Shown here piece by piece: positions 1 through 64,000 of a stretch of DNA of 64,000 nt. A program made the translations under genes and the position numbers. Source of the DNA: Beijerinckiaceae bacterium (GTDB lineage Bacteria > Pseudomonadota > Alphaproteobacteria > Rhizobiales > Beijerinckiaceae); contig JAPZTO010000003.1 of NCBI GenBank assembly GCA_027532775.1, positions 434,001 to 498,000 of the forward strand, given 5' to 3'. Positions within the stretch are counted from its first letter, which is position 1; the number at the start of each line of letters is the position of its first letter. The notes below the pieces were generated by a model that was not told where the DNA came from, did not search any database, and worked only from the letters and a program-made list of their open reading frames with translations.

Positions 1-917
1 ATCGCGCCGCCCGAGGTGAGCGGGCGTACGCCGCCCGAGCCGATATCAGCGAGCGCGAGATTGGTGTTCCCGCCACTCTCGACGCTCATCACCACCTGCG
101 TGCCATTGGGCGCGAAACGGGGCGCGAAGCTGGTCGTGTTGGCGGAGCCGACCACGGCGCGGCGGCCGGAGCCGAGATCGAGCACCTGCACATTGGCGCG
201 GCCGTTTTCCTCCAGCGACATGAAGGCAACGCGGTCACCGCGCGGGCTGAAGCGCGGCGTGATCAGCAATTCCGAGCCGGACGACAGTGCGCGGAAATTC
301 GCGCCGTCCTGATCGATGATGGCGAGGCGCTTGCGGCGCTTTTCCTTCGGGCCGGTTTCGTCGACGAAGATGATCCTTGTATCGAAGAAGCCGGTCTCGC
401 CGGTCATGCGCTCGAAAACGGCATCCGAGGCGAGATGGGCGAGGCGGCGCCAATTGGCGGGATCGATCGCATGCTTCTGCCCGATCACCTGCTTGCTCGT
501 CGTCGCATCCCAGAGGCGGTATTCGATGGCAAGGCGCGCGCCGTCCCGCACCACGCGGCCGGTGACGATGGCCTGCGCGCCGGCCTGTTGCCAGGCGGCG
601 AAATTCGGCACCTGGTCGAAGCCGAGGCTGCGTTCGGGATGGCGGGCCTTGTCGATCGGCTCGAACACGCCGGAGCGTTTGAGATTGGCCGACATGATCT
701 CGGCCAGCTGGATGCCCTGCGGATCGCCGGAGAAATCGACGATGGCAATGGGCATCGGCTTGAAGTTGCGCGGGTTCAGATCGATGCAGAGTTCTCCGGC
801 CCGGCAACCGCGATCCTGCGCGCGGAGTTCGCCGCTGAGATAGAGCGGCGCCGCCAGCGCCGTGATCAGGCCGAAGGCGAAGAATACGGGGCGGAACAAC
901 TGGAAGGGACGGTTCAT
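1..917 (-). CDS. tolB: Tol-Pal translocation protein TolB (N-terminal part, runs off the left edge)
   Basis: The first ~305 residues of the periplasmic Tol-Pal protein TolB are visible; the C-terminal part of the beta-propeller and presumably pal lie outside the window. The reading frame starts at ATG 917 with MNRPFQLFRPVFFAFG, a signal peptide that ends near LRAQD. The TolB N-terminal domain follows (PMPIAIVDFSG, LKRSGVFEPID), then the first propeller blades (ITPRFSPRGDRVAFMS and FAPRFAPNGTQVVMS, each a TolB repeat). TolB links outer-membrane Pal to the inner-membrane TolQRA complex, which draws the outer membrane in during division. It is the last visible gene of tolQ-tolR-tolA-tolB, 31 bp after tolA. 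Confidence 0.95.
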   Translation of the reverse strand, partial: MNRPFQLFRPVFFAFGLITALAAPLYLSGELRAQDRGCRAGELCIDLNPRNFKPMPIAIVDFSGDPQGIQLAEIMSANLKRSGVFEPIDKARHPERSLGFDQVPNFAAWQQAGAQAIVTGRVVRDGARLAIEYRLWDATTSKQVIGQKHAIDPANWRRLAHLASDAVFERMTGETGFFDTRIIFVDETGPKEKRRKRLAIIDQDGANFRALSSGSELLITPRFSPRGDRVAFMSLEENGRANVQVLDLGSGRRAVVGSANTTSFAPRFAPNGTQVVMSVESGGNTNLALADIGSGGVRPLTSGGA

Positions 918-948
918 GGCGTCGGTCTCGCGGGGGTGGCGAACGGGC

Positions 949-2136
949 TCATTGCATTTCCGAAGTGTCGAAATTCAACCGGACGTTCTTCCAGTCTTCG
1001 TAGGTATCCATGAAGCGGGCCGGGATACGGTAGGGCTGGCAGTTGCGCAAAGCCCGCATCGAGGCCTCGGCAAACGGCACGAAATTGGGCTCGCCGGAGC
1101 GGTTGGCCAGCTGGAGCTGACTGACGATGGCGCCATCGCGGCCCAGGGTGAAGGTGATCTGCGGGCCGGTTTTCGGCGCGGAGCCGGAATAGTTGAGGCA
1201 CCGGTTCATCTGCTCGGTGAGGATTCCGATGAGCTGCGACCGGTCCGAAGGCGAGAGCTTCGATCCCGTAGCCTGGGCCGTGCCGGCGGTCGATCGGGTA
1301 TTCACTGCGGCGCCGGTTGAGCCGGTCGAAGCGGGTGCCTCGCGGGACGCGAGCAGGCGATTGCGGATCGCATCGTTGAGCTTCTGCTCCTCGGCCGCCT
1401 CGCGGCGCGCCTTTTCCTCGCGCGCCTTCTTCTCGGCCTCGGCCTTGCGGCGCTCCTCGGCTTTTTTCTGCTCCTCGGCCTTCTTCAATTCCTCGGCCTT
1501 TTTCTGCTCCTCGGCCTTCTTGAGATCCTCGGCGCGCTTCTGCGCCTCGGCTTCGGCCTTGAGCTTCTCGTCCAGCTTGCGCCTGGCCTCGGCGGCCGCT
1601 TTGGCCTCCTCGAGCTTGCGCTGCTCCTCGATCTTCTTGCGGCGCAGGAGTTCGGCCTTCTCGTCTTCCTGATCGTCCTCCTCCGCCTTGACAGGCGGGG
1701 TCGGGACCGGCGGAGCGACGCGGAGTTCGGGCGGGCGGGTCGGCGGGATGATCGCCGCGAGCTGCTGCTGCTGGGGCTGCGGCTCGGGCTTTGTCTCGAC
1801 CTGCTGCGGCTCGGAGCGGCTCGGCGGTGTGGGAACGTCCCGTTTGGCCTGGCCGGGATCCTTGTCTTCCTTGATCTCGGCGACGCGGTCGATCCGGCGC
1901 TCCGGTGTCGGGGCGACGATTTTCGATTCCTTGTCGCCGCGCATCATCTCGCTGAATTGCTGATCGCTGACGACATCGACCGCGACGGCTTCCTGCGCGG
2001 GGTTGAAGGGCTTGGCGGAACTGAAGGAATAGAGGCCGAGGCCAAGCACGAGGGCATGGCCCATGGTCGAGACGAGGGTGCCCGGCTCGCGCCAGGAGAT
2101 TGCCCCCTTCAGATTGTCGACCAGCGCCTTCGGCAC
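949..2136 (-). CDS. tolA: Cell envelope integrity protein TolA
   Basis: 395 residues with a GTG start at 2136. It has the TolA architecture: one membrane helix at about residues 21-40, a Pro/Glu/Lys-rich linker, a long charged helix made of degenerate KKAEEQKKAEEL units (about 165-255), and a small C-terminal domain (about 293-395) with paired cysteines in RCLNYSG and RNCQPYRIP. TolA spans the periplasm and transmits TolQR motor force to TolB/Pal. The KAEE-type units give a run of short imperfect repeats in the DNA at about 1400-1640. It lies between tolR and tolB in the usual order. Confidence 0.93.
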   Translation of the reverse strand: MPKALVDNLKGAISWREPGTLVSTMGHALVLGLGLYSFSSAKPFNPAQEAVAVDVVSDQQFSEMMRGDKESKIVAPTPERRIDRVAEIKEDKDPGQAKRDVPTPPSRSEPQQVETKPEPQPQQQQLAAIIPPTRPPELRVAPPVPTPPVKAEEDDQEDEKAELLRRKKIEEQRKLEEAKAAAEARRKLDEKLKAEAEAQKRAEDLKKAEEQKKAEELKKAEEQKKAEERRKAEAEKKAREEKARREAAEEQKLNDAIRNRLLASREAPASTGSTGAAVNTRSTAGTAQATGSKLSPSDRSQLIGILTEQMNRCLNYSGSAPKTGPQITFTLGRDGAIVSQLQLANRSGEPNFVPFAEASMRALRNCQPYRIPARFMDTYEDWKNVRLNFDTSEMQ

Positions 2137-2151
2137 CGTGGCAGACCTCCG

Positions 2152-2598
2152 TTACTTCGTGTCGGCCGGTGCGTTGACCAGCCCGATCTTCGTGTAGCCG
2201 GCGCGCTGGAGCACGCCCATCACCTCGCCGACGCGGCCGTAATTCACCTGCGCGGCACCGCGGACATAGATCCGCTCGTCATAACCCTGCTTGGCGATGG
2301 CGCCGATCTCGGCGGCCAGCGTCTCGATTCGGGTTTCCTTGTCCTGCAGGAAGAGGCGCCCGCGCTCGTCGATCGTGACCGAAATCGGCTTCTGATCGAT
2401 ATTGAGCTGCGAGGCGCCGGTTTTAGGCAGGTCGACCGGCACGCCGGTGGTCAGCAGCGGCGCGGCGACCATGAAGATCACCAGCAGCACAAGCATCACG
2501 TCGATGAAGGGGATCATATTGAGATCCGCCATCGGTGCCGCCCGGCGCGACCGCCGCCTCTTGCCGCCGCCTCCGCCTGCATTCATTGCCATCGCCAT
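2152..2598 (-). CDS. tolR: Tol-Pal system protein TolR (ExbD family)
   Basis: 148 residues, ExbD/TolR family. A short basic Gly/Arg-rich cytoplasmic start precedes one membrane helix, FIDVMLVLLVIFMVAAP (about 31-50). The aspartate of FID (about residue 33) matches the proton-carrying Asp of the family. The periplasmic domain ends in the usual thioester-free TolR fold (VNYGRVGEVMGVLQRAGYTKIGLV). TolR and TolQ form the proton-driven stator-like motor that energises TolA. It sits 12 bp after tolQ and 15 bp before tolA, so it is in one operon. Several in-frame ATGs crowd the N-terminus, so the exact start could be a few codons later. Confidence 0.95.
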   Translation of the reverse strand: MAMAMNAGGGGGKRRRSRRAAPMADLNMIPFIDVMLVLLVIFMVAAPLLTTGVPVDLPKTGASQLNIDQKPISVTIDERGRLFLQDKETRIETLAAEIGAIAKQGYDERIYVRGAAQVNYGRVGEVMGVLQRAGYTKIGLVNAPADTK

Positions 2599-2610
2599 GG
2601 CCGGGCCTCC

Positions 2611-3327
2611 TTACGCCGCGCCGCGGGCCGGCGGCTGGCCGGCGCGTTCGTCGATCTGGCGCGAGAGGATGGCGGAGAATTCATCCGCGAAGCTTTCGAG
2701 GCGGCCCTGCGTGCGGGACACGTCCTTGACGAACTTGTTGTAGAAGATGTTGGCCGGAATGGCGGCCACCAGCGCGATCGCCGTGGCGAAAAGCGCCTCG
2801 GCAATGCCCGGCGCGACGACGGCCAGCGAGGTGTTCTTCGAGGCGGCGATCGAGCGGAAGGTCGTCATGATGCCGAAAACCGTGCCGAACAGGCCGACAT
2901 ACGGACCGACCGAGGCGATGGTGGCCAGCACCAGCAGTTTGGATTCCAGCCGCTCCACCTCGCGCGAGATCGAGACGTCGAGCACCTTGTCAATGCGGGT
3001 CTGCAGGCTGGCGAAACCACGGCCCGACCCTTCGAAGGTGCGGCGCCATTCGCCCATGGCCGCGACGAACAGGGCTGCGAAACCGTCCGTCGTTTTCTGG
3101 TGGAGCGAGCGGTACAGCTCGTCGAGGCTCTGGCCGGACCAGAACGTGTCTTCGAACTCGTTCATCCGCGCCTTCATCGCGCGCAGCATCATCGCCTTGT
3201 TGATGATGATCGCCCAGGACCAGACCGACGCCGCCATCAAGCCAAGCATGACCAGTTTCACGATGAAATGGGCATGCAGGAACAGGGCAATCAGCGAGAG
3301 ATCGGGGGTGGCATCGGCGCCTGGCAT
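2611..3327 (-). CDS. tolQ: Tol-Pal system protein TolQ (MotA/ExbB family)
   Basis: 238 residues, the usual TolQ length. It has three membrane segments: about 15-38, about 145-167 (SVGPYVGLFGTVFGIMTTF, the family signature), and about 180-203 (APGIAEALFATAIALVAAIP). The long cytoplasmic loop between helices 1 and 2 is typical. With TolR it forms the proton channel of the Tol-Pal envelope constriction machine. It is separated from ybgC upstream by 168 bp, long enough for its own promoter; that gap contains TTAACCAT on the minus strand, the sequence of a CtrA half-site, unproven here. Confidence 0.95.
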   Translation of the reverse strand: MPGADATPDLSLIALFLHAHFIVKLVMLGLMAASVWSWAIIINKAMMLRAMKARMNEFEDTFWSGQSLDELYRSLHQKTTDGFAALFVAAMGEWRRTFEGSGRGFASLQTRIDKVLDVSISREVERLESKLLVLATIASVGPYVGLFGTVFGIMTTFRSIAASKNTSLAVVAPGIAEALFATAIALVAAIPANIFYNKFVKDVSRTQGRLESFADEFSAILSRQIDERAGQPPARGAA

Positions 3328-3495
3328 GAGACTTCCTTCTTTCCGGCGCCCGGGAGGGCTCCGACAGGGACAGAACGCGGCTCTTGACCCCGTTTTGCGA
3401 CCAAACTGAGGCGCAGCACGGGAAAAGCCACGGCCGTGACCGCGCTGGGACAGCCGGTTCTATCCATCGACCTTTATGGTTAACCTTTGGTATAT

Positions 3496-3903
3496 TCAGA
3501 GCTTGTGCAATGCAACAAGCTGTGCCCGGAGAACGGGATCGAGCCGTTTCGGGCGGCCTTTCGCGAGGAAGGCGATGGTCACGCCGGCTTCGGCGAGGCA
3601 GATGTCCCCGCGGAGCAGGCGCTGATGCATGCGCAGGCTGGCGCCGCCGATTTCCGTGATCCGCGTCTCCACCGTGACCTCGTCATCCATCCGCGCGGGC
3701 TGATGGTAATCGATCGAGAGATGCCGGACCACGAAGGCGAAGGGCCCGCCCTCGGCCTCGAACAGGCTGCGCTGGTCAATGCCCGCCGCGCGCAGGGCCT
3801 CGGTGCGGCCGCGCTCGAAGAAATGCAGGTAGCGGGCATGGTAGACGAAGCCGGAGAAATCCGTGTCCTCGTAATAGATGCGCAGGGGCAGGGTGGCGGT
3901 CAT
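3496..3903 (-). CDS. ybgC: Tol-Pal associated acyl-CoA thioesterase YbgC
   Basis: 135 residues, hot-dog fold 4-hydroxybenzoyl-CoA thioesterase family. The active-site region YYEDTDFSGFVYHARY contains the catalytic Asp, followed by FFERGRTEAL. YbgC is routinely encoded beside tolQ, is a cytoplasmic thioesterase and has been linked to phospholipid metabolism. Its ATG overlaps the stop of the upstream metallophosphoesterase by 4 bp (ATGA), so the two are probably translationally coupled, although that upstream gene is not a normal partner of ybgC. Confidence 0.93.
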   Translation of the reverse strand: MTATLPLRIYYEDTDFSGFVYHARYLHFFERGRTEALRAAGIDQRSLFEAEGGPFAFVVRHLSIDYHQPARMDDEVTVETRITEIGGASLRMHQRLLRGDICLAEAGVTIAFLAKGRPKRLDPVLRAQLVALHKL

Positions 3904-4811
3904 GGCGGGCCCAGTTCAATCAGGACGATTTCCGGTGCAACACCCACCCGCACCGGCGCGATGCTGCAGCCGAGGCCGCCGGAGACGATAAGGTGGCTTT
4001 TGCCTCTTTGAAAATGTCCATGAGGATAAATCCTGCTGCCAATCGATGCAGCAGCAGGGCGCCAGCCCAAGATTTTGACCTGACCGCCATGGGTATGGCC
4101 GCACAGCGTCAGGCAAAAGCGATCCGGAACAGAAGGAAAGATATCCGGCTCATGGGCAAGCAGGATCGCGGGTTCATCGGACTTCAGAAGTGATATCGTC
4201 GCCCCCAGGTCGTCCAGCCCGACAACACGCCGTCCCGGTGGCGCGCCGCGTTTCAGGATCGCGAGTTGGTCAGCCAGCCCTGCAAGCCAGAATCCCTTGC
4301 CGTCTTTGTCTATTCGAACAACGCTGTTTTCGTAGACAGGGATTCCGACACCCTCAAGCGCCCTTCGAGCGATCGTTATACCGCCCCCTTGCCGCTGGGC
4401 TTCTCGATCATCCCACCAGTCATGGTTTCCGAGAACGGCATGCACACCAAGAGGTGCGGCAAGCCGGCCAAGTGGCTTGGCCCATTCCGGGGACGAAATT
4501 TCGCCAAGCCGCCATCGTTTCATCCCCGCCACGTAGTCACCGAGGAGAACGATAAGGTCCGGCTTCAATGAATTTGTCTGGTCGACGATGGAATGAATTC
4601 GCTCCACGGACATCCAAGGTTCGCAGGCATGGATATCGGCCAAAGCGGCAATCCTGAGATTGGTACCCTTCGGCCAATCGTCAGGCGCCAGCCGGTAGCG
4701 GGCGATGCGCGGGCGCTGCAGGGGGCCATAGCCGAACGCATAGGCCGCGCCGGCTGCCAGGCTGGCGAGGCTGGCGCCGAGGAATTTCAGGACCGTGCGA
4801 CGGGAGAGCAT
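3900..4811 (-). CDS. Metallophosphoesterase with N-terminal export signal
   Basis: 303 residues. The N-terminus MLSRRTVLKFLGASLASLAAG looks like a twin-arginine or lipid-anchoring signal and points to a periplasmic enzyme. Calcineurin-like metal-binding motifs follow in order: ALADIHACEP (DxH), LLGDYVAG (GDxx), VLGNHDWWDD (GNHD), LLAHEPDI and CGHTHGGQ (GHxH). The closest described families are YkuE/YaeI-type phosphodiesterases acting on membrane-associated substrates, but the substrate cannot be told from sequence. It is wedged between ruvB and ybgC, which are usually adjacent, and its base composition (3990-4560) looks less GC-rich than its neighbours, so acquisition by transfer is possible. 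Confidence 0.88.
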   Translation of the reverse strand: MLSRRTVLKFLGASLASLAAGAAYAFGYGPLQRPRIARYRLAPDDWPKGTNLRIAALADIHACEPWMSVERIHSIVDQTNSLKPDLIVLLGDYVAGMKRWRLGEISSPEWAKPLGRLAAPLGVHAVLGNHDWWDDREAQRQGGGITIARRALEGVGIPVYENSVVRIDKDGKGFWLAGLADQLAILKRGAPPGRRVVGLDDLGATISLLKSDEPAILLAHEPDIFPSVPDRFCLTLCGHTHGGQVKILGWRPAAASIGSRIYPHGHFQRGKSHLIVSGGLGCSIAPVRVGVAPEIVLIELGPP

Positions 4812-4854
4812 GCAAAAATACTTCCGGAGGCGGGGCAGACTCGGCGGTTGATTG

Positions 4855-5892
4855 TCACTCCTCCTCGCCCTCGAACAGGCCGAACTGGGCTGGCTGCCGC
4901 GTCGGCGCAGCCATCCCGAGATGGCGGAAGGCGGCGTCGGTGAGCAGCCGGCCGCGCGGGGTGCGCTGCAGGAAGCCCTGCTGGAGGAGATAGGGCTCGA
5001 TAATGTCCTCGATCGCGTCGCGCGGCTCGGACAGGGCAGCGGCCATGGTCTCGATGCCCACCGGCCCGCCGGAGAATTTCTCGGCGATGGTGGTGAGGTA
5101 GCGCCGGTCCATCAGGTCGAGGCCGATGGAATCGACATCGAGCATGGTCAGCGCCTTGTCGGCGATGGCGCGCGTCACCCTGTCCGCGCCCTCGACAATG
5201 GCGACATCGCGCACGCGACGGAGCAGGCGGCCGGCAATGCGCGGCGTGCCGCGCGCGCGGCGGGCGATCTCGTTCGCGCCATCCTCGCTCATGCCGATGC
5301 CGAGCACCCGCGCGCCGCGCGTCACGATCAGCTCGAGTTCCGCCACGGTGTAGAAATTCAGGCGGATCGGAATGCCGAAACGATCGCGCAGGGGCGTCGT
5401 CAGCAGGCCGGCGCGGGTGGTGGCGCCGACGAGCGTGAATTTCGGAAGGTCGATCTTGACCGAGCGGGCCGCCGGGCCTTCGCCGATGATCAGGTCGAGC
5501 TGGTAATCCTCCATGGCGGGGTAGAGGATTTCCTCGACCGCCGGGTTGAGGCGGTGGATCTCGTCGATGAAGAGCACGTCGCGCTCGTCGAGATTGGTCA
5601 GCTGCGCGGCAAGGTCACCGGCCTTGGCGATGACGGGGCCGGAAGTCGAGCGGAAATTGACGCCGAGCTCGCGCGCCACGATCTGCGCCAGCGTCGTCTT
5701 GCCGAGGCCGGGCGGGCCGACGAAGAGGACATGGTCCAGCGCCTCGCCGCGCGCCTTGGCAGCCTGGATGAAGACCTTGAGGTTCTCCTGCGCCTGCTGC
5801 TGGCCGATGAATTCACCGAGCGCGAGCGGGCGGATCGACTGATCCACGTCATCGCCGCGCTTTTCGGGATTGAGGAGGCCGGGGCGGGTCAT
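4855..5892 (-). CDS. ruvB: Holliday junction branch migration helicase RuvB
   Basis: 345 residues, full length. AAA+ motifs are Walker [13 protein letters not shown], Walker [11 protein letters not shown] and sensor 1 [11 protein letters not shown], followed by the arginine finger LRDRFG and a C-terminal winged helix ([17 protein letters not shown]). RuvB hexamers pump DNA through RuvA-bound Holliday junctions. Its ATG at 5892 overlaps the TGA of the inserted membrane-protein gene. The first 93 bases of the gene (5800-5892) are repeated at 6446-6538, where they lie directly behind the acetyltransferase gene in what was presumably the original ruvB start position. Confidence 0.97.
5800..5892 (-). 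repeat. Direct repeat copy A: the native 5' end of intact ruvB
   Basis: These 93 bp encode RuvB residues 1-31 and are identical to 6446-6538 except at 5821/6467. That change is synonymous (GCG versus GCC, both Ala). The two copies are in the same orientation, exactly 646 bp apart. Similarity fades immediately inside position 5800 and stops at the start codon. Confidence 0.97.
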
Positions 5893-6377
5893 GGAGCAGG
5901 CTCTCGTGTACGAGTATCGCTATGGAGGAAGTCAATTACCCGATGTATCAAGTATGCATTCAGGCATGCGACTGGGGTAAGAAAAACAATTACAAATGGA
6001 AATAAAATTCTCTCTTTAATAACATATGGATCACGTATGAAATCTAGAAAAAAAATTAACGCAGACAAACAAAGAATTAACCAAGTAATCATAAAGGACA
6101 ATAGCCAACGTCCGTAAAAAAACTTGTTTAAAATCGAAAAAATGGCGCCTCCAATAGCGGCGGGGACAATTAAATAAGAAAATGCAAATCTTATCGACAG
6201 GACGAATTCATCGATGTGAAACGCCAGAGGCTTTTTAAAAACACTCCGCAAATCAATGAGTGCCTGAAGGATAACTGCAAATATTGAGGAGACGGTTGGC
6301 GCAAAAATGGCTGACAACAGCGTGCCCGTAAGTGCGCAATGCACATAGCTGAATCTGTTGTTTGCCCAGGCACTCAT
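5889..6377 (-). CDS. AT-rich predicted four-helix membrane protein inserted at the ruvB start
   Basis: 162 residues from ATG 6377, chosen because this ATG overlaps the stop of the upstream ruvB fragment (ATGA); an ATG at 6404 would add nine residues. I recognise no family. Four hydrophobic segments are visible: about 9-38 ([18 protein letters not shown]), 55-75 ([17 protein letters not shown]), 82-103 ([16 protein letters not shown]) and 115-135 ([15 protein letters not shown]). There is no signal peptide or catalytic motif. Base composition is foreign: 6001-6060 contains only 13 G/C in 60 bases, against a strongly GC-rich surrounding. Its stop overlaps the ruvB ATG, so it is coupled at both ends. 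Immunity-like or phage-related roles are possible but unsupported. Confidence 0.8.
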
Positions 6378-6538
6378 TTTGCCTGCTCCTTCAGCCTTTG
6401 CCAAACGAGCGCGCTGATTGCGGCAATCTGGCCGAAAGTCTGCACCTGGCCGATGAATTCACCGAGGGCGAGCGGGCGGATCGACTGATCCACGTCATCG
6501 CCGCGCTTTTCGGGATTGAGGAGGCCGGGGCGGGTCAT
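6374..6538 (-). pseudogene. Truncated duplicate of the ruvB 5' end, fused to a 23-residue tail
   Basis: An open frame of 54 codons starts at ATG 6538. Residues 1-31 are identical to RuvB 1-31 ([16 protein letters not shown] through GEFIGQ). Residues 32-54 (VQTFGQIAAISALVWQRLKE and three more) are unrelated apart from a possible remnant Gln. Its ATG overlaps the acetyltransferase stop, and its TGA overlaps the ATG of the membrane protein. The fragment lacks all AAA+ motifs, so it cannot act as RuvB. It may serve only as a translated leader that carries ribosomes from the upstream gene into the inserted one. Confidence 0.85.
6446..6538 (-). repeat. Direct repeat copy B: displaced duplicate of the ruvB 5' end
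   Basis: Second copy of the 93-bp repeat described at 5800-5892, with one mismatch. It abuts the acetyltransferase stop codon, which is the expected ancestral position of ruvB, so the inserted unit is best defined as either 5893-6538 or 5800-6445 (646 bp). Confidence 0.97.
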
Positions 6539-7002
6539 AGCGTCTTCTCGAGGTCGATCAGGTCGCGGATGGGCAGGCCATCCGGATCGACCATCGGGAT
6601 GGAGGGCTTTTCCCGGCGGATCCCGGCCACGGCATCGCGATGCAGGGCGACAAGATGGTAGCCGCGCTTCTGGAAGAAGCGGAACGCGCCGAGATTGTTG
6701 TTCGTCGTGGCGAGGATCATCCGCGTTGCGCCGAGCTGGCGGGCTTCGCGCTCGGCAGCATCCATCAGGTTTGTGCCAACGCCTTGCTGCGGCACCTCGG
6801 TGTTGAGGCTGACCAACTCGGCAAGGCCGCCCTGCACAGCGAAGGTGACGAGCCCGGTCATGGCGCCGGCGCCATCGCGCGCGGCGAAGGCGTGCACCTC
6901 CGCCGGGCCATAGCGCCGCCGGGGGGTAACGATGCTCTCGCCGCGCCAGTGCCGGCGCCAGCCCGAGAGGAGATCGTCCATGCGGGCGGGCGCAATGATC
7001 AC
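6535..7002 (-). CDS. GNAT family N-acetyltransferase
   Basis: 155 residues from a GTG at 7002 that overlaps the ruvA stop by 4 bp; an ATG at 6981 (MDDLLSGW) is an alternative. The GNAT acetyl-CoA fold is shown by [20 protein letters not shown] (the Q/RxxGxG/A pyrophosphate loop, here QQGVGT) and [20 protein letters not shown], the classic motif for the C-terminal half. The substrate is unknown. It lies inside the ruv operon between ruvA and ruvB and is translationally coupled to both sides. Confidence 0.88.
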
Positions 7003-7616
7003 TTCGCCAGCTCCTTCAAGCCCTGCCGGATGAGCTGGCCGGTTTCGGCGCTCTCGCCGAGGGCCTTCGCGGCGGCGGCCACGGCGGCAGCGGCCTGCGG
7101 CTGGCCATAGCCGAGATTGACCAGCGCCGAGATCGCATCCTTCAGCGGGCCCTTCACGCGGCCTTCATCCGCCTCGCCGGCGAGTTTCGCCACGGCGGGA
7201 TCGACGGTGCCGAAAGCGGGTGCCTTGTCTTTCAGTTCCACGCAGATGCGCTCGGCCAGTTTCGGCCCGACCCCGGAGGTGCGGGCGATGGCGGCCTTGT
7301 CCTTCATGGCGATGGCATTGGCGAGTTCGGCCGGACGCAGCGTGGAGAGGATGGCGAGTGCCACTTTCTGGCCGACGCCCTGCACGCCGAGCAGGATGTT
7401 GAACCATTGCTGTTCCACCGCGCTCGCAAAGCCGAACAGGCGGATCATGTCCTCGCGGACGATGGTCTCGATGAAGAGCGTCGCCGCCTCGCCGGCCTGC
7501 GGCAGGGCCTGCAGGGTGCGGCTGGAGCAATGCACGAGATAGCCGACGCCGTGGACGTCAAGGATCACCGTATCCTCGCCGTAGCTGTCGATCACGCCTT
7601 TGAGCTTGCCGATCAT
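6999..7616 (-). CDS. ruvA: Holliday junction DNA helicase subunit RuvA
   Basis: 205 residues, normal length. The N-terminal OB domain starts [19 protein letters not shown], followed by two helix-hairpin-helix motifs ([14 protein letters not shown] and [12 protein letters not shown]) and a C-terminal domain III that contacts RuvB ([14 protein letters not shown]). RuvA tetramers grip the Holliday junction and load RuvB rings. It begins 3 bp after the ruvC stop and ends overlapping the acetyltransferase start, so ruvC-ruvA-GNAT-ruvB is one transcript. Confidence 0.97.
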
Positions 7617-7619
7617 GAT

Positions 7620-8105
7620 TTATCCCCGACCCCGATTATGGGCATGGCAGATGGCGATGGCGAGCGCATCGGCCATGTCGTCTGTGCGGAACTCGGCCTT
7701 GGGCAGCAGCACCTTCACCATCATCCGGATCTGCGCCTTTTCGGCATGGCCGGCGCCGACCACGCTCTTTTTCACCTGGTTCGGCGCATATTCGGCCACG
7801 CGCAGCCCCGCCTGTGCGGGCACGAGCATGGCGATGCCGCGCGCCGCGCCGAGCTTGAGGGTGGAGCGCGGATCCTTGTTCATGAAGGTTTCCTCGACCG
7901 CCGCTTCCTGCGGGGCGTGATCGGCGATGACGATGCGCAAGCCCTCATGGATGGCGGCCAGCCTGTCTGCCAGATCGGCCGAAGGGGTGGGCTCGACGGC
8001 GCCGCAGGCGATATAGGACAGCCGCGTCCCCTCGCTCTCGATGATGCCCCAGCCGGTATGGCGCAGCCCCGGATCAATGCCGATGATTCGCACGGATTTG
8101 CTCAT
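7620..8105 (-). CDS. ruvC: Crossover junction endodeoxyribonuclease RuvC
   Basis: 161 residues from ATG 8105 ([20 protein letters not shown]); a longer frame reaches 8186 but the family begins at this methionine. The RNase-H-like acidic residues are present: D in IGIDPG, E in [12 protein letters not shown], and the C-terminal D pair in [13 protein letters not shown]. RuvC dimers resolve Holliday junctions after RuvAB branch migration. It is the first gene of the ruv operon and is divergent from the TSUP transporter, with 68 bp between starts. Confidence 0.96.
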
Positions 8106-8173
8106 GCGATATCGGTAGTGCCGGATGCTGCCGCATGCTAGCGGGGAGGGCGCGACTCCCCGGAAATCTACCG

Positions 8174-8929
8174 ATGCTTGCCGCACTTTCCCTGCAGGAC
8201 TGGCTGGTTGTCGCTCTCGGCGCGGCCCTTGGCGGGCTGACGCGCGGCTTTACCGGCTTCGGCTTCGCGATGATCTTCATGCCGCTGGCGGCCAGCGTCC
8301 TGCCACCGCATGTCGCGCTCGCGGTGATCTGGGTCATCGATGCGCCTTTCGCACTGGTGCTCGGGATGCGGGCCTATCCGGCGGCCGACAAGAAAGGCGT
8401 GCTGACCCTGCTTGCCGCTGCAGCGCTGATGTTCCCGGTCGGGCTCCATGTGCTTATCCATGTCGATGCGCTGGTGATCCGCTGGATCATCTCCGGGCTG
8501 GTCATGGCGGCGGTGGTGATCCTTGCCAGCGGCTGGCGCTATCACGGCCGGCCCGGCCTTCCGCTCACGCTGTCGGTGGGGAGCCTTTCCGGGCTGTTCA
8601 ACGGGCTCGCAAGCCTGAGCGGGCTGCCGCTCGCCCTGTTCTGGCTGTCGAGCCAGAGCCGCCAGCCGGCCGAGATCCGGGCCGACATGCAGACCTATTT
8701 CCTGTTCTCGACCTTTGTTTCCGGGGCCATCCTCGGCTATCGCGGCATCCTGACGGTCGAGACCCTGCTGATCGCGCTCAGCGTTATGCCGGCCTATGGC
8801 TCGATGCTCTATCTCGGCACACGGGGCTACCATATCGCCAGCGAGGCGACATTCCGGCGGATCGCCTATGCGATCATCGCCCTGGCGGCGATCCTGTCGC
8901 TGCCGGTGCTGGATGGCTGGATCCGCTGA
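8174..8929 (+). CDS. TSUP (sulfite exporter TauE/SafE) family membrane permease
   Basis: 251 residues from ATG 8174 ([21 protein letters not shown]); an in-frame ATG at 8135 would add a hydrophilic extension. About seven to eight hydrophobic helices are visible, and the family repeat signature occurs twice: [19 protein letters not shown] near the N-terminus and [20 protein letters not shown] in the middle. Members export sulfonates, sulfite or other organic acids; the substrate cannot be inferred. It stands alone, convergent with yebC (5-bp gap). Confidence 0.9.
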
Positions 8930-8934
8930 AGCGT

Positions 8935-9681
8935 TCAGGCCGTCAGCTTCGCCATCACCTCTTCCGACACGTCGAAATTCGAGAAGACGTGCTGGACATC
9001 GTCATCATTGTCGAGGTTGTCGATGAGCTTCATGACGCTCCGGGCCCGTTCCTCGTCGAGATCGACGGTGTTCTGCGGCTTCCAGATCGCCTTGGCGGAG
9101 GCCGGCGCGCCAAGGGAGGCCTCCAGCGCCTTCGAGACATCCGAGAGATCGGAGAAGGCGCAGAGAATCGTATGGCCGTTCTCGTCCGAGGCGACATCCT
9201 CGGCGCCGGCTTCGATGGCGGCTTCCATCACCCTGTCGGCATCGCCGATGCTCGCCGGATAGGTGATCTCGCCGACGCGGTCGAACATGAAGGTGGCCGA
9301 ACCGGTGGCGCCCAACTCGCCGCCCGCCTTGGTGAAATAGGAACGCACGGCCGCGCCGGTGCGGTTCCGGTTGTCGGTCAGCGCCTCGACGATCAGCATC
9401 ACACCGCCGGGGCCGCGGCCCTCGTAGCGCACTTCCTCGTAGCTCTCGCCGTCGCCGCCGGCGGCCTTCTTGATGGCGCGCTCGATATTGTCCTTCGGCA
9501 TGTTCTCGGCCCGCGCGGCAAGAATCGCCATGCGCAGGCGCGGATTCATTGCCGGGTCAGGCAGGCCGAGCTTGGCTGCCACCGTGATTTCGCGCGCCAG
9601 CTTGCCGAACACCTTCGAGCGCACGGCATCCTGCTTGCCCTTGCGATGCATGATGTTCTTGAATTGCGAATGACCGGCCAT
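8935..9681 (-). CDS. yebC: YebC/TACO1 family protein
   Basis: 248 residues. It starts [19 protein letters not shown], diagnostic of YebC, with [17 protein letters not shown] and [15 protein letters not shown] further on. The family was long annotated as transcriptional regulators; recent work on bacterial and mitochondrial members ties it to relieving ribosome stalling at proline stretches. It lies downstream of ymdB in the alphaproteobacterial order zapA-6S RNA-ymdB-yebC. Confidence 0.95.
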
Positions 9682-9783
9682 GGTCAGCCTCCGGGCGCTG
9701 GAATGGGTCGAGATGGGCGCGGCTTATAGCAAAAGCGCGGCCCAAGGAAAGAGCGGGCTGCCGGAATGGCCGCCCCGCCGGCT

Positions 9784-10599
9784 CTACCAATCAGGCAGGG
9801 TCTCGGTGAGATGGGCGCCCTGGCGGACCGGCGCGATACGCCGGGCGAGGCCCGTGCGATCATCGGTCTCGACGAGAATGCCACTGACTGCGCCGTCGCC
9901 GGAGGCCGATTCCCAGCGCGAGCCGGGAACCTTCTCGACGAGGCGGCGGGTCGGTTCGCGCCAGTCGAAGCCGATCACCGAGAGGTAATCCCCGCACATG
10001 CCGGCATCCGTCTGGTAGGCGGTGCCGCCGGGGAAGAGGCGATGATCGGCGGTGGGTACATGGGTATGGGTGCCGACCGCCACAGAGACACGGCCATCGA
10101 AATGCCAGGCGAGCGCCTGCTTTTCGGCCGTGGCCTCGGCATGGAGATCGAGCAGGATGGCATCGGCCATGTCGCGCAGCGGGCAAAGCTCGACCTCGCG
10201 CTCGGTGGCGCGGAACGGGCAATCGACGGCATCCATCGAAATGCGCCCGAGCACGTTGATGACGAGGACGCGGCGACCATCGGCCAGTTCGACGAGCGCG
10301 GCACCACGGCCGGGCGTGCCGGGCGGAAGGTTGGCCGGCCGTACCAGACGGGGTGCGCGCTCGATGAAAACCAGCGTCTCGCGTTGGTCGAACGCATGGT
10401 TGCCAAGCGTGATCGCATCGGCGCCGGCATCCAGCAATTCCTGATAGATGCCTTCGGTGATGCCGAAGCCGCCCGCCGCGTTCTCGCCGTTGATGACCAC
10501 GCAATCCGGCTTGAGCCGGGCACGCAGGGCCGGGAGGTAACGCTGGACGGCCTCGCGGCCGGGACGGCCGACGACATCACCGAGAAAGAGAAGACGCAT
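9784..10599 (-). CDS. ymdB: YmdB-type metallophosphoesterase (TIGR00282 family)
   Basis: 271 residues from ATG 10599 (MRLLFLGDVVGRPGREAV); a longer frame to 10902 runs into the 6S RNA and is rejected. Metal ligands appear in order: FLGDVVG, VINGENAAGGFG, ITLGNHAFDQ, DLHAEATAEK and GTHTHVPTAD. Members are cytoplasmic 2',3'-cyclic-nucleotide phosphodiesterases; in Bacillus YmdB affects biofilm and mRNA turnover. Upstream, where many proteobacteria encode 5-formyltetrahydrofolate cyclo-ligase, the 6S RNA follows directly with no fau gene between. Confidence 0.92.
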   Translation of the reverse strand: MRLLFLGDVVGRPGREAVQRYLPALRARLKPDCVVINGENAAGGFGITEGIYQELLDAGADAITLGNHAFDQRETLVFIERAPRLVRPANLPPGTPGRGAALVELADGRRVLVINVLGRISMDAVDCPFRATEREVELCPLRDMADAILLDLHAEATAEKQALAWHFDGRVSVAVGTHTHVPTADHRLFPGGTAYQTDAGMCGDYLSVIGFDWREPTRRLVEKVPGSRWESASGDGAVSGILVETDDRTGLARRIAPVRQGAHLTETLPDW

Positions 10600-10649
10600 G
10601 GAGACCGCCTGCGGAAACTCGTGCCGCGCAAAACGGCGGGAAGGTGCGG

Positions 10650-10840
10650 AGCCGCGAAGACCGGTGGAGTGTCGATCCCGGGAACCTACATAAGTAGGTG
10701 GGCGCCGTGTACCCGGACCCACGAGTCCGGATAGGTACAGCTCCCTAAGGATCGTTAAGGCCCCGGGGAATACGTATAACCTGCCGCATCCTGCAGCCCC
10801 GCGTCGACAATGTAGGCGTTGCGACGCTTCAGGGAAAGAG
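10650..10840 (-). ncRNA. ssrS: 6S RNA (SsrS), regulator of sigma-70 RNA polymerase
   Basis: The 315-bp gap between zapA and ymdB has no credible gene but matches 6S RNA by place and pattern. On the minus strand the 3' half reads GGCGCCCACCTACTTATG, with the hairpin CACCTACTTATGTAGGTTCC followed by CGGGATC, the layout of proteobacterial 6S RNAs. A central GTACC...GGTAC stem (about 10695-10740) and a TTAACGATCC segment also fit. In many proteobacteria ssrS lies immediately downstream of zapA. The ends are approximate, because I could not align the closing stem with certainty. 6S RNA mimics an open promoter and sequesters sigma-70 holoenzyme. Confidence 0.72.
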
Positions 10841-10914
10841 GTTTCGGACAGGATCCGGAACGAAGTGCGACGCGGGAGCTGTATCCGCGCCCGAAGCCTC
10901 ATCCCGGGCGCGCA

Positions 10915-11295
10915 TCATTCATGGCGGGTTTCGGCCTTCGGCGCCGAGAGCATGCGGGCGATACGGTCTATGCGCTGGGTCAGGCCGTCGAGGCTGGCGG
11001 CGATCGCCGTGTCGCGCTGGAGGGCCGCCTCCTGCACATTCTGGCGGGAATGCCGGTCCTGCTCGGCCAGTTGCCGCAGTTCCGTGCCCTTGCGGCGCTC
11101 CTCGAACAGTTCGTCCGTCACCATCAGTGCCGCCATCACCGTGAGCCGGAGATCGCCGATCTCGCCGAAGGATTCGCGCACCATGCGGATGCGGTTGTCG
11201 AGATCGAGGGCCAAAGCCTCGAGATGCCGTTCCTGCCCGTCCTCGCAGGCCATGCGGAACTGCTTGCCATCGATGGTCACGGTGACATGCGCCAT
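10915..11295 (-). CDS. zapA: Cell division protein ZapA
   Basis: 126 residues from ATG 11295 (MAHVTVTIDGKQFRMACEDG). The N-terminal beta-hairpin domain (about 1-45) and GQERHLEALALDLDNRI match ZapA. A long coiled coil follows (SRQNVQEAALQRDTAIAASL), and the tail is longer than in E. coli ZapA. ZapA cross-links FtsZ filaments in the Z ring. It lies 4 bp downstream of the DUF4164 gene and immediately upstream of the 6S RNA. Confidence 0.92.
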   Translation of the reverse strand: MAHVTVTIDGKQFRMACEDGQERHLEALALDLDNRIRMVRESFGEIGDLRLTVMAALMVTDELFEERRKGTELRQLAEQDRHSRQNVQEAALQRDTAIAASLDGLTQRIDRIARMLSAPKAETRHE

Positions 11296-11299
11296 CCGG

Positions 11300-11569
11300 T
11301 CAGTCCTGGGCGAGGCTCTGCCGCAGGGCGGCGATGGCGCGGTCGATGCGGGGCGCGAGATCGGCGAGGTGGGTCTCGGCCAGGAAGCGGGCTGCCTTCT
11401 CCTCGTCAAGGGCGCGGGCCAGCTGGTGGCGATCCTCGCGCATGAGGGACAATTCGCTTTCCAGCGTCTGACGGGCGCGGTCTCCGTCCGCATGGCGAAG
11501 CGAGGCCGCATCAAGGCGGTCCAGGGCTGCGGACATCCGCGCCAGGGCTTCGCGTATCGGCTCGCTCAC
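11300..11569 (-). CDS. DUF4164 family small coiled-coil protein
   Basis: 89 residues from a GTG at 11569. It is almost entirely alpha-helical and charged (LERLDAASLRH-like heptads, EDRHQLARALDEEKAARFL). DUF4164 proteins sit directly upstream of zapA in Hyphomicrobiales and have no established function; the coiled coil and operon partner suggest a divisome-associated role. The gene ends 4 bp before the zapA start codon. Confidence 0.8.
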   Translation of the reverse strand: MSEPIREALARMSAALDRLDAASLRHADGDRARQTLESELSLMREDRHQLARALDEEKAARFLAETHLADLAPRIDRAIAALRQSLAQD

Positions 11570-11825
11570 CGGTGCATTCCATTCTGCATCGCGGCCCGTG
11601 CCGCATGCGCGCTGCCCGAGGCGCCAGCCCGAACAGGCGCTTGGACGGCGAAACTTATGCAGTGCCTGAGCGCCCGGTCAACCGAGGAAACGCGCATCCG
11701 CAAGGTTTTCAGCGCTTGAATGCAAGGTTCCCGGCGCGGGCATGTTCCACAAATTGCCAAGAGAATTCGGTCGACGAACGCGCTATGGGAAACAATATTC
11801 TCAAAAGAAGCCTGCGGAGGAAAAC

Positions 11826-13730
11826 ATGCTCCAGAGCCGATATGCCGATGTCTATTCCCGCTGGCGGGAAGTGCCCGAGTCTTTCTGGCTGGATGCGGCC
11901 CGCGAACTGGACTGGATCGAGCCGCCGCAGAGGGCTTTCGACGCTGATGCCGGGCTCTATGGCCGCTGGTTCCCGGATGCCCGTTGCAACACCTCGCAGA
12001 ATTGCCTGGACCGGCATGTCGCGTCCGGCCGAGGCGACCAGCCGGCGGTGATCTACGATTCCCCGATGACCGGGTCGAGCCAGGTCCTGACCTATGCCGA
12101 ACTGCTCCGCGCGGTGGAGACGCTCGGGCATGTGCTCAAGGGGCATGGCGTGGTCAAGGGCGACCGGGTCATTCTCTACATGCCGATGATCCCCGAAGCG
12201 GTGGTTGCGATGCTGGCCTGCGCGCGGATCGGCGCCATCCATTCGGTGGTGTTCGGCGGCTTTGCGGCGCGTGAACTCGCGACCCGCATCGACGATGCCA
12301 CGCCGAAGCTGATCCTCGCGGCGTCCTGCGGGCTCGAACCCGGGCGGATCGTCGCCTACAAGCCGCTGCTCGACCGCGCGATCGAGGAGGCAACGCACAA
12401 GCCGGAGGGCTGCATCATCCTGCAGCGGCCGCAGGCTGTGGCCGAACTGGTGCCGGGCCGCGATTTCGACTGGCAGGCGGAGACCGGGGCGGCGGCCGGG
12501 AAGGGTGCGCTGGCGCCGGAGCCTGTGCTGGCGACGGATCCGCTCTATGTGCTCTACACCTCCGGGACGACAGGCAAGCCCAAGGGCGTCGTCCGCGACA
12601 ATGGCGGGCACATGGTGGCTTTGCACTGGTCGATGGGAGCGCTCTATGGTGTCGAGGCTGGCGATGTCTACTGGGCCGCGTCGGATGTCGGCTGGGTGGT
12701 CGGCCATTCCTACATCGTCTATGCGCCGCTGCTGAAGGGCTGCACGACCATTCTCTATGAAGGCAAGCCCGTCGGTACACCTGATCCCGGCGCGTTCTGG
12801 CGTGTGATCTCGGAACACGGGGTCAAGGTGCTGTTCACGGCCCCGACCGCCTTCCGGGCGATCCGCAAGGAGGATCCCGAGGCGAAGCACCTTGCGCGGT
12901 ATGATCTCTCGCGCTTCGGGGCGCTGTTTCTGGCCGGCGAGCGCGCCGATCCGGATACGGTGAAATGGGCCGAGCAGGTGCTCGGCGTGCCGGTCATCGA
13001 CCATTGGTGGCAAACGGAAACCGGCTGGTGCATCGCCGGCAACCCGCTGGGCCTTGGCCTGCTGCCGGTCAAGCATGGTTCGCCGACGGTGCCGATGCCG
13101 GGCTATGATATCCATATCGTCGACGAGGCCGGCAAGGAGGTTCCCGCCGGGCTGATGGGCTCGATCGTGGTGAAGCTGCCGCTGCCGCCGGGCGCGCTGC
13201 CGACGCTGTGGCAGGCGGATGACCGGTGCCGCGAGGCCTATTTCGAGGAGTTCCCGGGCTATTACAAAACTGCGGATGCCGGATATCGCGATGGCGATGG
13301 CTATCTCTTCATCATGGGCCGCACAGACGATATCATCAATGTGGCGGGGCATCGCCTCTCCACCGGCGGCATGGAGGAGGTGCTGGCCTCGCATCCGGCC
13401 GTGGCGGAATGCGCGGTGATCGGTGCCCGCGATACGCTGAAGGGCGAGGTTCCGGTGGGCTTCGTGGTGCTCAAGGCGGGCAGCAACCAGGCCCATGCGG
13501 CCATCGCGAAGGAATGCGTGGCCCTGGTGCGCGACCGGATCGGCCCCGTGGCGGCGTTCAAGACCGCGCTCGTCGTCAACCGCTTGCCGAAAACGCGCTC
13601 GGGCAAGATCCTGCGCGGCACGATGAAGAAGATCGCCGATGGCGATGCCTGGTCGATGCCGGCCACGATCGACGATCCGGCCATCCTCGACGAGATCGCC
13701 GACGTGCTGAAGGCGACAACCATCGCCTGA
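11826..13730 (+). CDS. prpE: Propionyl-CoA synthetase (acetyl-CoA synthetase-like)
   Basis: 634 residues from ATG 11826, preceded by GGAGGA at the right distance; a longer frame from 11742 lacks such a site. An ACAS N-terminal domain (YADVYSRWREVPESFWLDAA) leads into the AMP-binding core with the phosphate loop VLYTSGTTGKPKGVVRDNGG, the DHWWQTETGW motif, HYKTADAG-like FPGYYKTADAGY, and the acylated lysine region KTRSGKILRGTMKK. PrpE activates propionate with ATP and CoA; length and start favour PrpE over acetate-specific Acs, but specificity is inferred. The gene stands alone, divergent from DUF4164. Confidence 0.88.
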   Translation: MLQSRYADVYSRWREVPESFWLDAARELDWIEPPQRAFDADAGLYGRWFPDARCNTSQNCLDRHVASGRGDQPAVIYDSPMTGSSQVLTYAELLRAVETLGHVLKGHGVVKGDRVILYMPMIPEAVVAMLACARIGAIHSVVFGGFAARELATRIDDATPKLILAASCGLEPGRIVAYKPLLDRAIEEATHKPEGCIILQRPQAVAELVPGRDFDWQAETGAAAGKGALAPEPVLATDPLYVLYTSGTTGKPKGVVRDNGGHMVALHWSMGALYGVEAGDVYWAASDVGWVVGHSYIVYAPLLKGCTTILYEGKPVGTPDPGAFWRVISEHGVKVLFTAPTAFRAIRKEDPEAKHLARYDLSRFGALFLAGERADPDTVKWAEQVLGVPVIDHWWQTETGWCIAGNPLGLGLLPVKHGSPTVPMPGYDIHIVDEAGKEVPAGLMGSIVVKLPLPPGALPTLWQADDRCREAYFEEFPGYYKTADAGYRDGDGYLFIMGRTDDIINVAGHRLSTGGMEEVLASHPAVAECAVIGARDTLKGEVPVGFVVLKAGSNQAHAAIAKECVALVRDRIGPVAAFKTALVVNRLPKTRSGKILRGTMKKIADGDAWSMPATIDDPAILDEIADVLKATTIA

Positions 13731-13749
13731 GTGCTGCCCTGCCGGCATG

Positions 13750-13779
13750 AAAAAGGCGGCGCTCCCTTGGGAGGCCGCC
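13750..13779 (-). terminator. Rho-independent terminator of trcR
   Basis: On the minus strand, GGCGGCCTCCC pairs with GGGAGCGCCGCC across a short loop, followed by TTTTT. It lies 41 bp past the trcR stop, between two convergent genes. Confidence 0.8.
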
Positions 13780-13820
13780 CGTCTTCCGTTTCTGCCGGGC
13801 GATCCGGCAGGAAGCGGGCT

Positions 13821-14498
13821 TCATTCCTCGTCGGAATCAACCGGCTTCAGGTCCTTCAGCCGGGCAAAAACATGCTCGGCATCCAGCTCGACCTTCTTCT
13901 TCGGCGCTTCCGCGGCCGTCGTCAGCTCGGCGGGGATGAGCGTCGCGCCGGTATCAACCACCGGGGCCGGCGGCCGATCCTTGGAGGCGCGGCTGACTTC
14001 CAGATCAAGGTCGATCTGCGAGCAGAGGCCCAGCGTCACCGGGTCGAGCGGCTGGAGGTTGCCGGAATTCCAGTGCGTCCGCTCGCGGACCGACTGGATC
14101 GTCGACTTGGTGGTACCGACGAGGCGGATGATCTGGGCATCCTTCAGTTCGGGATGGTTCTTGATGAGCCACTGGATCGCGTTCGGGCGGTCCTGCCGCT
14201 TCGAGACCGGCGTGTAGCGCGGGCCCTTGGTGCGCTTCAGGTCAGGCAGGCGGACTTTCGGCTCAAGTAGCCTCAGGCGGTAATCGGGGTTGGCTTCAGC
14301 CTTCTCGAGTTCCTCGCGCGAGAGCTGGCCGGCCTGGACAGGGTCAAGGCCCTTCATTCCGGCCGCGACGTCGCCATCGGCAATGCCCTTCACTTCCAGC
14401 GGATGCAGGCTGCAGAAGGCCGCAATCTGGTCGAACGTGAGCGCAGTATTCTCGACCAGCCAGACAGCCGTCGCCTTGGGCATCAGCAAGCTTGCCAT
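13821..14498 (-). CDS. trcR: Cell cycle transcriptional regulator TrcR (DUF1013)
   Basis: 225 residues. DUF1013 proteins are alphaproteobacterial; the Caulobacter member TrcR associates with RNA polymerase and is tied to cell-cycle gene control. Conserved blocks are MPKATAVWLVENTALTFDQI at the N-terminus, FCSLHPLEVKGIADGDV, and a helix-turn-helix-like segment DAQIIRLVGTTKSTIQSVRE. The C-terminal 60 residues are Ala/Pro-rich and probably flexible. A second ATG (MPKATAV) lies five codons in and could be the real start. It is divergent from the DUF1192 gene. Confidence 0.9.
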   Translation of the reverse strand: MASLLMPKATAVWLVENTALTFDQIAAFCSLHPLEVKGIADGDVAAGMKGLDPVQAGQLSREELEKAEANPDYRLRLLEPKVRLPDLKRTKGPRYTPVSKRQDRPNAIQWLIKNHPELKDAQIIRLVGTTKSTIQSVRERTHWNSGNLQPLDPVTLGLCSQIDLDLEVSRASKDRPPAPVVDTGATLIPAELTTAAEAPKKKVELDAEHVFARLKDLKPVDSDEE

Positions 14499-14678
14499 CG
14501 ATCACCTCTCCTGCTTTTCCATCCGCCGGGGCATGCAGATACGTCTTCCCGTTCGCGCCGCCTTCCCCGGGGCGGCCCGCAGCGAGCAAGTCTCGATGCC
14601 AATTTGGGAATGCGCCCTTATACTGTCCGGATTTGGTGCATGCAACAGCCCAGAATGCCAATCCGGGGAAACACGCTG

Positions 14679-14867
14679 ATGTTCGATGATGATGCCAAGC
14701 CGAAGAAGAAGCCGGTGCACGAGATCGGCCAGGACCTCTCGCTGCTCTCGCTTTCGGAGATCACCGAACGAATCACGCAGCTCGAAGCCGAAATCATCCG
14801 GCTGAAGGAAGCTCATGGGCGCAAACAAAGCAGCCAGGCGGCAGCCGATGCCTTGTTCAAACGGTAG
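14679..14867 (+). CDS. DUF1192 family small coiled-coil protein
   Basis: 62 residues from ATG 14679. The family pattern MFDDDAKPKKKPVHEIGQDL is followed by LSLSEITERITQLEAEIIRL, a short amphipathic coiled coil. No function is established. In Hyphomicrobiales it is typically found next to rcdA (DUF1465), as here, and is divergent from trcR with 180 bp between starts. Confidence 0.85.
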   Translation: MFDDDAKPKKKPVHEIGQDLSLLSLSEITERITQLEAEIIRLKEAHGRKQSSQAAADALFKR

Positions 14868-14951
14868 CCGGAAAGCCACAGCACTTGGAAAATTTTGTGA
14901 AATCATAGGGTTATCAAAAGATATATGGCATTTGATGAAAATTGTCCGAAT

Positions 14952-14966
14952 TTAACAGGTCTTTAA
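14952..14966 (+). promoter_or_regulatory. Candidate CtrA-binding box TTAA-N7-TTAA
   Basis: TTAACAGGTCTTTAA is an exact match to the CtrA full site (TTAA, seven bases, TTAA). It sits about 30 bp upstream of a predicted small RNA and 264 bp upstream of the rcdA start, in an AT-rich stretch where a -35 element would lie. A further TTAACCAT half-site is at 15115-15122. CtrA is the alphaproteobacterial master cell-cycle regulator. Occupancy is not shown here. Confidence 0.6.
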
Positions 14967-14984
14967 GCTTTTTCGCATAACCTT

Positions 14985-15084
14985 CAAGCGTTCCGGTTCG
15001 CCGGATCCCGAGTGGCTCCTGCTACTCTGTTTGACGCCTCCCTGTTGGACTCATTCCAGGATCGCTCCGGCGATCCTTTTTTTT
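14985..15084 (+). ncRNA. Candidate trans-acting small RNA behind a CtrA box
   Basis: In the 362-bp gap between DUF1192 and rcdA a compact three-hairpin transcript can be drawn. A TCCGG-TTCG-CCGGA stem with the very stable UUCG tetraloop is at 14992-15005. A GAGTGG/CTACTC stem exposes CUCCUG in its loop (15010-15027). An unpaired CU-rich stretch contains GCCTCCCTG, which could bind Shine-Dalgarno sequences. An 8-bp terminator stem with eight T residues ends it (15058-15084). No open reading frame with a ribosome site fits. GCATAA at 14975 is a weak -10. It could instead be a long leader or only a terminator of DUF1192. Confidence 0.55.
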
Positions 15085-15229
15085 GGTTCTGAGGCCCGTT
15101 CAGGGCGGCCAGCGTTAACCATTCGACCATCAGGGTTCTGTCGAACGCCCCGCTTGGTGTTAGTCTTGCAGAAACCTTCCGTATCAACCGGCCGCGTCCC
15201 ATCGCGGCACAGAGGATGCGGAGACGGAC

Positions 15230-15778
15230 ATGCAGGATATGACACGCGAACCGACACCCCACGGCCCGGACAGGGCCGGCCTCGAAGGCACGGTCTCCTT
15301 TACCGAGAGGATGCTGGCTTCCGACGCCTTCATGGCGCTGTTCCGCGAGGGCATGGCGCTTGTCGAGGCGACGGCCGCCTATCTCGATGGCGGTGGCCGC
15401 GAGGAATCCAAGGGCCTCGAACGCAATGTCGCGCTGGCCTATGCCAGCGAGAGCATGCGCCTGACCACGCGCCTGATGCAGATGACCTCGTGGCTCCTGC
15501 TCCAGCGGGCGGTGAACGAGGGCGAATTGTCGCGGGACGATGCCGAGCGCGAGCATCGCCGCGTGGTCGTTGCCATGCAGGATACGACGCTGGGCGATGC
15601 CGTCCTGTCGCAGCTGCCGGAGACCCTGCGGCGGCTGATCGACCGGTCGCTCGTCCTTCAGGCGCGCATCCAGCGCATCGACAATGATCTCAAGGGGCAG
15701 AGCTCGCCGCCTGCCAGCAACCCGGTTGCCGGCCAGCTCGGGCATCTCGCGGCGGCTTTCGGCGCCAAGCTGGCGTAA
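15230..15778 (+). CDS. rcdA: RcdA (DUF1465), adaptor for regulated CtrA proteolysis
   Basis: 182 residues. DUF1465 contains Caulobacter RcdA, which with CpdR and PopA delivers CtrA to ClpXP at the swarmer-to-stalked transition. Recognisable blocks are SFTERMLASDAFMALFREGM, LVEATAAYLDG, YASESMRLTTRLMQMTSWLL and RAVNEGELS, all helical as in the three-helix RcdA fold. The C-terminal 40 residues are likely flexible. cpdR is present in the same window at 54586. The gene is followed by its own terminator and then the convergent rpmE. Confidence 0.9.
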   Translation: MQDMTREPTPHGPDRAGLEGTVSFTERMLASDAFMALFREGMALVEATAAYLDGGGREESKGLERNVALAYASESMRLTTRLMQMTSWLLLQRAVNEGELSRDDAEREHRRVVVAMQDTTLGDAVLSQLPETLRRLIDRSLVLQARIQRIDNDLKGQSSPPASNPVAGQLGHLAAAFGAKLA

Positions 15779-15791
15779 TCGCACAACAAGA

Positions 15792-15820
15792 AGCCCGCGC
15801 GGGGCGCGGGCTCTTTTCTT
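15792..15820 (+). terminator. Rho-independent terminator of rcdA
   Basis: AGCCCGCG and CGCGGGCT form a stem around CGGGG, followed by CTTTTCTTTTT. It lies 14 bp after the rcdA stop; the reverse strand also has a T-rich tail, so it may serve rpmE too. Confidence 0.85.
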
Positions 15821-15859
15821 TTTACGGGGATCGACCGCGCTGCTTGGCGCGGGATCGCC

Positions 15860-16090
15860 TTACTTCTTGCCGAAGGACAGGCCGCTGAAGCGGGAATTGA
15901 ACTTCGACACGCGACCGCCGCGATCCATCAGCTGCTGCGAGCCACCGGTCCAGGCCGGATGGGAGGTCGGGTCGATATCGAGGTTCATCGTGTCGTTCGC
16001 CTTGCCATAGGTCGAACGGGTCACGAATTCGGTACCGTCGGTCATCACGACCTTGATGTAGTGATAGTCGGGATGAATATCCGCCTTCAT
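15860..16090 (-). CDS. rpmE: 50S ribosomal protein L31
   Basis: 76 residues beginning [19 protein letters not shown], with [19 protein letters not shown], typical of L31. It lacks the CxxC zinc ligand pair of the zinc-binding form, as is usual in alphaproteobacteria. L31 bridges the two ribosomal subunits. The gene is monocistronic and convergent with rcdA. Confidence 0.96.
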
Positions 16091-16168
16091 GGAACCAGCC
16101 TTTCAAAACTCCGCTTGCCGGCCGCTTTCGCTGGCCGCCCAAACGCCAAAATCCTTCGCGAGAGCGCC

Positions 16169-16197
16169 CCTATACATGAGAGCGCTTGACGCGACAA
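16169..16197 (-). promoter_or_regulatory. Sigma-70 promoter of rpmE
   Basis: On the minus strand TTGTCG (-35) and TATAGG (-10) are separated by exactly 17 bp, ending about 80 bp upstream of the rpmE ATG. Confidence 0.65.
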
Positions 16198-16275
16198 GCG
16201 TCTCGCGGCCAAAGACGCATGAAACATCCGGCGGGGCGGCCAGGCAGCCCGGGCCGGCGGAGGAACGCGTCGACA

Positions 16276-18093
16276 ATGAGTGATCCCAAGGGCGAAGCCA
16301 AGGCACGGAGCGGCGGCCGCTTGTCCCGCCTCGACCTTTCCGCGTTGCGCGTCATGCTGCCCTTCGCCCGGGCCGAGGGGAAGCGGATCGCCATTGCGCT
16401 GCTGGCGCTCTGCGCGGCAGCCTTGCTGACGCTCGCCGTACCCCTGGCGGTGCGGCGGATGGTCGATTTCGGCTTCTCGGCCGAGAATCGCGGGCTTGTC
16501 GACGCGTATTTCGGGATGATCCTCGTGCTGACAATCGGCCTCGCAATGGCCGCGGGCATCCGCTTCTACATGGTGATGACCATCGGCGAACGGGTGGTCG
16601 CGCGGATCCGCAGCGCGGTTTTCAGCCGGGTGATGCTGCTGGACGGCGCCTTTTTCGATCAGGCGCGCTCGGGTGAGATCGTTTCCCGCCTCACCGCCGA
16701 CACGACGGAGCTCAAATCGACCTTCGGGGCCTCGGCCTCGATCGCCCTGCGCAACGCGATCCTTCTGGTCGGTGCCATCACCATGATGGTCGTGACCTCG
16801 CCGAGCCTCTCCATCCTCGTGCTGCTGGCCATTCCGGCCATCGTGCTGCCGCTCGTTGCGGCGGGGCGTGGCGTGCGCCGCCGGTCGCAGGCGGCGCAGG
16901 ACACCCTGGCCGAGGCCGCCTCCTTCGCGACCGAGCGGATCGGCGCCGTGCGGATCGTCCAGGCTTTTGCCGGCGAGCAGGCCGCGATCCGGCGCTTCTC
17001 CGGGGCGGTCGACAGCGCCTACGAGGCTGCCCGCGCTGCAACAGGCGCCCGCGCCGTGCTGACTTCGGTGATCATCTTCATCGCCTTTGCCAGCATCACC
17101 TTCGTGCTCTGGACCGGGGCCAAGGCGGTGATTGCCGGCGAGATGACGGCAGGCCGCCTGTCGCAATTCGTGCTCTACGCGGTCTTTGCGGCCTCGGCGC
17201 TTGGCCAGCTCTCGGAAGTGTTCGGCCAACTCAGCCAGGCCGCCGGTGCGGCGCAGCGACTGTCCGACCTGCTCGCGACACAGCCTGCCGTGGTCGAGCC
17301 CGCCGATCCGGCTGTGCCCGCGCGCCCGGCCCACGGCGAGATCACCTTCGAGGATGTCAGCTTCGCCTATCCGACCGCGCCGGAACGCCGCGTCATCGGG
17401 CCGATCCGCTTCACCATGCGCCCCGGCGAGCGGGTGGCCATTGTTGGCCCGTCCGGTGCCGGCAAATCCAGCCTGATGCAGTTGCTGATGCGTTTCTATG
17501 ATCCTCAGGCTGGGCAGATCCGGATCGACGGCGTGCCGATCAACCGCATGCGGCTTGTCGATCTCCGCGGGCTGATGGCCAGCGTGCCGCAAGAGCCGGT
17601 GATCTTCGCCGAGACGATCCGCGAGAATATCCGTATCGCCCGGCCGGAGGCCCGGGACGACGAGGTCGAGGCTGCGGCCGAAAAGGCCGCCGTGATGCGG
17701 TTCGCTGCAAGGCTGGAGAAGGGACTCGACACGATGGTGGGCGAGAGAGGGGTTACCCTCTCGGGTGGCGAGCGCCAGCGGATCGCCATTGCCCGGGCGA
17801 TCCTGCGTGATGCGCCCATCCTGCTGCTCGACGAGGCAACCTCCGCGCTCGACGCCGAAAACGAAAGGGCTGTGCAGGAGGCCCTCGAACGGGCCATGGT
17901 GGGGCGGACGGCTCTGGTCATCGCCCATCGTCTGGCCACGATCCGCCATGCTGACCGTATCCTCGTGATCGACCACGGCCGCATTGTCGAGGATGGCACC
18001 CATGATGCGCTGGTCGCGCGCGGCGGGCTCTATGCGGGGCTGGCGAAGCTGCAATTCACCGGCCACGAGCCGGCTGAAGCCGCCCCGGCCTGA
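16276..18093 (+). CDS. ABC-type exporter, fused membrane and ATPase domains
   Basis: 605 residues from ATG 16276; frames from upstream starts would add an Arg-rich segment. The N-terminal ABC membrane domain (about 35-320) has six helices (for example IAIALLALCAAALLTLAVPL). The C-terminal ATPase has Walker A VGPSGAGKSSLMQ, Q-loop VPQEPVIF, signature LSGGERQRIAIARA, Walker B ILLLDEATSALD and H-loop IAHRLATI. It resembles MsbA/lipid exporters and would work as a homodimer. The substrate is unknown. Placement after rpmE is recurrent in Hyphomicrobiales. Confidence 0.93.
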   Translation: MSDPKGEAKARSGGRLSRLDLSALRVMLPFARAEGKRIAIALLALCAAALLTLAVPLAVRRMVDFGFSAENRGLVDAYFGMILVLTIGLAMAAGIRFYMVMTIGERVVARIRSAVFSRVMLLDGAFFDQARSGEIVSRLTADTTELKSTFGASASIALRNAILLVGAITMMVVTSPSLSILVLLAIPAIVLPLVAAGRGVRRRSQAAQDTLAEAASFATERIGAVRIVQAFAGEQAAIRRFSGAVDSAYEAARAATGARAVLTSVIIFIAFASITFVLWTGAKAVIAGEMTAGRLSQFVLYAVFAASALGQLSEVFGQLSQAAGAAQRLSDLLATQPAVVEPADPAVPARPAHGEITFEDVSFAYPTAPERRVIGPIRFTMRPGERVAIVGPSGAGKSSLMQLLMRFYDPQAGQIRIDGVPINRMRLVDLRGLMASVPQEPVIFAETIRENIRIARPEARDDEVEAAAEKAAVMRFAARLEKGLDTMVGERGVTLSGGERQRIAIARAILRDAPILLLDEATSALDAENERAVQEALERAMVGRTALVIAHRLATIRHADRILVIDHGRIVEDGTHDALVARGGLYAGLAKLQFTGHEPAEAAPA

Positions 18094-18108
18094 CAGTGTC
18101 CCGCCCCG

Positions 18109-19128
18109 TCAGCGTTCGGTGAGCTTCAGTTCGAGCCGGCGGTTTCGGGCGAGCGCCTCCGGCGTGTCGCCGAAATCGAGCGGTGCGTATTCGCCGAAAC
18201 CGGCCGCGACCAGCCGTTGTGGTGAAACACCCTTCGATTGCAGGTAGCGCACGACCGCGATGGCGCGGGCCGAGGAAAGGTCCCAGTTGTCCTTGAACTG
18301 GCCGGCCCCCGAAAGCGGGCGCTTGTCGGTATGGCCATCGATGCGCGCCACCCAGCCGATATCGGGCGGAACCGTCCGCTCCAGTTCGATCAGCGCGGCA
18401 GCGAGCTTGTCGAGTTCTTCGCGCCCCGTTGTCTCCATCTCGGCGGCGCCTGACCCGAAGAAGATCTCCGACTGGAAGACGAACCGGTCACCAACGATCC
18501 GGATATCCGGGCGGTTGCCGAGCACCGTGCGCAGCCGGCCGAAAAAGTCGGAGCGGTAGCGGTTCAGTTCCTGCACGCGCTGGGCCAATGCCAGGTTGAG
18601 GCGCGAGCCGAGATCGGCAATGCGGAGCTGCGCATCCTTCTCGCGCGTCTCGGTCTGGGCCAGCGCGCTTTCCAGCGCCTGCAATTGCTGGCGCATGGCG
18701 GTCACCTGCTGGTTGAGCAACGCCACCTCGCGGAAGGCGCGGGCGGCGGCATTGCGCTCGTCCTCGACGGCGCGGTTGAGCGCGCCGATCCGGGCCTGGT
18801 CGGCGCCCGCGCTGCCGAGCAGCCCTTCCAGCCGCTCCCGCTCGGCCTTTTCGGTCGCAAGCGTCGCTTGAAGCCCCAGCAGGCGCTGCTCGGCGGTGTC
18901 CTTGGCATCCTTCTCGAGCGCGAGGAGATCGGTCAGCGTCGCGAGCCGCTGGTTGAGTTGCTGGAGGAAGTCATCCTTGCCGGCAATTTCCCGGCTGATG
19001 AAGAACTGCCCCAGCATGAAAACGGCAAGCAGGAAGATGAAGACGAGCAGCAGGGTCGACAGGGCATCGACGAAGCCCGGCCAGTAATCGATCCCGCGTT
19101 CGCGATGCCGGCCCCGACCCAGCGCCAT
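18109..19128 (-). CDS. MotB/OmpA-like peptidoglycan-binding stator subunit
   Basis: 339 residues. One N-terminal membrane helix starts YWPGFVDALSTLLLVFIFLL; the Asp of FVD (residue 21) is placed like the proton-binding Asp of MotB and ZorB. A long coiled coil (about 50-190: LQQLNQRLATLTDLLALEKD, then many Glu/Arg/Leu heptads) leads to a C-terminal OmpA-family domain (about 205-339) with DGHTDKRPLSG, NWDLSSARAIAVVRYL and NRRLELKL. It overlaps the MotA-like gene by 1 bp. The pair should form a proton-driven inner-membrane motor anchored to the cell wall; its biological output is unknown, and flagellar genes are absent from the window. Confidence 0.88.
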   Translation of the reverse strand: MALGRGRHRERGIDYWPGFVDALSTLLLVFIFLLAVFMLGQFFISREIAGKDDFLQQLNQRLATLTDLLALEKDAKDTAEQRLLGLQATLATEKAERERLEGLLGSAGADQARIGALNRAVEDERNAAARAFREVALLNQQVTAMRQQLQALESALAQTETREKDAQLRIADLGSRLNLALAQRVQELNRYRSDFFGRLRTVLGNRPDIRIVGDRFVFQSEIFFGSGAAEMETTGREELDKLAAALIELERTVPPDIGWVARIDGHTDKRPLSGAGQFKDNWDLSSARAIAVVRYLQSKGVSPQRLVAAGFGEYAPLDFGDTPEALARNRRLELKLTER

Positions 19129-20114
19129 TATTCGGCTTTCTTGTCTGCCGGGGGCGCGGGGTTTTCCTGCGCCAGCTTCTCCAGCAGGCGCTTCACATCG
19201 GCCTGCTGGGCAGCCTGGGCTTCCACCCAGTTGCGGATCATCTGCTGCTCGTTGCGCATATGCTGGACCATGGCCTGGATGCCTTCGGCCAGGTTCGAGA
19301 TCGATTGCGAGGCATTACGCCCGGCGCCGGCATCGCTCACCGCGCGCGAGATGCCGTCCAGTGTCTGGCGGAGATCGGCATTGGCCCCGATCGCGGTGGG
19401 CTGGTCCTGCACGGTCGAGGAGAGCCATTCCTCGACCTCGTAGAAGAAGCGGCTCTGCGCCTGCCCGGCCTGAAGATCGAGGAATCCCAGCGTCAGCGAG
19501 CCTGCCAGCCCGAAAAGCGAGGACGAAAAGGCGATGCCCATGCCGGAGAGCGGCGCCGCGAGATTGCGCTTCAACTCATCGAAAAGGGCGTTGTTCTCGC
19601 CGGCGCTCGGGAGTTTCTCGATCACCGTGCCGATGGACGAAACCGTCTCGATCAGCCCCCAGAACGTGCCGAGCAGCCCGAGGAAAACCAGCAGGCCCGT
19701 GAGATAGCGCGCAAGCTCGCGGCTTTCGTCGAGCCGGCCGCCGATCGAATCGAGCACGGAGCGCAGGGTCATCGTGGAGATGCCGGTGCGGCCGATGCGG
19801 TCACCCAGCAGGGCGGCCATCGGTGCCAGCAGGATGGGTTCCGCGGGCGGCGGGCGCGTCTCGTCGGGCTCGATCCGGCTGTTGACCCAGCGGATCTCGC
19901 GGAAAAGCCGGCCGACCTGCGCAAAGGAAAAAACGATGCCGAGGAGCAGGACGAGCCCGATCACGCCGTTCAGCCCGGGATTGGCCCAGAAGGCGACCTG
20001 GATCTGCTTCTGCATGACGGCAAGCAGCAGGCCGCCGAGGACGAGGAAAACAATCATCCGGAACAGAAAAAGCCCGGGTGATGTCAACCGTCGGCCCGAA
20101 CGCGTCTTCGCCAT
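19128..20114 (-). CDS. MotA/TolQ/ExbB-like proton-channel subunit
   Basis: 328 residues from ATG 20114 (MAKTRSGRRL); a TTG at 20141 is an alternative. Four membrane segments are visible: about 18-38 (MIVFLVLGGLLLAVM), 48-70 (LNGVIGLVLLLGIVFSFAQV), about 140-160 (TGLLVFLGLLGTFWGLIETV, the MotA/ExbB signature) and about 190-215 (SGMGIAFSSSLFGLAGSLTL). A soluble tail of about 100 residues follows, ending VKRLLEKLAQENPAPPADKK. With the downstream MotB/OmpA-like gene it forms a two-gene unit similar in architecture to ZorA-ZorB, but neither zorC nor zorD/E is nearby. Confidence 0.87.
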   Translation of the reverse strand: MAKTRSGRRLTSPGLFLFRMIVFLVLGGLLLAVMQKQIQVAFWANPGLNGVIGLVLLLGIVFSFAQVGRLFREIRWVNSRIEPDETRPPPAEPILLAPMAALLGDRIGRTGISTMTLRSVLDSIGGRLDESRELARYLTGLLVFLGLLGTFWGLIETVSSIGTVIEKLPSAGENNALFDELKRNLAAPLSGMGIAFSSSLFGLAGSLTLGFLDLQAGQAQSRFFYEVEEWLSSTVQDQPTAIGANADLRQTLDGISRAVSDAGAGRNASQSISNLAEGIQAMVQHMRNEQQMIRNWVEAQAAQQADVKRLLEKLAQENPAPPADKKAE

Positions 20115-20201
20115 CCCACGATCCCGATCTTGCACGCCCAACCTGTCGCGCGGGCAGTCAAGCCGGTTCGGCGCCGCTTGGCAACCCGTTCCGCACCCCG
20201 G

Positions 20202-21014
20202 TCAGGCAGTTGCCTGGCCAAGAAGGCGCAGCAGTGACTGATGCGCCACTTCGTTGCCGGCAACGACATTCCGGCTCTCGAACATCCGGGCCGAGCCGTC
20301 CAGCGCGGTGACGAAGCCGCCGGCCTCGCGCACCAGCAGGATGCCGGCCGCCATGTCCCAGGGCGAGAGGTTCCGCTCCCAGAACCCCTCCATGCGGCCT
20401 GCGGCCACGAAGGCAAGGTCGAGCGCGGCAGCGCCCATGCGGCGTATGCCCGAGCAGCGCGGCATGATGCCCGCCAGTTCGCGGATGAAAAGGCCATGAT
20501 CGCCCCGGCCGGCATGGGGAATGCCGCAACCGATCACGGAATCGGCAAATTCGGTGCGCGGCGAGACGCGGAGCCGGTAATTGTCCCGCGGTGTCGCCCC
20601 GACGACGAAGGCACCCTGGCCCTTCTCTGCGATGAACATTTCCTCGCTGACAGGGTTGTAGATCAGGCCGGCGACGATCTCGTCATCGCGTTCGAGCCCG
20701 ATCGAGATGGCGAATTGCGGGATGGCGTGCAGGAAGTTCGTCGTGCCGTCGAGCGGGTCGATGATGAAACGATGGGTCTTGTCCGTACCCTCGACCGAGC
20801 CTTCCTCCTCCATGAGGAAGCCATAGCCCGGCCGCGCGCGGGAGAGTTCCTGGAACAGGATCTTCTCGGCCCGCTTGTCAGCTTCCGACACGAAATCACC
20901 CGGTCCCTTGCGCGAGATGGTCAGGGACGGCAATTCGAGGAAATCGCGGCGGAGCGACTTGCCGGCCTTGATGGCGGCGGCCGTCATCACGTTCATCAGC
21001 GGTGAGCGAAGCAT
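20202..21014 (-). CDS. suhB: Inositol monophosphatase family protein (SuhB-like)
   Basis: 270 residues. Metal-binding motifs of the Li+-sensitive phosphatases are present: GYGFLMEEEGS, IIDPLDGTTNFLHAIPQFAI (DPLDGT) and LSPWDMAAGILLVREAGG (WD). The substrate may be inositol-1-phosphate or a related sugar phosphate; E. coli SuhB additionally acts in rRNA antitermination. It lies 87 bp upstream of the MotA-like gene on the same strand. Confidence 0.92.
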   Translation of the reverse strand: MLRSPLMNVMTAAAIKAGKSLRRDFLELPSLTISRKGPGDFVSEADKRAEKILFQELSRARPGYGFLMEEEGSVEGTDKTHRFIIDPLDGTTNFLHAIPQFAISIGLERDDEIVAGLIYNPVSEEMFIAEKGQGAFVVGATPRDNYRLRVSPRTEFADSVIGCGIPHAGRGDHGLFIRELAGIMPRCSGIRRMGAAALDLAFVAAGRMEGFWERNLSPWDMAAGILLVREAGGFVTALDGSARMFESRNVVAGNEVAHQSLLRLLGQATA

Positions 21015-21060
21015 GGTCGATGGTCCTGGGAAACAGCGTTGCGCTTGGTTGCGCGATTAC

Positions 21061-21108
21061 GGGCGGGAAGGCAAGGGGGCGGGAAGGCAAGGGGGCGGGA
21101 AGGTAAGG
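21061..21108. repeat. Three tandem 16-bp repeats
   Basis: The unit GGGCGGGAAGGCAAGG occurs twice exactly and a third time with C to T at one position, between the thiE-like stop and suhB start. It is GA-skewed on one strand and lies in the suhB leader. Confidence 0.95.
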
Positions 21109-21119
21109 GGGCTTGAGGC

Positions 21120-21773
21120 TCAGGCGCCGGCGGTGCGGAGGCTTCGTTCCTTGACCCGGCGGCGGGCTTCCGCGAGCGTGGCGGCAGGATCTTCCGCCTC
21201 GAACAGCCAAGGGCCGAGGGCGATGAACTCCGCGCCGGTCAGGGCCAGGGCTTCGACGCCGTCGAGATCGGGCGCATAGGCGACACAGGGAACGGTGAAA
21301 ATCGAGGCCCACCATTCGGCCCGTTCGACGGTCTGGCTGAAGGCGGGGAGGGTACCATCCGGCCGGGGCTCGCCGAACATGACATAGTCGATATCGCGCT
21401 CGCCCGCTTCCATCGCGTCATGCCGGGCCTTCAGCCCGCCGATGCCGACGATGCGATCCGGCTTGAGCGCCTCCACGGCCTCGTCGAGCCGCGGGCCGGG
21501 GCCAGCCACATGGACGCCGTCAATGCCGAGCCGCGCCACCAGGCGGGCATCGGCGGGCAGGTCGATCAGCATGGCCGCACCGGCCTCCTGCACGAGACGG
21601 CACAGGGCCGAGGCCGGGCCCTTGAGCTCGGTGTCGTTACCGGCGGCGAAGACCGCCCGGAGCACGGCCACCGCGCCGGTGGCGAGCACCGGTTCCAGCT
21701 TCGCCCGGAAGGCCATGACATCCGTGATCGGCGGGGTCAGGAGGTAGAATTGCGGGATCATGCCGGTATCCAT
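21120..21773 (-). CDS. Divergent thiamine-phosphate synthase (ThiE) family protein
   Basis: 217 residues with a TIM-barrel ThiE/TenI pattern: FYLLTPPITD at the start, AAGNDTELKGPASALC, MLIDLPADARLVARLGIDG, GIGGLKARHDAMEAGERDIDY and ALTGAEFIALGPWLF. The ThiE phosphate/thiazole motif GVHLGQ is replaced by GVHVAGPGP, and the canonical NDR of the pyrimidine site is not evident, so catalysis of thiamine-phosphate synthesis is doubtful. The gene follows fba with 68 bp between, an order repeated in related genomes, and no other thi gene is present. Confidence 0.72.
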   Translation of the reverse strand: MDTGMIPQFYLLTPPITDVMAFRAKLEPVLATGAVAVLRAVFAAGNDTELKGPASALCRLVQEAGAAMLIDLPADARLVARLGIDGVHVAGPGPRLDEAVEALKPDRIVGIGGLKARHDAMEAGERDIDYVMFGEPRPDGTLPAFSQTVERAEWWASIFTVPCVAYAPDLDGVEALALTGAEFIALGPWLFEAEDPAATLAEARRRVKERSLRTAGA

Positions 21774-21787
21774 GCCATAAAACGACG

Positions 21788-21819
21788 AAAAGGGCGAATG
21801 CCGGATCCGGCACCCGCCC
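21788..21819 (-). terminator. Probable terminator downstream of fba
   Basis: On the minus strand GGGCGGGTGCCGG pairs imperfectly with CCGGCATTCGCCC, followed by TTTTCG. It could attenuate transcription into the thiE-like gene. Confidence 0.5.
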
Positions 21820-21841
21820 CTGTCTGCAGTGATGCGTAAAA

Positions 21842-22909
21842 TCAGGCGATCTTCGGGTCGAGCGCGCCCTTGGCGTAGAGCTTCGCCATGTCGCTGAGCG
21901 GGATGACCTTCTTGATCTTCGAGGCCTGGCCGGCGGTGTTGAATTCCTCCAGCCGCTGGCGGCAGAGCTTCGTCATCGCTTCCATGGCCGGCTTGAGATA
22001 TTTGCGCGGATCGAATTCGCCCGGCTCCTCGGCAAGGATGCGGCGGATCTGCCCCGTCATCGCCATGCGGTTGTCGGTGTCGATATTGATCTTGCGGACG
22101 CCGTGCTTGATGCCGCGCTGGATCTCTTCGACCGGCACGCCCCAGGTCGGTTTCATCTTGCCGCCGAACTTGTTGATGATGTCCTGCAGTTCCTGCGGCA
22201 CCGAGGAGGAGCCATGCATGACGAGATGCGTGTTCGGGAGCTTCCGGTGGATCTCCTCGATGACATGCATCGCCAGCACCTTGCCGTCCGGCTTACGGGT
22301 GAACTTGTAGGCGCCGTGGCTGGTACCCATGGCGATGGCGAGCGCATCGACCTTGGTTTCCTTGACGAATTTCACGGCCTCGTCCGGGTTGGTCAGGAGC
22401 TGGTCATGGCTGAGCTTGCCCTCGAAGCCGTGGCCGTCTTCCTTCTCGCCCTCACCGGTCTCGAGGCTGCCGAGCACGCCGAGCTCGCCTTCCACCGAGA
22501 TGCCGCCGAGATGGGCCATCTCGGTCACGGCCTTGGTGACGCCGACATTGTAATCCCAGTCACCCGGGGTCTTGCCGTCGGCCTTGAGCGAGCCGTCCAT
22601 CATCACCGACGTGAAGCCGGCCTGGATCGCCGTCATGCAGGTGGCGGGCTCGTTGCCATGGTCGAGATGCACGCAGACCGGAATATGCGGATAGATCTCG
22701 GTCACGGCATCCATCATGTGCTTGAGCATGATGTCATTGGCATAGGAACGCGCGCCGCGGCTGGCCTGGATGATCACCGGGGCATCGGTGGCATCGGCGG
22801 CCGCCATGATGGCCAGGGCCTGTTCCATGTTATTGATGTTGAAGGCCGGAACGCCGTATTCGTGCTCGGCGGCATGGTCGAGAAGTTGGCGAAGCGTGAT
22901 GCGTGCCAT
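21842..22909 (-). CDS. fba: Class II fructose-bisphosphate aldolase (Calvin-cycle subtype)
   Basis: 355 residues. Zinc-dependent aldolase motifs: [18 protein letters not shown], the catalytic/zinc block [43 protein letters not shown] and [14 protein letters not shown]. It cleaves or forms fructose-1,6-bisphosphate. Sequence style is the long subtype found in Calvin-cycle operons, but no RuBisCO or phosphoribulokinase is visible, and the gene sits with pgk, gap and tkt on one strand. It follows pgk by 24 bp. Confidence 0.95.
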
Positions 22910-22933
22910 GGTTGAGCTCCCTGGGAGAAAAAA

Positions 22934-24142
22934 TCAGGCCGTGAGCGCCTTGACGCCCGGCAATTCCTTGCCTTCCATCCATTCGAGGAAGGCGCCGCCG
23001 GCGGTGGAGACGTAGGACAGCGCCTCGCCCACGCCGGCGTGGTTGACGGCCGCGACCGTATCACCGCCGCCTGCCACGGAGACGAGCTTGCCGGCACGGG
23101 TGAGTGCCGCTGCCGCACGGGCCACGGCGACGGTGGCGGTGTCGAAGGGCTGGAGTTCGAACGCGCCGAGCGGGCCGTTCCAGACCAGCGTCTTCATACT
23201 GTCGAGCTTCGCGATGATGATCTCGGTGGCGGTCGGGCCGGCATCGAGGATCATCTCCTCCGGGCCGACCGAGGTGACCGGCGCGGCGCGATGGGGCGGG
23301 TTGGCCTTGAATTCCTTGGCCAGAAGCGCATCGGTTGGCAGCAGGATCTCGCAACCGGCGGCCTTGGCCTTGGCCTCGATCTCGCGGGCGGTGGCGACGA
23401 GGTCATGCTCGCAGAGGCTCTTGCCGACATTCACGCCGCGTGCCGCAAGGAAGGTATTCGCCATTCCGCCGCCGATGACGAGGCAATCGACCCGGGCCAC
23501 CAAGTTGCCGAGCAGGTCGAGCTTGGTGGAGACTTTCGCGCCACCGACAATCGCCATGACCGGGCGCGTCGGCGCGCCGAGGGCGGCGTCGAGCGCCTTG
23601 AGTTCCGCTTCCATGGTGCGGCCGGCATAGGCCGGCAGATGGCGCGCGAGGCCTTCCGTTGAGGCATGGGCGCGATGGGCGGCAGAAAAGGCATCGTTCA
23701 CATATGCATCGCCCAGCCTGGCCAGAGCTGCGGTGAACCCGGAATCGTTCTTTTCCTCGCCCTTGTGGAAGCGGGTATTCTCGAGGCAAAGCACTTCGCC
23801 ATCGCCAAGGGCGGCGACAGCTTTCTCCGCGTCCGGGCCGATGCAATTGCCGGCAAAAGCAATCGGCTGACCGAGCAGGCCCGCCAAGGCAGCGGCAACC
23901 GGGCGCAGGCTCTCGCCGGGGCTGGCGCGCTCCTCGAAGGTCTCGCCCTTGGGGCGGCCGAAATGTGCCAGCAGGATCACCCTTCCGCCGCGCCCGGCAA
24001 GATCTTGAATTGTCGGCAGGATGCGCTCAAGGCGGGTCGCATCCGTGACCTGCCCGTTTTCCATCGGGACATTGAGATCGACGCGGACAAGGATGCGCTT
24101 ACCCTTGGGCGCGAGGTCGTCGAGGGTCTTGAAGGCGGTCAT
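22934..24142 (-). CDS. pgk: Phosphoglycerate kinase
   Basis: 402 residues, usual length. It has the substrate-binding N-domain ([27 protein letters not shown]), the hinge and the nucleotide domain ([54 protein letters not shown]). It transfers phosphate between 1,3-bisphosphoglycerate and ADP. Its start codon overlaps the stop of the coiled-coil membrane protein gene by 4 bp. Confidence 0.97.
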
Positions 24143-24519
24143 TTCACGAGGCCGGGGGCGAAGCGGAGCAGGAGGACGAGGAGGAGCGTGGTGGCCACGG
24201 CCGTGATGAGGGCCGTGACGACCAAGGCGCCGAAGCGCGGCACTTTCTCGACCCGCGCTTTCAGCGCCGAAACTTCCGTGGAGAGCTCGACCGCATCGAC
24301 CGAGCGGGCCGCTTCCTCCACGCGTTGGGCGGCGGCATCGAGACGGTTCTCCACCCGCCCGAACAGGGCTTCGTAGCGGGCGAATTTCTCCTCGATGCGC
24401 GCGGCCTTCTCCTCGATGCGGGAGAGCTGGTCGAGAGCGGAACGCGGCGCCGCCTTGCTGGCGGGAGCGGGGGCCGGTTCGGCAGTCGGATCGACAGTCG
24501 GTTCAATGCGATCGTTCAT
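24139..24519 (-). CDS. Small coiled-coil protein with C-terminal membrane anchor
   Basis: 126 residues, not recognised. Pro/Ala-rich N-terminus (about 1-28), a coiled coil with repeating [19 protein letters not shown] (about 30-90), and a single C-terminal helix [20 protein letters not shown] (about 98-118). The topology suggests a tail-anchored inner-membrane protein with a cytoplasmic rod. It is co-transcribed with gap and pgk and overlaps pgk by 4 bp, so it may scaffold something at the membrane, but this is speculation. Confidence 0.7.
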
Positions 24520-24568
24520 TCTCAGCTCCCGTCAGGGTTTCGCGCGGCGTTCCTTCTTTCCCACGCGG

Positions 24569-25576
24569 TCAGATCAGCTTGGCCATGGCCACGGCGGTAT
24601 CCGACATGCGGTTCGAGAAGCCCCATTCGTTGTCATACCATGACAGGATCGAGACAAGCGTGCCGCCCATCACCTTGGTCTGATCCATGTGGAAGACCGA
24701 GGAATGCGGATCATGGTTGAAATCGATCGAGACATTCGGCGCGTTGGTATAGCCGAGGATGCCCTTGAGCGGGCCATCGGCCGCCGCCTTGATCGCCGCG
24801 TTGATCTCGTCCTTCGAGGTCTCGCGCTTCGCGATGAACTTAAGGTCGACGACGGAGACATTCGGCGTCGGCACACGGATGGAGGAACCATCGAGCTTGC
24901 CGTTGAGTTCCGGCAGGACAAGGCCCACAGCCTTGGCGGCGCCTGTCGTTGTCGGGATCATCGAAAGCGATGCCGCACGGGCGCGGTAGAGGTCCTTGTG
25001 CATCGTGTCCAAAGTCGGCTGGTCGCCGGTGTAGGAATGGATCGTCGTCATCATGCCGCGCTCGATGCCGACCGCCTCATGCAGCACCTTCGCCACCGGG
25101 GCGAGGCAGTTCGTGGTGCAGGACGCGTTCGAGACGACGAGATGATCCTTGGCGAGCTTGCCATGGTTGACACCGAACACAACCGTGAGGTCAGCGCCGT
25201 CGCAGGGGGCGGAGACGAGGACGCGCTTGGCGCCGGCCTGCAAATGGGCGGCGGCCTTGTCTTTCGAGGTGAAGATGCCGGTGCATTCCATCGCGATATC
25301 GACGCCGAGGGCACCATGCGGCAATTCGGCCGGGTTGCGGATGGCCGTCACCTTGATCGGGCCGGTACCGACATCGATCGTGTCGCCATCGACCGTCACC
25401 GTGCCGTTGAACTTGCCGTGGACGCTGTCATAGCGGAAGAGATGCGCGTTGGTTTCCACCGGGCCCAGATCGTTGATCGCAACCACCTGGATATCCTTGC
25501 GGCCCGATTCCACGATGGCGCGCAGGACATTCCGCCCGATACGCCCGAAACCGTTGATCGCAACCTTCACAGCCAT
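24569..25576 (-). CDS. gap: Glyceraldehyde-3-phosphate dehydrogenase, type I
   Basis: 335 residues from ATG 25576 ([20 protein letters not shown]). The NAD-binding Rossmann motif is at the N-terminus, the catalytic Cys lies in [19 protein letters not shown], and the phosphate site and conserved tail are [12 protein letters not shown]. It oxidises glyceraldehyde-3-phosphate to 1,3-bisphosphoglycerate, or the reverse, feeding pgk downstream. The order gap, small gene, pgk, fba on one strand suggests one glycolytic/gluconeogenic unit. Confidence 0.97.
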
Positions 25577-25670
25577 GTCTTTCTCCTCGATCATCTTTCT
25601 GGTCTTCCGATGGTCGGCGCCTCTCAAAGCGCCCCCAACATGAATGCGTGCTGAAGCCCGCGCCGCCCGG

Positions 25671-26297
25671 TCAGGCGTTCGCAGACATCAGCCAGCTGGC
25701 GTAATCCTGCATGTAGTTGTGGACCATCAGCTGCGATGGATCGCTCGCATCACCCTGGATCCCCTGCTGCGCGATGCTGCTCAGCCCGCCCAGCAGGAAT
25801 TGCGTCCTGAGCGGCCCGGAGAACAGCATCACCGACCGGCCGTTGGATTTCTCGACCAGATCGATATCGAGCTGGATCTTGGCATGCTGGTCGATGAGAA
25901 CCCGCCGGACCAGCGAAGGAATGTCGAACACTTTCACCGTGACCAGCAATTCGGCCGGCGTCTTGCCGGGGAAGGCCGCGCCGAGCTGGTTGCGGGCCTG
26001 AGCCAGGATCAATGCCTCCAGCGCGCGCTCCATCTGCTGGCGGAGGGCGGGCACCGACCCGGCCATCGTCTCGCCGAGGCGCTTGGCTTCCTCTTCCGAC
26101 AGGTTGGCCTGGCGTGCATAGATCGCTTCCTGCGCCGGCCATGACCGGATGGCCTCGCCACCCTGCACGCGGATAGCGGCGATCTGGAACTGCCGGAGGG
26201 TATCCGGCATGACCGAGGGCGGCGTGCCTGTTCCGGTGCAACCCGCGAGTGTCGTGCCGAGACCGAGGATGAAGAACCGCCGATCGATCATGATCAT
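25671..26297 (-). CDS. Hypothetical lipoprotein between tkt and gap
   Basis: 208 residues; no family recognised with confidence. The N-terminus [19 protein letters not shown] has a lipobox (LAGC), so the mature protein probably begins at that Cys and is membrane-anchored in the periplasm. The rest is alternating helix and strand ([40 protein letters not shown]) without a catalytic motif. Its ATG overlaps the tkt stop by 4 bp, so translation is coupled to transketolase although its product is exported. Confidence 0.75.
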
Positions 26298-28288
26298 GCC
26301 TTCCGTGCCAGCTTGCTCTTCGCGGCGGCGACGACCGCCCCGGTGGTGATGCCGAAATGGTCAAACACCTTGCCGGCCGGGCCGGACGCGCCGAAGCCGT
26401 CCATGCCGATGAAGGTGCCGTCGGCGCCGATCACGGCATCCCAGCCCTGCCGGACGGCCGCCTCGACGGCGATCTTCACCTTCGCGCGGCCGATCACCTT
26501 GCGGCGATAGGCTTCCGGCTGGGCGAGGAACCGGTCGAGACAAGGCACCGAGACAACCCGGGCGAGAATGCCGGATTCGAGCAGCGTCTTCCGCGCAGCG
26601 ACGGCAAGAGACACTTCCGAGCCGGAGGCGAAGAGCGTCACCTCGGCGCGACCATCGGCGCCGAGCAACTCGTAGGCCCCGAGGGCGGCGAGGTTTTTCG
26701 CACCAGCCTCCTGCCGGAGCTGCGGCAGGTTCTGGCGCGTCAGGGCCAGCACGGTCGGGCGGGTCGTGTTGCCAAGCGCGCATTCCCACGCTTCCGCCGT
26801 CTCGATCAGATCGCAGGGGCGGAAGACATCCAAGTTCGGCATGGCGCGGAGCGAGGCGATCTGCTCGACCGGCTGATGCGTCGGGCCGTCCTCGCCCACG
26901 CCGATGGAATCATGCGTGAAGACATAGACGACGCGCTGGTTCATCAGCGCCGACAGCCGGATGGCCGGGCGGCAGTAATCCGCGAAGACGAGAAATGTTC
27001 CGCCGACCGGGATCGTCCCGCCATGGAGCGCCAGCCCGTTCATGGCCGCTGCCATGGCATGCTCGCGGATGCCGTAATGGACGAATTGCCCACCGAAGCT
27101 GCCGGCCTTGATGGTGGCCATCGCCTTGGTCTTGGTGTTGTTCGAGCCGGTCAGGTCAGCCGAGCCCGAGACGAGTTCCGGCAGGACCGGCGTCAGCGCG
27201 TCGAGGACGATCTCGCCGGCCTTGCGCGTCGCCATCTCCTGCGGGTTGGCAAGAGCAGCCGCCTTGACCTGACGGATGGCTTTGGCCAGCGTCTTGGGGA
27301 GCGTGCCCGAGGTGACGCGCAGGAATTCCTCGCGCGCCTTCGGTTTGGCCTTGCCGAGCCGCTCTTTCCAGCTCGCATGGGCAGCGGCACCGCGCTTGCC
27401 GGTTTCCTTCCAGAGGGCATAAACCTCATCCGGCACCACGAAAGGCGCATGCGTCCAGCCGAGCTTGGCCTTTGCGGCCTCAAGCTCCCCGGCATCGGTG
27501 ATCGCACCATGGGCCGTCGAGGTGCCGGCCTTGGTCGGGAAGCCGTAGCCGATCGTGGTCTTGCAGGCGATCAGCGTGGGCTTGTCCGAGGCCCGCGCCA
27601 TGGTGATCGCGCCGGCAATCGCATCCGGGTCATGGCCGTCAATGGCGATGGTGGCCCAGCCCGAGGCGGCGAAACGCGCCAGCTGGTCGGTCGAATCGGT
27701 GATCGAGACCGGACCGTCGATCGAGATGCCGTTATCGTCCCAGAGGACGATGAGCCGCGAGAGCTTGAGATGGCCGGCAAGGGTCAGCGCTTCCTGGCTG
27801 ATGCCCTCCATCAGGCAGCCATCGCCGGCAAGCACATACGTGTAATGGTCAACGACCGACTTGCCGAAACGGGCATTGAGGACGCGCTCCGACAGCGCCA
27901 TGCCGACGGCTGTCGCCAGCCCCTGGCCGAGCGGGCCGGTCGTGACCTCGACGCCGGCGAGATGGCCGAATTCGGGATGGCCGGCCGTTTTCGAGCCGAG
28001 CTGCCGGAAGGCCTTCAGCTCTGCCATGCTGGCCTCCTTCACCCCGATCAGGTGCAGGAGCGAATAGACCAGCATCGAGCCATGCCCGGCGGACAGCACG
28101 AAGCGATCCCGGTCGGGCCAGCTCGGGTCGGCCGGGTCGAAATTCAGGAAATCGCGGAAGAGCACCGTGGCGATATCGGCGGCGCCGAGAGGCAGGCCGG
28201 AATGGCCGGATTTGGCCGCTGCGACAGCATCCATCGAGAGGGCGCGAATGGCGTTGGCCATCGCGTTGTGCTGAGCGCGATTGATCAT
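26294..28288 (-). CDS. tkt: Transketolase
   Basis: 664 residues from ATG 28288 ([20 protein letters not shown]); an upstream in-frame start is not supported. Thiamine-diphosphate binding is shown by [13 protein letters not shown] (GDG...N-type motif), the pyrimidine domain by [20 protein letters not shown] and [15 protein letters not shown], and the C-terminal domain by [15 protein letters not shown]. It shuttles two-carbon units in the pentose phosphate (or Calvin) pathway. It heads the tkt-lipoprotein-gap-pgk-fba cluster and is divergent from an acyl-CoA synthetase. Confidence 0.97.
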
Positions 28289-28452
28289 GGTCTTCCTTCG
28301 AAAACAAAACCGGAGGCTTTCGGCGCCCTCGTTATCAGGCAAAAGCGACGAGTCAATGCGTTCGCGCCGATTTCCGGGCGCGGCTTGTGCTTCGCCGGGC
28401 GCTGGGACAGGATCGGGACAAGAATGGCCCGATGAGCGGGCAGGGAGGGTCA

Positions 28453-30096
28453 ATGTCCGCAGAATCCTATGGCCGCGATCTCGACCGTCGCACTGCGAAT
28501 TTCCAGCCGCTCACGCCGGTGACCTTTCTGGAACGCGCGGCGAAGGTGTTCCCCGACCATCCCGCCATCCTGCATGGCGCCTTGCGCATCTCCTATGCGC
28601 AGTTCTGGCAGCGGGCGCGCCGCATGGCGTCGGCGCTGCAACAAGCCGGCATCGGCAAAGGCGATACCGTGGCCGCCTTGCTGCCGAACATCCCGCTCAT
28701 GCTCGACCTGCATTATGCCGTGCCGATGACAGGCGGCGTCCTCAACACGATCAACACGCGCCTCGATGCGCCGATGATCCGCTTCATCCTCGAGCATGGC
28801 GAGGCCCGGATCGTCTTCGTCGATACGGAGTTCTCGGCCCTGCTCCGGGATGCGCTGGCGGGAATGACCGATCCGCCACGGGTCATCGAATTCCGTGACC
28901 CGGAATGGCGGGAAGACGGGCGCGAGATGGCGCCGTCCCGCCTGTTCGCCGATGAGGCCGAGGCCTTCCGCAGCGATGGCGATGCCGGAGCCCTGTTCCC
29001 GCGCCCGGCGGATGAATGGGATGCGATCACGCTCAACTACACGTCCGGCACGACGGGGAACCCCAAGGGTGTCGTTTATTCCCATCGCAGCGCGTACCTG
29101 ATGTGCTTCGCGAACAGCCTTGCCACGGATATCGGCCGTCATCCGATCTATCTCTGGACGCTGCCGATGTTCCATTGCAACGGCTGGTGTTTCCCGTGGA
29201 CGCTCTCGGCCGTGATCGGCACGCATGTCTGCCTGCGGCATGTGCGCGCCCGGGCGATCTTCGAGGCGATCCGTGATCATGGCGTGACGCATCTCTGCGG
29301 GGCGCCGATTGTGATGTCGACCCTGCTCAACGCCAAGGAGGAGGAGAAATCTGCCTTCTCGCAGCGGGTGAAGTTCATCACTGCGGCCGCCCCGCCGCCG
29401 GAATCGGTGCTTGCCGCCATGAAGGGTGCCGGATTCGACGTGGTCCATGTCTATGGCCTCACGGAGACCTATGGTCCCGCGGTCGTCAATGAGTGGAAAT
29501 CGGAATGGGACTCGCTGCCGGAAGCGCGCCGCGCGCCGCTCATGGCACGGCAGGGCGTGAATTATCCCGGCCTCGAGGACCTGACCGTGCTCGACCCGGA
29601 GACGATGCAGCCGGTTCCGGCCGATGGCCAGACGCTGGGCGAGGTGATGTTCCGCGGGAACATCGTCATGAAGGGCTATCTCAAGAATCCGAAGGCCAGC
29701 GACGAGGCCTTTGCCGGCGGCTGGTTCCATTCCGGCGATCTCGCGGTGATGCATCCGGACGGCTACATCCAGCTCAAGGACCGGTCGAAGGACATCATCA
29801 TTTCGGGGGGCGAGAACATCTCGTCGATCGAGGTGGAGGATGTGCTGTTCAAGCATCCGGCCGTCATGCTGGTGGCGGTGGTGGCACGCCCGGACGAGAA
29901 ATGGGGCGAGCATCCCTGTGCCTTCATCGAGCTGCGCCCCGGAGCCTCGGCCGATGCCAGCGCGATCATCGCGTTTGCCCGCGAACATCTGGCAGCGTTC
30001 AAGGCGCCGCGTACGGTGGTATTCGGCGACCTGCCGAAGACCTCGACCGGCAAGATCCAGAAATTCATCCTGCGCGAACGGGCACGGCAGCTCTGA
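28453..30096 (+). CDS. AMP-dependent acyl-CoA synthetase (medium/long-chain or DmdB-like)
   Basis: 547 residues from ATG 28453, which is preceded by GGGAGGG. Adenylate-forming motifs: phosphate loop [60 protein letters not shown] and the Lys region [16 protein letters not shown]. It converts a carboxylate, ATP and CoA into acyl-CoA. The sequence style matches the group that includes 3-methylmercaptopropionate-CoA ligase (DmdB) and medium-chain fatty acyl ligases; the true substrate is not determinable here. Confidence 0.87.
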
Positions 30097-30373
30097 ATGC
30101 CCGGTCGGGCCGGCGTGACTCATGTGTCCCGATCAGGGCAATCATGGCCAACCTGCGGCAGGCCGCGTCTGCCATAGGCGGGAATGCGGACTTTGCCAGA
30201 CATGGCGTTTCACGGCTGCGTGAAGCTGGCTCACAAAGTGTGCCGGTTTCGTGAGTGAAACGACACCGGCTGTTGATTGGCCAGTGACAGTGCCGGGGGC
30301 CTACATTCGGGTCATCGAAAGGGCGCCGCCGATGCCTCAGGGGTCGACGGGCTCTCAATCACAGGAGATGACA

Positions 30374-30598
30374 ATGAAGACTGTTCTTGCTGCCGCTTTC
30401 GCCGCCGCCACGCTGGTTGCCGGTGCCGCCCATGCCGCCGAAGCCACCCATGGCGGCGCTCAGGTTCGCTCGACCACGGTCCAGCCGGCCGAGCAGGGCC
30501 AGAATGCCGGGTTCGGGGGCCTCTCGGTCCAGCGCCAGGCAGGCCAGGGCAATGTCGTGCCCGCCAATGATCCGGCCCGCGGCGCTGACAACAGCTAA
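30374..30598 (+). CDS. Small secreted protein, unknown
   Basis: 74 residues from ATG 30374, with AGGAG 7 bp upstream. A clear signal peptide (MKTVLAAAFAAATLVAGAAH, cut near AHA-AE) leaves a mature peptide of about 51 residues rich in Gln, Gly, Ala and Asn, without Cys. No family is recognised. It is followed by a strong terminator, so it is a monocistronic small exported protein. Alternative longer frames lack a ribosome site. Confidence 0.68.
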   Translation: MKTVLAAAFAAATLVAGAAHAAEATHGGAQVRSTTVQPAEQGQNAGFGGLSVQRQAGQGNVVPANDPARGADNS

Positions 30599-30680
30599 AG
30601 GTTGCCGATTGTCCTGCAGGTCCAGATGGACCTGAAGGACCAGACAGACCTGCTGAACAATACAGACCTGCCGATCAATC

Positions 30681-30711
30681 AGGCGTCATCCCATCGGGAT
30701 GGCGCCTTTTT
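30681..30711 (+). terminator. Rho-independent terminator after the small secreted protein gene
   Basis: GGCG-CATCCC and GGGATG-CGCC form a long stem around ATC, followed by TTTTT. Confidence 0.8.
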
Positions 30712-30732
30712 GACGGGCCGGGATGCGGTGTC

Positions 30733-30927
30733 TCAATGCAGGGATGGCGAGGGTCGTGGAAAACCGGTTCGGAGCCGGGAAATCTCGTCCTTCAGGACCA
30801 GCTTCTGACGCTTAAGGGCGGCGATCCTCACCGTGTCCTTGTTGGGATGCGCCTGCTCATCAGCGATTTTCTTGTCGAGCGCCTGATGCTTGCGCTCCAG
30901 TTCGGCAATGTGTGCCGTCATCGACAT
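30733..30927 (-). CDS. YdcH/DUF465 family small protein
   Basis: 64 residues, MSMTAHIAELERKHQALDKK, then KDTVRIAALKRQKLVLKDEI: the paired helical segments of DUF465. No function is known. It is transcribed divergently from a second DUF465 gene at 31144, an arrangement common near purE in alphaproteobacteria. Confidence 0.85.
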   Translation of the reverse strand: MSMTAHIAELERKHQALDKKIADEQAHPNKDTVRIAALKRQKLVLKDEISRLRTGFPRPSPSLH

Positions 30928-31143
30928 GTGCAGAACCTCCGTTCCTGATGTCGGGGATCATCAGTCTGTCACAAAAGCAATCGTCCACAAGGGGGAATCG
31001 CGTGGCTTCGAAACGCTTCATGTCGGCTGTGGACAACGCCGTTAGCGGTGGGTTAACGAGTGTCATGGTGCGGTGTGGTCCGCATCGGACGGGCCTTTTG
31101 CCGGCATCCGTTCCGTTCCCTGGTGTCGAGAGTGGAAAGCCCC

Positions 31144-31362
31144 ATGCGGATGCAGTTGTCGGACGAGGAGCGTCAGGCGCTGGAAGCGGAATGGCACAGG
31201 CTTCAGATCGAGCATCGTGACCTCGACGCGGCGATCGCAGCGCTCGAATTGCTCGGCAGTTATGACCAGTTGCAGATCCAGCGGCTCAAGAAGCGGAAAC
31301 TGCAATTGCGGGATCGCGTGTCGGCCATCTCCGACCGCCTGACGCCCGACATCATCGCCTGA
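31144..31362 (+). CDS. YdcH/DUF465-like small protein upstream of purE
   Basis: 72 residues from ATG 31144 (MRMQLSDEERQALEAEWHRL); MQLSDEE two codons later is an alternative start. A helical hairpin with QIQRLKKRKLQLRDRVSAI resembles DUF465. It lies 127 bp upstream of purE on the same strand. Confidence 0.75.
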   Translation: MRMQLSDEERQALEAEWHRLQIEHRDLDAAIAALELLGSYDQLQIQRLKKRKLQLRDRVSAISDRLTPDIIA

Positions 31363-31489
31363 GGCGTTTTTCCCGCGACCCTCACGATAAGACTTGCCTT
31401 TGGCGGGCGTTCCCCCTATCGCGCTCAGCTTCGGGCCGCGAACGTGCCGGAACGGCGTGTTTCGACCGGCCTTCAGGGAGGGGCGGGAC

Positions 31490-31978
31490 GTGACGCCAGC
31501 CGTTGCCATCATCATGGGGAGCCAGTCGGACTGGCCGACCATGCGGCATGCCGCCGAGATTCTCGAATCCCTGGGCGTGGCCTACGAGGCCCGCATCGTT
31601 TCCGCCCATCGCACGCCCGACCGTCTGGTGACCTTCGCGACATCCGCCAAGGCCAACGGTTTCAAGGTGATCATCGCTGGAGCGGGCGGCGCCGCGCATC
31701 TGCCGGGCATGACGGCGGCGATGACGCCCCTGCCCGTTCTCGGCGTACCAGTGGAATCGAAGGCGCTGTCGGGGCAGGATTCGCTGCTTTCCATCGTGCA
31801 GATGCCGGGCGGCATTCCCGTTGGCACGCTGGCGATCGGCAAACCGGGCTCTATCAATGCCGGGCTGATGGCCGCCGCGATCCTGGCCCTGAACGACGAG
31901 GCCCTCGCCGCGCGGCTCGAAGCCTGGCGTCGCAAGCAGACCGAATCCGTCGCCGAGTTCCCGGTCGACGGGGCCTGA
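31490..31978 (+). CDS. purE: 5-(carboxyamino)imidazole ribonucleotide mutase
   Basis: 162 residues from GTG 31490, chosen because GGAGGGG lies just upstream and PurE begins at this point ([18 protein letters not shown]). SAHRTPDRL and [23 protein letters not shown] are the PurE active-site blocks. It converts N5-CAIR to CAIR in purine synthesis, using the product of PurK, which is encoded 9 bp downstream. Confidence 0.95.
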
Positions 31979-31987
31979 GCACCTGGC

Positions 31988-33064
31988 ATGATCCTCGCGC
32001 CCGGTTCCACCATCGGCATTCTCGGCGGCGGCCAGCTCGGCCGGATGCTGGCCCTTGCGGCTGCACGGCTCGGTCTCAGGACGCATATTCTCGCGCCGGA
32101 GGCGGACAGCCCCGCTTTCGACGTTGCCGCGGCGGCGACCGTTGCCGAGTATACCGATCTCGATGCGCTCTCGCGTTTCGCGGCAACGGTCGATGTCGTC
32201 ACCTATGAATTCGAGAATGTCCCGGTCGAGAGCGTCCGCTTTCTCGAGCGGACGATGACGGTGCGGCCGGGAGCGCTTGCGCTCGAAGTGGCGCAGGACC
32301 GGCTGGCCGAGAAGCGGCTGGCGCGGTCGCTTGGCGCACGCACCGCCGATTTCCACGAAGTGCAGGGTTTCGACGACCTGGCCGCAGGTGTCGAGGCGAT
32401 CGGCTTCCCGTCGATCCTCAAGACAACCCGGCTCGGCTATGACGGCAAGGGGCAGGCCAAGCTGCTCGGGCCGGCCGACCTCCAGCGCGCCTTCGCGATG
32501 CTGAACGGGGCCATCGGCATCCTCGAGGCCTTCGTGCCGTTCCGCTGCGAGGTTTCGGTGGTGGCGACGCGCGGCCGCGACGGCGCCTTCACGGCTTTCT
32601 CGCCGACCGAGAACGAGCATCGGAACCACATCCTGCACCGGTCCTGCGTGCCGGCCGCGCTGACGCCGGCCGCCGCCGAGGATGCGATCCGGATCGCGCA
32701 GCGGATCGGCGAGGCGGTCGATTATGTCGGCACCTTCGCGGTCGAGTTCTTCGTGATCGAGACGCCCGCAGGGGAGGGCGTTGTCGTCAACGAGATCGCG
32801 CCGCGCGTGCATAATTCCGGGCACTGGACGATGGATTGTGCGGTGACCTGCCAGTTCGAGCAGCATATCCGCGCTGTCGCCGGCTGGCCGCTGGGCGATA
32901 CTGCTGGCCTCGGTCCGGCGGAGATGATCAACCTGGTCGGGCAGGATGCCGAGGGCTGGATGGATGCACTGCGCGATCCGCGGGCCCGGCTTCACCTCTA
33001 CGGCAAGCGCGAGATCCGCGAAGGCCGCAAGATGGGCCATGTCAACCGGCTGCTGGATCGCTGA
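31988..33064 (+). CDS. purK: 5-(carboxyamino)imidazole ribonucleotide synthase
   Basis: 358 residues. ATP-grasp enzyme: N-terminal GILGGGQLGRMLALAAARLG, TYEFENVPVES, the ATP-grasp core KTTRLGYDGKGQAKL and FVPFRCEVSVVATRG, and NEIAPRVHNSGHWTMD near the C-terminus. It carboxylates AIR with bicarbonate and ATP to give N5-CAIR for PurE. It forms an operon with purE. Confidence 0.96.
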   Translation: MILAPGSTIGILGGGQLGRMLALAAARLGLRTHILAPEADSPAFDVAAAATVAEYTDLDALSRFAATVDVVTYEFENVPVESVRFLERTMTVRPGALALEVAQDRLAEKRLARSLGARTADFHEVQGFDDLAAGVEAIGFPSILKTTRLGYDGKGQAKLLGPADLQRAFAMLNGAIGILEAFVPFRCEVSVVATRGRDGAFTAFSPTENEHRNHILHRSCVPAALTPAAAEDAIRIAQRIGEAVDYVGTFAVEFFVIETPAGEGVVVNEIAPRVHNSGHWTMDCAVTCQFEQHIRAVAGWPLGDTAGLGPAEMINLVGQDAEGWMDALRDPRARLHLYGKREIREGRKMGHVNRLLDR

Positions 33065-33101
33065 ATGCCCTGTTTTTTGCGGCGTCCGGCGCGCGCAGTG
33101 G

Positions 33102-33130
33102 TGGACAAGCCGGGGAAGCTTTGCTATAGG
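33102..33130 (+). promoter_or_regulatory. Sigma-70 promoter of rpsU
   Basis: TGGACA and TATAGG are separated by exactly 17 bp, about 65 bp upstream of the rpsU start. A small AGCCATATTTGTGGCT hairpin lies in the leader (about 33141-33160). Confidence 0.7.
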
Positions 33131-33195
33131 CGCCGCTCCCATTAGCCATATTTGTGGCTAGTCGCCCGAAAATGCACTCACAGATTGGAGCTACC

Positions 33196-33426
33196 GTGCA
33201 GGTTCTCGTCCGCGATAACAATGTTGATCAAGCCTTGCGCGCCCTGAAGAAGAAGATGCAGCGCGAGGGTATCTTCCGTGAGATGAAACTGCGCGGCCAT
33301 TACGAAAAGCCGTCCGAGAAGAAGGCACGCGAGAAGGCCGAGGCCGTCCGCCGTGCCCGAAAGCTGGCCCGCAAGAAGCTGCAACGCGAAGGCCTGCTTC
33401 CGATGCCGGTCAAGAAGGTGAAGTGA
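33196..33426 (+). CDS. rpsU: 30S ribosomal protein S21
   Basis: 76 residues from GTG 33196 ([20 protein letters not shown]), with GGAG at 33187-33190. It is the long, Lys/Arg-rich alphaproteobacterial S21, which ends in a basic tail ([19 protein letters not shown]). S21 contacts the 16S 3' end and helps initiate translation. It has its own promoter and terminator. Confidence 0.95.
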
Positions 33427-33456
33427 CGGTCGTTCCGCTGTCGGCAAGATCGGGAA

Positions 33457-33483
33457 AGCGCTCGGCAGAACGGGCGCTTTTTT
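33457..33483 (+). terminator. Rho-independent terminator of rpsU
   Basis: AGCGC-CG and CG-GCGCT form an imperfect stem, followed by six T residues, 31 bp after the rpsU stop. Confidence 0.8.
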
Positions 33484-33635
33484 CATTTTGGTTATCGTCT
33501 GGTAAGCTTGCGGCAATTTTTCGCTGCAATTGTCCCGCATCTCCAGGTTCAACCCAGCGAGGTCCTGGGGGAACGGCACAGACAAGAGGCCGCATGAGGG
33601 GCCAAGAGGCAGAAGCCATGCACGAGGCAGTGACG

Positions 33636-34520
33636 ATGACCGCTCAGTTCAGCGCGACCGCAGCCCGATCCCGCGTCTGGCCTTCCCTGCGCATCGTGAT
33701 GCTGGCCGGGGCGCTGGCGACCGCGCTTGCCGCTTGCGAGACCGTCGGCGGGATCAATCCGACCGGCATCGCCGAAGTGGATGATCCGCAGGGCCGCGAG
33801 GCGGCCCAGACCAATATCGGCTCGCTCTCGGATGTGATCCGCGCCAATCCGAATGATCCGCAGGCGCATAACACACGCGGCGTCGCGTATGCCCGGTCGG
33901 GCCGGTTCCAGGAAGCGATCGCCGATTTCAACCGTGCGATCCAGCTCAACCCGAATTACGCGGCGGCCTATACAAACCGCGCGCTCGCCTTCCGCCAGAT
34001 GGGCCGCAACGATGCTGCGCTGGCGGATTTCAACCGCGCGTTGACCGCCGATCCGAACTACCATCAGGCCTATCTCGGGCGCGGCAATCTCTACCGGGCG
34101 CAGGGCGCTGCCGGCGAGGCGATTGCCGATCTGGGCCGTGTGATCCAGCTCAACCCGGCCGGCGCCGAGGCCTATCACGGGCGCGGCCTCGTCTATCAGG
34201 CGCAGGGCCAGCATGGGCTCGCGATCGGCGATTTCGACGCCGCCATCGACCGCAATCCCTATGTGGCGCCGCCCTATCAGGCCCGCGGCCAGAGCCTGAT
34301 AGCGACAGGGAAATTCGAGCAGGCGCTCGAGGATTTCAACGCTGCGCTCAGTGTCGACAACCGGAACGCCGACAGCTGGGCCTTGCGCGGCATTGCCGAG
34401 GACAAGCTCGGCAAGAAGAGCGAGGCGCAGGAAAGCTTCCAGCGTGCCCTTGCGCTCGACAGCCGCAATGCCATCGCCAAGCAGGGTCTTTCGGGCGGGC
34501 GCTCAGGCGGGCTTTTCTGA
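33636..34520 (+). CDS. Tetratricopeptide-repeat lipoprotein (NlpI-like)
   Basis: 294 residues from ATG 33636, preceded by GAGG; ATG 33618 would add six residues. A signal peptide with lipobox LAAC (LATALAACETVGG) suggests a lipid-anchored periplasmic protein. Six to seven TPR units follow, with recurring N/A-x-x-G-x-A-Y/F patterns: NTRGVAYARSGRFQEAIADF, TNRALAFRQMGRNDAALADF, LGRGNLYRAQGAAGEAIADL and so on. NlpI-type lipoproteins act as adaptors for cell-wall hydrolases; that role is inferred from architecture only. Confidence 0.85.
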   Translation: MTAQFSATAARSRVWPSLRIVMLAGALATALAACETVGGINPTGIAEVDDPQGREAAQTNIGSLSDVIRANPNDPQAHNTRGVAYARSGRFQEAIADFNRAIQLNPNYAAAYTNRALAFRQMGRNDAALADFNRALTADPNYHQAYLGRGNLYRAQGAAGEAIADLGRVIQLNPAGAEAYHGRGLVYQAQGQHGLAIGDFDAAIDRNPYVAPPYQARGQSLIATGKFEQALEDFNAALSVDNRNADSWALRGIAEDKLGKKSEAQESFQRALALDSRNAIAKQGLSGGRSGGLF

Positions 34521-35003
34521 GGCCGGGCGGACGAGCCGCTCCATCTCGACGGCGATAGGGCTGAAGCCGGCTCGCTCATAGGCTTTCAGTGCCAGCGTAT
34601 TGCCGGGCACGACTCCAAGCACGATCCGTGTTGCTCCCGCCTCCCGGGCAATGTCCTCGATGGCTTTCAGCAGCGCCTGCCCATAGCCCTTGCCGCGGGC
34701 CGCCTGCGCGACCACGAGGTTCTCGACATAGATTTCAGGCGAGAAGGCCCCGGGCAGGAAGGGCGGTGCCTTGGTGTGCCGGTAGGCGCAATAGCCCACG
34801 ACCCGGCCTTCCGCTTCCAGAACGATCTGGCCGCCATCGGCGGCGGCTTTCCGGGTATCGTCATCCACACAGTCGATCGCGGCGATACGGTCCGTCCGGC
34901 GGCGGGCGCCCATCTCCGCTTCGTGGTTGTTGAGTTCGTCGATCAGCCCGATGGCGGCCTCGCGGTCCTGTGTGGCATAGAGGCGGATGAGATAATCCGG
35001 CAT
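34503..35003 (-). CDS. GNAT family N-acetyltransferase
   Basis: 166 residues from ATG 35003 (MPDYLIRLYATQDREAAIGL), with AGGAG 7 bp upstream. The GNAT acetyl-CoA motif is LVVAQAARGKGYGQALLKAI (RGKGYG), followed by GVVPGNTLALKAYERAGF. The substrate is unknown. It overlaps the TPR gene tail-to-tail by 18 bp and follows the hydrolase gene on the same strand. Confidence 0.85.
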   Translation of the reverse strand: MPDYLIRLYATQDREAAIGLIDELNNHEAEMGARRRTDRIAAIDCVDDDTRKAAADGGQIVLEAEGRVVGYCAYRHTKAPPFLPGAFSPEIYVENLVVAQAARGKGYGQALLKAIEDIAREAGATRIVLGVVPGNTLALKAYERAGFSPIAVEMERLVRPASEKPA

Positions 35004-35022
35004 GGCAGGCTCCTGCATGGCC

Positions 35023-35886
35023 TCAGCGCAGGGGCGCGAGGAACTCCGACATATCCGGCCATGGCCCGCGATCCAAGGGCACGACATGCCTTTGCCCGGG
35101 ATAGAGTTTCCGGGTGACGCCCCCCGGACGGCCGAGTGCGGCCAGGGCTTCGGAATCCGAGGGCGGGATCAGCCGGTCCTCCGTGCCATGGAGGATCAGG
35201 ATCGGAACCCGAACCTCGCGGATCCAGAGATCGGAGCGGAACTGGTCCACAAGAAGCCACGAAACGGGCAGCCAGGGATAGGCCGCCTGCCCGCGCGCCA
35301 GGACAGACAGGTAGGGGCTGTCGAGGATCACGCCGCGCACCGGGCGCTGCCGGGCGAGGTTCAGCGCAACGCCGGAACCGAGGGATTCGCCGAACAGGAC
35401 GATGCGATCTGCCGGCACCCGCTTGCCCAGTTCGGTCAGGATGAGGGCGGCATCGGCATGAAGGTTCGCCTCTGTCGGCTGTCCCTCGCTGCCGCCATAG
35501 CCGCGATAGGACATTGCGAGCAGCCCGTCGCCGGTGGAGGTCATCAGGCCGAACCGCGTCGCCCGCCGCTGCAGGCCGTTCGCATTGCCATGGAAATAGA
35601 GATAGGTCAGGGCATCCGGCCGCTTCGGGGGAACGAACCAGCCGGACAGGAGCGTGCCATCCGAGGCGCGGATCTCGAGCCGTTCTGCCTGAGGCAATCC
35701 ATGATCGGCGGGCGCGATCCAGCCCGGGGCAGGCCTGTAAAGGAAGTTGCGCTGGTTGATCGCCATATAGGCGGCAGCGGCAAGATAGGCGCCGGCTGCG
35801 AGGGCCAGCAGGGTGAAAAGCCCCCGGCGGAGCCACAGGCGCACAGCCGAGGCGGCGGGGCGACGGGATGTCGAAACGGTATCCAT
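35023..35886 (-). CDS. Alpha/beta hydrolase, membrane-anchored
   Basis: 287 residues. An Arg-rich N-terminus precedes one membrane helix (GLFTLLALAAGAYLAAAAYM, about 19-38). The hydrolase core has an oxyanion segment LYFHGNANGLQ, nucleophile elbow FGESLGSGVALN (GESLG), acid ILHGTEDRLIPP and histidine GQRHVVPLD. It resembles the BEM46/ABHD13 family of inner-membrane-attached serine hydrolases; the substrate is unknown. Confidence 0.87.
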   Translation of the reverse strand: MDTVSTSRRPAASAVRLWLRRGLFTLLALAAGAYLAAAAYMAINQRNFLYRPAPGWIAPADHGLPQAERLEIRASDGTLLSGWFVPPKRPDALTYLYFHGNANGLQRRATRFGLMTSTGDGLLAMSYRGYGGSEGQPTEANLHADAALILTELGKRVPADRIVLFGESLGSGVALNLARQRPVRGVILDSPYLSVLARGQAAYPWLPVSWLLVDQFRSDLWIREVRVPILILHGTEDRLIPPSDSEALAALGRPGGVTRKLYPGQRHVVPLDRGPWPDMSEFLAPLR

Positions 35887-35924
35887 GCCTGACGAGGTAA
35901 GTCAGGCCCCCGGCACGTCAAGCC

Positions 35925-35951
35925 AAAAAAGAGCCGCGCAATGCGCGGCTC
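35925..35951 (-). terminator. Rho-independent terminator of the pnt operon
   Basis: On the minus strand GAGCCGCGC and GCGCGGCTC pair around a 3-base loop, followed by TTTTTT, 53 bp after the pntB stop. Confidence 0.88.
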
Positions 35952-36003
35952 CTTCACATCAGCGTGGGGCAAGTGCCCATGAGCAAGCCTCGATGAGCGT
36001 GGC

Positions 36004-37407
36004 TCAGTGCGCGAGGCCCTTGACGATTTCCTCGGTAACCTTCTTGGCGTCGCCGAAGAGCATCATCGTGTTGTCCTTGAAGAACAGCTCGTTCTCGACG
36101 CCGGCATAGCCCGAGCCCATGCCGCGCTTGATGAAGAGCACGGTCTTGGCTTTCTCGACATCGAGGATCGGCATGCCGTAGATCGGCGATTGCGGATCGG
36201 TCTTCGCGGCGGGGTTTGTCACGTCATTCGCGCCGATGACGAAGGCGACGTCGGCCTGCGCGAATTCGTTGTTGATGTCCTCGAGTTCGAAGACCTCATC
36301 ATACGGCACGTTCGCTTCGGCGAGCAGGACGTTCATATGGCCCGGCATGCGGCCCGCCACCGGATGGATGGCGTATTTGACCTCGACGCCTTCCTTCTTG
36401 AGTGTATCCGCCATCTCGCGCAGGGCGTGCTGGGCCTGGGCCTGCGCCATGCCATAGCCCGGCACGATGATGACCTTCGAGGCATTCTTCATGATGAAGG
36501 CGGCATCGTCGGCCGAGCCCTGCTTGACCGGGCGGGTTTCCTTGGCACCACCGGTCGCCACGGCGGTGTCGCCGCCGAAGCCGCCGAGGATCACCGAGAT
36601 GAAGGAGCGGTTCATGCCCTTGCACATGATGTAGGATAGGATCGCGCCCGACGAGCCGACCAGCGCGCCGGTGATGATCAGCGCGAGGTTGCCGAGCGTG
36701 AAGCCGATGCCGGCCGCTGCCCAACCCGAATAGGAGTTGAGCATCGAGACGACAACCGGCATGTCCGCGCCGCCGATCGGGATGATCAGCAGCACGCCGA
36801 GGGCGAGGCTGAGCACCACGACGGCCCAGAAGCTCACGCGGCTTTCGGTCGCGATCAGGCCGATCAGGAAAAACAGGATCAGCAGGCCGAGCACGATGTT
36901 GATGACATGGCGCTGCGGCAGCATGATCGGCTTGCCGCTCATCCGCCCGTCCAGCTTGAGGAAGGCGATGATCGAGCCGGTAAAGGTGATCGCGCCGATC
37001 GCGACGCCGAGAGCCATCTCGAAGAGCGAGGCCGCCTTGATCTGGCCGATCGTGCCGATGCCGAAAGCCTGCGGTGCATAGAGTGCGGCCGCCGCGACGC
37101 AGACGGCGGCGAGGCCGACCAGCGCGTGGAAGAAGGCCACAAGCTGCGGCATCTTCGTCATCTCGACGCGTTTGGCCATCACGGCGCCGATCCCGCCGCC
37201 GATGCCCAGGCCGAGGATCGTCAGCAGCCAGCCCGAGAAGCCTGCCGGCGGCGCGAGGAACAGCGTGGTCAGGCCGGCAATGCCCATCCCGGCCATGCCG
37301 AAGAAATTGCCCTGACGCGAGGTGGAGGGATGCGACAGGCCGCGCAGCGCCAGGATAAACAGGACGCCGGAGGCGAGATAAAGAAGGTTGGCGATATTCG
37401 CGCTCAT
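36004..37407 (-). CDS. pntB: NAD(P) transhydrogenase subunit beta
   Basis: 467 residues. Nine or so membrane helices (about 5-265) make up domain II, followed by the soluble NADP-binding domain III (about 290-467) with VIIVPGYGMAQAQAQHALRE, AIHPVAGRMPGHMNVLLAEA and GANDVTNPAAKTDP. With PntAA and PntAB it forms the inner-membrane enzyme that uses the proton gradient to make NADPH from NADH and NADP. It is the last gene of the operon. Confidence 0.96.
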   Translation of the reverse strand: MSANIANLLYLASGVLFILALRGLSHPSTSRQGNFFGMAGMGIAGLTTLFLAPPAGFSGWLLTILGLGIGGGIGAVMAKRVEMTKMPQLVAFFHALVGLAAVCVAAAALYAPQAFGIGTIGQIKAASLFEMALGVAIGAITFTGSIIAFLKLDGRMSGKPIMLPQRHVINIVLGLLILFFLIGLIATESRVSFWAVVVLSLALGVLLIIPIGGADMPVVVSMLNSYSGWAAAGIGFTLGNLALIITGALVGSSGAILSYIMCKGMNRSFISVILGGFGGDTAVATGGAKETRPVKQGSADDAAFIMKNASKVIIVPGYGMAQAQAQHALREMADTLKKEGVEVKYAIHPVAGRMPGHMNVLLAEANVPYDEVFELEDINNEFAQADVAFVIGANDVTNPAAKTDPQSPIYGMPILDVEKAKTVLFIKRGMGSGYAGVENELFFKDNTMMLFGDAKKVTEEIVKGLAH

Positions 37408-37411
37408 CGGC

Positions 37412-37861
37412 TCAACCCTTCTTCTTGTACATGGCCAGCATGCGCTGGGTGACGAGGAACCCGCCGAAAATGTTCACGCTGGCCAGGACCAGACCGAGGA
37501 AGCCGAAGCCGCGGGCGGCGGTGGTGCCTTCCGACAGCAACGGAACCCCGACCGAGAGCAACGCGCCGACGACGATGACCGAGGAGATCGCGTTGGTGAC
37601 CGACATGAGCGGCGTGTGGAGCGCCGGGGTGACCGACCAGACCACGTAATAGCCGACAAAGATCGCCAGCACGAAGATGGCGAAACGGAACACCGTCGGG
37701 TCGATGGCGCCGCCTGTGGCCGCGGCTGCCGCGGCACCGCCGGCATCGGCGAGTTTCTCGGCCGCGGCGAGGGCGGCCTGCGCCTTGGCGAGGGCCGCAT
37801 CGGCCGCCGCCTGGGCGGCCTTCGCCTGTTCAATGAGTTGCTGGGCTGACTGCGTGGACAT
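37412..37861 (-). CDS. pntAB: Proton-translocating transhydrogenase, membrane part of alpha subunit
   Basis: 149 residues. The Ala-rich helical N-terminus (about 1-50, [20 protein letters not shown]) may be a coiled linker. Three membrane helices follow ([60 protein letters not shown]). This is the split form, in which E. coli PntA is divided into two polypeptides. It lies 4 bp upstream of pntB. Confidence 0.94.
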
Positions 37862-37896
37862 GACCGCCTCCTCCGGCGTTGGGCTGAGGGTCCGAA

Positions 37897-39033
37897 TCAG
37901 GCCTTGGGGGCGAAGATCGGGTGGACGAGGGCACCGTCCTTCGTCAGGCAGGTCGCCTTGACGAGTTCGTCGTCCCAGTTGATCGCGAGCTTGCCTTCCT
38001 TCTTGTCGACCATCGTATCGAGGAAGGAGAGCAGGTTGCGGGCATAGAGGGCCGAGGCGCTGGGCGCGAGGCGGCCCGGCGTGTTCGACCAGGCGATGAT
38101 CCGGACGCCGTTATGGTCGGTCACCTTGTCGGCGACCGAGAGCTCGCAATTGCCACCGCGCTCGACAGCGAGATCGACAACGACCGAGCCCGGCCGCATT
38201 GATTCGACCATCGCCTTCGAGACGAGGCGCGGGGCCGGCCGGCCGGGGATCAGCGCGGTGGTGATGACCACATCCTGCTTGGCGATATGCTCGGCGACGA
38301 GCGCGGCCTGCTTCGCCTGATACTCGGCCGACATCGGCTTGGCATAGCCCGCTGCCGTCTCGGCCTGCTTGAACTCCTCATCCTCGACCGCGATGAATTT
38401 CGCACCGAGCGAAAGTACCTGCTCCTTCGCGGCGGGGCGCACATCCGTGGCCGTGACCACGGCGCCGAGGCGGCGCGCGGTGGCGATGGCCTGCAGGCCC
38501 GCCACACCGGCACCCATCACGAAGACCTTGGCGGCCGGGATCGTGCCGGCAGCGGTCATCATCATCGGGAAGGCGCGGCCATAGACCTCGCAGGCATCGA
38601 GCACCGAGCGGTAGCCGGCAAGATTGGCCTGAGACGAGAGCACATCCATGACCTGCGCGCGGGTGATGCGCGGCATCAATTCCATCGAGAAGCTGGCGAC
38701 GCCCTTGTCGGCGAAGGGCTTGATCGCCTCGCCATTGCCATACGGATCCATGATGGCCAGCAGCACGGCGCCGGATTTCATCTTGCCGGCCAGCTCGCCC
38801 TTCGGGCGGCGCACGGCGAGGACAATATCGGCATCCTTGAGCGCGTCATTCGCGTTCTTGGCAAGCGTAGCGCCGGCAGCCTCGAAAGCCGAATCGGGGA
38901 TGGACGACGCCGTGCCCGCGCCCTTCTCGACCACGACCTGACCACCGAAGGCCTTCATCTTTCCGATGGTTTCCGGGGTGACCGCAACGCGCGGTTCGCC
39001 GGCCTTGGATTCGTCCAGAACTGCAATGCGCAT
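37897..39033 (-). CDS. pntAA: NAD(P) transhydrogenase, NAD-binding part of alpha subunit
   Basis: 378 residues. The NAD-binding domain I resembles alanine dehydrogenase: [20 protein letters not shown] at the start, [20 protein letters not shown] (GxGxxG Rossmann loop), [19 protein letters not shown] and [19 protein letters not shown]. It passes hydride from NADH to NADP on PntB. It is the first pnt gene, 35 bp before pntAB. Confidence 0.96.
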
Positions 39034-39121
39034 TCCGCTACCCGTCCTTCGGTTTGGGAAAGGGCTGTTCCCCGGAACCGGGCCTCTCGAACGGAGACCC
39101 GGTGATGCAGGGGTCAGGCGA

Positions 39122-39334
39122 TCAGAAGAACTTCACCACGATCGCGATCATCGCAACCGTCACCGCGAGGAAGAAGATCCACGAAATCGTGCCCGTGGCC
39201 GCGCCGGCCAGCAGGGTGATCACGAGCGAGACGACCGTGCCCCATTTCACAAGGCTGGCGAAGAGGTCGAAGGTTTTCTCGTGTTCGGCATAGTCCATCG
39301 CCGGGACATCATGGTGATGCGGATCAGCTGCCAT
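39122..39334 (-). CDS. aa3-type cytochrome c oxidase subunit IV (bacterial type)
   Basis: 70 residues from ATG 39334 (MAADPHHHDVPAMDYAEHEK). The hydrophilic start with YAEHEKTFDLFASLVKWG is the signature of the alphaproteobacterial COX IV family, and two tight hydrophobic segments follow (VVSLVITLLAGAATGTISWI, FFLAVTVAMIAIVVKFF). It is a small accessory helix of the terminal oxidase. It precedes pntAA by 88 bp, a recurring arrangement in Hyphomicrobiales; the main oxidase genes are elsewhere. Confidence 0.9.
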   Translation of the reverse strand: MAADPHHHDVPAMDYAEHEKTFDLFASLVKWGTVVSLVITLLAGAATGTISWIFFLAVTVAMIAIVVKFF

Positions 39335-39446
39335 CTTTTCCCCCGAAAGCGGTTGTCGAGTTTGTTGCCTGTAGCTGTTGGCCTCTAGCGGAACTCGGCC
39401 GGCTTCGCAATTGTTTCCATGGGTTTCGTGGTGGGCTTTGCCGGGA

Positions 39447-40820
39447 TCAACCGGCGGGCATCCGGTCGAGACCGACCCGTTCGAACGCATCGGCCTGGCG
39501 CGCCGCAACGGTATCGACGCTGAAACCGTCAATCTCGGTATTGAACAGCCGGTAGAAGTTCAGTTCAGCATCGAGATGCAGGAACACACCGCCGAGCCCG
39601 ATCGCAGCGCGGTCCATGAAGACGAATTCCCGCGGAATGGTGACGGGGCCCTTGGCCTTCAGTTCCTGATGCACCCGGGCGGCTTCGTTCCGGCCATAGG
39701 CGCCGGGAGAGATGCCATCGGCGATGGTGCGGGTACGGTCATCCAGCAGCGGGCCATAGATGAACTTCGCCCAGATGGTCAGGACGTCGATCAGTTCCTT
39801 CTTGAGGTTGCGGAAGCCCCAGGTCTCGTAGGCATGGACCATGCGCGCTTCGTCATTCTCGAGGATGCCCTTGTAGAGATCGACGACGGCGCCGACGAAT
39901 TTCGGCGTGAACAGGCGGATGCAGCCGTAATCCAGCAGGTTGATCCCGCCGGGATCGCCGTCTCCATCACGAAAGACGGTGTAGTTGCCAAGATGCGGAT
40001 CGCCATGGATCACGCCGAAATGGCTGAACGGGTGCCACCAGGCCTTGAACATGGCGAGGGCCAGCCGGTTCCTGGTTTCCTTGTCGGCCTCTTTGAAGTT
40101 CAGGATCTTCTCGCCCTCGAGCCAGCCCATGGTGAGCAGGCGTCGCGTCGAGAGCGGCTCGATGATCGGCGGCACGCGGATCAGCGGCTCGTCGGCCAGC
40201 ATATGCGCATAGAGCTTCGCATGCTTCGCCTCGCGGCCGTAATCCAGTTCCTCGCGGATGCGGGCCCCGATCTCGACCTTGATCTCGCTCGTGTCGATGG
40301 CGCGATCCATCTGCCGGTGCAGCGAAAAGAGCAGGTTGAGCTGGTTGAGGTCGGCCTCGACCGCTGATTCCATATCGGGATACTGCAGCTTGCAAGCCAC
40401 CGGCGTGCCATCCGGCAGGGTCGCCCGGTGGACCTGCCCGAGTGAGGCGGCGGCAGCGGGCTCCTTCTCGAAACTGCCGAAGCGGGACAGCCAGTCCGGG
40501 CCGAGCTCGGCGGCCATCCGGCGGCGCACGAACACGTAGGACATGGGCGGCGCCTCGGACTGGAGCTGCCGTAGTTCCTCGGCATATTCCGCCGGAATCG
40601 CCTCCGGGATCGTGGCCAGAAGCTGGGCGACCTTCATCAACGGGCCCTTGAGGCCGCCAAGGGCGCGGGTCAATGCTGCGGCGTTGCGGCGGTCGCCCTC
40701 ACTCGACCGGCCCGTCAGCAGCGAGCCGGCGATGCGCGCGGCAACGCCGCCCATATTGGCGCCGACACGGGCATAGCGGGTGGCACGGGCGGAGAATCGG
40801 TTCTGTTCGGAATCGCTCAT
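39447..40820 (-). CDS. ABC1/UbiB-family atypical kinase
   Basis: 457 residues from ATG 40820 (MSDSEQNRFSARATRYARVG). ABC1 motifs: KxGQ-like GPLMKVAQLLATIPEAIPAE, the Ala-rich loop AAAASLGQVHRATLPDG, ACKLQYPD (Lys of VAVK), the catalytic-type HGDPHLGNYTVF and NLLDYGCIRLF (DxG). UbiB/COQ8 members support ubiquinone synthesis or lipid handling. There is no C-terminal membrane helix as in UbiB, so it is more like the soluble AarF/ADCK group. It stands alone between COX IV and the M3 peptidase. Confidence 0.88.
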   Translation of the reverse strand: MSDSEQNRFSARATRYARVGANMGGVAARIAGSLLTGRSSEGDRRNAAALTRALGGLKGPLMKVAQLLATIPEAIPAEYAEELRQLQSEAPPMSYVFVRRRMAAELGPDWLSRFGSFEKEPAAAASLGQVHRATLPDGTPVACKLQYPDMESAVEADLNQLNLLFSLHRQMDRAIDTSEIKVEIGARIREELDYGREAKHAKLYAHMLADEPLIRVPPIIEPLSTRRLLTMGWLEGEKILNFKEADKETRNRLALAMFKAWWHPFSHFGVIHGDPHLGNYTVFRDGDGDPGGINLLDYGCIRLFTPKFVGAVVDLYKGILENDEARMVHAYETWGFRNLKKELIDVLTIWAKFIYGPLLDDRTRTIADGISPGAYGRNEAARVHQELKAKGPVTIPREFVFMDRAAIGLGGVFLHLDAELNFYRLFNTEIDGFSVDTVAARQADAFERVGLDRMPAG

Positions 40821-40885
40821 CCCGTGGATATGGGGCTCGACCGGGTGTTTGTTGAGTCCCCTTGCCCCGCCTGCGCTATCCGGCC

Positions 40886-42721
40886 TCAGGCCTCCATGGT
40901 CTCGAGTTCGGCGATCATGCCCTCGATGACCGAGAGGCCGATCTGCCAGAAGGCGGGATCGCGGGCATCGAGGCCGAACGGCGCCAGCACTTCGGAATGA
41001 TGTTTCGTGCCGCCGGCCGAGAGCAGGGCGAAATAGTGATCCACGAATTTCGGATCGGCCTTCTGGTAGACGCCATAAAGCGAATTCACGAGGCAATCCC
41101 CGAAGGCATAGGCATAGACGTAGAAGGGCGAATGCACGAAATGCGGGATGTAGCTCCAGTAGACCTCGTAGCCTTCCGAGAGGCGGATCGAGGGGCCGAG
41201 GCTGCTGGCCTGAACGCTCATCCAGATCTCGTTGATCGCCTCTGCGGTAAGCTCGCCGTTCCGACGTTCGGTGTGCAGCTTCCGCTCGAAACTGTAGAAG
41301 GCGATCTGCCGGACGACCGTGTTGATCATGTCCTCGACCTTGCCGGCCAGCAGCGCCTTGCGGGCAGCCGGTTCCTTCGTATTGTCCAGCAGGCGGCGGA
41401 AGGTCAGCATCTCGCCGAAGACCGAGGCGGTTTCCGCCAGCGTCAGCGGCGTCGGTGCCATCAGGGCGCCGTTGCTGCCGGCCAGCACCTGATGCACGCC
41501 ATGGCCGAGTTCATGGGCCAGGGTCATCACGTCCCGCGGTTTTCCGAGATAGTTCAGCAGCACATAAGGGTGGGCCGAGGGAACGGTGGGATGGGCGAAG
41601 GCGCCCGGTGACTTGCCGGGTCGGCTCGGGGCGTCGATCCAGCCTTCGTCGAAGAAGCGCCGGGCAATATCGGCCATTTTCGGCGAGAAATCACCATAGG
41701 CGTCGAGCACGAGGGCGCGGGCTTCCTTCCAGCCGATCGTCGCCTGCGGCACCTTCGGCAGCGGGGCGTTGCGATCCCAGAATTCCAGCTTGTCCTTGCC
41801 GAACCAGCGTGCCTTCAGCGCATAATAGCGATGCGAGAGGCGCGGATAGGCGGCCTCGATGGCCGCGACCATGGCATCCACCACCTCGCGCTCGACGCGG
41901 TTGGCGAGATGGCGGCTGTCGGCGACATCGCTGAAGCCACGCCAGCGATCCGAGATTTCCTTGTCCTTGGCCAAGGTGTTGGTGATCAGCGCGAACAGGC
42001 GGGCATTGGCCGACAACGTCTTCGAGATCGCCATGGCCGCACTGCGGCGCTTGTTCTCGTCCGGATCCTGCATGCGCGTCAGGGTCGGCTCCAGCGTCAG
42101 GCTCTCGCCGTCGATCTCGAAACGCAGGGTGGCCAAAGTCTCGTCGAAGAGGCGGTTCCAGGCGCCGCGACCGGTTGTCGATTTCTCGTGGAAGAGCTGT
42201 TCGATCCGGTCTTCGAGCTGGAAGGGCTTGTCCTTGCGCAGGTCGGTCAGCCAGGGCGCGAAATGATCCAGCGGTGGCTGGGCCATCAGGCGGTCGACCA
42301 GCGCATCGTCCAGCTGGTTGAGTTCGAGCTGGAAGAAGAGGAGGTCGCTCGAGGCCGCGGTCACCTTTTCCTGCGTGTCGCCGTAGAACTTGCCATGGGC
42401 TGGCTTGGTCGTGTCGCCGGCATAGATCAGCCCGGCATACGACATGATGCGCCCCATCCGGTCCTCGATGGCTTCGTAGGTGCGAATCACCTCGCAGAGA
42501 GCTTTTGCGCCGTCGGGCCGCGCGGCGAGGCTGGCCAACTGGCCCTTGTAGCGGGCGGCGAAGGCGGCGCATTCGCTGGCCATAGCCTCGAGATCGGAGA
42601 GGAATTCCGGCGAAGTCATGCCGGGATAGAGATGATCGAGCGTCCAGACCGGCAGGTCGCCGAGTTCGATGCCGCCGGAAGCGGTGCTGGCATGGACGGG
42701 ATGCGGAGCGCGTTCGATCAT
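40886..42721 (-). CDS. pepF: M3 family oligoendopeptidase (PepF type)
   Basis: 611 residues from ATG 42721 (MIERAPHPVHASTASGG). The zinc motif is MTLAHELGHGVHQVLAG (HExxH), with the third ligand in ETASVFGEMLTFR. The rest is helical, as in oligoendopeptidase F (about 600 residues). It hydrolyses oligopeptides in the cytoplasm. It is divergent from the sigma-54 activator gene (192 bp between starts). Confidence 0.93.
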   Translation of the reverse strand: MIERAPHPVHASTASGGIELGDLPVWTLDHLYPGMTSPEFLSDLEAMASECAAFAARYKGQLASLAARPDGAKALCEVIRTYEAIEDRMGRIMSYAGLIYAGDTTKPAHGKFYGDTQEKVTAASSDLLFFQLELNQLDDALVDRLMAQPPLDHFAPWLTDLRKDKPFQLEDRIEQLFHEKSTTGRGAWNRLFDETLATLRFEIDGESLTLEPTLTRMQDPDENKRRSAAMAISKTLSANARLFALITNTLAKDKEISDRWRGFSDVADSRHLANRVEREVVDAMVAAIEAAYPRLSHRYYALKARWFGKDKLEFWDRNAPLPKVPQATIGWKEARALVLDAYGDFSPKMADIARRFFDEGWIDAPSRPGKSPGAFAHPTVPSAHPYVLLNYLGKPRDVMTLAHELGHGVHQVLAGSNGALMAPTPLTLAETASVFGEMLTFRRLLDNTKEPAARKALLAGKVEDMINTVVRQIAFYSFERKLHTERRNGELTAEAINEIWMSVQASSLGPSIRLSEGYEVYWSYIPHFVHSPFYVYAYAFGDCLVNSLYGVYQKADPKFVDHYFALLSAGGTKHHSEVLAPFGLDARDPAFWQIGLSVIEGMIAELETMEA

Positions 42722-42913
42722 GATGGGTCCAGATTCAGGGCCGGCTCCGGCGGGATGACGGGGCCGCTTCGGCATCATCCATGGCCCAAGCCGGCCGGGC
42801 TTTCAATCGGGTCGGTTTCTTCTCGTCAGGATTTACAACCTGTTTACGCGGCTCAGCGACACTGCCTCGAAACGAGACACCGCCCCGTTCCCGGCGGCGG
42901 CAACGCAGAAAAG

Positions 42914-44416
42914 ATGTCGATGAGTGCAATTATCCTGGTTGTCGATGACGATCCCGTCCAGCGCCGCCTGCTGACGGAGATGGTCAAGCGTTCCGGCTAC
43001 ACGGCAGAAGTCTGCGACAATGGCGCCGATGCGCTGAAGCGCGTCCAGGATCGAAGCCTCGCGCCTGTCGACGCGATGGTGCTCGACCTGGTGATGCCGG
43101 AACTCGACGGCATGGCCGTGCTGGAGCGGCTGGCCCAGATGGAAGCCCGGCCGCTGGTCGTCGTGCAGACCGCGCACGGCTCGATCGAGACGGTGATCAG
43201 CGCGATGCGGGCCGGGGCAATCGATTTCGTCGTCAAGCCGGTCGGTGCCGAGCGCCTTCAGGTCTCGCTTACCAATGCCCTGCGCGTCGACGCGCTGGAA
43301 GGGGAAGTGCGCCGGCTCGCCAAGCGGGCCAATGGTGCACTGGCCTTCACCGACCTCACTTCGGCCTCGGCTGATATGGCGCGGGCGGTCCGCCTCGGCG
43401 AGCGCGCCGCGAAATCCGGCATTCCGGTGCTGCTGGAAGGCGAATCGGGTGTTGGCAAGGAAGTCTTCGCCCGGGCGCTGCAGGGCGCATCCGACCGGCG
43501 CGGCAGGCCTTTCGTCACGGTGAATTGCGGGGCGATCCCGGCCAATCTCGTCGAGAGCATCCTGTTCGGCCACGAGAAGGGTGCCTTTACCGGCGCGACC
43601 GAGCGACATGCCGGCAAGTTCGTTGAAGCCAATGGCGGAACGCTCTTCCTCGACGAGGTCAGCGAATTGCCGCTGGAGGCGCAGGTGAAGCTGCTCCGCG
43701 CGATCCAGGAAGGCGAGGTCGATCCGGTCGGCGGTCGCAAGACTGTGAAGGTGGATATCCGCCTCGTTTCCGCGACCAACCGCGACCTGATCGAGGCTGT
43801 CCGGCAGGGGCGGTTCCGCGAGGATCTCTATTACCGCCTGAACGTCTTCCCGATCTCGATTCCGCCTCTGCGTAACCGGCGCGAGGATATTCCGGCGCTG
43901 GCGCGGCGCTTCCTCGCCCGGTTCTCGGCCGAGGAAGGCCGGCCGATCCGCGCCATTTCCGAAGAGGCAATGGCCTTGCTCTGCCGGTTCGACTGGCCGG
44001 GCAATGTGCGCCAGCTGGAAAACGCGATGTTCCGCGCGGTCATTCTCTGCGAGGGCGACACGCTGACCCTGAGCGATTTTCCGCAGGTGGCGCAGGCTGT
44101 CGAGGGCTATTCGGTCGAGATTCCGCCGCTTGCTACCGCGTCGCTGATGCCGGCCCGGCCGGAGCGCGAGATTGTCCGCGTCGAGATCAAGGATCCGAGC
44201 GCGCTGACCCTGCTCGACCAGACCGGCGATGTCCGCCCGCTCGACCAGGTCGAGGGCGACACGATCCGCTTCGCGCTCGAGCATTATCGCGGCCAGATGT
44301 CGAAAGTGGCGCGCAAGCTCGGGATCGGGCGGTCGACGCTTTACCGCAAGCTGAAGGATCTCGGCATCGAGACCGAGGATTCCGAGGAAGGTATGGAGGA
44401 TAGCCGCGTCGCATAA
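42914..44416 (+). CDS. Sigma-54-dependent response regulator (NtrC family)
   Basis: 500 residues from ATG 42914 (a second ATG is two codons on). Receiver domain 1-120 with acidic pair VVDDDP and phospho-acceptor D58 in MVLDLVMP. Central AAA+ domain (about 150-380) with Walker A GESGVGKEVF, the sigma-54 contact GHEKGAFTGATERH, Walker B GGTLFLDEVSELP and FREDLYYRLNVFPI. C-terminal Fis-type helix-turn-helix (SKVARKLGIGRSTLYRKLKD). No sensor kinase is adjacent, so it is an orphan regulator. A degenerate TTTA-N7-TTTA lies 68 bp upstream. Confidence 0.95.
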   Translation: MSMSAIILVVDDDPVQRRLLTEMVKRSGYTAEVCDNGADALKRVQDRSLAPVDAMVLDLVMPELDGMAVLERLAQMEARPLVVVQTAHGSIETVISAMRAGAIDFVVKPVGAERLQVSLTNALRVDALEGEVRRLAKRANGALAFTDLTSASADMARAVRLGERAAKSGIPVLLEGESGVGKEVFARALQGASDRRGRPFVTVNCGAIPANLVESILFGHEKGAFTGATERHAGKFVEANGGTLFLDEVSELPLEAQVKLLRAIQEGEVDPVGGRKTVKVDIRLVSATNRDLIEAVRQGRFREDLYYRLNVFPISIPPLRNRREDIPALARRFLARFSAEEGRPIRAISEEAMALLCRFDWPGNVRQLENAMFRAVILCEGDTLTLSDFPQVAQAVEGYSVEIPPLATASLMPARPEREIVRVEIKDPSALTLLDQTGDVRPLDQVEGDTIRFALEHYRGQMSKVARKLGIGRSTLYRKLKDLGIETEDSEEGMEDSRVA

Positions 44417-44526
44417 ATGTCGCGGCCATCCGTTTTTCCGCGAACGGACCCGGTTTGTGCGCCAGCGCACTTGACGCAAACCGGATTTCACGAGAGCAAG
44501 TTTCGCATCGTCGAGGGGCCAAAGAC

Positions 44527-46491
44527 GTGATTGCACAGAAGGTTAACGGATCCTCAAAGTATCGCGCCGGTCCTCTGGCGCTGGTCTCCGCGCTGGCCTT
44601 GATGGCGCTGATGGCACCCGTTTCCGCGCAAGGCGACGAAACCCGTTCCGCACCGGTCGAGGCGATCATCGAGAAGGATGCTTCGGAATTGGTGCGGCTG
44701 GACCTGCCGGCCGTTCCCGAAGTGACCCTTCAGGTCGATGCCGCCGAAGAACCGGCCCGCGCCGCCGAGGCCGATGTCACCGTGCCTGCGGCGCCCGAAA
44801 TCGAACTCGCCGAGGATCTGCGCGCTCCGGCTGCTCCGGTGCAGCAGACCGAGATTCCGGTGCCGAAACTCGACCTGCCGGAACCGCCGAAAGTCACTGT
44901 CGCTGTCGATCTGCCCCCTCCGCCCCAGCTCGTGCTGCCGGCCGACGAGGCCGGGATCCGCACCGCCCTCGAGCCGGCCCGGGCCCGCTACCGTTTCCGG
45001 GCGGCCGAGATCGAAGCGCTGGCTGGTTTCTATGCCGCGCGGGATTTCCGCCCGGTCTGGCTTGAAGCCCGTCAGGAAGGCGCCTTCGTCCAGCCGCGCG
45101 TGGCGGCCCTGTCCAAGCTTGCTGCCGATGCCGAGCAGGAGGGTCTCGATGCGGTGCGCCTGCTTTCGGCGCTGCCGGTCCGGACCAATGGCGTTATCCC
45201 CGCCGAGCGGTTGATCGAGACGGATCTCGCCATCAGCGTCGCGGCGTTCCTTTATGCCCGGGATGCCCGTGGCGGGCGGCTCGAGCCCTCGCGGCTTTCC
45301 GGCATGCTGACGCCGGAACTGACCCTGCCGAACCCCGCCGAGCTGCTGGCCTCGATCGCCGATCTTCCGGCGGACCGGGTCACGGCGTCGTTGCTCGGTT
45401 ATCACCCGCGGCATGCCGGCTATCGCGCCCTGCGGGCCGAACTGATGAAGCTGCGCGAGGAGATGTCCGCGCCGATCCTGACCGGCTCCGTTGCCGGATT
45501 GGCCGGGGCGCCGCAGCCGGTTGCCGCTGGCCTGCCGCCCAAATGGCTTGAAGGGCCGGCGCTTGCTTTCGGCAAGCCCGATCCGCGGGTGCTGCATCTG
45601 CGCAGCCGGCTCGGCTTGCCGGCCGAAGGCGGCGAGATCTACGACGCCGAGTTGCGCAAGGCAGTGGAATCCTTCCAGCGTGTCAACGGGCTGACGCCGA
45701 ACGGGCGCATCACCCCGAAGACGCGCGCTGCCCTCGAGAACCCGCAGACACCGCTCACCGAATCCGAGCGCAAGCCCGACAAGCAGGTCCTGGCAAACAC
45801 GATCATCGCGAATATGGAGCGCTGGCGCTGGTTGCCGGTCGATCTCGGCGAATTCCATGTCTTCGTGAATGTGCCCGACTTCAAGCTCCAGATCGTCCAG
45901 GACGGTCGGAGCGTGCATGAAACGCGTGTCATTGTCGGCAAGCCGCAGACGCAGACGCCGGTCTTCTCGGACGAGATGGAGCATCTCATCGTCAATCCGT
46001 CCTGGGGTGTGCCGCCGTCGATCCTGAAGAAGGAATTCCTGCCCAAGCTGGCCACCGACCCGGATTACGCGGCCCGGCGCGGCTTCCAGGTGACCCGGCG
46101 CGGCAATTCGATCTCGATCCGGCAGCCGCCGGGCGAGAAGAACGCGCTCGGTTTCGTGAAGTTCATGTTCCCGAACAATCATTCGGTCTATCTGCACGAT
46201 ACGCCGAATCGCTCGCTGTTCGGCAACGAGTTCCGGGCCTTCAGCCATGGCTGCGTCCGCGTGGACAAGCCTTTCGCCTTTGCCGAGAAACTGCTCTCCA
46301 CAAGCCTTGGCTACTCGGAAGGCTATCTCCGCGGGATGATCGGCAGGGGCGAGCGCATGGTCCGCCTGCCGCGCAGGATCCCCGTGCATCTGAGCTATTT
46401 CACGGTCTTCGTGGATTCCGAGGGCAAGCTCCAGGAACGGCGCGACCTCTACGGCCATGACGCCCGGGTGCGCTCGGCGCTTCAGCTCTGA
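44527..46491 (+). CDS. L,D-transpeptidase with long proline-rich N-terminus (YcbB-like)
   Basis: 654 residues from GTG 44527, preceded by GAGGGG. A signal peptide (LVSALALMALMAPVSAQG) is followed by an acidic Pro/Val-rich stretch (about 40-150) with repeated PEVTL/PEIEL/PKVTV elements. A scaffold domain, a peptidoglycan-binding domain (LRSRLGLPAEGGEIYDAELR, FQRVNGLTPNGRITPKTRAA) and the YkuD catalytic domain with SHGCVRVDKPFAFAEKLL (His and nucleophile Cys) come next. It cross-links peptidoglycan 3-3 or attaches proteins in the periplasm. It is followed in the same direction by a DUF882 endopeptidase-like gene. Confidence 0.93.
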   Translation: MIAQKVNGSSKYRAGPLALVSALALMALMAPVSAQGDETRSAPVEAIIEKDASELVRLDLPAVPEVTLQVDAAEEPARAAEADVTVPAAPEIELAEDLRAPAAPVQQTEIPVPKLDLPEPPKVTVAVDLPPPPQLVLPADEAGIRTALEPARARYRFRAAEIEALAGFYAARDFRPVWLEARQEGAFVQPRVAALSKLAADAEQEGLDAVRLLSALPVRTNGVIPAERLIETDLAISVAAFLYARDARGGRLEPSRLSGMLTPELTLPNPAELLASIADLPADRVTASLLGYHPRHAGYRALRAELMKLREEMSAPILTGSVAGLAGAPQPVAAGLPPKWLEGPALAFGKPDPRVLHLRSRLGLPAEGGEIYDAELRKAVESFQRVNGLTPNGRITPKTRAALENPQTPLTESERKPDKQVLANTIIANMERWRWLPVDLGEFHVFVNVPDFKLQIVQDGRSVHETRVIVGKPQTQTPVFSDEMEHLIVNPSWGVPPSILKKEFLPKLATDPDYAARRGFQVTRRGNSISIRQPPGEKNALGFVKFMFPNNHSVYLHDTPNRSLFGNEFRAFSHGCVRVDKPFAFAEKLLSTSLGYSEGYLRGMIGRGERMVRLPRRIPVHLSYFTVFVDSEGKLQERRDLYGHDARVRSALQL

Positions 46492-46566
46492 TTTCCTGCA
46501 ATCTTGTCATCCTTTTCGCCTGCCTGTATCACCGGGCAGGCCTGAGGCCGTGAGCATTTTTTCGCC

Positions 46567-48579
46567 ATGGTTGTCCGGCAAAGCGAAGGATCGGCATCTC
46601 AGTCAGGGGGGAGCCCGTTGAGTTTCGCACCTGCTGCCTTCCGGGCCCGATCCGGGGCAGGTTTTTCGCGCGCTCTGCGGATGGCTGGAGCCGTGCTCTT
46701 TGCCAGCATCCTCTGCTTGTCCTTTTCCACCGCGACGCAGGATGCGAATGCCAATGGCGAGACGCGCTCGCTGACGATGCATCACGCCCATACAAACGAG
46801 CTGATCACCATCACCTTCAAGCGGGATGGCTCCTTCGATTCCGCCGCACTCGAGAAGCTCAACTGGTTCCTCAGGGACTGGCGCGCGGATGAGCCGACCA
46901 GCATGGCGCCGCAGCTCTTCGACGTGATCTGGTTCGTCTATCGCGAGGTCGGGGCTTCCGAGCCGATCAAGGTCATGTCGGCCTACCGCTCCCCCGGCAC
47001 GAATGCGATGCTCCGGCGGCGCTCGCGTGCCGTGGCGAAGGAAAGCCAGCATATGCGCGGCAACGCGATGGATATCCATATTCCCGGCGTGTCGATGGCG
47101 CGGGTGCGCGAGATCGGCATGCGCCTCCAGCGTGGCGGCGTCGGTTATTATCCCAGCGCCGGCTCGCCTTTCGTGCATCTCGATGTCGGCTCTGTCCGGT
47201 CCTGGCCGCGCATGCCGCGCGAGCAGCTCGAACGCCTTTTCCCCGACGGCAAGACCGTGCATCTGCCGAAGGATGGCATTCCGCTGGCGAATTACCAGGC
47301 GGCCCTTGCCGAAGTGCAAGCGCGTGGTGGGTCGGCGCTGGATTACGAGACCGTCACCACGAACCGTGGCAAGAGCTTGTGGGCCTTGCTGTTCGGCGGC
47401 GACGAGGACGAGGATATCGCCCGGGATGTCGGGCGTGGTGGCCGGAATGCCCGCGTGGCCACGCGGGGCCGTGGCAATGCGCCCACCGAGCAGGTCGCTG
47501 CGCTGCCGAGTTCCGGCGATGGGCCCGGTGCCTGGGGTGTTGCGGGGCTTACGGCCGCGCCGCAGCCCCGCGTTGCGCGGGCGCCGGTCATTGCCACGCC
47601 AACGCCCGAGCCTGAATCCGCTGCTGCGCCGCCAACACCCGCGCCGGCAGTACCTCCATCGCCTGCCGTTGCCGAGCCTCAGCGCGCGCCGCTTCAGGTG
47701 GCGTCCCTGCCCATTCCGCCGATCCGCCCGAAAGGCGCGCAATTCGCGAGCCTTGTCGCCGCAACCGAGCCGCTGCCGCCGATCCGGCCCTCGGGCATTG
47801 GCCTGACGTCGCCCGTTCCGAATCCGACGGCCAATGCCGCTCCGGTTCCCGCGCCGGCCGAGCCGGTGACCCTCGCCGCTGCGCCGAACATGCCGCTGCC
47901 TCCGGTCCGACCGGCAGCGGCTGCGCCTGCCGAGCCTGCTCCGGTTGCTGCGCCTGCCCCTGTTGCTGTCGCGAATGTGCCGATGCCGCCGCTCCGTCCT
48001 GCGGCTCCGGCAGCATTGGAAGCGCCTGTCGCGGTGGCTGCTGCACCGAGCCCGGTCGTGGCGCCGCTTCCACCACTGCGTCCCGCCATGCCGGCCGTCG
48101 TCGGCTCCGAAACGGCATTGCCGTCGATCGTCAGCCGCGCGCCCGAGCCGGAGCGCCCGGCCGCGCCGCTGGTGCAGGCCTATGCCGCCGTACCGGCCCC
48201 GATCCCGCCGAGCCGGCCGGTTCCGGCGCCGGCCACCGCCGCTGTTGCACCGTCCTTGCCGGCCGCCGCACCGTCGGCCGTGCCGCCGCCAGTCACACCA
48301 ACGCAAACCTCGCCCCCGCCGGTTCGTCCGCGTGAGGCTCGGCCGGCTTTCGTGCCGCGTCCGACCAATCCGATGGCGATGGTGATGGCGCAACCGGCAG
48401 TTGAGACCCGGCCGAGCCAGGTCATTCAGGTTGCCGAGCCGCCGGTCGGGCGTGAATTGCGCAGCGCGGTGACGGCCTCGCCGCTCGCGGCGGTGGGCAC
48501 GGCTGCGGCGCCGGCTTCAGGGTTCACCGGGAGCTTCATCCGGCCGCTCGGCGCCAGCTTCACCCGGTCGGGCGAATAG
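46567..48579 (+). CDS. DUF882 (MepK/YcbK-like) peptidoglycan protein with PPxRP-repeat tail
   Basis: 670 residues from ATG 46567; a TTG at 46618 behind GGGGGGAG is a strong alternative start. After a signal/membrane segment (MAGAVLFASILCLSFSTATQ) comes the M15-like DUF882 domain (about 70-230): VMSAYRSPGTNAMLRRRS, HMRGNAMDIHIPG (HxxxxxMD) and FVHLDVGSVRSWPRM, the zinc ligands of MepK-type endopeptidases. The remaining ~400 residues are Ala/Pro-rich and disordered, with at least seven PPxRP motifs (IPPIRP, LPPIRP, LPPVRP, MPPLRP, LPPLRP, IPPSRP, PPPVRP). It probably trims peptidoglycan cross-links made by the upstream L,D-transpeptidase. Confidence 0.88.
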   Translation: MVVRQSEGSASQSGGSPLSFAPAAFRARSGAGFSRALRMAGAVLFASILCLSFSTATQDANANGETRSLTMHHAHTNELITITFKRDGSFDSAALEKLNWFLRDWRADEPTSMAPQLFDVIWFVYREVGASEPIKVMSAYRSPGTNAMLRRRSRAVAKESQHMRGNAMDIHIPGVSMARVREIGMRLQRGGVGYYPSAGSPFVHLDVGSVRSWPRMPREQLERLFPDGKTVHLPKDGIPLANYQAALAEVQARGGSALDYETVTTNRGKSLWALLFGGDEDEDIARDVGRGGRNARVATRGRGNAPTEQVAALPSSGDGPGAWGVAGLTAAPQPRVARAPVIATPTPEPESAAAPPTPAPAVPPSPAVAEPQRAPLQVASLPIPPIRPKGAQFASLVAATEPLPPIRPSGIGLTSPVPNPTANAAPVPAPAEPVTLAAAPNMPLPPVRPAAAAPAEPAPVAAPAPVAVANVPMPPLRPAAPAALEAPVAVAAAPSPVVAPLPPLRPAMPAVVGSETALPSIVSRAPEPERPAAPLVQAYAAVPAPIPPSRPVPAPATAAVAPSLPAAAPSAVPPPVTPTQTSPPPVRPREARPAFVPRPTNPMAMVMAQPAVETRPSQVIQVAEPPVGRELRSAVTASPLAAVGTAAAPASGFTGSFIRPLGASFTRSGE

Positions 48580-48597
48580 GCGCGGCCGGAGCCGCAT

Positions 48598-48843
48598 TCA
48601 TTCCATGCCGAGCGCGCGGAGATAGGTCTCGAGGATTTCTTCCTGCTCGCGGCGTTCATCGGCATCTTGCCGGCGCAGCGAGACGATCTTCCGCAGGATC
48701 TTGGCGTCAAAGCCGTTCGCTTTCGCTTCGGCATAGACATCCTTCACATCGTCGGCGATCTGGCGCTTTTCTTCCTCGAGGCGCTCGATACGCTCGATGA
48801 AGGCCTTGAGCTGGCCGGCGGTGGCGGGATTCACGTCTTCCAT
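48598..48843 (-). CDS. gapR: GapR (DUF2312/UPF0335), nucleoid-associated protein
   Basis: 81 residues from ATG 48843 ([20 protein letters not shown]). The family block [20 protein letters not shown] is complete. Caulobacter GapR binds overtwisted, AT-rich DNA ahead of replication forks and transcription and stimulates topoisomerases; it is essential there. The gene is followed in the same direction by nothing and preceded by DUF1244, an order typical of Hyphomicrobiales. Confidence 0.93.
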
Positions 48844-48986
48844 GGAGGGCTCCGAAACTGGGATGAAAGGCAAGAGCAGCAGGACCTGCGGCCTTTCCTG
48901 CCGCCCTTCCTTGGCCCCGGGGGAGGGGTCCGGTCAACCCGGAATTTTGCCCTTCCGTCCGGGTTTGCGGCGGGAGCGGGCATGGC

Positions 48987-49304
48987 TCAATGGCCAGGGT
49001 CTCGGCTGGCGAAAGCAGCCTGCTGCTCGGCGCTGGCCTCCTTCTGGTGGCGCGCCTTCCATTCCTCGTAGGGCATGCCGTAGACATGACTGCGCGCGCC
49101 GTTCCGGTCGAGCGGGACGCCCTGATCCCGCGCCGCATCCTCCATCCAGTTGGACAGGCAGTTCCGGCAGAAACCGGCGAGGTTCATCAGGTCGATATTC
49201 TGGACCTCCGGCCGGTCGCGCAGGTGCTGCAGCAGCCGGCGGAAGGCGGCGGCTTCGAGGTTGCGGATGGTTTCGGCATCCGGAAGCTTCGGGGTCTCTG
49301 TCAT
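48987..49304 (-). CDS. DUF1244 family protein
   Basis: 105 residues from ATG 49304 (MTETPKLPDAETIRNLEAAA); a second in-frame ATG at 49316 overlaps the preceding gene by 4 bp and is equally possible. Conserved block: DLMNLAGFCRNCLSNWMEDA with its CxxC pair, then YGMPYEEWKARHQ. No function is assigned. The CxxC may bind metal or act in redox chemistry. Confidence 0.88.
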   Translation of the reverse strand: MTETPKLPDAETIRNLEAAAFRRLLQHLRDRPEVQNIDLMNLAGFCRNCLSNWMEDAARDQGVPLDRNGARSHVYGMPYEEWKARHQKEASAEQQAAFASRDPGH

Positions 49305-49312
49305 GGGCGCTT

Positions 49313-50134
49313 TCATGGGCGCTTTCCTCTCGCGCGGGGCTGCGGATGCGCGCCGAACCGGCGTGCTTCCCTTAGATCTGGGTTTGAAACCAGCGGGCGC
49401 AAGTGCCGGGCGAGCCGATCGCCCCAGGCTTCCGCGCCTTCCGGCGTCGTGATCAGGTCCTGGCGGATCTCGACAAGAGCATGGGCAAAGCCGGTACCGA
49501 GGCAGTGCCGATCGATTGTGTCGCCGGCATAACCACCCTGATAAGGCTCGTTCTCGCCGACGATCAAGTCCGATTCGCCGGCAAGCGAATCGAGCAGGCG
49601 GCGGTTGAGCCGGGGGTCGAAATCCCAGATCACGGTGACATGCCAGGGCCGTTTCACGCCCTTCATCTCGGGGGTGAAAGAATGCATGGCCACGACGATC
49701 GGCGGTTGGCCGGTGGCGACAATGGCGGAGAGCGTTGCCTCGATTGCCGCGTCGTAGGGTCGGTAGAACCGGTCAATGCGGCGGAGGATCTCATCCGGCC
49801 CTATCGTCGCATTGCCGGGAATGATCGCGCCATCGGCGATCCGCATCACGAGTGTCGGATCATCCTCGCCGCGATTCGGATCGATCAGCAGGCGCGAGAA
49901 CCGGCTGAGCACGGCCGGCGCGTCGAAATGCCGGGCGAGGCTGCGCGTGACGGCTTCGGCCCCGATATCGTAGGCGATATGCCGTTCGAGTTCGCGCGGA
50001 TCAAGGCCAAGCCGGGCATATTCCTCGGGGATCCGCGCGGTGGCATGATCACAGAGGAAGACAAGGCCGGATTCAGCCGAACCTTCGATAATCTCGTGGG
50101 AATCCTCGTTGAAACGGGCGGCGATCCGGGGCAC
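49313..50134 (-). CDS. N-formylglutamate amidohydrolase (paralogue 1)
   Basis: 273 residues from GTG 50134, chosen for AGAGGA just upstream. FGase family motifs are VFLCDHATARIPEEY, DIGAEAVTRSLARHFDAPAV, SRLLIDPNRGEDDPTLV, VAMHSFTPEMKG and GENEPYQGGYAGDTID. The enzyme hydrolyses N-formyl-glutamate to formate and glutamate, the last step of one histidine degradation route, but no hut genes are nearby. A second family member is at 55102. Confidence 0.9.
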   Translation of the reverse strand: MPRIAARFNEDSHEIIEGSAESGLVFLCDHATARIPEEYARLGLDPRELERHIAYDIGAEAVTRSLARHFDAPAVLSRFSRLLIDPNRGEDDPTLVMRIADGAIIPGNATIGPDEILRRIDRFYRPYDAAIEATLSAIVATGQPPIVVAMHSFTPEMKGVKRPWHVTVIWDFDPRLNRRLLDSLAGESDLIVGENEPYQGGYAGDTIDRHCLGTGFAHALVEIRQDLITTPEGAEAWGDRLARHLRPLVSNPDLREARRFGAHPQPRARGKRP

Positions 50135-50255
50135 GGCGGGTCCTCTCTGATTGTCCAGCCCTGCCGCAATCGGGCCGCGCTGGCAAGCCTCGCACGGCAC
50201 ATCCTGCGGATTTCAGGCATTGGCCTCGCCCGAGGGATTGGCTAAGGTCCGACGC

Positions 50256-51560
50256 ATGTTTGAAGGCATGAAGATCCGCACGCGCCGCCGCCATTGTCTT
50301 TCGATTTTCGAGGCGGCCGTCCAGGCCGTTTCGCCCGCCCGTTTCCTGCCGGCCCATCTGCCGGCTCCGCCGGAAACCGGGCGCCTGTTCCTGATGGGGG
50401 CCGGCAAGGCCGCCGCCTCGATGGCTGCCGCTGCGGAAGCCCATTACCTCGATACCCTGGGCTTCCCGCGCGAGCGGCTGCGCGGGCTGGTGGCAACGCG
50501 GCATGGCTATGGTGTGCCGACGCGCGTCGTCACGGTGATCGAGGCCGGCCACCCGGTGCCGGATTCCCAGAGCGAAATAGCGGCGAATGCCCTGCTCAGG
50601 CTGGCGGACGAGGCTGGCACGGATGATCTTGTCGTGTTCCTCGCTTCGGGCGGGGCTTCCGCCAATCTCGTCCTGCCCGTCGGCGCGATCACGCTCGAGG
50701 AGAAGAAGGCCTTCAACAAGGCGCTGCTCCGGTCCGGCGCGCCGATCGATGCGATGAATACCGTGCGCAAGCATATCAGCGGCATCAAGGGTGGCCGCCT
50801 CGCCGCCCGGATCGCGCCGGCACGGCTCGAGACCATCGCCCTGTCGGATGTGCCGGGTGACGATCTCGCGACGATCGGTTCCGGCCCGACCCTGCCGGAT
50901 ATCACCACCCTCGCCGATGCCCGGGCCGTCATCGAACGCTATGGGATCACTGTGCCGGATTCGGTGCGGGCTGCGCTCGAGGACCCGGCCAACGAGACGC
51001 TGAAGCCGGGTGATCCGGCGTTTGACGGGTCCCGCGCGGTCATCGCGGCGCGACCGCTCGATGCCTTCACCGCGGCCTGTGCCGAAGCGGAGGCGCTTGG
51101 CTACCGCGTCATCAACCTTGGCAATGACCTCGAGGGCGAGGCCCGCGATATCGCGGTCCAGCATGCGGCTGTCGCGCTCCGCGAATCGCAGGGCAGCGAG
51201 CGCATCGCCCTGCTCTCGGGCGGGGAACTGACGGTGACGATCCGGGGTGACGGCACCGGCGGGCCCAATCAGGAATATGCGCTCGCTCTGGCCATGGCGC
51301 TTGGCGGCACGCCGGATATCGTGGCGCTTTCGGCGGATACGGACGGAACCGATGGCGGTGCCGGCAAGGTCAGCGATCCGGCCGGGGCGCTGGTCGATCC
51401 GACCACGCTTGCCCGGGCCGAGACGGCGGGGCTCGATCCGCTGGCCGCGCTGGAGCGCAATGATTCGACGCCGTTCTTCGCGGCTCTGGAGGACCTGCTC
51501 CAGACCGGGCCGACCCTCACCAATGCCAATGATCTCCGTGTCATCCTGCTGGGGCCCTAG
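50256..51560 (+). CDS. Glycerate 2-kinase (GckA/TtuD type, MOFRL family)
   Basis: 434 residues from ATG 50256. The DUF4147 N-domain has LFLMGAGKAAASMAAAAEAH and TDDLVVFLASGGASANLVLP; the C-terminal MOFRL domain has ALLSGGELTVTIRGDGTGGPNQE and LSADTDGTDGGAGKV. It phosphorylates D-glycerate to 2-phosphoglycerate; older annotations call the family hydroxypyruvate reductase TtuD. The product enters glycolysis just above the pyk encoded 0.5 kb downstream, although DUF1036 lies between. Confidence 0.9.
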   Translation: MFEGMKIRTRRRHCLSIFEAAVQAVSPARFLPAHLPAPPETGRLFLMGAGKAAASMAAAAEAHYLDTLGFPRERLRGLVATRHGYGVPTRVVTVIEAGHPVPDSQSEIAANALLRLADEAGTDDLVVFLASGGASANLVLPVGAITLEEKKAFNKALLRSGAPIDAMNTVRKHISGIKGGRLAARIAPARLETIALSDVPGDDLATIGSGPTLPDITTLADARAVIERYGITVPDSVRAALEDPANETLKPGDPAFDGSRAVIAARPLDAFTAACAEAEALGYRVINLGNDLEGEARDIAVQHAAVALRESQGSERIALLSGGELTVTIRGDGTGGPNQEYALALAMALGGTPDIVALSADTDGTDGGAGKVSDPAGALVDPTTLARAETAGLDPLAALERNDSTPFFAALEDLLQTGPTLTNANDLRVILLGP

Positions 51561-51564
51561 CCCG

Positions 51565-52035
51565 ATGCGCGCGGCCTCCCTGTCCATCCTTCCGGATATC
51601 CGCCTTCCCGGACGCTGGCTGCGTCTTGTGGCCCTCGCGCTCATGGCCGGCCTGGCCTGCACGGTTGAGGCCCGGGCCGATCTGCGCGTCTGCAATGCGA
51701 CATCCGGCCGTGTCGGCGTGGCGATCGGCTATCTCGACGGGCCGGTCTGGGTTACCGAGGGCTGGTTCAACCTGAAGCCCAATCGCTGCGAGACGATCGT
51801 CCGCGGGCGGCTGACCTCGCGTTATTTCTACATCCATGCCGTGGATTACGACCGCGGTGGTGACTGGAGCGGGCCGAATATCCTCTGCGTCCGGGATGTC
51901 GAGTTTTCCATTCGCGGGCCGCTCGACTGCTATGCCCGCGGCTTTGACCGGGCCGGATTCATCGAGGTGGATACCGGCCAGCAGGCGGACTGGACGGTGG
52001 AACTTGGCGATGGCGGCCTTGTCTCAAACCGGTAG
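51565..52035 (+). CDS. DUF1036 family exported protein
   Basis: 156 residues from ATG 51565. A signal peptide (LVALALMAGLACTVEARAD) precedes DUF1036: LRVCNATSGRVGVAIGYLDG, TEGWFNLKPNRCETIVRG and YFYIHAVDYDRGGDWSG. Three or more cysteines in the mature part could form disulfides. Function unknown. It is 4 bp after the glycerate kinase stop and 40 bp before pyk, a neighbour it keeps in many relatives. Confidence 0.88.
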   Translation: MRAASLSILPDIRLPGRWLRLVALALMAGLACTVEARADLRVCNATSGRVGVAIGYLDGPVWVTEGWFNLKPNRCETIVRGRLTSRYFYIHAVDYDRGGDWSGPNILCVRDVEFSIRGPLDCYARGFDRAGFIEVDTGQQADWTVELGDGGLVSNR

Positions 52036-52075
52036 TATATTCATCCTATGAATTCGGGGAATCGGGGGGCTCGGC

Positions 52076-53506
52076 ATGCGGCGCAACAGACGGACAAAAA
52101 TCATCGCGACGCTGGGGCCCGCCTCGCAGGATGATGCGATCGTCAAGAAGCTCTTCGAGGCCGGCGCCGATCTCTTCCGCATCAATATGAGCCATTCCAC
52201 CCATGAGGTGCTGAATGAGCGCGTGGCGCAGATCCGCCGGATCGAGCAGGAACTGGGCCGTCCGATCGGGATTCTGGCTGACCTGCAGGGGCCGAAGCTC
52301 CGCGTCGGGACCTTCGCCGCGCCGCCGGTGATGCTGGAGACCGGCCAGAAATTCGTGCTCGATTCCGATCCCAAACCGGGGGATTCCCGCCGTGTGCATC
52401 TGCCGCATCCGGAAATCCTGCAGGCGCTGAAACCCGGGCACCGGGTGCTGATCGATGATGGCAAGCTGTTGTTCCGCGTCACGAGTGCCACGGCCAAGCG
52501 GGCGGAGATCGTGGTCGAGGTCGGCGGGGCGATCTCGAACAGGAAGGGCGTCAGCCTGCCGGACAGCCTGCTGCCCAGTTCTGCCCTCACGGACAAGGAC
52601 CGCTCCGACCTGACTGCCGCGCTGGAAGCCGGGGTTGACTGGATCGCGCTGTCCTTTGTCCAACGTCCCGACGATGTGGCGGAAGTGCGCAAGATCGCGC
52701 GCGGTCGGGCGCTCGTCATGTCGAAGCTGGAAAAGCCGCAGGCGATCGACCGGCTTGACGAGATCATGGAGCTGTCCGATGCGCTGATGGTCGCGCGCGG
52801 CGATCTTGGCGTGGAAATGCCACTCGAGGTTGTTCCCGGCCTCCAGAAGCGGATTACCCGTCTGGCCCGCAAGCTCGGCAAGCCCGTGGTGATCGCGACC
52901 CAGATGCTCGAATCGATGATCGTCAGCCCGATGCCGACCCGGGCCGAAGTGTCGGACGTGGCCACCGCCGTGTTCGAAGGCGCCGATGCGGTGATGCTCT
53001 CCGCCGAGAGTGCGGCCGGACAATATCCGATTGTCGCGGTGGAGACGATGAGCCGGATCGCCGAGGCGGTCGAGAAGGACCCGAATTACACGGTCCTGCT
53101 GGCCGGGCAGCGCTCCCCGCCCGAGCCGACCGGCGCCGATGCGATCGCTGCTGCGGCGCGCTCGGTTGCCGAAACGCTCGATCTCAAATGCATCGTGGCC
53201 TGGACGGCGAGCGGCGCGACCGCGCTCCGGATCGCGCGGGAGCGGCCCTATCCGCCCATTCTCACCCTGACGACCAGCATGCAGACGGCCCGCCGACTTG
53301 CCCTCGTCTGGGGTGTCCATGCGGTGGTGGGCGAAGATCCGGCGGATGTCGATGACATGGCGCGGCTGGGTGCGCGGGTGGCCCGAGAGCAGGAATTCGC
53401 CAATCCAGGCCAGCGCGTCATCCTGGTTGCCGGCGTGCCTTTCGGGACGCCGGGCGCGACCAACATGCTGCGGATCGCCTTCGTTGGGGCCGGTGGCGCA
53501 AGCTGA
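52076..53506 (+). CDS. pyk: Pyruvate kinase
   Basis: 476 residues, usual length. N-terminal RRTKIIATLGPASQDDAIVK, metal/substrate residues in FRINMSHST and MVARGDLGVEMPLEVV (ARGDLG), and KPVVIATQMLESMIVSPMPT. The C-terminal domain (LDLKCIVAWTASGATALRIA) is complete. It makes pyruvate and ATP from phosphoenolpyruvate. It ends 6 bp from the convergent TPR gene. Confidence 0.97.
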   Translation: MRRNRRTKIIATLGPASQDDAIVKKLFEAGADLFRINMSHSTHEVLNERVAQIRRIEQELGRPIGILADLQGPKLRVGTFAAPPVMLETGQKFVLDSDPKPGDSRRVHLPHPEILQALKPGHRVLIDDGKLLFRVTSATAKRAEIVVEVGGAISNRKGVSLPDSLLPSSALTDKDRSDLTAALEAGVDWIALSFVQRPDDVAEVRKIARGRALVMSKLEKPQAIDRLDEIMELSDALMVARGDLGVEMPLEVVPGLQKRITRLARKLGKPVVIATQMLESMIVSPMPTRAEVSDVATAVFEGADAVMLSAESAAGQYPIVAVETMSRIAEAVEKDPNYTVLLAGQRSPPEPTGADAIAAAARSVAETLDLKCIVAWTASGATALRIARERPYPPILTLTTSMQTARRLALVWGVHAVVGEDPADVDDMARLGARVAREQEFANPGQRVILVAGVPFGTPGATNMLRIAFVGAGGAS

Positions 53507-53512
53507 CAGGCT

Positions 53513-54127
53513 TCAGATCGGCTGGCCCTCGACCTCGACCTTCATGCGCTCGAGCTGTTGCTTCAGATCGGCGAGGAAGGGATGGATTTCGAGCGCGCGG
53601 GTGAAGGCCTTGTAAGCGCCCTTGGCGTTGCCGCCAGCCCTCAGGATGCCGCCCAGCCCCGACAGGGCAATGTAATGGCGCGGCTCGCGCGACAGGACCT
53701 CGCGGATGTCCCGATAGGCCGCATCGCGATCGTTGCGCAGGAAATGGATCATGGCCCGCCGGTGGAACGGTTCCGCCCATTGCGGCTTGAGCGTCACGAT
53801 ATAATCGAGCAGGTCGAGGGCGAGATCGAAATCGCGCGCGTTCATCGCGTCCTTGGCCCGGGTGAACAGCAGGTCGGTCGTCGGACTGCCAGATTGTTCA
53901 AGGGCCCGCTCGATATCGGCCGCAACGATGCGGGCCGCAGTGGGACTTTCCGATTCCTTGAGCTTCTCGAAGAGCTTGTCGAGCCGCTGGCCGGCGCGTG
54001 TTGTCGAATCAGGCGCGGGCACCTCGGATGCGGCTGGCGGCGCGGGCGCCGGGTTGTTCTGCGCGGCCGCAAGGGCAGGGTGCAGAAGACTGGCCAGGAG
54101 GGAAGCGAGGATCATGGATGAGCGCAT
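53513..54127 (-). CDS. Exported tetratricopeptide-repeat protein
   Basis: 204 residues. Signal peptide MRSSMILASLLASLLHPALA, a Pro/Ala linker, then two to three TPR units (LLFTRAKDAMNARDFDLALD, PFHRRAMIHFLRNDRDAAYR, GGILRAGGNAKGAYKAFTRA). Periplasmic, probably a protein-interaction module. It sits between convergent pyk and the upstream rpmJ terminator, as a single gene. Confidence 0.83.
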   Translation of the reverse strand: MRSSMILASLLASLLHPALAAAQNNPAPAPPAASEVPAPDSTTRAGQRLDKLFEKLKESESPTAARIVAADIERALEQSGSPTTDLLFTRAKDAMNARDFDLALDLLDYIVTLKPQWAEPFHRRAMIHFLRNDRDAAYRDIREVLSREPRHYIALSGLGGILRAGGNAKGAYKAFTRALEIHPFLADLKQQLERMKVEVEGQPI

Positions 54128-54196
54128 GATCCGAAGGTAGCCCGGCCGGGCGGAGCGTCAAGCCTCGCGGAGCGGCATCTGGCATCACGAAAACGC

Positions 54197-54220
54197 GAAA
54201 AGCGCCCGCAAGGGCGCTTT
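54197..54220 (-). terminator. Rho-independent terminator of rpmJ
   Basis: AAAGCGCCC and GGGCGCTTT pair around TGC, with TTTT after the stem on the minus strand. It is symmetric enough to act in both directions. Confidence 0.8.
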
Positions 54221-54246
54221 GGCATGCCTGACGATGCGACGAAGGC

Positions 54247-54372
54247 TCAGCCCTGGCGGGCCTTGTAGCGCTTCTGCGTCTTGTTGATGATGTACACGCG
54301 ACCGCGGCGGCGAACCATCTGGTTGTCGCGGTGCCGCTTCATCAGCGCCTTGAGCGAATTCCTGACCTTCAT
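54247..54372 (-). CDS. rpmJ: 50S ribosomal protein L36
   Basis: 41 residues, start ATG 54372: [20 protein letters not shown], then [20 protein letters not shown]. It is the longer, cysteine-free (non-zinc) form of L36 common in alphaproteobacteria. It lies 33 bp downstream of tRNA-Val on the same strand and ends at a strong terminator. Confidence 0.95.
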
Positions 54373-54405
54373 CGTCTCAACTCCATCCGGTGACCCGGTT
54401 AAAAA

Positions 54406-54480
<75 letters not shown>

Positions 54481-54522
54481 GAACGCGAAGCCGAAGACGC
54501 CGCGTCGAAATTGGGAAGCGCC

Positions 54523-54551
54523 CGTATAGTCAGAGCGCGGGGAAAGGGCAA
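54523..54551 (-). promoter_or_regulatory. Sigma-70 promoter of tRNA-Val
   Basis: On the minus strand TTGCCC (-35) and TATACG (-10) are separated by 17 bp, about 40 bp before the tRNA 5' end. Confidence 0.7.
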
Positions 54552-54585
54552 GGCTTTTTGGCAGCCGCCCGACGAGAAAATCGAC

Positions 54586-54945
54586 TCAGGCGGCGAGCAT
54601 CCGCTTCACCTCGTTGACGAGGTCCTTGAGGTGGAAGGGCTTGGAGAGAACGCGCGCATCCTTCGGCGCGTTCGATTCCGGATTGAGCGCGACCGCGGCA
54701 AAGCCGGTGATGAACATCACCTTGATGTCGGGATCCAGTTCGGTCGCGCGGCGCGCGAGCTCGATCCCGTCCATTTCCGGCATCACGATGTCGGTCAGCA
54801 GAAGCTCGAACGGCTCCTCGCGCAGCCGGTGATAGGCCGAGCGGCCATTATCGAAGGACGCGACATCGTAGCCCGCATTCTGGAGCGCCCGCACAAGAAA
54901 GCGGCGCATGTCGTTATCGTCTTCGGCGAGGAGAATCTTGCTCAT
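54586..54945 (-). CDS. cpdR: Single-domain response regulator CpdR
   Basis: 119 residues from ATG 54945 (MSKILLAEDDNDMRRFLVRA). A receiver domain only: acidic pair EDD, phospho-acceptor Asp in LLLTDIVMPEMDG, switch residues in MFITGFAAVAL and the Lys in LSKPFHLKDL. Unphosphorylated CpdR primes ClpXP for degradation of CtrA and other proteins in Caulobacter and rhizobia. The gene is divergent from an N-formylglutamate amidohydrolase gene, an arrangement also seen in related bacteria. Its partner rcdA is at 15230. Confidence 0.93.
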   Translation of the reverse strand: MSKILLAEDDNDMRRFLVRALQNAGYDVASFDNGRSAYHRLREEPFELLLTDIVMPEMDGIELARRATELDPDIKVMFITGFAAVALNPESNAPKDARVLSKPFHLKDLVNEVKRMLAA

Positions 54946-55101
54946 GTCGGTCTCTTCGGGCTTGCCGCGCAAACTGGCAACGAGGGTTAGGCCGTCATGG
55001 TAAATATCGGGTGTATTTTTCCGGCAAAGCGGCCAGGGGGCTGGACCGCCCCGGACGGGCGCGCCATGTTGCGCAGGACGTGCAGCAGGGAAAGGGCTTT
55101 C

Positions 55102-56013
55102 ATGGCGGGTCAGGTTCCGCTCGATCCGGCCGAATTCTCGCCCTTCATTCTCGAGGGTGAGGAAAACCGGGCGACACCGCTCTTCCTGAATTCACCCCAT
55201 TCCGGGGATCAATTTCCGCCACATTTCCTGGCCCGGAGCCAATTGGCGAGGTCAGCGCTCCGCCGGGCCTCCGATCTCTATGTCGACAGCCTGTTCCGGC
55301 CGCTCGTCGCGGCAGGGCTGCCGCTGATGTCGGCGCGGCTGCCGCGCTCCTATCTCGACCTGAACCGGGAGCCACTCGAACTGGACCCGCGGCTGATTGC
55401 CGGAAACCTGCCTGTGGATGCGAATACGCGGTCTTTGCGCGTTGCCGGCGGGCTGGGCACGATCCCCCGGGTGATCGGCGACCAGGTCGAGATCTATGCC
55501 GGAAAGCTGCCGCTCGAGGAGGCGCTGGCCCGGATCGAGGCGCATTATGTGCCCTATCATCTCCGGCTTCACCGGGAACTCGCCCGGAGGCACCGCGAGC
55601 ATGGCATGGTGTTGCTGCTCGACCTGCATTCCATGCCATCGCAGACCTTGCCGCGCCCGAACCGGAGCATGCCGGATCTCGTCATCGGTGACCGGTTCGG
55701 CAGCAGTGCGGCAACGGTGCTGGTCGAGCGGCTCGAACATCTGGCCCGCTGTGCCGGCTTCCGGGTGGAGCGGAACCAGCCCTATGCCGGCGGCTACATC
55801 ACCGAGCATTACGGCCGTCCCGGCCTTGGCTGGCACGCCATCCAGATCGAGGTGAACCGCGCGCTCTACATGGATGAAGCGCGGCTGGAGCCCCATGACG
55901 GGTTCGCCGGCCTGTCAGCCGCGCTCTGCGAGATCGTGACGCACCTTATCGCAGAGCAGGCATTCGATTCGCGCAATTCGGCCTTGCATTTTTCTCAGAA
56001 GGCTGCTGAATAA
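55102..56013 (+). CDS. N-formylglutamate amidohydrolase (paralogue 2)
   Basis: 303 residues from ATG 55102. FGase motifs: TPLFLNSPHSGDQFPPHFLA, PRSYLDLNREPLELDPRL, YAGKLPLEEALARIEAHYVP, LLLDLHSMPSQTLPRPN and PYAGGYITEHYGRP. The architecture matches HutG-type formylglutamate deformylases more closely than the gene at 49313. It is divergent from cpdR and not in a hut operon, so its physiological substrate is uncertain. Confidence 0.9.
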   Translation: MAGQVPLDPAEFSPFILEGEENRATPLFLNSPHSGDQFPPHFLARSQLARSALRRASDLYVDSLFRPLVAAGLPLMSARLPRSYLDLNREPLELDPRLIAGNLPVDANTRSLRVAGGLGTIPRVIGDQVEIYAGKLPLEEALARIEAHYVPYHLRLHRELARRHREHGMVLLLDLHSMPSQTLPRPNRSMPDLVIGDRFGSSAATVLVERLEHLARCAGFRVERNQPYAGGYITEHYGRPGLGWHAIQIEVNRALYMDEARLEPHDGFAGLSAALCEIVTHLIAEQAFDSRNSALHFSQKAAE

Positions 56014-56109
56014 GGGCGCTCGCTGCCCGATCCGGTGGCGAAACGATCCGAACGGGGCATCCGAAGCAAGGACAGCCCCGCAGAAAAGCCGGAATTTATG
56101 ATTCCGGCC

Positions 56110-56197
56110 AAAAAAAAGGCCGCACGAAGCGGCCTGAAAGTCTAGGGAGGAAACGCCCAAGGAGGGCATGTCACGAGGGCGAACCGTCGTGACAACT
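56110..56197 (-). ncRNA. Alpha-r8 family small RNA (MmgR-like)
   Basis: In the 375-bp gap before hisN the minus strand encodes an ~88-nt RNA with three hairpins: TGTCACGA/TCGTGACA (56169-56194), GCCC/GGGC (56155-56167) and the terminator AGGCCGC/GCGGCCT followed by eight T (56110-56135). The unpaired segment before the terminator contains TTTCCTCCCT (56144-56153), the conserved ten-base motif described for the rhizobial alpha-r8/MmgR family. MmgR in Sinorhizobium limits polyhydroxybutyrate storage. The motif could pair with Shine-Dalgarno sequences. The rest of the gap (56014-56108, 56228-56388) shows nothing else convincing. Confidence 0.75.
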
Positions 56198-56199
56198 CG

Positions 56200-56227
56200 A
56201 ATATATATTGCGGCGCACAAAAGACAA
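56200..56227 (-). promoter_or_regulatory. Sigma-70 promoter of the alpha-r8 small RNA
   Basis: On the minus strand TTGTCT (-35) and TATATT (-10) are 16 bp apart, placing the start at about 56193-56198, just ahead of the first hairpin. Confidence 0.65.
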
Positions 56228-56388
56228 GGCCTGTCGTGATCGACGGGCCCTTTTTTTATTCATTGCTAAGAAAGCGTTGTTCCGGGGGCGATTTCCGCCC
56301 TTTGCCAATGCAGGACAATGCGCGCTTCTGGCCATGGCAGCCGGTCTCCGCTAAGGAGAATCACAGATTGTCCCTCCCGCGAGGATCC

Positions 56389-57177
56389 ATGCGTCCAGTC
56401 GAACTCTCGGCCTTTCTCGAACGGCTTGCCCAGCAATCCGGCGAGGCCATCCTGCCGTTCTTCCGCACCGAACTCAGCGTTCTCGACAAGGGCAGTGACG
56501 GGTTCGACCCTGTGACGGAGGCCGATCGCGCTGCGGAAACCGTGATCCGCCGCCTGATCCAGGCGACCTTTCCGACGCATGGCATCCGGGGCGAGGAATT
56601 CGACGACGTCAATCCGGAAGCCGAATACCAATGGGTTGTCGATCCGATCGACGGGACGCGCGCCTTCCTTTGCGGGCTGCCGGTCTGGGGAACGCTGATC
56701 GGCCTGATGCGCGACGGCAATCCGGTCATGGGCGTCATGAACCAGCCCTATACCGGCGAGTTGTTCTTCGGCGATGGCCGGCAGGCGAAGCTCAAGGGTC
56801 CGCGCGGACAACGCGCGCTCATGACCTCCAGCAAGACGCGGCTTGCCGATTCCCACCTCATGACCACGGATCCCCGCCTGTTCCGCGGTGACGAATCCGC
56901 GGCTTTCCTCCGCGTCGAGAAGCAAGTGAAGCTCTCGCGCTACGGGGTCGATTGCTATGCCTATGCCATGCTGGCTTCGGGCCAGGTCGAACTGGTCATC
57001 GAATCCGGGCTCAAGGCGCATGACATTGTCGGGCTGATCCCCGTCATCGAGGGGGCGGGCGGGGTCATCACCACATGGGACGGAGAATCTGCCACCAAGG
57101 GCGGTGCCATCGTGGCGGCCGCCAATGCAGAGCTCCATGCGCAGGCTTTAGGCCTGCTCTCCCGACGCGGCGGCTAA
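56389..57177 (+). CDS. hisN: Histidinol-phosphatase (inositol monophosphatase family)
   Basis: 262 residues from ATG 56389 (MRPVELSAFLERLAQQSGEA). Phosphatase motifs: THGIRGEEFDDVNPEAEYQW, VVDPIDGTRAFLCGLPVWGT (DPIDGTRAF) and KAHDIVGLIPVIEGAGGVIT. The DGTRAF and WGTLIG pattern is that of HisN, which removes phosphate from L-histidinol phosphate in histidine synthesis. The last 30 bp overlap the convergent hydrolase gene. Confidence 0.9.
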   Translation: MRPVELSAFLERLAQQSGEAILPFFRTELSVLDKGSDGFDPVTEADRAAETVIRRLIQATFPTHGIRGEEFDDVNPEAEYQWVVDPIDGTRAFLCGLPVWGTLIGLMRDGNPVMGVMNQPYTGELFFGDGRQAKLKGPRGQRALMTSSKTRLADSHLMTTDPRLFRGDESAAFLRVEKQVKLSRYGVDCYAYAMLASGQVELVIESGLKAHDIVGLIPVIEGAGGVITTWDGESATKGGAIVAAANAELHAQALGLLSRRGG

Positions 57178-58164
57178 AACCGGTTCGACGCCCCGCTCAG
57201 GCAAAGCAGCGTCACCCAGCACAGGTTCCCGGCAGAAAGCATCGAAAGCAGCCCAGAATTGCTGCCGGATCCGGCCGCGCTCCATCAGGATCTCGTGCTG
57301 CGCACCCAGGAGCGTGATGGCGCTGGTGCCGCGCATGCGCCTGGCGAGGGCGGCGGCGGCCCGGGAATCGACCACGCGATCGGCGCCGGCCAGAACGAAC
57401 AGGCAGGGCGTGCGGTTCTCGAGGCCAAACCGGTCATCCTCGAAGCGGGCCATGGCCTCGAAGGCCGCATCCACCCAGCCGATGGTCGGATCGCCGATGG
57501 CGAGGCGAGGTTCCTGCTTCTGCCAGAGCGCCATCCGGGCAAAACGTTCCGGATCGCTGGTCAGCGGGTTGCCCTCGAAGGGGCCGTCAGCGATCGTGAT
57601 CCGCCGGCCGCCGGGGATGAAGGCTGTCGACAGGCCGAGGCTTGCGAGGAGGCGGGCGAGCACGCGGCTGGCATCGGGCCAGCGCAGCCCGGCAATGGCG
57701 ACGAGCGGCGAGGAGAGGATGGCCCGCGTGAACAGGGCGGGCTGACGGGCGAGGGCGAGCAGGGCGATGGCGCCTCCCGTCGAATGGGCGAGGAGATGGA
57801 AGGGCTCCGGCAGGCCCCGGCGACGGATCTCCGCGAGGAGGGCGTCGAGATCGAGCAGGTAGTCGTTGAAATCCTCGACATGGCCCTTGCGCGGATTGCC
57901 GACCTGCCGGTCGGAGCCACCCTGGCCCCGCCAGTCAAGCGCGGCTACGGCCAGGCGCCGGGCCAACAGCTCGGAAAAGACCTCGCCGTATTTCTCGATG
58001 TATTCAGCGCGGCCCTGCAGCAGGATGACCGTTCCGGTCGGCTCGCCATCCGGCAGCGCAAAGGCGGCCCGGATGCCGATTCCGTCCGCGGCCCGCAGGC
58101 AGGCAATCTCGATCCGATCCGGGAAGGGCACGCCTTCGGGCGGCTGGGCTAGAAATTCAAGCAT
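57148..58164 (-). CDS. Alpha/beta hydrolase (lysophospholipase/PldB-like)
   Basis: 338 residues. GTVILLQGRAEYIEKYGEVF (oxyanion region) and LDWRGQGGSDRQ are typical of the serine aminopeptidase S33 / monoglyceride-lipase group. The nucleophile elbow is LLAHSTGGAIALLAL (HSTGG), the acid LFVLAGADRVVD, the histidine LGAQHEILME. PldB-like enzymes hydrolyse lysophospholipids. The stop lies inside the 3' end of the convergent hisN gene. Confidence 0.88.
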   Translation of the reverse strand: MLEFLAQPPEGVPFPDRIEIACLRAADGIGIRAAFALPDGEPTGTVILLQGRAEYIEKYGEVFSELLARRLAVAALDWRGQGGSDRQVGNPRKGHVEDFNDYLLDLDALLAEIRRRGLPEPFHLLAHSTGGAIALLALARQPALFTRAILSSPLVAIAGLRWPDASRVLARLLASLGLSTAFIPGGRRITIADGPFEGNPLTSDPERFARMALWQKQEPRLAIGDPTIGWVDAAFEAMARFEDDRFGLENRTPCLFVLAGADRVVDSRAAAALARRMRGTSAITLLGAQHEILMERGRIRQQFWAAFDAFCREPVLGDAALPERGVEPVLAAASGEQA

Positions 58165-58240
58165 GGCCCCGTGCGCGTCTCGCCCCTTCCGCTGGCGGCA
58201 ATCCGGAAAAGCGCGCCGCGCTGCTTCCGGTCCGTCGCGT

Positions 58241-58648
58241 CTAGTTCGCAGGAGTCCGGGCGATCGGCAAGGGGGAGGCGGGGCAGACGGGGCGTGCTTC
58301 GCTCGGTTCGAGCAGCCGGAAGCCGATCAGCGTCTGGTTGCGGGCATCGAGCACAAGCCGCAGGGCCTGGCCGTCACGCGTGCAGACCTCGCCGACCACG
58401 CTGTTGCCGCGCCGCTGGAAGCCCGGCAGCGTGCCGAGTTCCGCCATGGTGCGGTTATCGACAAGGCGCGAGGTGCCCGGCGCATCGGTCGTGGCAGGGC
58501 TCCTGGACAGAGCCATCAGGCCGAAGCCACCCAGAATGGTTGCGACCAGCACGCCCACCAGCAGGTGCCGCGTCCAGACCCGATCCGAAAAACCCGTTCT
58601 CTCCGCGCTGCCCGAAACCGGGAAGCCGGCACCCTGTGCGCGTGGCAT
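58241..58648 (-). CDS. Hypothetical single-pass membrane protein
   Basis: 135 residues from ATG 58648 (MPRAQGAGFPVSG), preceded by GAGG; an ATG at 58744 would extend it by 32 residues. One membrane helix (HLLVGVLVATILGGFGLMAL, about 27-46) is followed by a periplasmic-looking domain with two Cys (GEVCTRDGQALRLVLDARNQ, ARPVCPAS) that might form a disulfide. Not recognised. It lies between the hydrolase gene and the divergent hsp20. Confidence 0.65.
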   Translation of the reverse strand: MPRAQGAGFPVSGSAERTGFSDRVWTRHLLVGVLVATILGGFGLMALSRSPATTDAPGTSRLVDNRTMAELGTLPGFQRRGNSVVGEVCTRDGQALRLVLDARNQTLIGFRLLEPSEARPVCPASPLPIARTPAN

Positions 58649-58794
58649 GAAGCAAACCTCGATCCGGGCCGTGATTGCGCCCGATAATGATGCTTCTGAC
58701 AGATCCGGGCTGAACCGGATGCGAGCCCGGGGTTCATCTGGCATTCATGGGGCGGGCCTCGTTTCCGCTCGCAGGAACGGGCGGAACAACGGGT

Positions 58795-58822
58795 CTTGAA
58801 ATCCGGAAATCCGCTTCCCAAC
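58795..58822 (+). promoter_or_regulatory. RpoH (sigma-32) type promoter of hsp20
   Basis: CTTGAA and CCCAAC are separated by 16 bp, close to the heat-shock sigma factor consensus (CTTGAA, CCCCAT). The predicted start lies near 58830, at the first hairpin of the thermometer leader. Confidence 0.55.
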
Positions 58823-58830
58823 TCCTGTCT

Positions 58831-58916
58831 GTGCCGGCCAGAGAAGGCGGCACATTCCCGGTCCGGCCCTTTGGGCGGACCTCAACTGCATGTCGCTTCA
58901 AGGAGGATATGCCATG
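58831..58916 (+). promoter_or_regulatory. ROSE-type RNA thermometer in the hsp20 leader
   Basis: Three stems precede the start codon: GTGCC...GGCAC (58831-58853), GGTCC-G-GCCC/GGGC-GGACC (58860-58881), and a 3' stem closed by GCAT/ATGC. In the last stem TCGCT (58893-58897) faces AGGA of the AGGAGG ribosome site (58901-58906) across a UCA loop. The UYGCU element pairing with the Shine-Dalgarno sequence, with its bulged G, is the signature of ROSE elements in rhizobial small heat-shock genes. Heat would melt the stem and free the ribosome site. Confidence 0.75.
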
Positions 58917-59372
58917 CGTTCCTATGATCTTGCCCCCCTCTATCGTTCGACCGTCGGCTTCGACCGGTTGTTCTCGCTGATGGATCAGGTTGCCGGTTTC
59001 GAGCAATCCGCCCCCAGCTATCCGCCCTACAATATCGAGAAGACCGGCGAGAATGCCTATCGCATCTCGCTCGCCGTGGCCGGGTTCACGGAAGCCGATC
59101 TGACGATCGAAGCCGAGCCGAACTCGCTCATCATCCGGGGCGACAAGGCCAGTGGTACCCCGCGGGACGGCGCCTATCTCTTCCAGGGCATCGCCTCGCG
59201 CCAGTTCGAGCGGCGGTTCCAGCTTGCCGATTATGTGAGCGTGACGTCCGCCCGTCTCGAGAACGGCCTGCTCCATGTCGATCTTGTGCGTGAAGTGCCG
59301 GAAGCCCGGAAGCCGCGTGTGATCCCGATCAGCGCGCCGGCCGGCCAGACCGTCGAGCATCTCGCGGCCTGA
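58914..59372 (+). CDS. Small heat-shock protein (Hsp20/IbpA family)
   Basis: 152 residues from ATG 58914 with AGGAGG 7 bp upstream. MRSYDLAPLYRSTVGFDRLF and NIEKTGENAYRISLAVAGFT are typical of rhizobial class A Hsp20. The alpha-crystallin domain (about 35-125) includes IIRGDKASG, GIASRQFERRFQLADYV and ARLENGLLHVDLVREVPE. It holds denatured proteins in large oligomers. Control by a ROSE-like leader and an RpoH-like promoter is predicted from sequence. Confidence 0.94.
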   Translation: MRSYDLAPLYRSTVGFDRLFSLMDQVAGFEQSAPSYPPYNIEKTGENAYRISLAVAGFTEADLTIEAEPNSLIIRGDKASGTPRDGAYLFQGIASRQFERRFQLADYVSVTSARLENGLLHVDLVREVPEARKPRVIPISAPAGQTVEHLAA

Positions 59373-59398
59373 AACCGGCTTGATCCGGAAACAGCGAA

Positions 59399-59422
59399 GG
59401 GGCGTCCGTGACGCCCCTTTTT
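59399..59422 (+). terminator. Rho-independent terminator of hsp20
   Basis: GGGGCGTC and GACGCCCC (offset by a short CGT loop) form a stem, followed by TTTTT, 26 bp after the stop. Confidence 0.85.
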
Positions 59423-59477
59423 CATGTCTGATCCCGTTTCGGCAGTTTTCACCGGTCGGCCCGGCGCGCGGCGCGCA

Positions 59478-60065
59478 TTACTGCGTGCCGGCTCCGGGGG
59501 CCTGCGGAGCCCACAGAGAAGGGTCTCGTGCCGGGGCGACCGGAGCCGGGCGGCCAGTGGCTGCGCCGGAACCCGGACCTTGCGCGACAGCATCCGGCCG
59601 GCGCGGCGGCAGCGGATTGGCGGTCTCGCCGGCCGGCGTTTCCGGACGGGCGCGCGGTGTCTCGCGCGGGAGACGCGGATCGGGGTTCAGTGCAGCCGTT
59701 CCACGAGGCGCCGGTGTGCCGGCATCGCGCTGGAACCGTTCCAGAACCTCGCCGTCATAGGCATCGACAATGAGCCGGACCGGCTGGCGGTTCCGGTCTA
59801 TCGCGTCGACGACCAGAATATCCGGGCGGCGGCCGGACAGCGTCAGGCTGCGATAGCCCTGATCCCGCAGGTCCTCGAAGATATCGCCGACCGAGGTGCC
59901 GACCGGACGCCGGGGCACCGGCACGACAATCGGGCCGGAATAATAGCCGCCGTAGAAGAACGGGCGCGGATAATACTGCGCCGAGGCTTCCGTCGCGGCG
60001 AAACCTGTCATCGCGGCCAGCAGGCCGGCGAGGCCAGCCATGCGCGTTGCCTTTGCAATCACCAT
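59478..60065 (-). CDS. Hypothetical exported protein with proline-rich tail
   Basis: 195 residues from ATG 60065 (MVIAKATRMAGLAGLLAAMT). Signal peptide ending ASAQ, then a Tyr/Pro-rich segment (YYPRPFFYGGYYSGPIVVPV), a compact domain of about 60 residues (VGDIFEDLRDQGYRSLTLSG, LIVDAYDGEVLERFQRDAG) that resembles a PepSY-like fold, and a Pro/Ala-rich tail with PLPPRRP. Not recognised as a named family; likely periplasmic or surface-exposed. Confidence 0.72.
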   Translation of the reverse strand: MVIAKATRMAGLAGLLAAMTGFAATEASAQYYPRPFFYGGYYSGPIVVPVPRRPVGTSVGDIFEDLRDQGYRSLTLSGRRPDILVVDAIDRNRQPVRLIVDAYDGEVLERFQRDAGTPAPRGTAALNPDPRLPRETPRARPETPAGETANPLPPRRPDAVAQGPGSGAATGRPAPVAPARDPSLWAPQAPGAGTQ

Positions 60066-60193
60066 CACGAACTCTCCATTGGATGCCGTGGCATCGAGCC
60101 GCCCCATTCTGCGAGCATGCCTAACGGGCGATTAAGTTTCGCTGAACAGGCATTGCTTTTGGGGCGAAATGATGGAGCCTGCCGTGCGCTGGC

Positions 60194-61261
60194 TCACGCT
60201 GCGGCGCGGAACCCTCTGGCCTGAACGATCAGCGCGTCGACATCCTCCGGCCGCGTGGCGAAGGAGGTGACCAGCCGCAGCACCACCTCGCCCTCACGCA
60301 GGGCCGCTTCCGGCGGCAGGGAGAGGTCGGACCAGTCGACACATTTCAGGCCGGCTGCCGTCAAATGGTTCCAGAGGGCTTCGCTGACGATCGGGAAGAC
60401 CTCGTTGATCTGCGGTTCCCAGCCGAAGCGGATGCCGGGAATGCCGGACAGGCCGTCAGCCAGCCGCTTGGCCATCGCGTTGGCATGGGTGGCGAGGTCG
60501 CGCCAGTGATCGCCGTCGAAGAAGGCCTCGAACTGGGCCGAGATCAGCCGCTGCTTGGACAGGGTCTGCCCCGCCCGCTTGCGGCGGAAGCGGAATTCTT
60601 CCGCCAGCGCCTCGTCGAAGAAGACGACGGCCTCCGCCATCAGGCAGCCATTCTTGGTGCCGCCGAGCGAGAGCACGTCGATGCCCGCCTGCCAGGTCAT
60701 TTCCGCCGGCGTGCAGCCGAGCGCCACCAGCGCATTCGAGAAACGGGCACCGTCCATATGCGTGCGCATGCCGTTGGCACGGGCGCAGGCCGTGAGGGCG
60801 CGCACCTCTTCCGGCGAGTAGATCAGCCCGAATTCCGTCCCCTGCGCGATGGACAGCGCCTTGATCGGCGGACGGCGGGTGCCGCCGGGTTCCGCCGCGA
60901 GATGCGCCTCGATAATGGCGGGGGTCAGTTTGCCGCCGATGCCGGGCAGGCCGGCCAGCTTGGCGCCGCCCATGAAGAATTCGGGCGCGCCGCATTCATC
61001 GTCGATGACATGGCTCTCGCGATGGGTCAGCAGGCAGCCCCAGGGCGGGCAGATGGCCGAGGCGGCCAGCGCATTCGCCGCCGTTCCGGTCGTGACGAGG
61101 AAGGCCGTCACCTTGCGGCCGAAAAAGGCATCGAGCTGCGCGTCGACGCGCGCGGTCCAGGGATCGGCGCCATAGGAGCCGGCGGCGCCCTCGTTGGCGG
61201 CGACGAGAGCGGCGAGGACCTTGGCGCTGGCGCCAACGATATTGTCACTGACGAAGTTCAT
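60194..61261 (-). CDS. Low-specificity threonine aldolase / beta-eliminating lyase
   Basis: 355 residues, PLP-dependent fold type I. It starts MNFVSDNIVGASAKVLAALV; SYGADPWTARVDAQLDAFFG, FLVTTGTAANALAASAICPP, HVIDDECGAPEFF, MRTHMDGARFSNALVALGC (Asp for the pyridine N) and LSLGGTKNGCLMAEAVVFFD (PLP lysine in GTKNG) are all present. It splits L-threonine or L-allo-threonine to glycine and acetaldehyde; related enzymes act on other beta-hydroxy amino acids. Divergent from gltB across 437 bp. Confidence 0.9.
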   Translation of the reverse strand: MNFVSDNIVGASAKVLAALVAANEGAAGSYGADPWTARVDAQLDAFFGRKVTAFLVTTGTAANALAASAICPPWGCLLTHRESHVIDDECGAPEFFMGGAKLAGLPGIGGKLTPAIIEAHLAAEPGGTRRPPIKALSIAQGTEFGLIYSPEEVRALTACARANGMRTHMDGARFSNALVALGCTPAEMTWQAGIDVLSLGGTKNGCLMAEAVVFFDEALAEEFRFRRKRAGQTLSKQRLISAQFEAFFDGDHWRDLATHANAMAKRLADGLSGIPGIRFGWEPQINEVFPIVSEALWNHLTAAGLKCVDWSDLSLPPEAALREGEVVLRLVTSFATRPEDVDALIVQARGFRAAA

Positions 61262-61421
61262 GGGATTCCGGAATGGCTGGAGAGATTGCCGTCATCAAGG
61301 CGCAAATCGACCGGCTGTGCAAGCATCGTGGCCTTTGGGCACGCTTCCGGGCCAGAAGGCCGCAGCCCCTTGCCCGGTGTGTTTTCGACGCAATATTGTT
61401 TCTCAGGGGAAGCAAAAGTAA

Positions 61422-61457
61422 TTTTATTGCGCACTTTTAGGCAGTCTCGCAATAAAA
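61422..61457. promoter_or_regulatory. Perfect inverted repeat upstream of gltB, candidate operator
   Basis: TTTTATTGCG and CGCAATAAAA form a perfect 10-bp dyad with a 16-bp spacer, inside an AT-rich segment (about 61400-61460) of the 437-bp region between ltaE-like and gltB. The spacing puts the half-sites about 2.5 helical turns apart, as for a dimeric regulator. I can see no other gene or RNA in 61262-61698. Confidence 0.5.
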
Positions 61458-61698
61458 GGGATAAAATTCTTCCAAAGAGTGCTTGTAAGGCCGAATGGTT
61501 TCTGGTTATGTGCAGCTCGGATAGGACAGTGTTGCTGACCTACTCTCCGAGCCCGGTTTCCGGTGGCCGGCTGGTCTCCCCCGGCCCGCCGTCGGAAATC
61601 GGGCTCGACGTGTCTGAAAGCCAACCAGGGCGCCGGCCAGGCATGGCGGCGAGAACAGAACTGCAGATTTCTTTGGGCCTTGAGCCAGGAGCGAGACC

Positions 61699-64000
61699 AT
61701 GACGACGAGAGAGACGAAGTTTGATGCCGTGACGCAACGCCCCGTGGCGAATGCGCGCGCCACCAAACGCGCCGTCGCGTCGGTTTCGCAGGGGCCATTG
61801 GTGGTCCGCGATCCGGGCTTTCCGGCAGCCGAGGGCTTGTACGATCCGGCGCATGAGAAGGATTCGTGCGGTGTCGGCTTCGTGGCGGATATCAAGAACC
61901 GCAAGACTCACACGATCATCGAGCACGGACTGAAGATTCTCGAGAATCTCGATCATCGCGGTGCTGTCGGTGCCGATCCGAAGGCCGGCGATGGCTGCGG
62001 CATGCTGGTGCAGATTCCGCATCGCTTCTTCCGCGAGGAATGCGCGAAGCTCGGCTTCGAACTGCCCGAGCCGGGGCATTATGCCGTCGGCCAGTATTTC
62101 CTGCCGCAGGATGCCGAAGCGCGGACGAAGATCGAGCAGATCATCGAGCAGACCATCGTGGCGGAAGGGCAGAAGGTGCTCGGCTGGCGCGACGTGCCGG
62201 TCGACAACAGCGATCTCGGCGAGAGCGTGAAGCCGACCGAGCCCTATCACCGGCAGGTCTTCATCGGGCGCGGCCCGGACATCACCGACGAAGAAAGCTT
62301 CGAGCGGCGCCTTTTCATCCTGCGCAAGGTCGTCTCGCATACGCTCTATCTCGGCCAGGAGCGCGCCAAGGCCTCGTATTATCCGGTCTCGGTCTCGTGC
62401 CGGACGGTAACCTACAAGGGCATGCTGCTCGCCACCCAGCTCGGCGGCTATTTCAAGGATCTCACCGATCCGCGCTTCGAGAGCGCGCTGGCCCTCGTGC
62501 ATCAGCGCTTCTCGACCAACACTTTTCCGACCTGGCAGCTCGCCCATCCCTACCGGATGGTCGCGCATAACGGCGAGATCAACACCCTGCGCGGCAACGT
62601 CAACTGGATGGCGGCGCGGCAGGCCTCGGTCGACAGCGAGCTCTACGGCATCGAGATCGGCAAGCTCTGGCCGATCTCCTACGAGGGTCAGTCGGACACG
62701 GCCTGCTTCGACAATGCGCTCGAATTCCTCGTGCGCGGCGGCTACAGCCTTGCCCATGCCGTGATGATGCTGGTACCGGAAGCCTGGGCGGGCAACCCGC
62801 TCATGGACGAGGAGCGGCGCGCCTTCTACGAATATCACGCGGCGCTTATGGAGCCGTGGGACGGCCCGGCCGCCATCGCCTTCACCGATGGCCGGCAGAT
62901 CGGCGGCACGCTGGACCGGAACGGTCTGCGTCCTGCCCGCTACTACGTCACCAAGGACGATCTCGTCGTCATGGCGTCGGAAATGGGCGTGCTGCCCTTC
63001 CCGGAAAGCGAGATCGTGACCAAGTGGCGCCTGCAGCCTGGCAAGATGCTGCTGATCGACCTCGAGGAAGGCCGCATCGTCTCCGACGAGGAAGTCAAGG
63101 CCAGCCTCGCCAAGGCCAATCCCTACAAGGAGTGGCTGCAGCGGTCGCAGATCGTGCTGGAGGACCTCCGGCCGGTCGAGCCGCGTGCCTCGCGCACCGA
63201 TGTCAGCCTGACCGACCGGCAGAAGGCGTTCGGCTATACGCAGGAAGACACCAAGCTCCTGATGTCGCCCATGGCGGTGACGGGTCAGGAAGCCGTGGGT
63301 TCGATGGGCACGGATACGCCGCCCTCCGTCCTCTCGGACAAGGCGAAGCTGCTCTACACCTATTTCAAGCAGAACTTCGCGCAGGTCACCAATCCGCCGA
63401 TCGACCCGATCCGCGAGGAGCTGGTGATGAGCCTTGTCTCCTTCATCGGGCCGCGGCCGAACCTGTTCGACCTCGAGGGCAATGCCCGCCGCAAGCGCCT
63501 TGAGGTGCGCCAGCCGATCCTGACCAACGGCGATCTCGAGAAGATCCGCTGCATCGGTCATTTCGAGGAGCGGTTCGACACCAAGACGCTCGACATCACC
63601 TATCCCTCCCAGCAGGGCGCCAAGGGGATGGAAGCGGCGGTGAAGCTGCTCTGTGACCGGGCGGAAGCGGCGGTGCATGGCGGCTACAACATCATTGTCC
63701 TGTCCGATCGCATGGTCGGGCCGGATCGCATCCCCGTGCCGGCCCTGCTGGCCACGGCGGCGGTCCATCATCACCTGATCCGCAAGGGTCTGCGCACCTC
63801 GGTCGGGCTGGTGATCGAGACCGGCGAAGCGCGCGAGGTGCATCATTTCGCCTGCCTCGCCGGCTATGGTGCCGAGGCGATCAACCCCTATCTCGCCTTC
63901 GAGACCCTTGTCGCCATGAAGGCCGACATGGAATTCCCGGACGAGGTGGACGAGACCGAGATCGTCAAGCGCTACATCAAGGCGGTCGACAAGGGGCTGC
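61699..64000 (+). CDS. gltB: Glutamate synthase [NADPH] large subunit (N-terminal half, runs off the right edge)
   Basis: 767 residues are visible from ATG 61699, preceded by AGGAG. A propeptide of about 56 residues precedes the N-terminal nucleophile Cys57 in YDPAHEKDSCGVGF, the glutaminase (GATase type 2) domain. Further blocks are HRGAVGADPKAGDGCGML, ALVHQRFSTNTFPTWQLAHP, HNGEINTLRGNVNWM, GTLDRNGLRPARYYV and the central domain SFIGPRPNLFDLEGN. The FMN and Fe-S regions lie beyond the window. GltB with GltD makes two glutamates from glutamine and 2-oxoglutarate, the main ammonium-assimilation route. Confidence 0.97.
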   Translation, partial: MTTRETKFDAVTQRPVANARATKRAVASVSQGPLVVRDPGFPAAEGLYDPAHEKDSCGVGFVADIKNRKTHTIIEHGLKILENLDHRGAVGADPKAGDGCGMLVQIPHRFFREECAKLGFELPEPGHYAVGQYFLPQDAEARTKIEQIIEQTIVAEGQKVLGWRDVPVDNSDLGESVKPTEPYHRQVFIGRGPDITDEESFERRLFILRKVVSHTLYLGQERAKASYYPVSVSCRTVTYKGMLLATQLGGYFKDLTDPRFESALALVHQRFSTNTFPTWQLAHPYRMVAHNGEINTLRGNVNWMAARQASVDSELYGIEIGKLWPISYEGQSDTACFDNALEFLVRGGYSLAHAVMMLVPEAWAGNPLMDEERRAFYEYHAALMEPWDGPAAIAFTDGRQIGGTLDRNGLRPARYYVTKDDLVVMASEMGVLPFPESEIVTKWRLQPGKMLLIDLEEGRIVSDEEVKASLAKANPYKEWLQRSQIVLEDLRPVEPRASRTDVSLTDRQKAFGYTQEDTKLLMSPMAVTGQEAVGSMGTDTPPSVLSDKAKLLYTYFKQNFAQVTNPPIDPIREELVMSLVSFIGPRPNLFDLEGNARRKRLEVRQPILTNGDLEKIRCIGHFEERFDTKTLDITYPSQQGAKGMEAAVKLLCDRAEAAVHGGYNIIVLSDRMVGPDRIPVPALLATAAVHHHLIRKGLRTSVGLVIETGEAREVHHFACLAGYGAEAINPYLAFETLVAMKADMEFPDEVDETEIVKRYIKAVDKGL

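Follow-up and report, generated by a model that had tools for sequence, protein, structure and literature searches.

In the focal genome (G000; 3.8 Mb in total), an intact ruvB is preceded by a second copy of its own 5' end, and a small membrane protein gene lies between the two copies. On balance, we favor the view that recombination with a chromosomal fragment arriving from a related lineage left this unit behind. The fragment would have carried a ruvA 3' end, the membrane gene and ruvB, and one of its two ends would have been joined illegitimately. The unit is probably not a mobile element. We start from features that were observed directly: the repeat, a hybrid frame with a RuvA-like tail, a second genome with the same arrangement, empty sites in relatives, and discordant divergence of the membrane gene from its neighbors. 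Throughout, "the window" denotes the whole 64,000-nt stretch of DNA that was analyzed.

A repeated ruvB head within a coupled operon

A repeat search and a blastn self-comparison both recovered a direct repeat of the ruvB head (Table 1), 99 nt long and 97% identical, with a spacing of 646 bp (E 6.7e-41) and DNA of 42% GC between the copies. A sequence-only reading of the window had described this as a repeat of ruvB codons 1-31, 646 bp apart, with a single synonymous difference, and the two comparisons confirm it: the first 93 nt agree at 92 of 93 positions, the sole difference being at codon 24, which is GCG in the intact gene and GCC in the extra copy (both Ala). Because GCC is also found at this codon in the ruvB of G002, G012, G013 and G015, the change probably arose in the intact G000 gene and not in the extra copy. 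The ancestral ruvB start is the one at 6538: it overlaps the stop codon of the acetyltransferase gene, and the same is seen in G002 and G013, where the site is empty. When we scanned 464 kb (the window and a further 400 kb of its contig) for repeats of at least 50 bp and at least 80% identity, 150-4000 bp apart, with E of at most 1e-8, two pairs passed: the ruvB-head pair and a 56-bp perfect repeat with a spacing of 192 and a spacer of 63% GC.

On the minus strand the genes follow the order ruvA, GNAT acetyltransferase, a 54-codon hybrid frame, the 162-aa membrane protein and intact ruvB, and all four junctions from ruvA to ruvB are stop/start overlaps (ATGA or GTGA). The insertion had been claimed to leave ruvB intact and inside the operon; the gene is indeed a 345-aa frame with RuvB domains, and the stop/start overlaps are kept. 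No tRNA was detected at positions 1-20000, and Rfam models gave no hit at gathering scores across 4500-8500.

Table 1. Features of the ruvA-ruvB region, in window coordinates
Feature	Position	Strand	Evidence and remarks
ruvA, 205 aa	6999..7616	-	Pfam RuvA_N, HHH_5, RuvA_C; Lys-stop codons supply the start codon of the next frame
GNAT acetyltransferase	6535..7002	-	Pfam Acetyltransf_1, 2.4e-10; older resident of the ruvA-ruvB slot
Repeat copy 2 (extra ruvB head)	6440..6538	-	ATG overlaps the acetyltransferase stop; ancestral position of the ruvB start
Relic hybrid ORF, 54 aa	6374..6538	-	opens with ruvB codons 1-31, continued in frame by a tail resembling the RuvA C-terminus
Putative RuvA-derived tail of the hybrid	6374..6415	-	includes AAGGAG (6386-6391), similar to a Shine-Dalgarno sequence, and the stop/start overlap with the membrane gene
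Small protein, 162 aa, four hydrophobic segments, AT-rich	5889..6377	-	open frame, hydropathy; stop overlaps the ruvB start
Repeat copy 1	5794..5892	-	first 99 nt (codons 1-33) of intact ruvB
Intact ruvB, 345 aa	4855..5892	-	Pfam RuvB_N, 1.1e-79, with lid and C-terminal domains

The hybrid frame ends like RuvA

In the hybrid frame the ruvB head is joined in frame to a RuvA-like tail, without strong microhomology at the junction. The end of the G000 relic shares 7-9 of 13 residues with the RuvA C-termini of the genus, whereas other ORF ends in the window share at most 5 of 13; the comparison took in 425 ends, the relic and ruvA included, and the two higher values belong to ruvA and, by its scores, the relic. 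At the nucleotide level, the last 24 nt of the G000 relic match the ruvA ends of the five-species clade at 18-20 positions and those of all 15 genus genomes compared at 15-20, and the 42 nt upstream of these match the genus ends at 23-29. For the relic of the second carrier, G012, the corresponding values against the 15 genus ends are 16-21/24 and 20-25/42. Part of the 24-nt match could reflect shared translation signals; the 42-nt upstream match in G000 argues for descent from ruvA. Upstream of its Shine-Dalgarno part, the G012 tail is only weakly ruvA-like by the same measure. Compared with the ruvA of its own genome, the G000 relic tail is identical at 26 of 39 nt, and the G012 tail aligns without gaps over the last 21 aa, with 12 identities and the same stop.

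This in-frame ruvB-ruvA hybrid, with both stop/start overlaps kept, is the unusual feature of the locus. Since a RuvA-like C-terminus stands at the start of the inserted DNA, the source would seem to be a chromosomal ruvA-X-ruvB segment. The DNA between the repeats had been called foreign and AT-rich; AT-rich it is, but about 40-66 bp beside the extra head resemble a ruvA 3' end, and the whole can thus not be called foreign. Between the ruvA 3' end and the ruvB head, microhomology reached at most 10/12 nt in the six genomes compared, and lay away from the junction. An ALGE motif seen at the protein level was considered as crossover microhomology and dropped, because it gives fewer than 10/12 nt in the DNA.

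A second carrier with a discordant membrane gene

The same arrangement is present in G012, a metagenome-assembled genome of the same genus, in which the GNAT gene, a 44-codon ruvB-head/ruvA-tail frame, the membrane protein gene and ruvB lie on one contig; ruvA and the first part of the GNAT gene are on another contig, with an overlap of 119 identical bases. Because another genome shows this order on a single contig, an assembly artefact, which had been raised as a possible undoing of the unit, is unlikely. The two heads in G012 differ at one site over their first 68 nt. Since the heads within each carrier differ at a single site, they suggest either recent duplication or ongoing gene conversion. 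Near-identity ends after about 93 nt in G000 and about 71-75 nt in G012.

Between the two carriers, dS is 0.30 for ruvB, 0.28 for ruvA and 0.29 for GNAT (76 codons available), whereas for the membrane gene it is 2.24, near saturation. From this difference it follows that the membrane genes were not inherited together with their flanks, at least one having been acquired or replaced separately. In a ruvA plus ruvB tree, G012 grouped with G002 (0.998), which would make the carriers non-sisters; the order within the five-species clade is lost after trimming of the divergent ruvB 3' end, so the tree was not used for counting gains, and it does not distinguish separate gains of the unit in the two carriers from a shared one.

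The ruvB 3' end is itself of note. Its last ~115 aligned nt (about 4858-4972) are far more divergent in most species pairs, with up to 27 differences, and one version of this stretch is common to G002 and G012 (6 differences); it is likely a recombined tract. Downstream of ruvB lies a gene (window 3900-4811) that by eye encodes a metallophosphoesterase, with matches in G002 (90%) and G012 (70%). In G015 the next gene follows ruvB directly, and in G013 there is ~1.06 kb without a match there. Given these differing contents, the other flank of ruvB is variable too.

The membrane protein itself has one homologue, 42% identical, in G012. In the family search its gene occurs in 2 of 397 genomes, G000 and G012, both of which carry the scar, and a search of genome_contigs gave one locus, again that of G012. 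An order-level profile search (397 genomes, evidently without G012) returned G000 and one match of E 0.008 over 60 positions. There was no match in plasmid and phage collections (tblastn) or in viral_contigs, and none above curated cut-off in PADLOC, NCBIfam or PHROGs; the best PDB match had E 0.16. Neither frame of the unit, relic or membrane protein, has a Pfam match above cut-off, the best for the membrane protein being E 0.19 in G000 and 0.046 in G012. The other membrane proteins of the slot (G005, G009, G018, G020, G035, G085, G136) were compared with the focal pair; no homology was detected, and those listed scored within the range of shuffled controls. In G136, which belongs to a different genus, the ruvA-ruvB gap (L131; 604 bp, 47% GC) holds a hydrophobic protein of ~170 aa, content of the same kind as the focal unit without detectable sequence similarity.

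Empty sites and distribution

A second ruvB head occurs in 2 of the 17 genus genomes, G000 and G012. Comparison of the junction in relatives, which the sequence-only reading had proposed as a check, therefore shows a patchy unit: G002 and G013 have ruvA-GNAT-ruvB with nothing inserted, and G015 has two GNAT genes and no scar. That reading had further proposed looking for duplicated ruvB 5' ends elsewhere, and such a search returned the second carrier and no further countable scar among the 397 family genomes. Specifically, a search with the RuvB N-terminus, which would probably miss a relic of 24-31 residues in a distant genus, gave two matches in 7 of the 397 genomes and none in 18. Besides the two carriers, the genomes with two matches were G266, G372, G373, G382 and G405, and none was counted as a scar. 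The two matches of G373, and likewise those of G382, fall within open frames of 337-370 aa on different contigs; those of G266, G372 and G405 are at contig ends, and by eye no ruvA was recognized among the frames listed beside those of G266 and G405.

We also searched the genus gaps for copies of their own flanking gene ends, using mononucleotide shuffles as the null; the ruvA tail was sought in 16 gaps and the ruvB head in 17. A ruvB head was found in G000 and G012 only, and a clear ruvA tail in G000, G012, G004 and G011. Weak ruvA-tail matches in G003, G005, G009 and G013 (score 19-28; 95% point of the null 17-23) were treated as chance; that of G009 is a 19-nt stretch above all 300 shuffles. 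Outside the genus the self-comparison covered 40 further family loci, 27 of them with ruvA upstream in range and 17 of these with a gap of more than 60 bp; 20 other family and order loci were left out. L139 (G147) alone passed, with 28 for the ruvA tail (maximum of 100 shuffles 29) and 30 for the ruvB head (maximum 26), and its ruvB-head-like stretch is possibly chance or an old relic.

The ruvA-ruvB interval as a variable slot

Fifteen genomes of the genus carry ruvA and ruvB on a single contig, separated by a gap of 109 to 1145 bp. A GNAT gene occupies the gap in 12 of 17 genomes; all are related and form about three groups, with tandem pairs in G001 and G015. Other contents include small membrane proteins (G005, G009) and DNA that by eye is repeat-like (G004, G008, G011). 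In G003 the gap (L034) contains a 36% GC gene for a 189-aa protein that fills the slot exactly with both stop/start overlaps; the protein has a weak, below-cutoff HEPN match (E 0.0023). The gaps of G004 (L035) and G011 (L042) each contain a diverged ruvA 3' end copy, set in DNA encoding VIARNDVTKQS-type peptides, which is another sign of capture or duplication of the ruvA end there. In G004 this ruvA-tail/peptide unit appears twice. In G007 (L038), where two GNAT copies stand side by side, the second is intact and the first by eye looks disrupted by a change of frame, which suggests that stacked genes decay.

All 15 ruvA 3' ends examined (a set without G012 and G016) supply, through their last codon and stop, the start codon of the following frame, which in G006 is only 37 codons long. 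GGAG or GGAA stands just upstream of the ruvA end in 15 of 15 (a set with G012, without G007 and G016). At the ruvB end, a stop/start overlap was not found in G004, G006, G007, G008 and G016. Because no such overlap was found in these five genomes, the two-sided socket is common but not general.

A more tentative proposal, one that we rate as possible and short of probable, is that the ruvA-ruvB junction of the genus is a cassette slot that needs no recombinase. The ruvA 3' end would provide the Shine-Dalgarno sequence and start codon, and the ruvB 5' end the stop (A-TGA-CC); a gene arriving between homologous ruvA and ruvB ends could then be translationally coupled from birth, and a second, stacked cassette would leave a ruvB-ruvA hybrid relay ORF. 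If this is true, the duplicated ruvB head would permit later precise loss. Among the open-licence papers that searches listed, no title or abstract opening presents the ruvA-ruvB interval as an insertion site.

Origin of the unit

Under the recombination reading that we favor, one end of the unit would have formed by homologous recombination inside ruvB and the other by illegitimate joining of the recipient's ruvB, at codon ~24-31, to the donor's ruvA 3' end. The route would be homology-facilitated illegitimate recombination (HFIR), or else two ruvA-X-ruvB loci crossing over unequally to the same effect. The new gene would have joined the operon behind the acetyltransferase already there, which stayed in place. 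The hybrid ORF was probably tolerated because it keeps the operon coupled, as it starts on the overlapping start of ruvB and ends on the Shine-Dalgarno and stop/start of ruvA; it probably persists by relaying translation from the acetyltransferase to the membrane gene. What we infer here is the donor, the succession of crossovers and coupling as the cause of retention. The homologous anchor on one side is present, in the form of the repeated ruvB head (93-99 bp) and the intact gene behind it. No donor in which an intact ruvA leads straight into the membrane gene was found among the 397 family genomes or in genome_contigs. Ku was not found in the genome (the control search detects it in 1 of 14), so that end joining would have to proceed some other way. 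ComEC is present, as it is in 10 of the 14 controls; being widespread, it does not prove competence.

The unit could instead have arisen in situ, by tandem duplication of ruvA tail, GNAT and ruvB head through unequal sister exchange, after which a membrane gene from elsewhere took the place of the second GNAT by ordinary homologous recombination. This, too, would yield a ruvB-ruvA hybrid junction, and it is in keeping with the tandem GNAT paralogues of G001 and G015, the apparently broken first copy in G007 and the ruvA-tail copies in G004 and G011. We nevertheless regard it as rather unlikely: it needs an extra step, and the ruvA tail is far more diverged (26/39 nt) than the ruvB head (92/93 nt), unless the head alone was homogenized.

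Two mechanisms had been named in the sequence-only reading, a small circle and a site-specific element by which the target gene is restored. The geometry that it described stands, but neither mechanism is needed and nothing specific supports them. Campbell-type integration of a circle carrying ruvB head, ruvA tail and membrane gene, for instance a 646-bp circle set free in another cell by recombination between the direct repeats, would leave the same end product after a single RecA crossover, and the 93-bp near-identity exceeds the ~30-bp RecA threshold that PMC2884548 cites for E. coli. Two genomes hold related units with very different membrane genes, as a circle might also explain. Against this, no circle, replicon or recombinase was seen, and the membrane protein is unmatched in the plasmid, phage and viral_contigs collections; we hold this origin to be less likely still.

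We give little credence to the idea that the hybrid ORF is itself functional, as a mini RuvB-RuvA peptide acting on RuvAB: its frame is open in both genomes and links the start of RuvB with a portion of the C-terminal region of RuvA, but just the last ~13-21 RuvA residues remain, at low conservation.

The Phage_integrase profile has no match in the window, the nearest of 8 matches in the genome lying ~108 kb away on the same contig, which agrees with the earlier statement that no integrase is present, as regards tyrosine integrases. The earlier dismissal of a transposase target-site duplication also holds, as the duplication is 93 bp of coding sequence and neither frame of the unit has a Pfam match above cut-off. 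Least probable of all is a site-specific integrative element regenerating the ruvB 5' end: the target is regenerated and G000 and G012 use the same gene, but the missing integrase and Pfam matches, the lack of a constant attachment site (repeat of ~93 bp in G000 versus ~71-75 bp in G012) and the unexplained ruvA-like 3' end inside the unit all speak against it.

Taken together, the scar suggests a route by which a coupled core operon can gain a gene with no mobile element involved and with the downstream gene unbroken. It also offers a signature that can be searched for in other operons, the head of the downstream gene fused to the tail of the upstream gene. The negative outcome is of use for the mobile-element question: when 93 bp of coding sequence are duplicated around a small AT-rich gene, that alone is no call for a new element.

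Relation to known systems

The rulAB operon, similar in name, is a UV-mutagenesis polymerase operon unrelated to ruvAB. Integron-like elements are reported to insert site-specifically into rulB of pWW0 (PMC4542609); there the operon is an insertion hotspot, whereas the focal unit has no Phage_integrase match in the window. In pneumococcus, transformation-induced merodiploidy by alternative pairing is described as unequal exchange between repeats, producing a duplication whose joint is a hybrid repeat (PMC3784515). Those duplications span ~100-900 kb and were first described between incomplete IS861 copies, whereas the focal unit measures 646 bp.

Closer in scale are the small variable segments of E. 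coli, S. aureus and S. pyogenes, which are described as mostly not known mobile elements, flanked by direct repeats in 10-18% of cases, and attributed largely to illegitimate recombination (PMC2884548). Their repeats are mostly shorter than 30 bp, in contrast to the 93 bp of coding sequence in the focal unit. HFIR combines one homologous anchor, one illegitimate end and the gain of a foreign gene (PMC2884548, PMC3240628). The focal unit would fit this pattern, although the case for it is drawn from sequence comparison and its scar is the in-frame hybrid with both overlaps kept; the kind of process is known, and the hybrid is its unusual part.

For the T6SS immunity-gene arrays of Vibrio cholerae, an HFIR-like build-up that leaves remnants of displaced genes has been proposed, and the arrays, once built, move by ordinary homologous recombination (PMC5361080). 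As in the focal unit, added genes stack beside older ones at one locus, with remnants. The Vibrio arrays are toxin/immunity loci, whereas the focal locus is a housekeeping repair operon with nothing showing toxin or immunity function. The nearest precedent for the ruvB unit is HFIR that leaves remnants, as proposed for these arrays.
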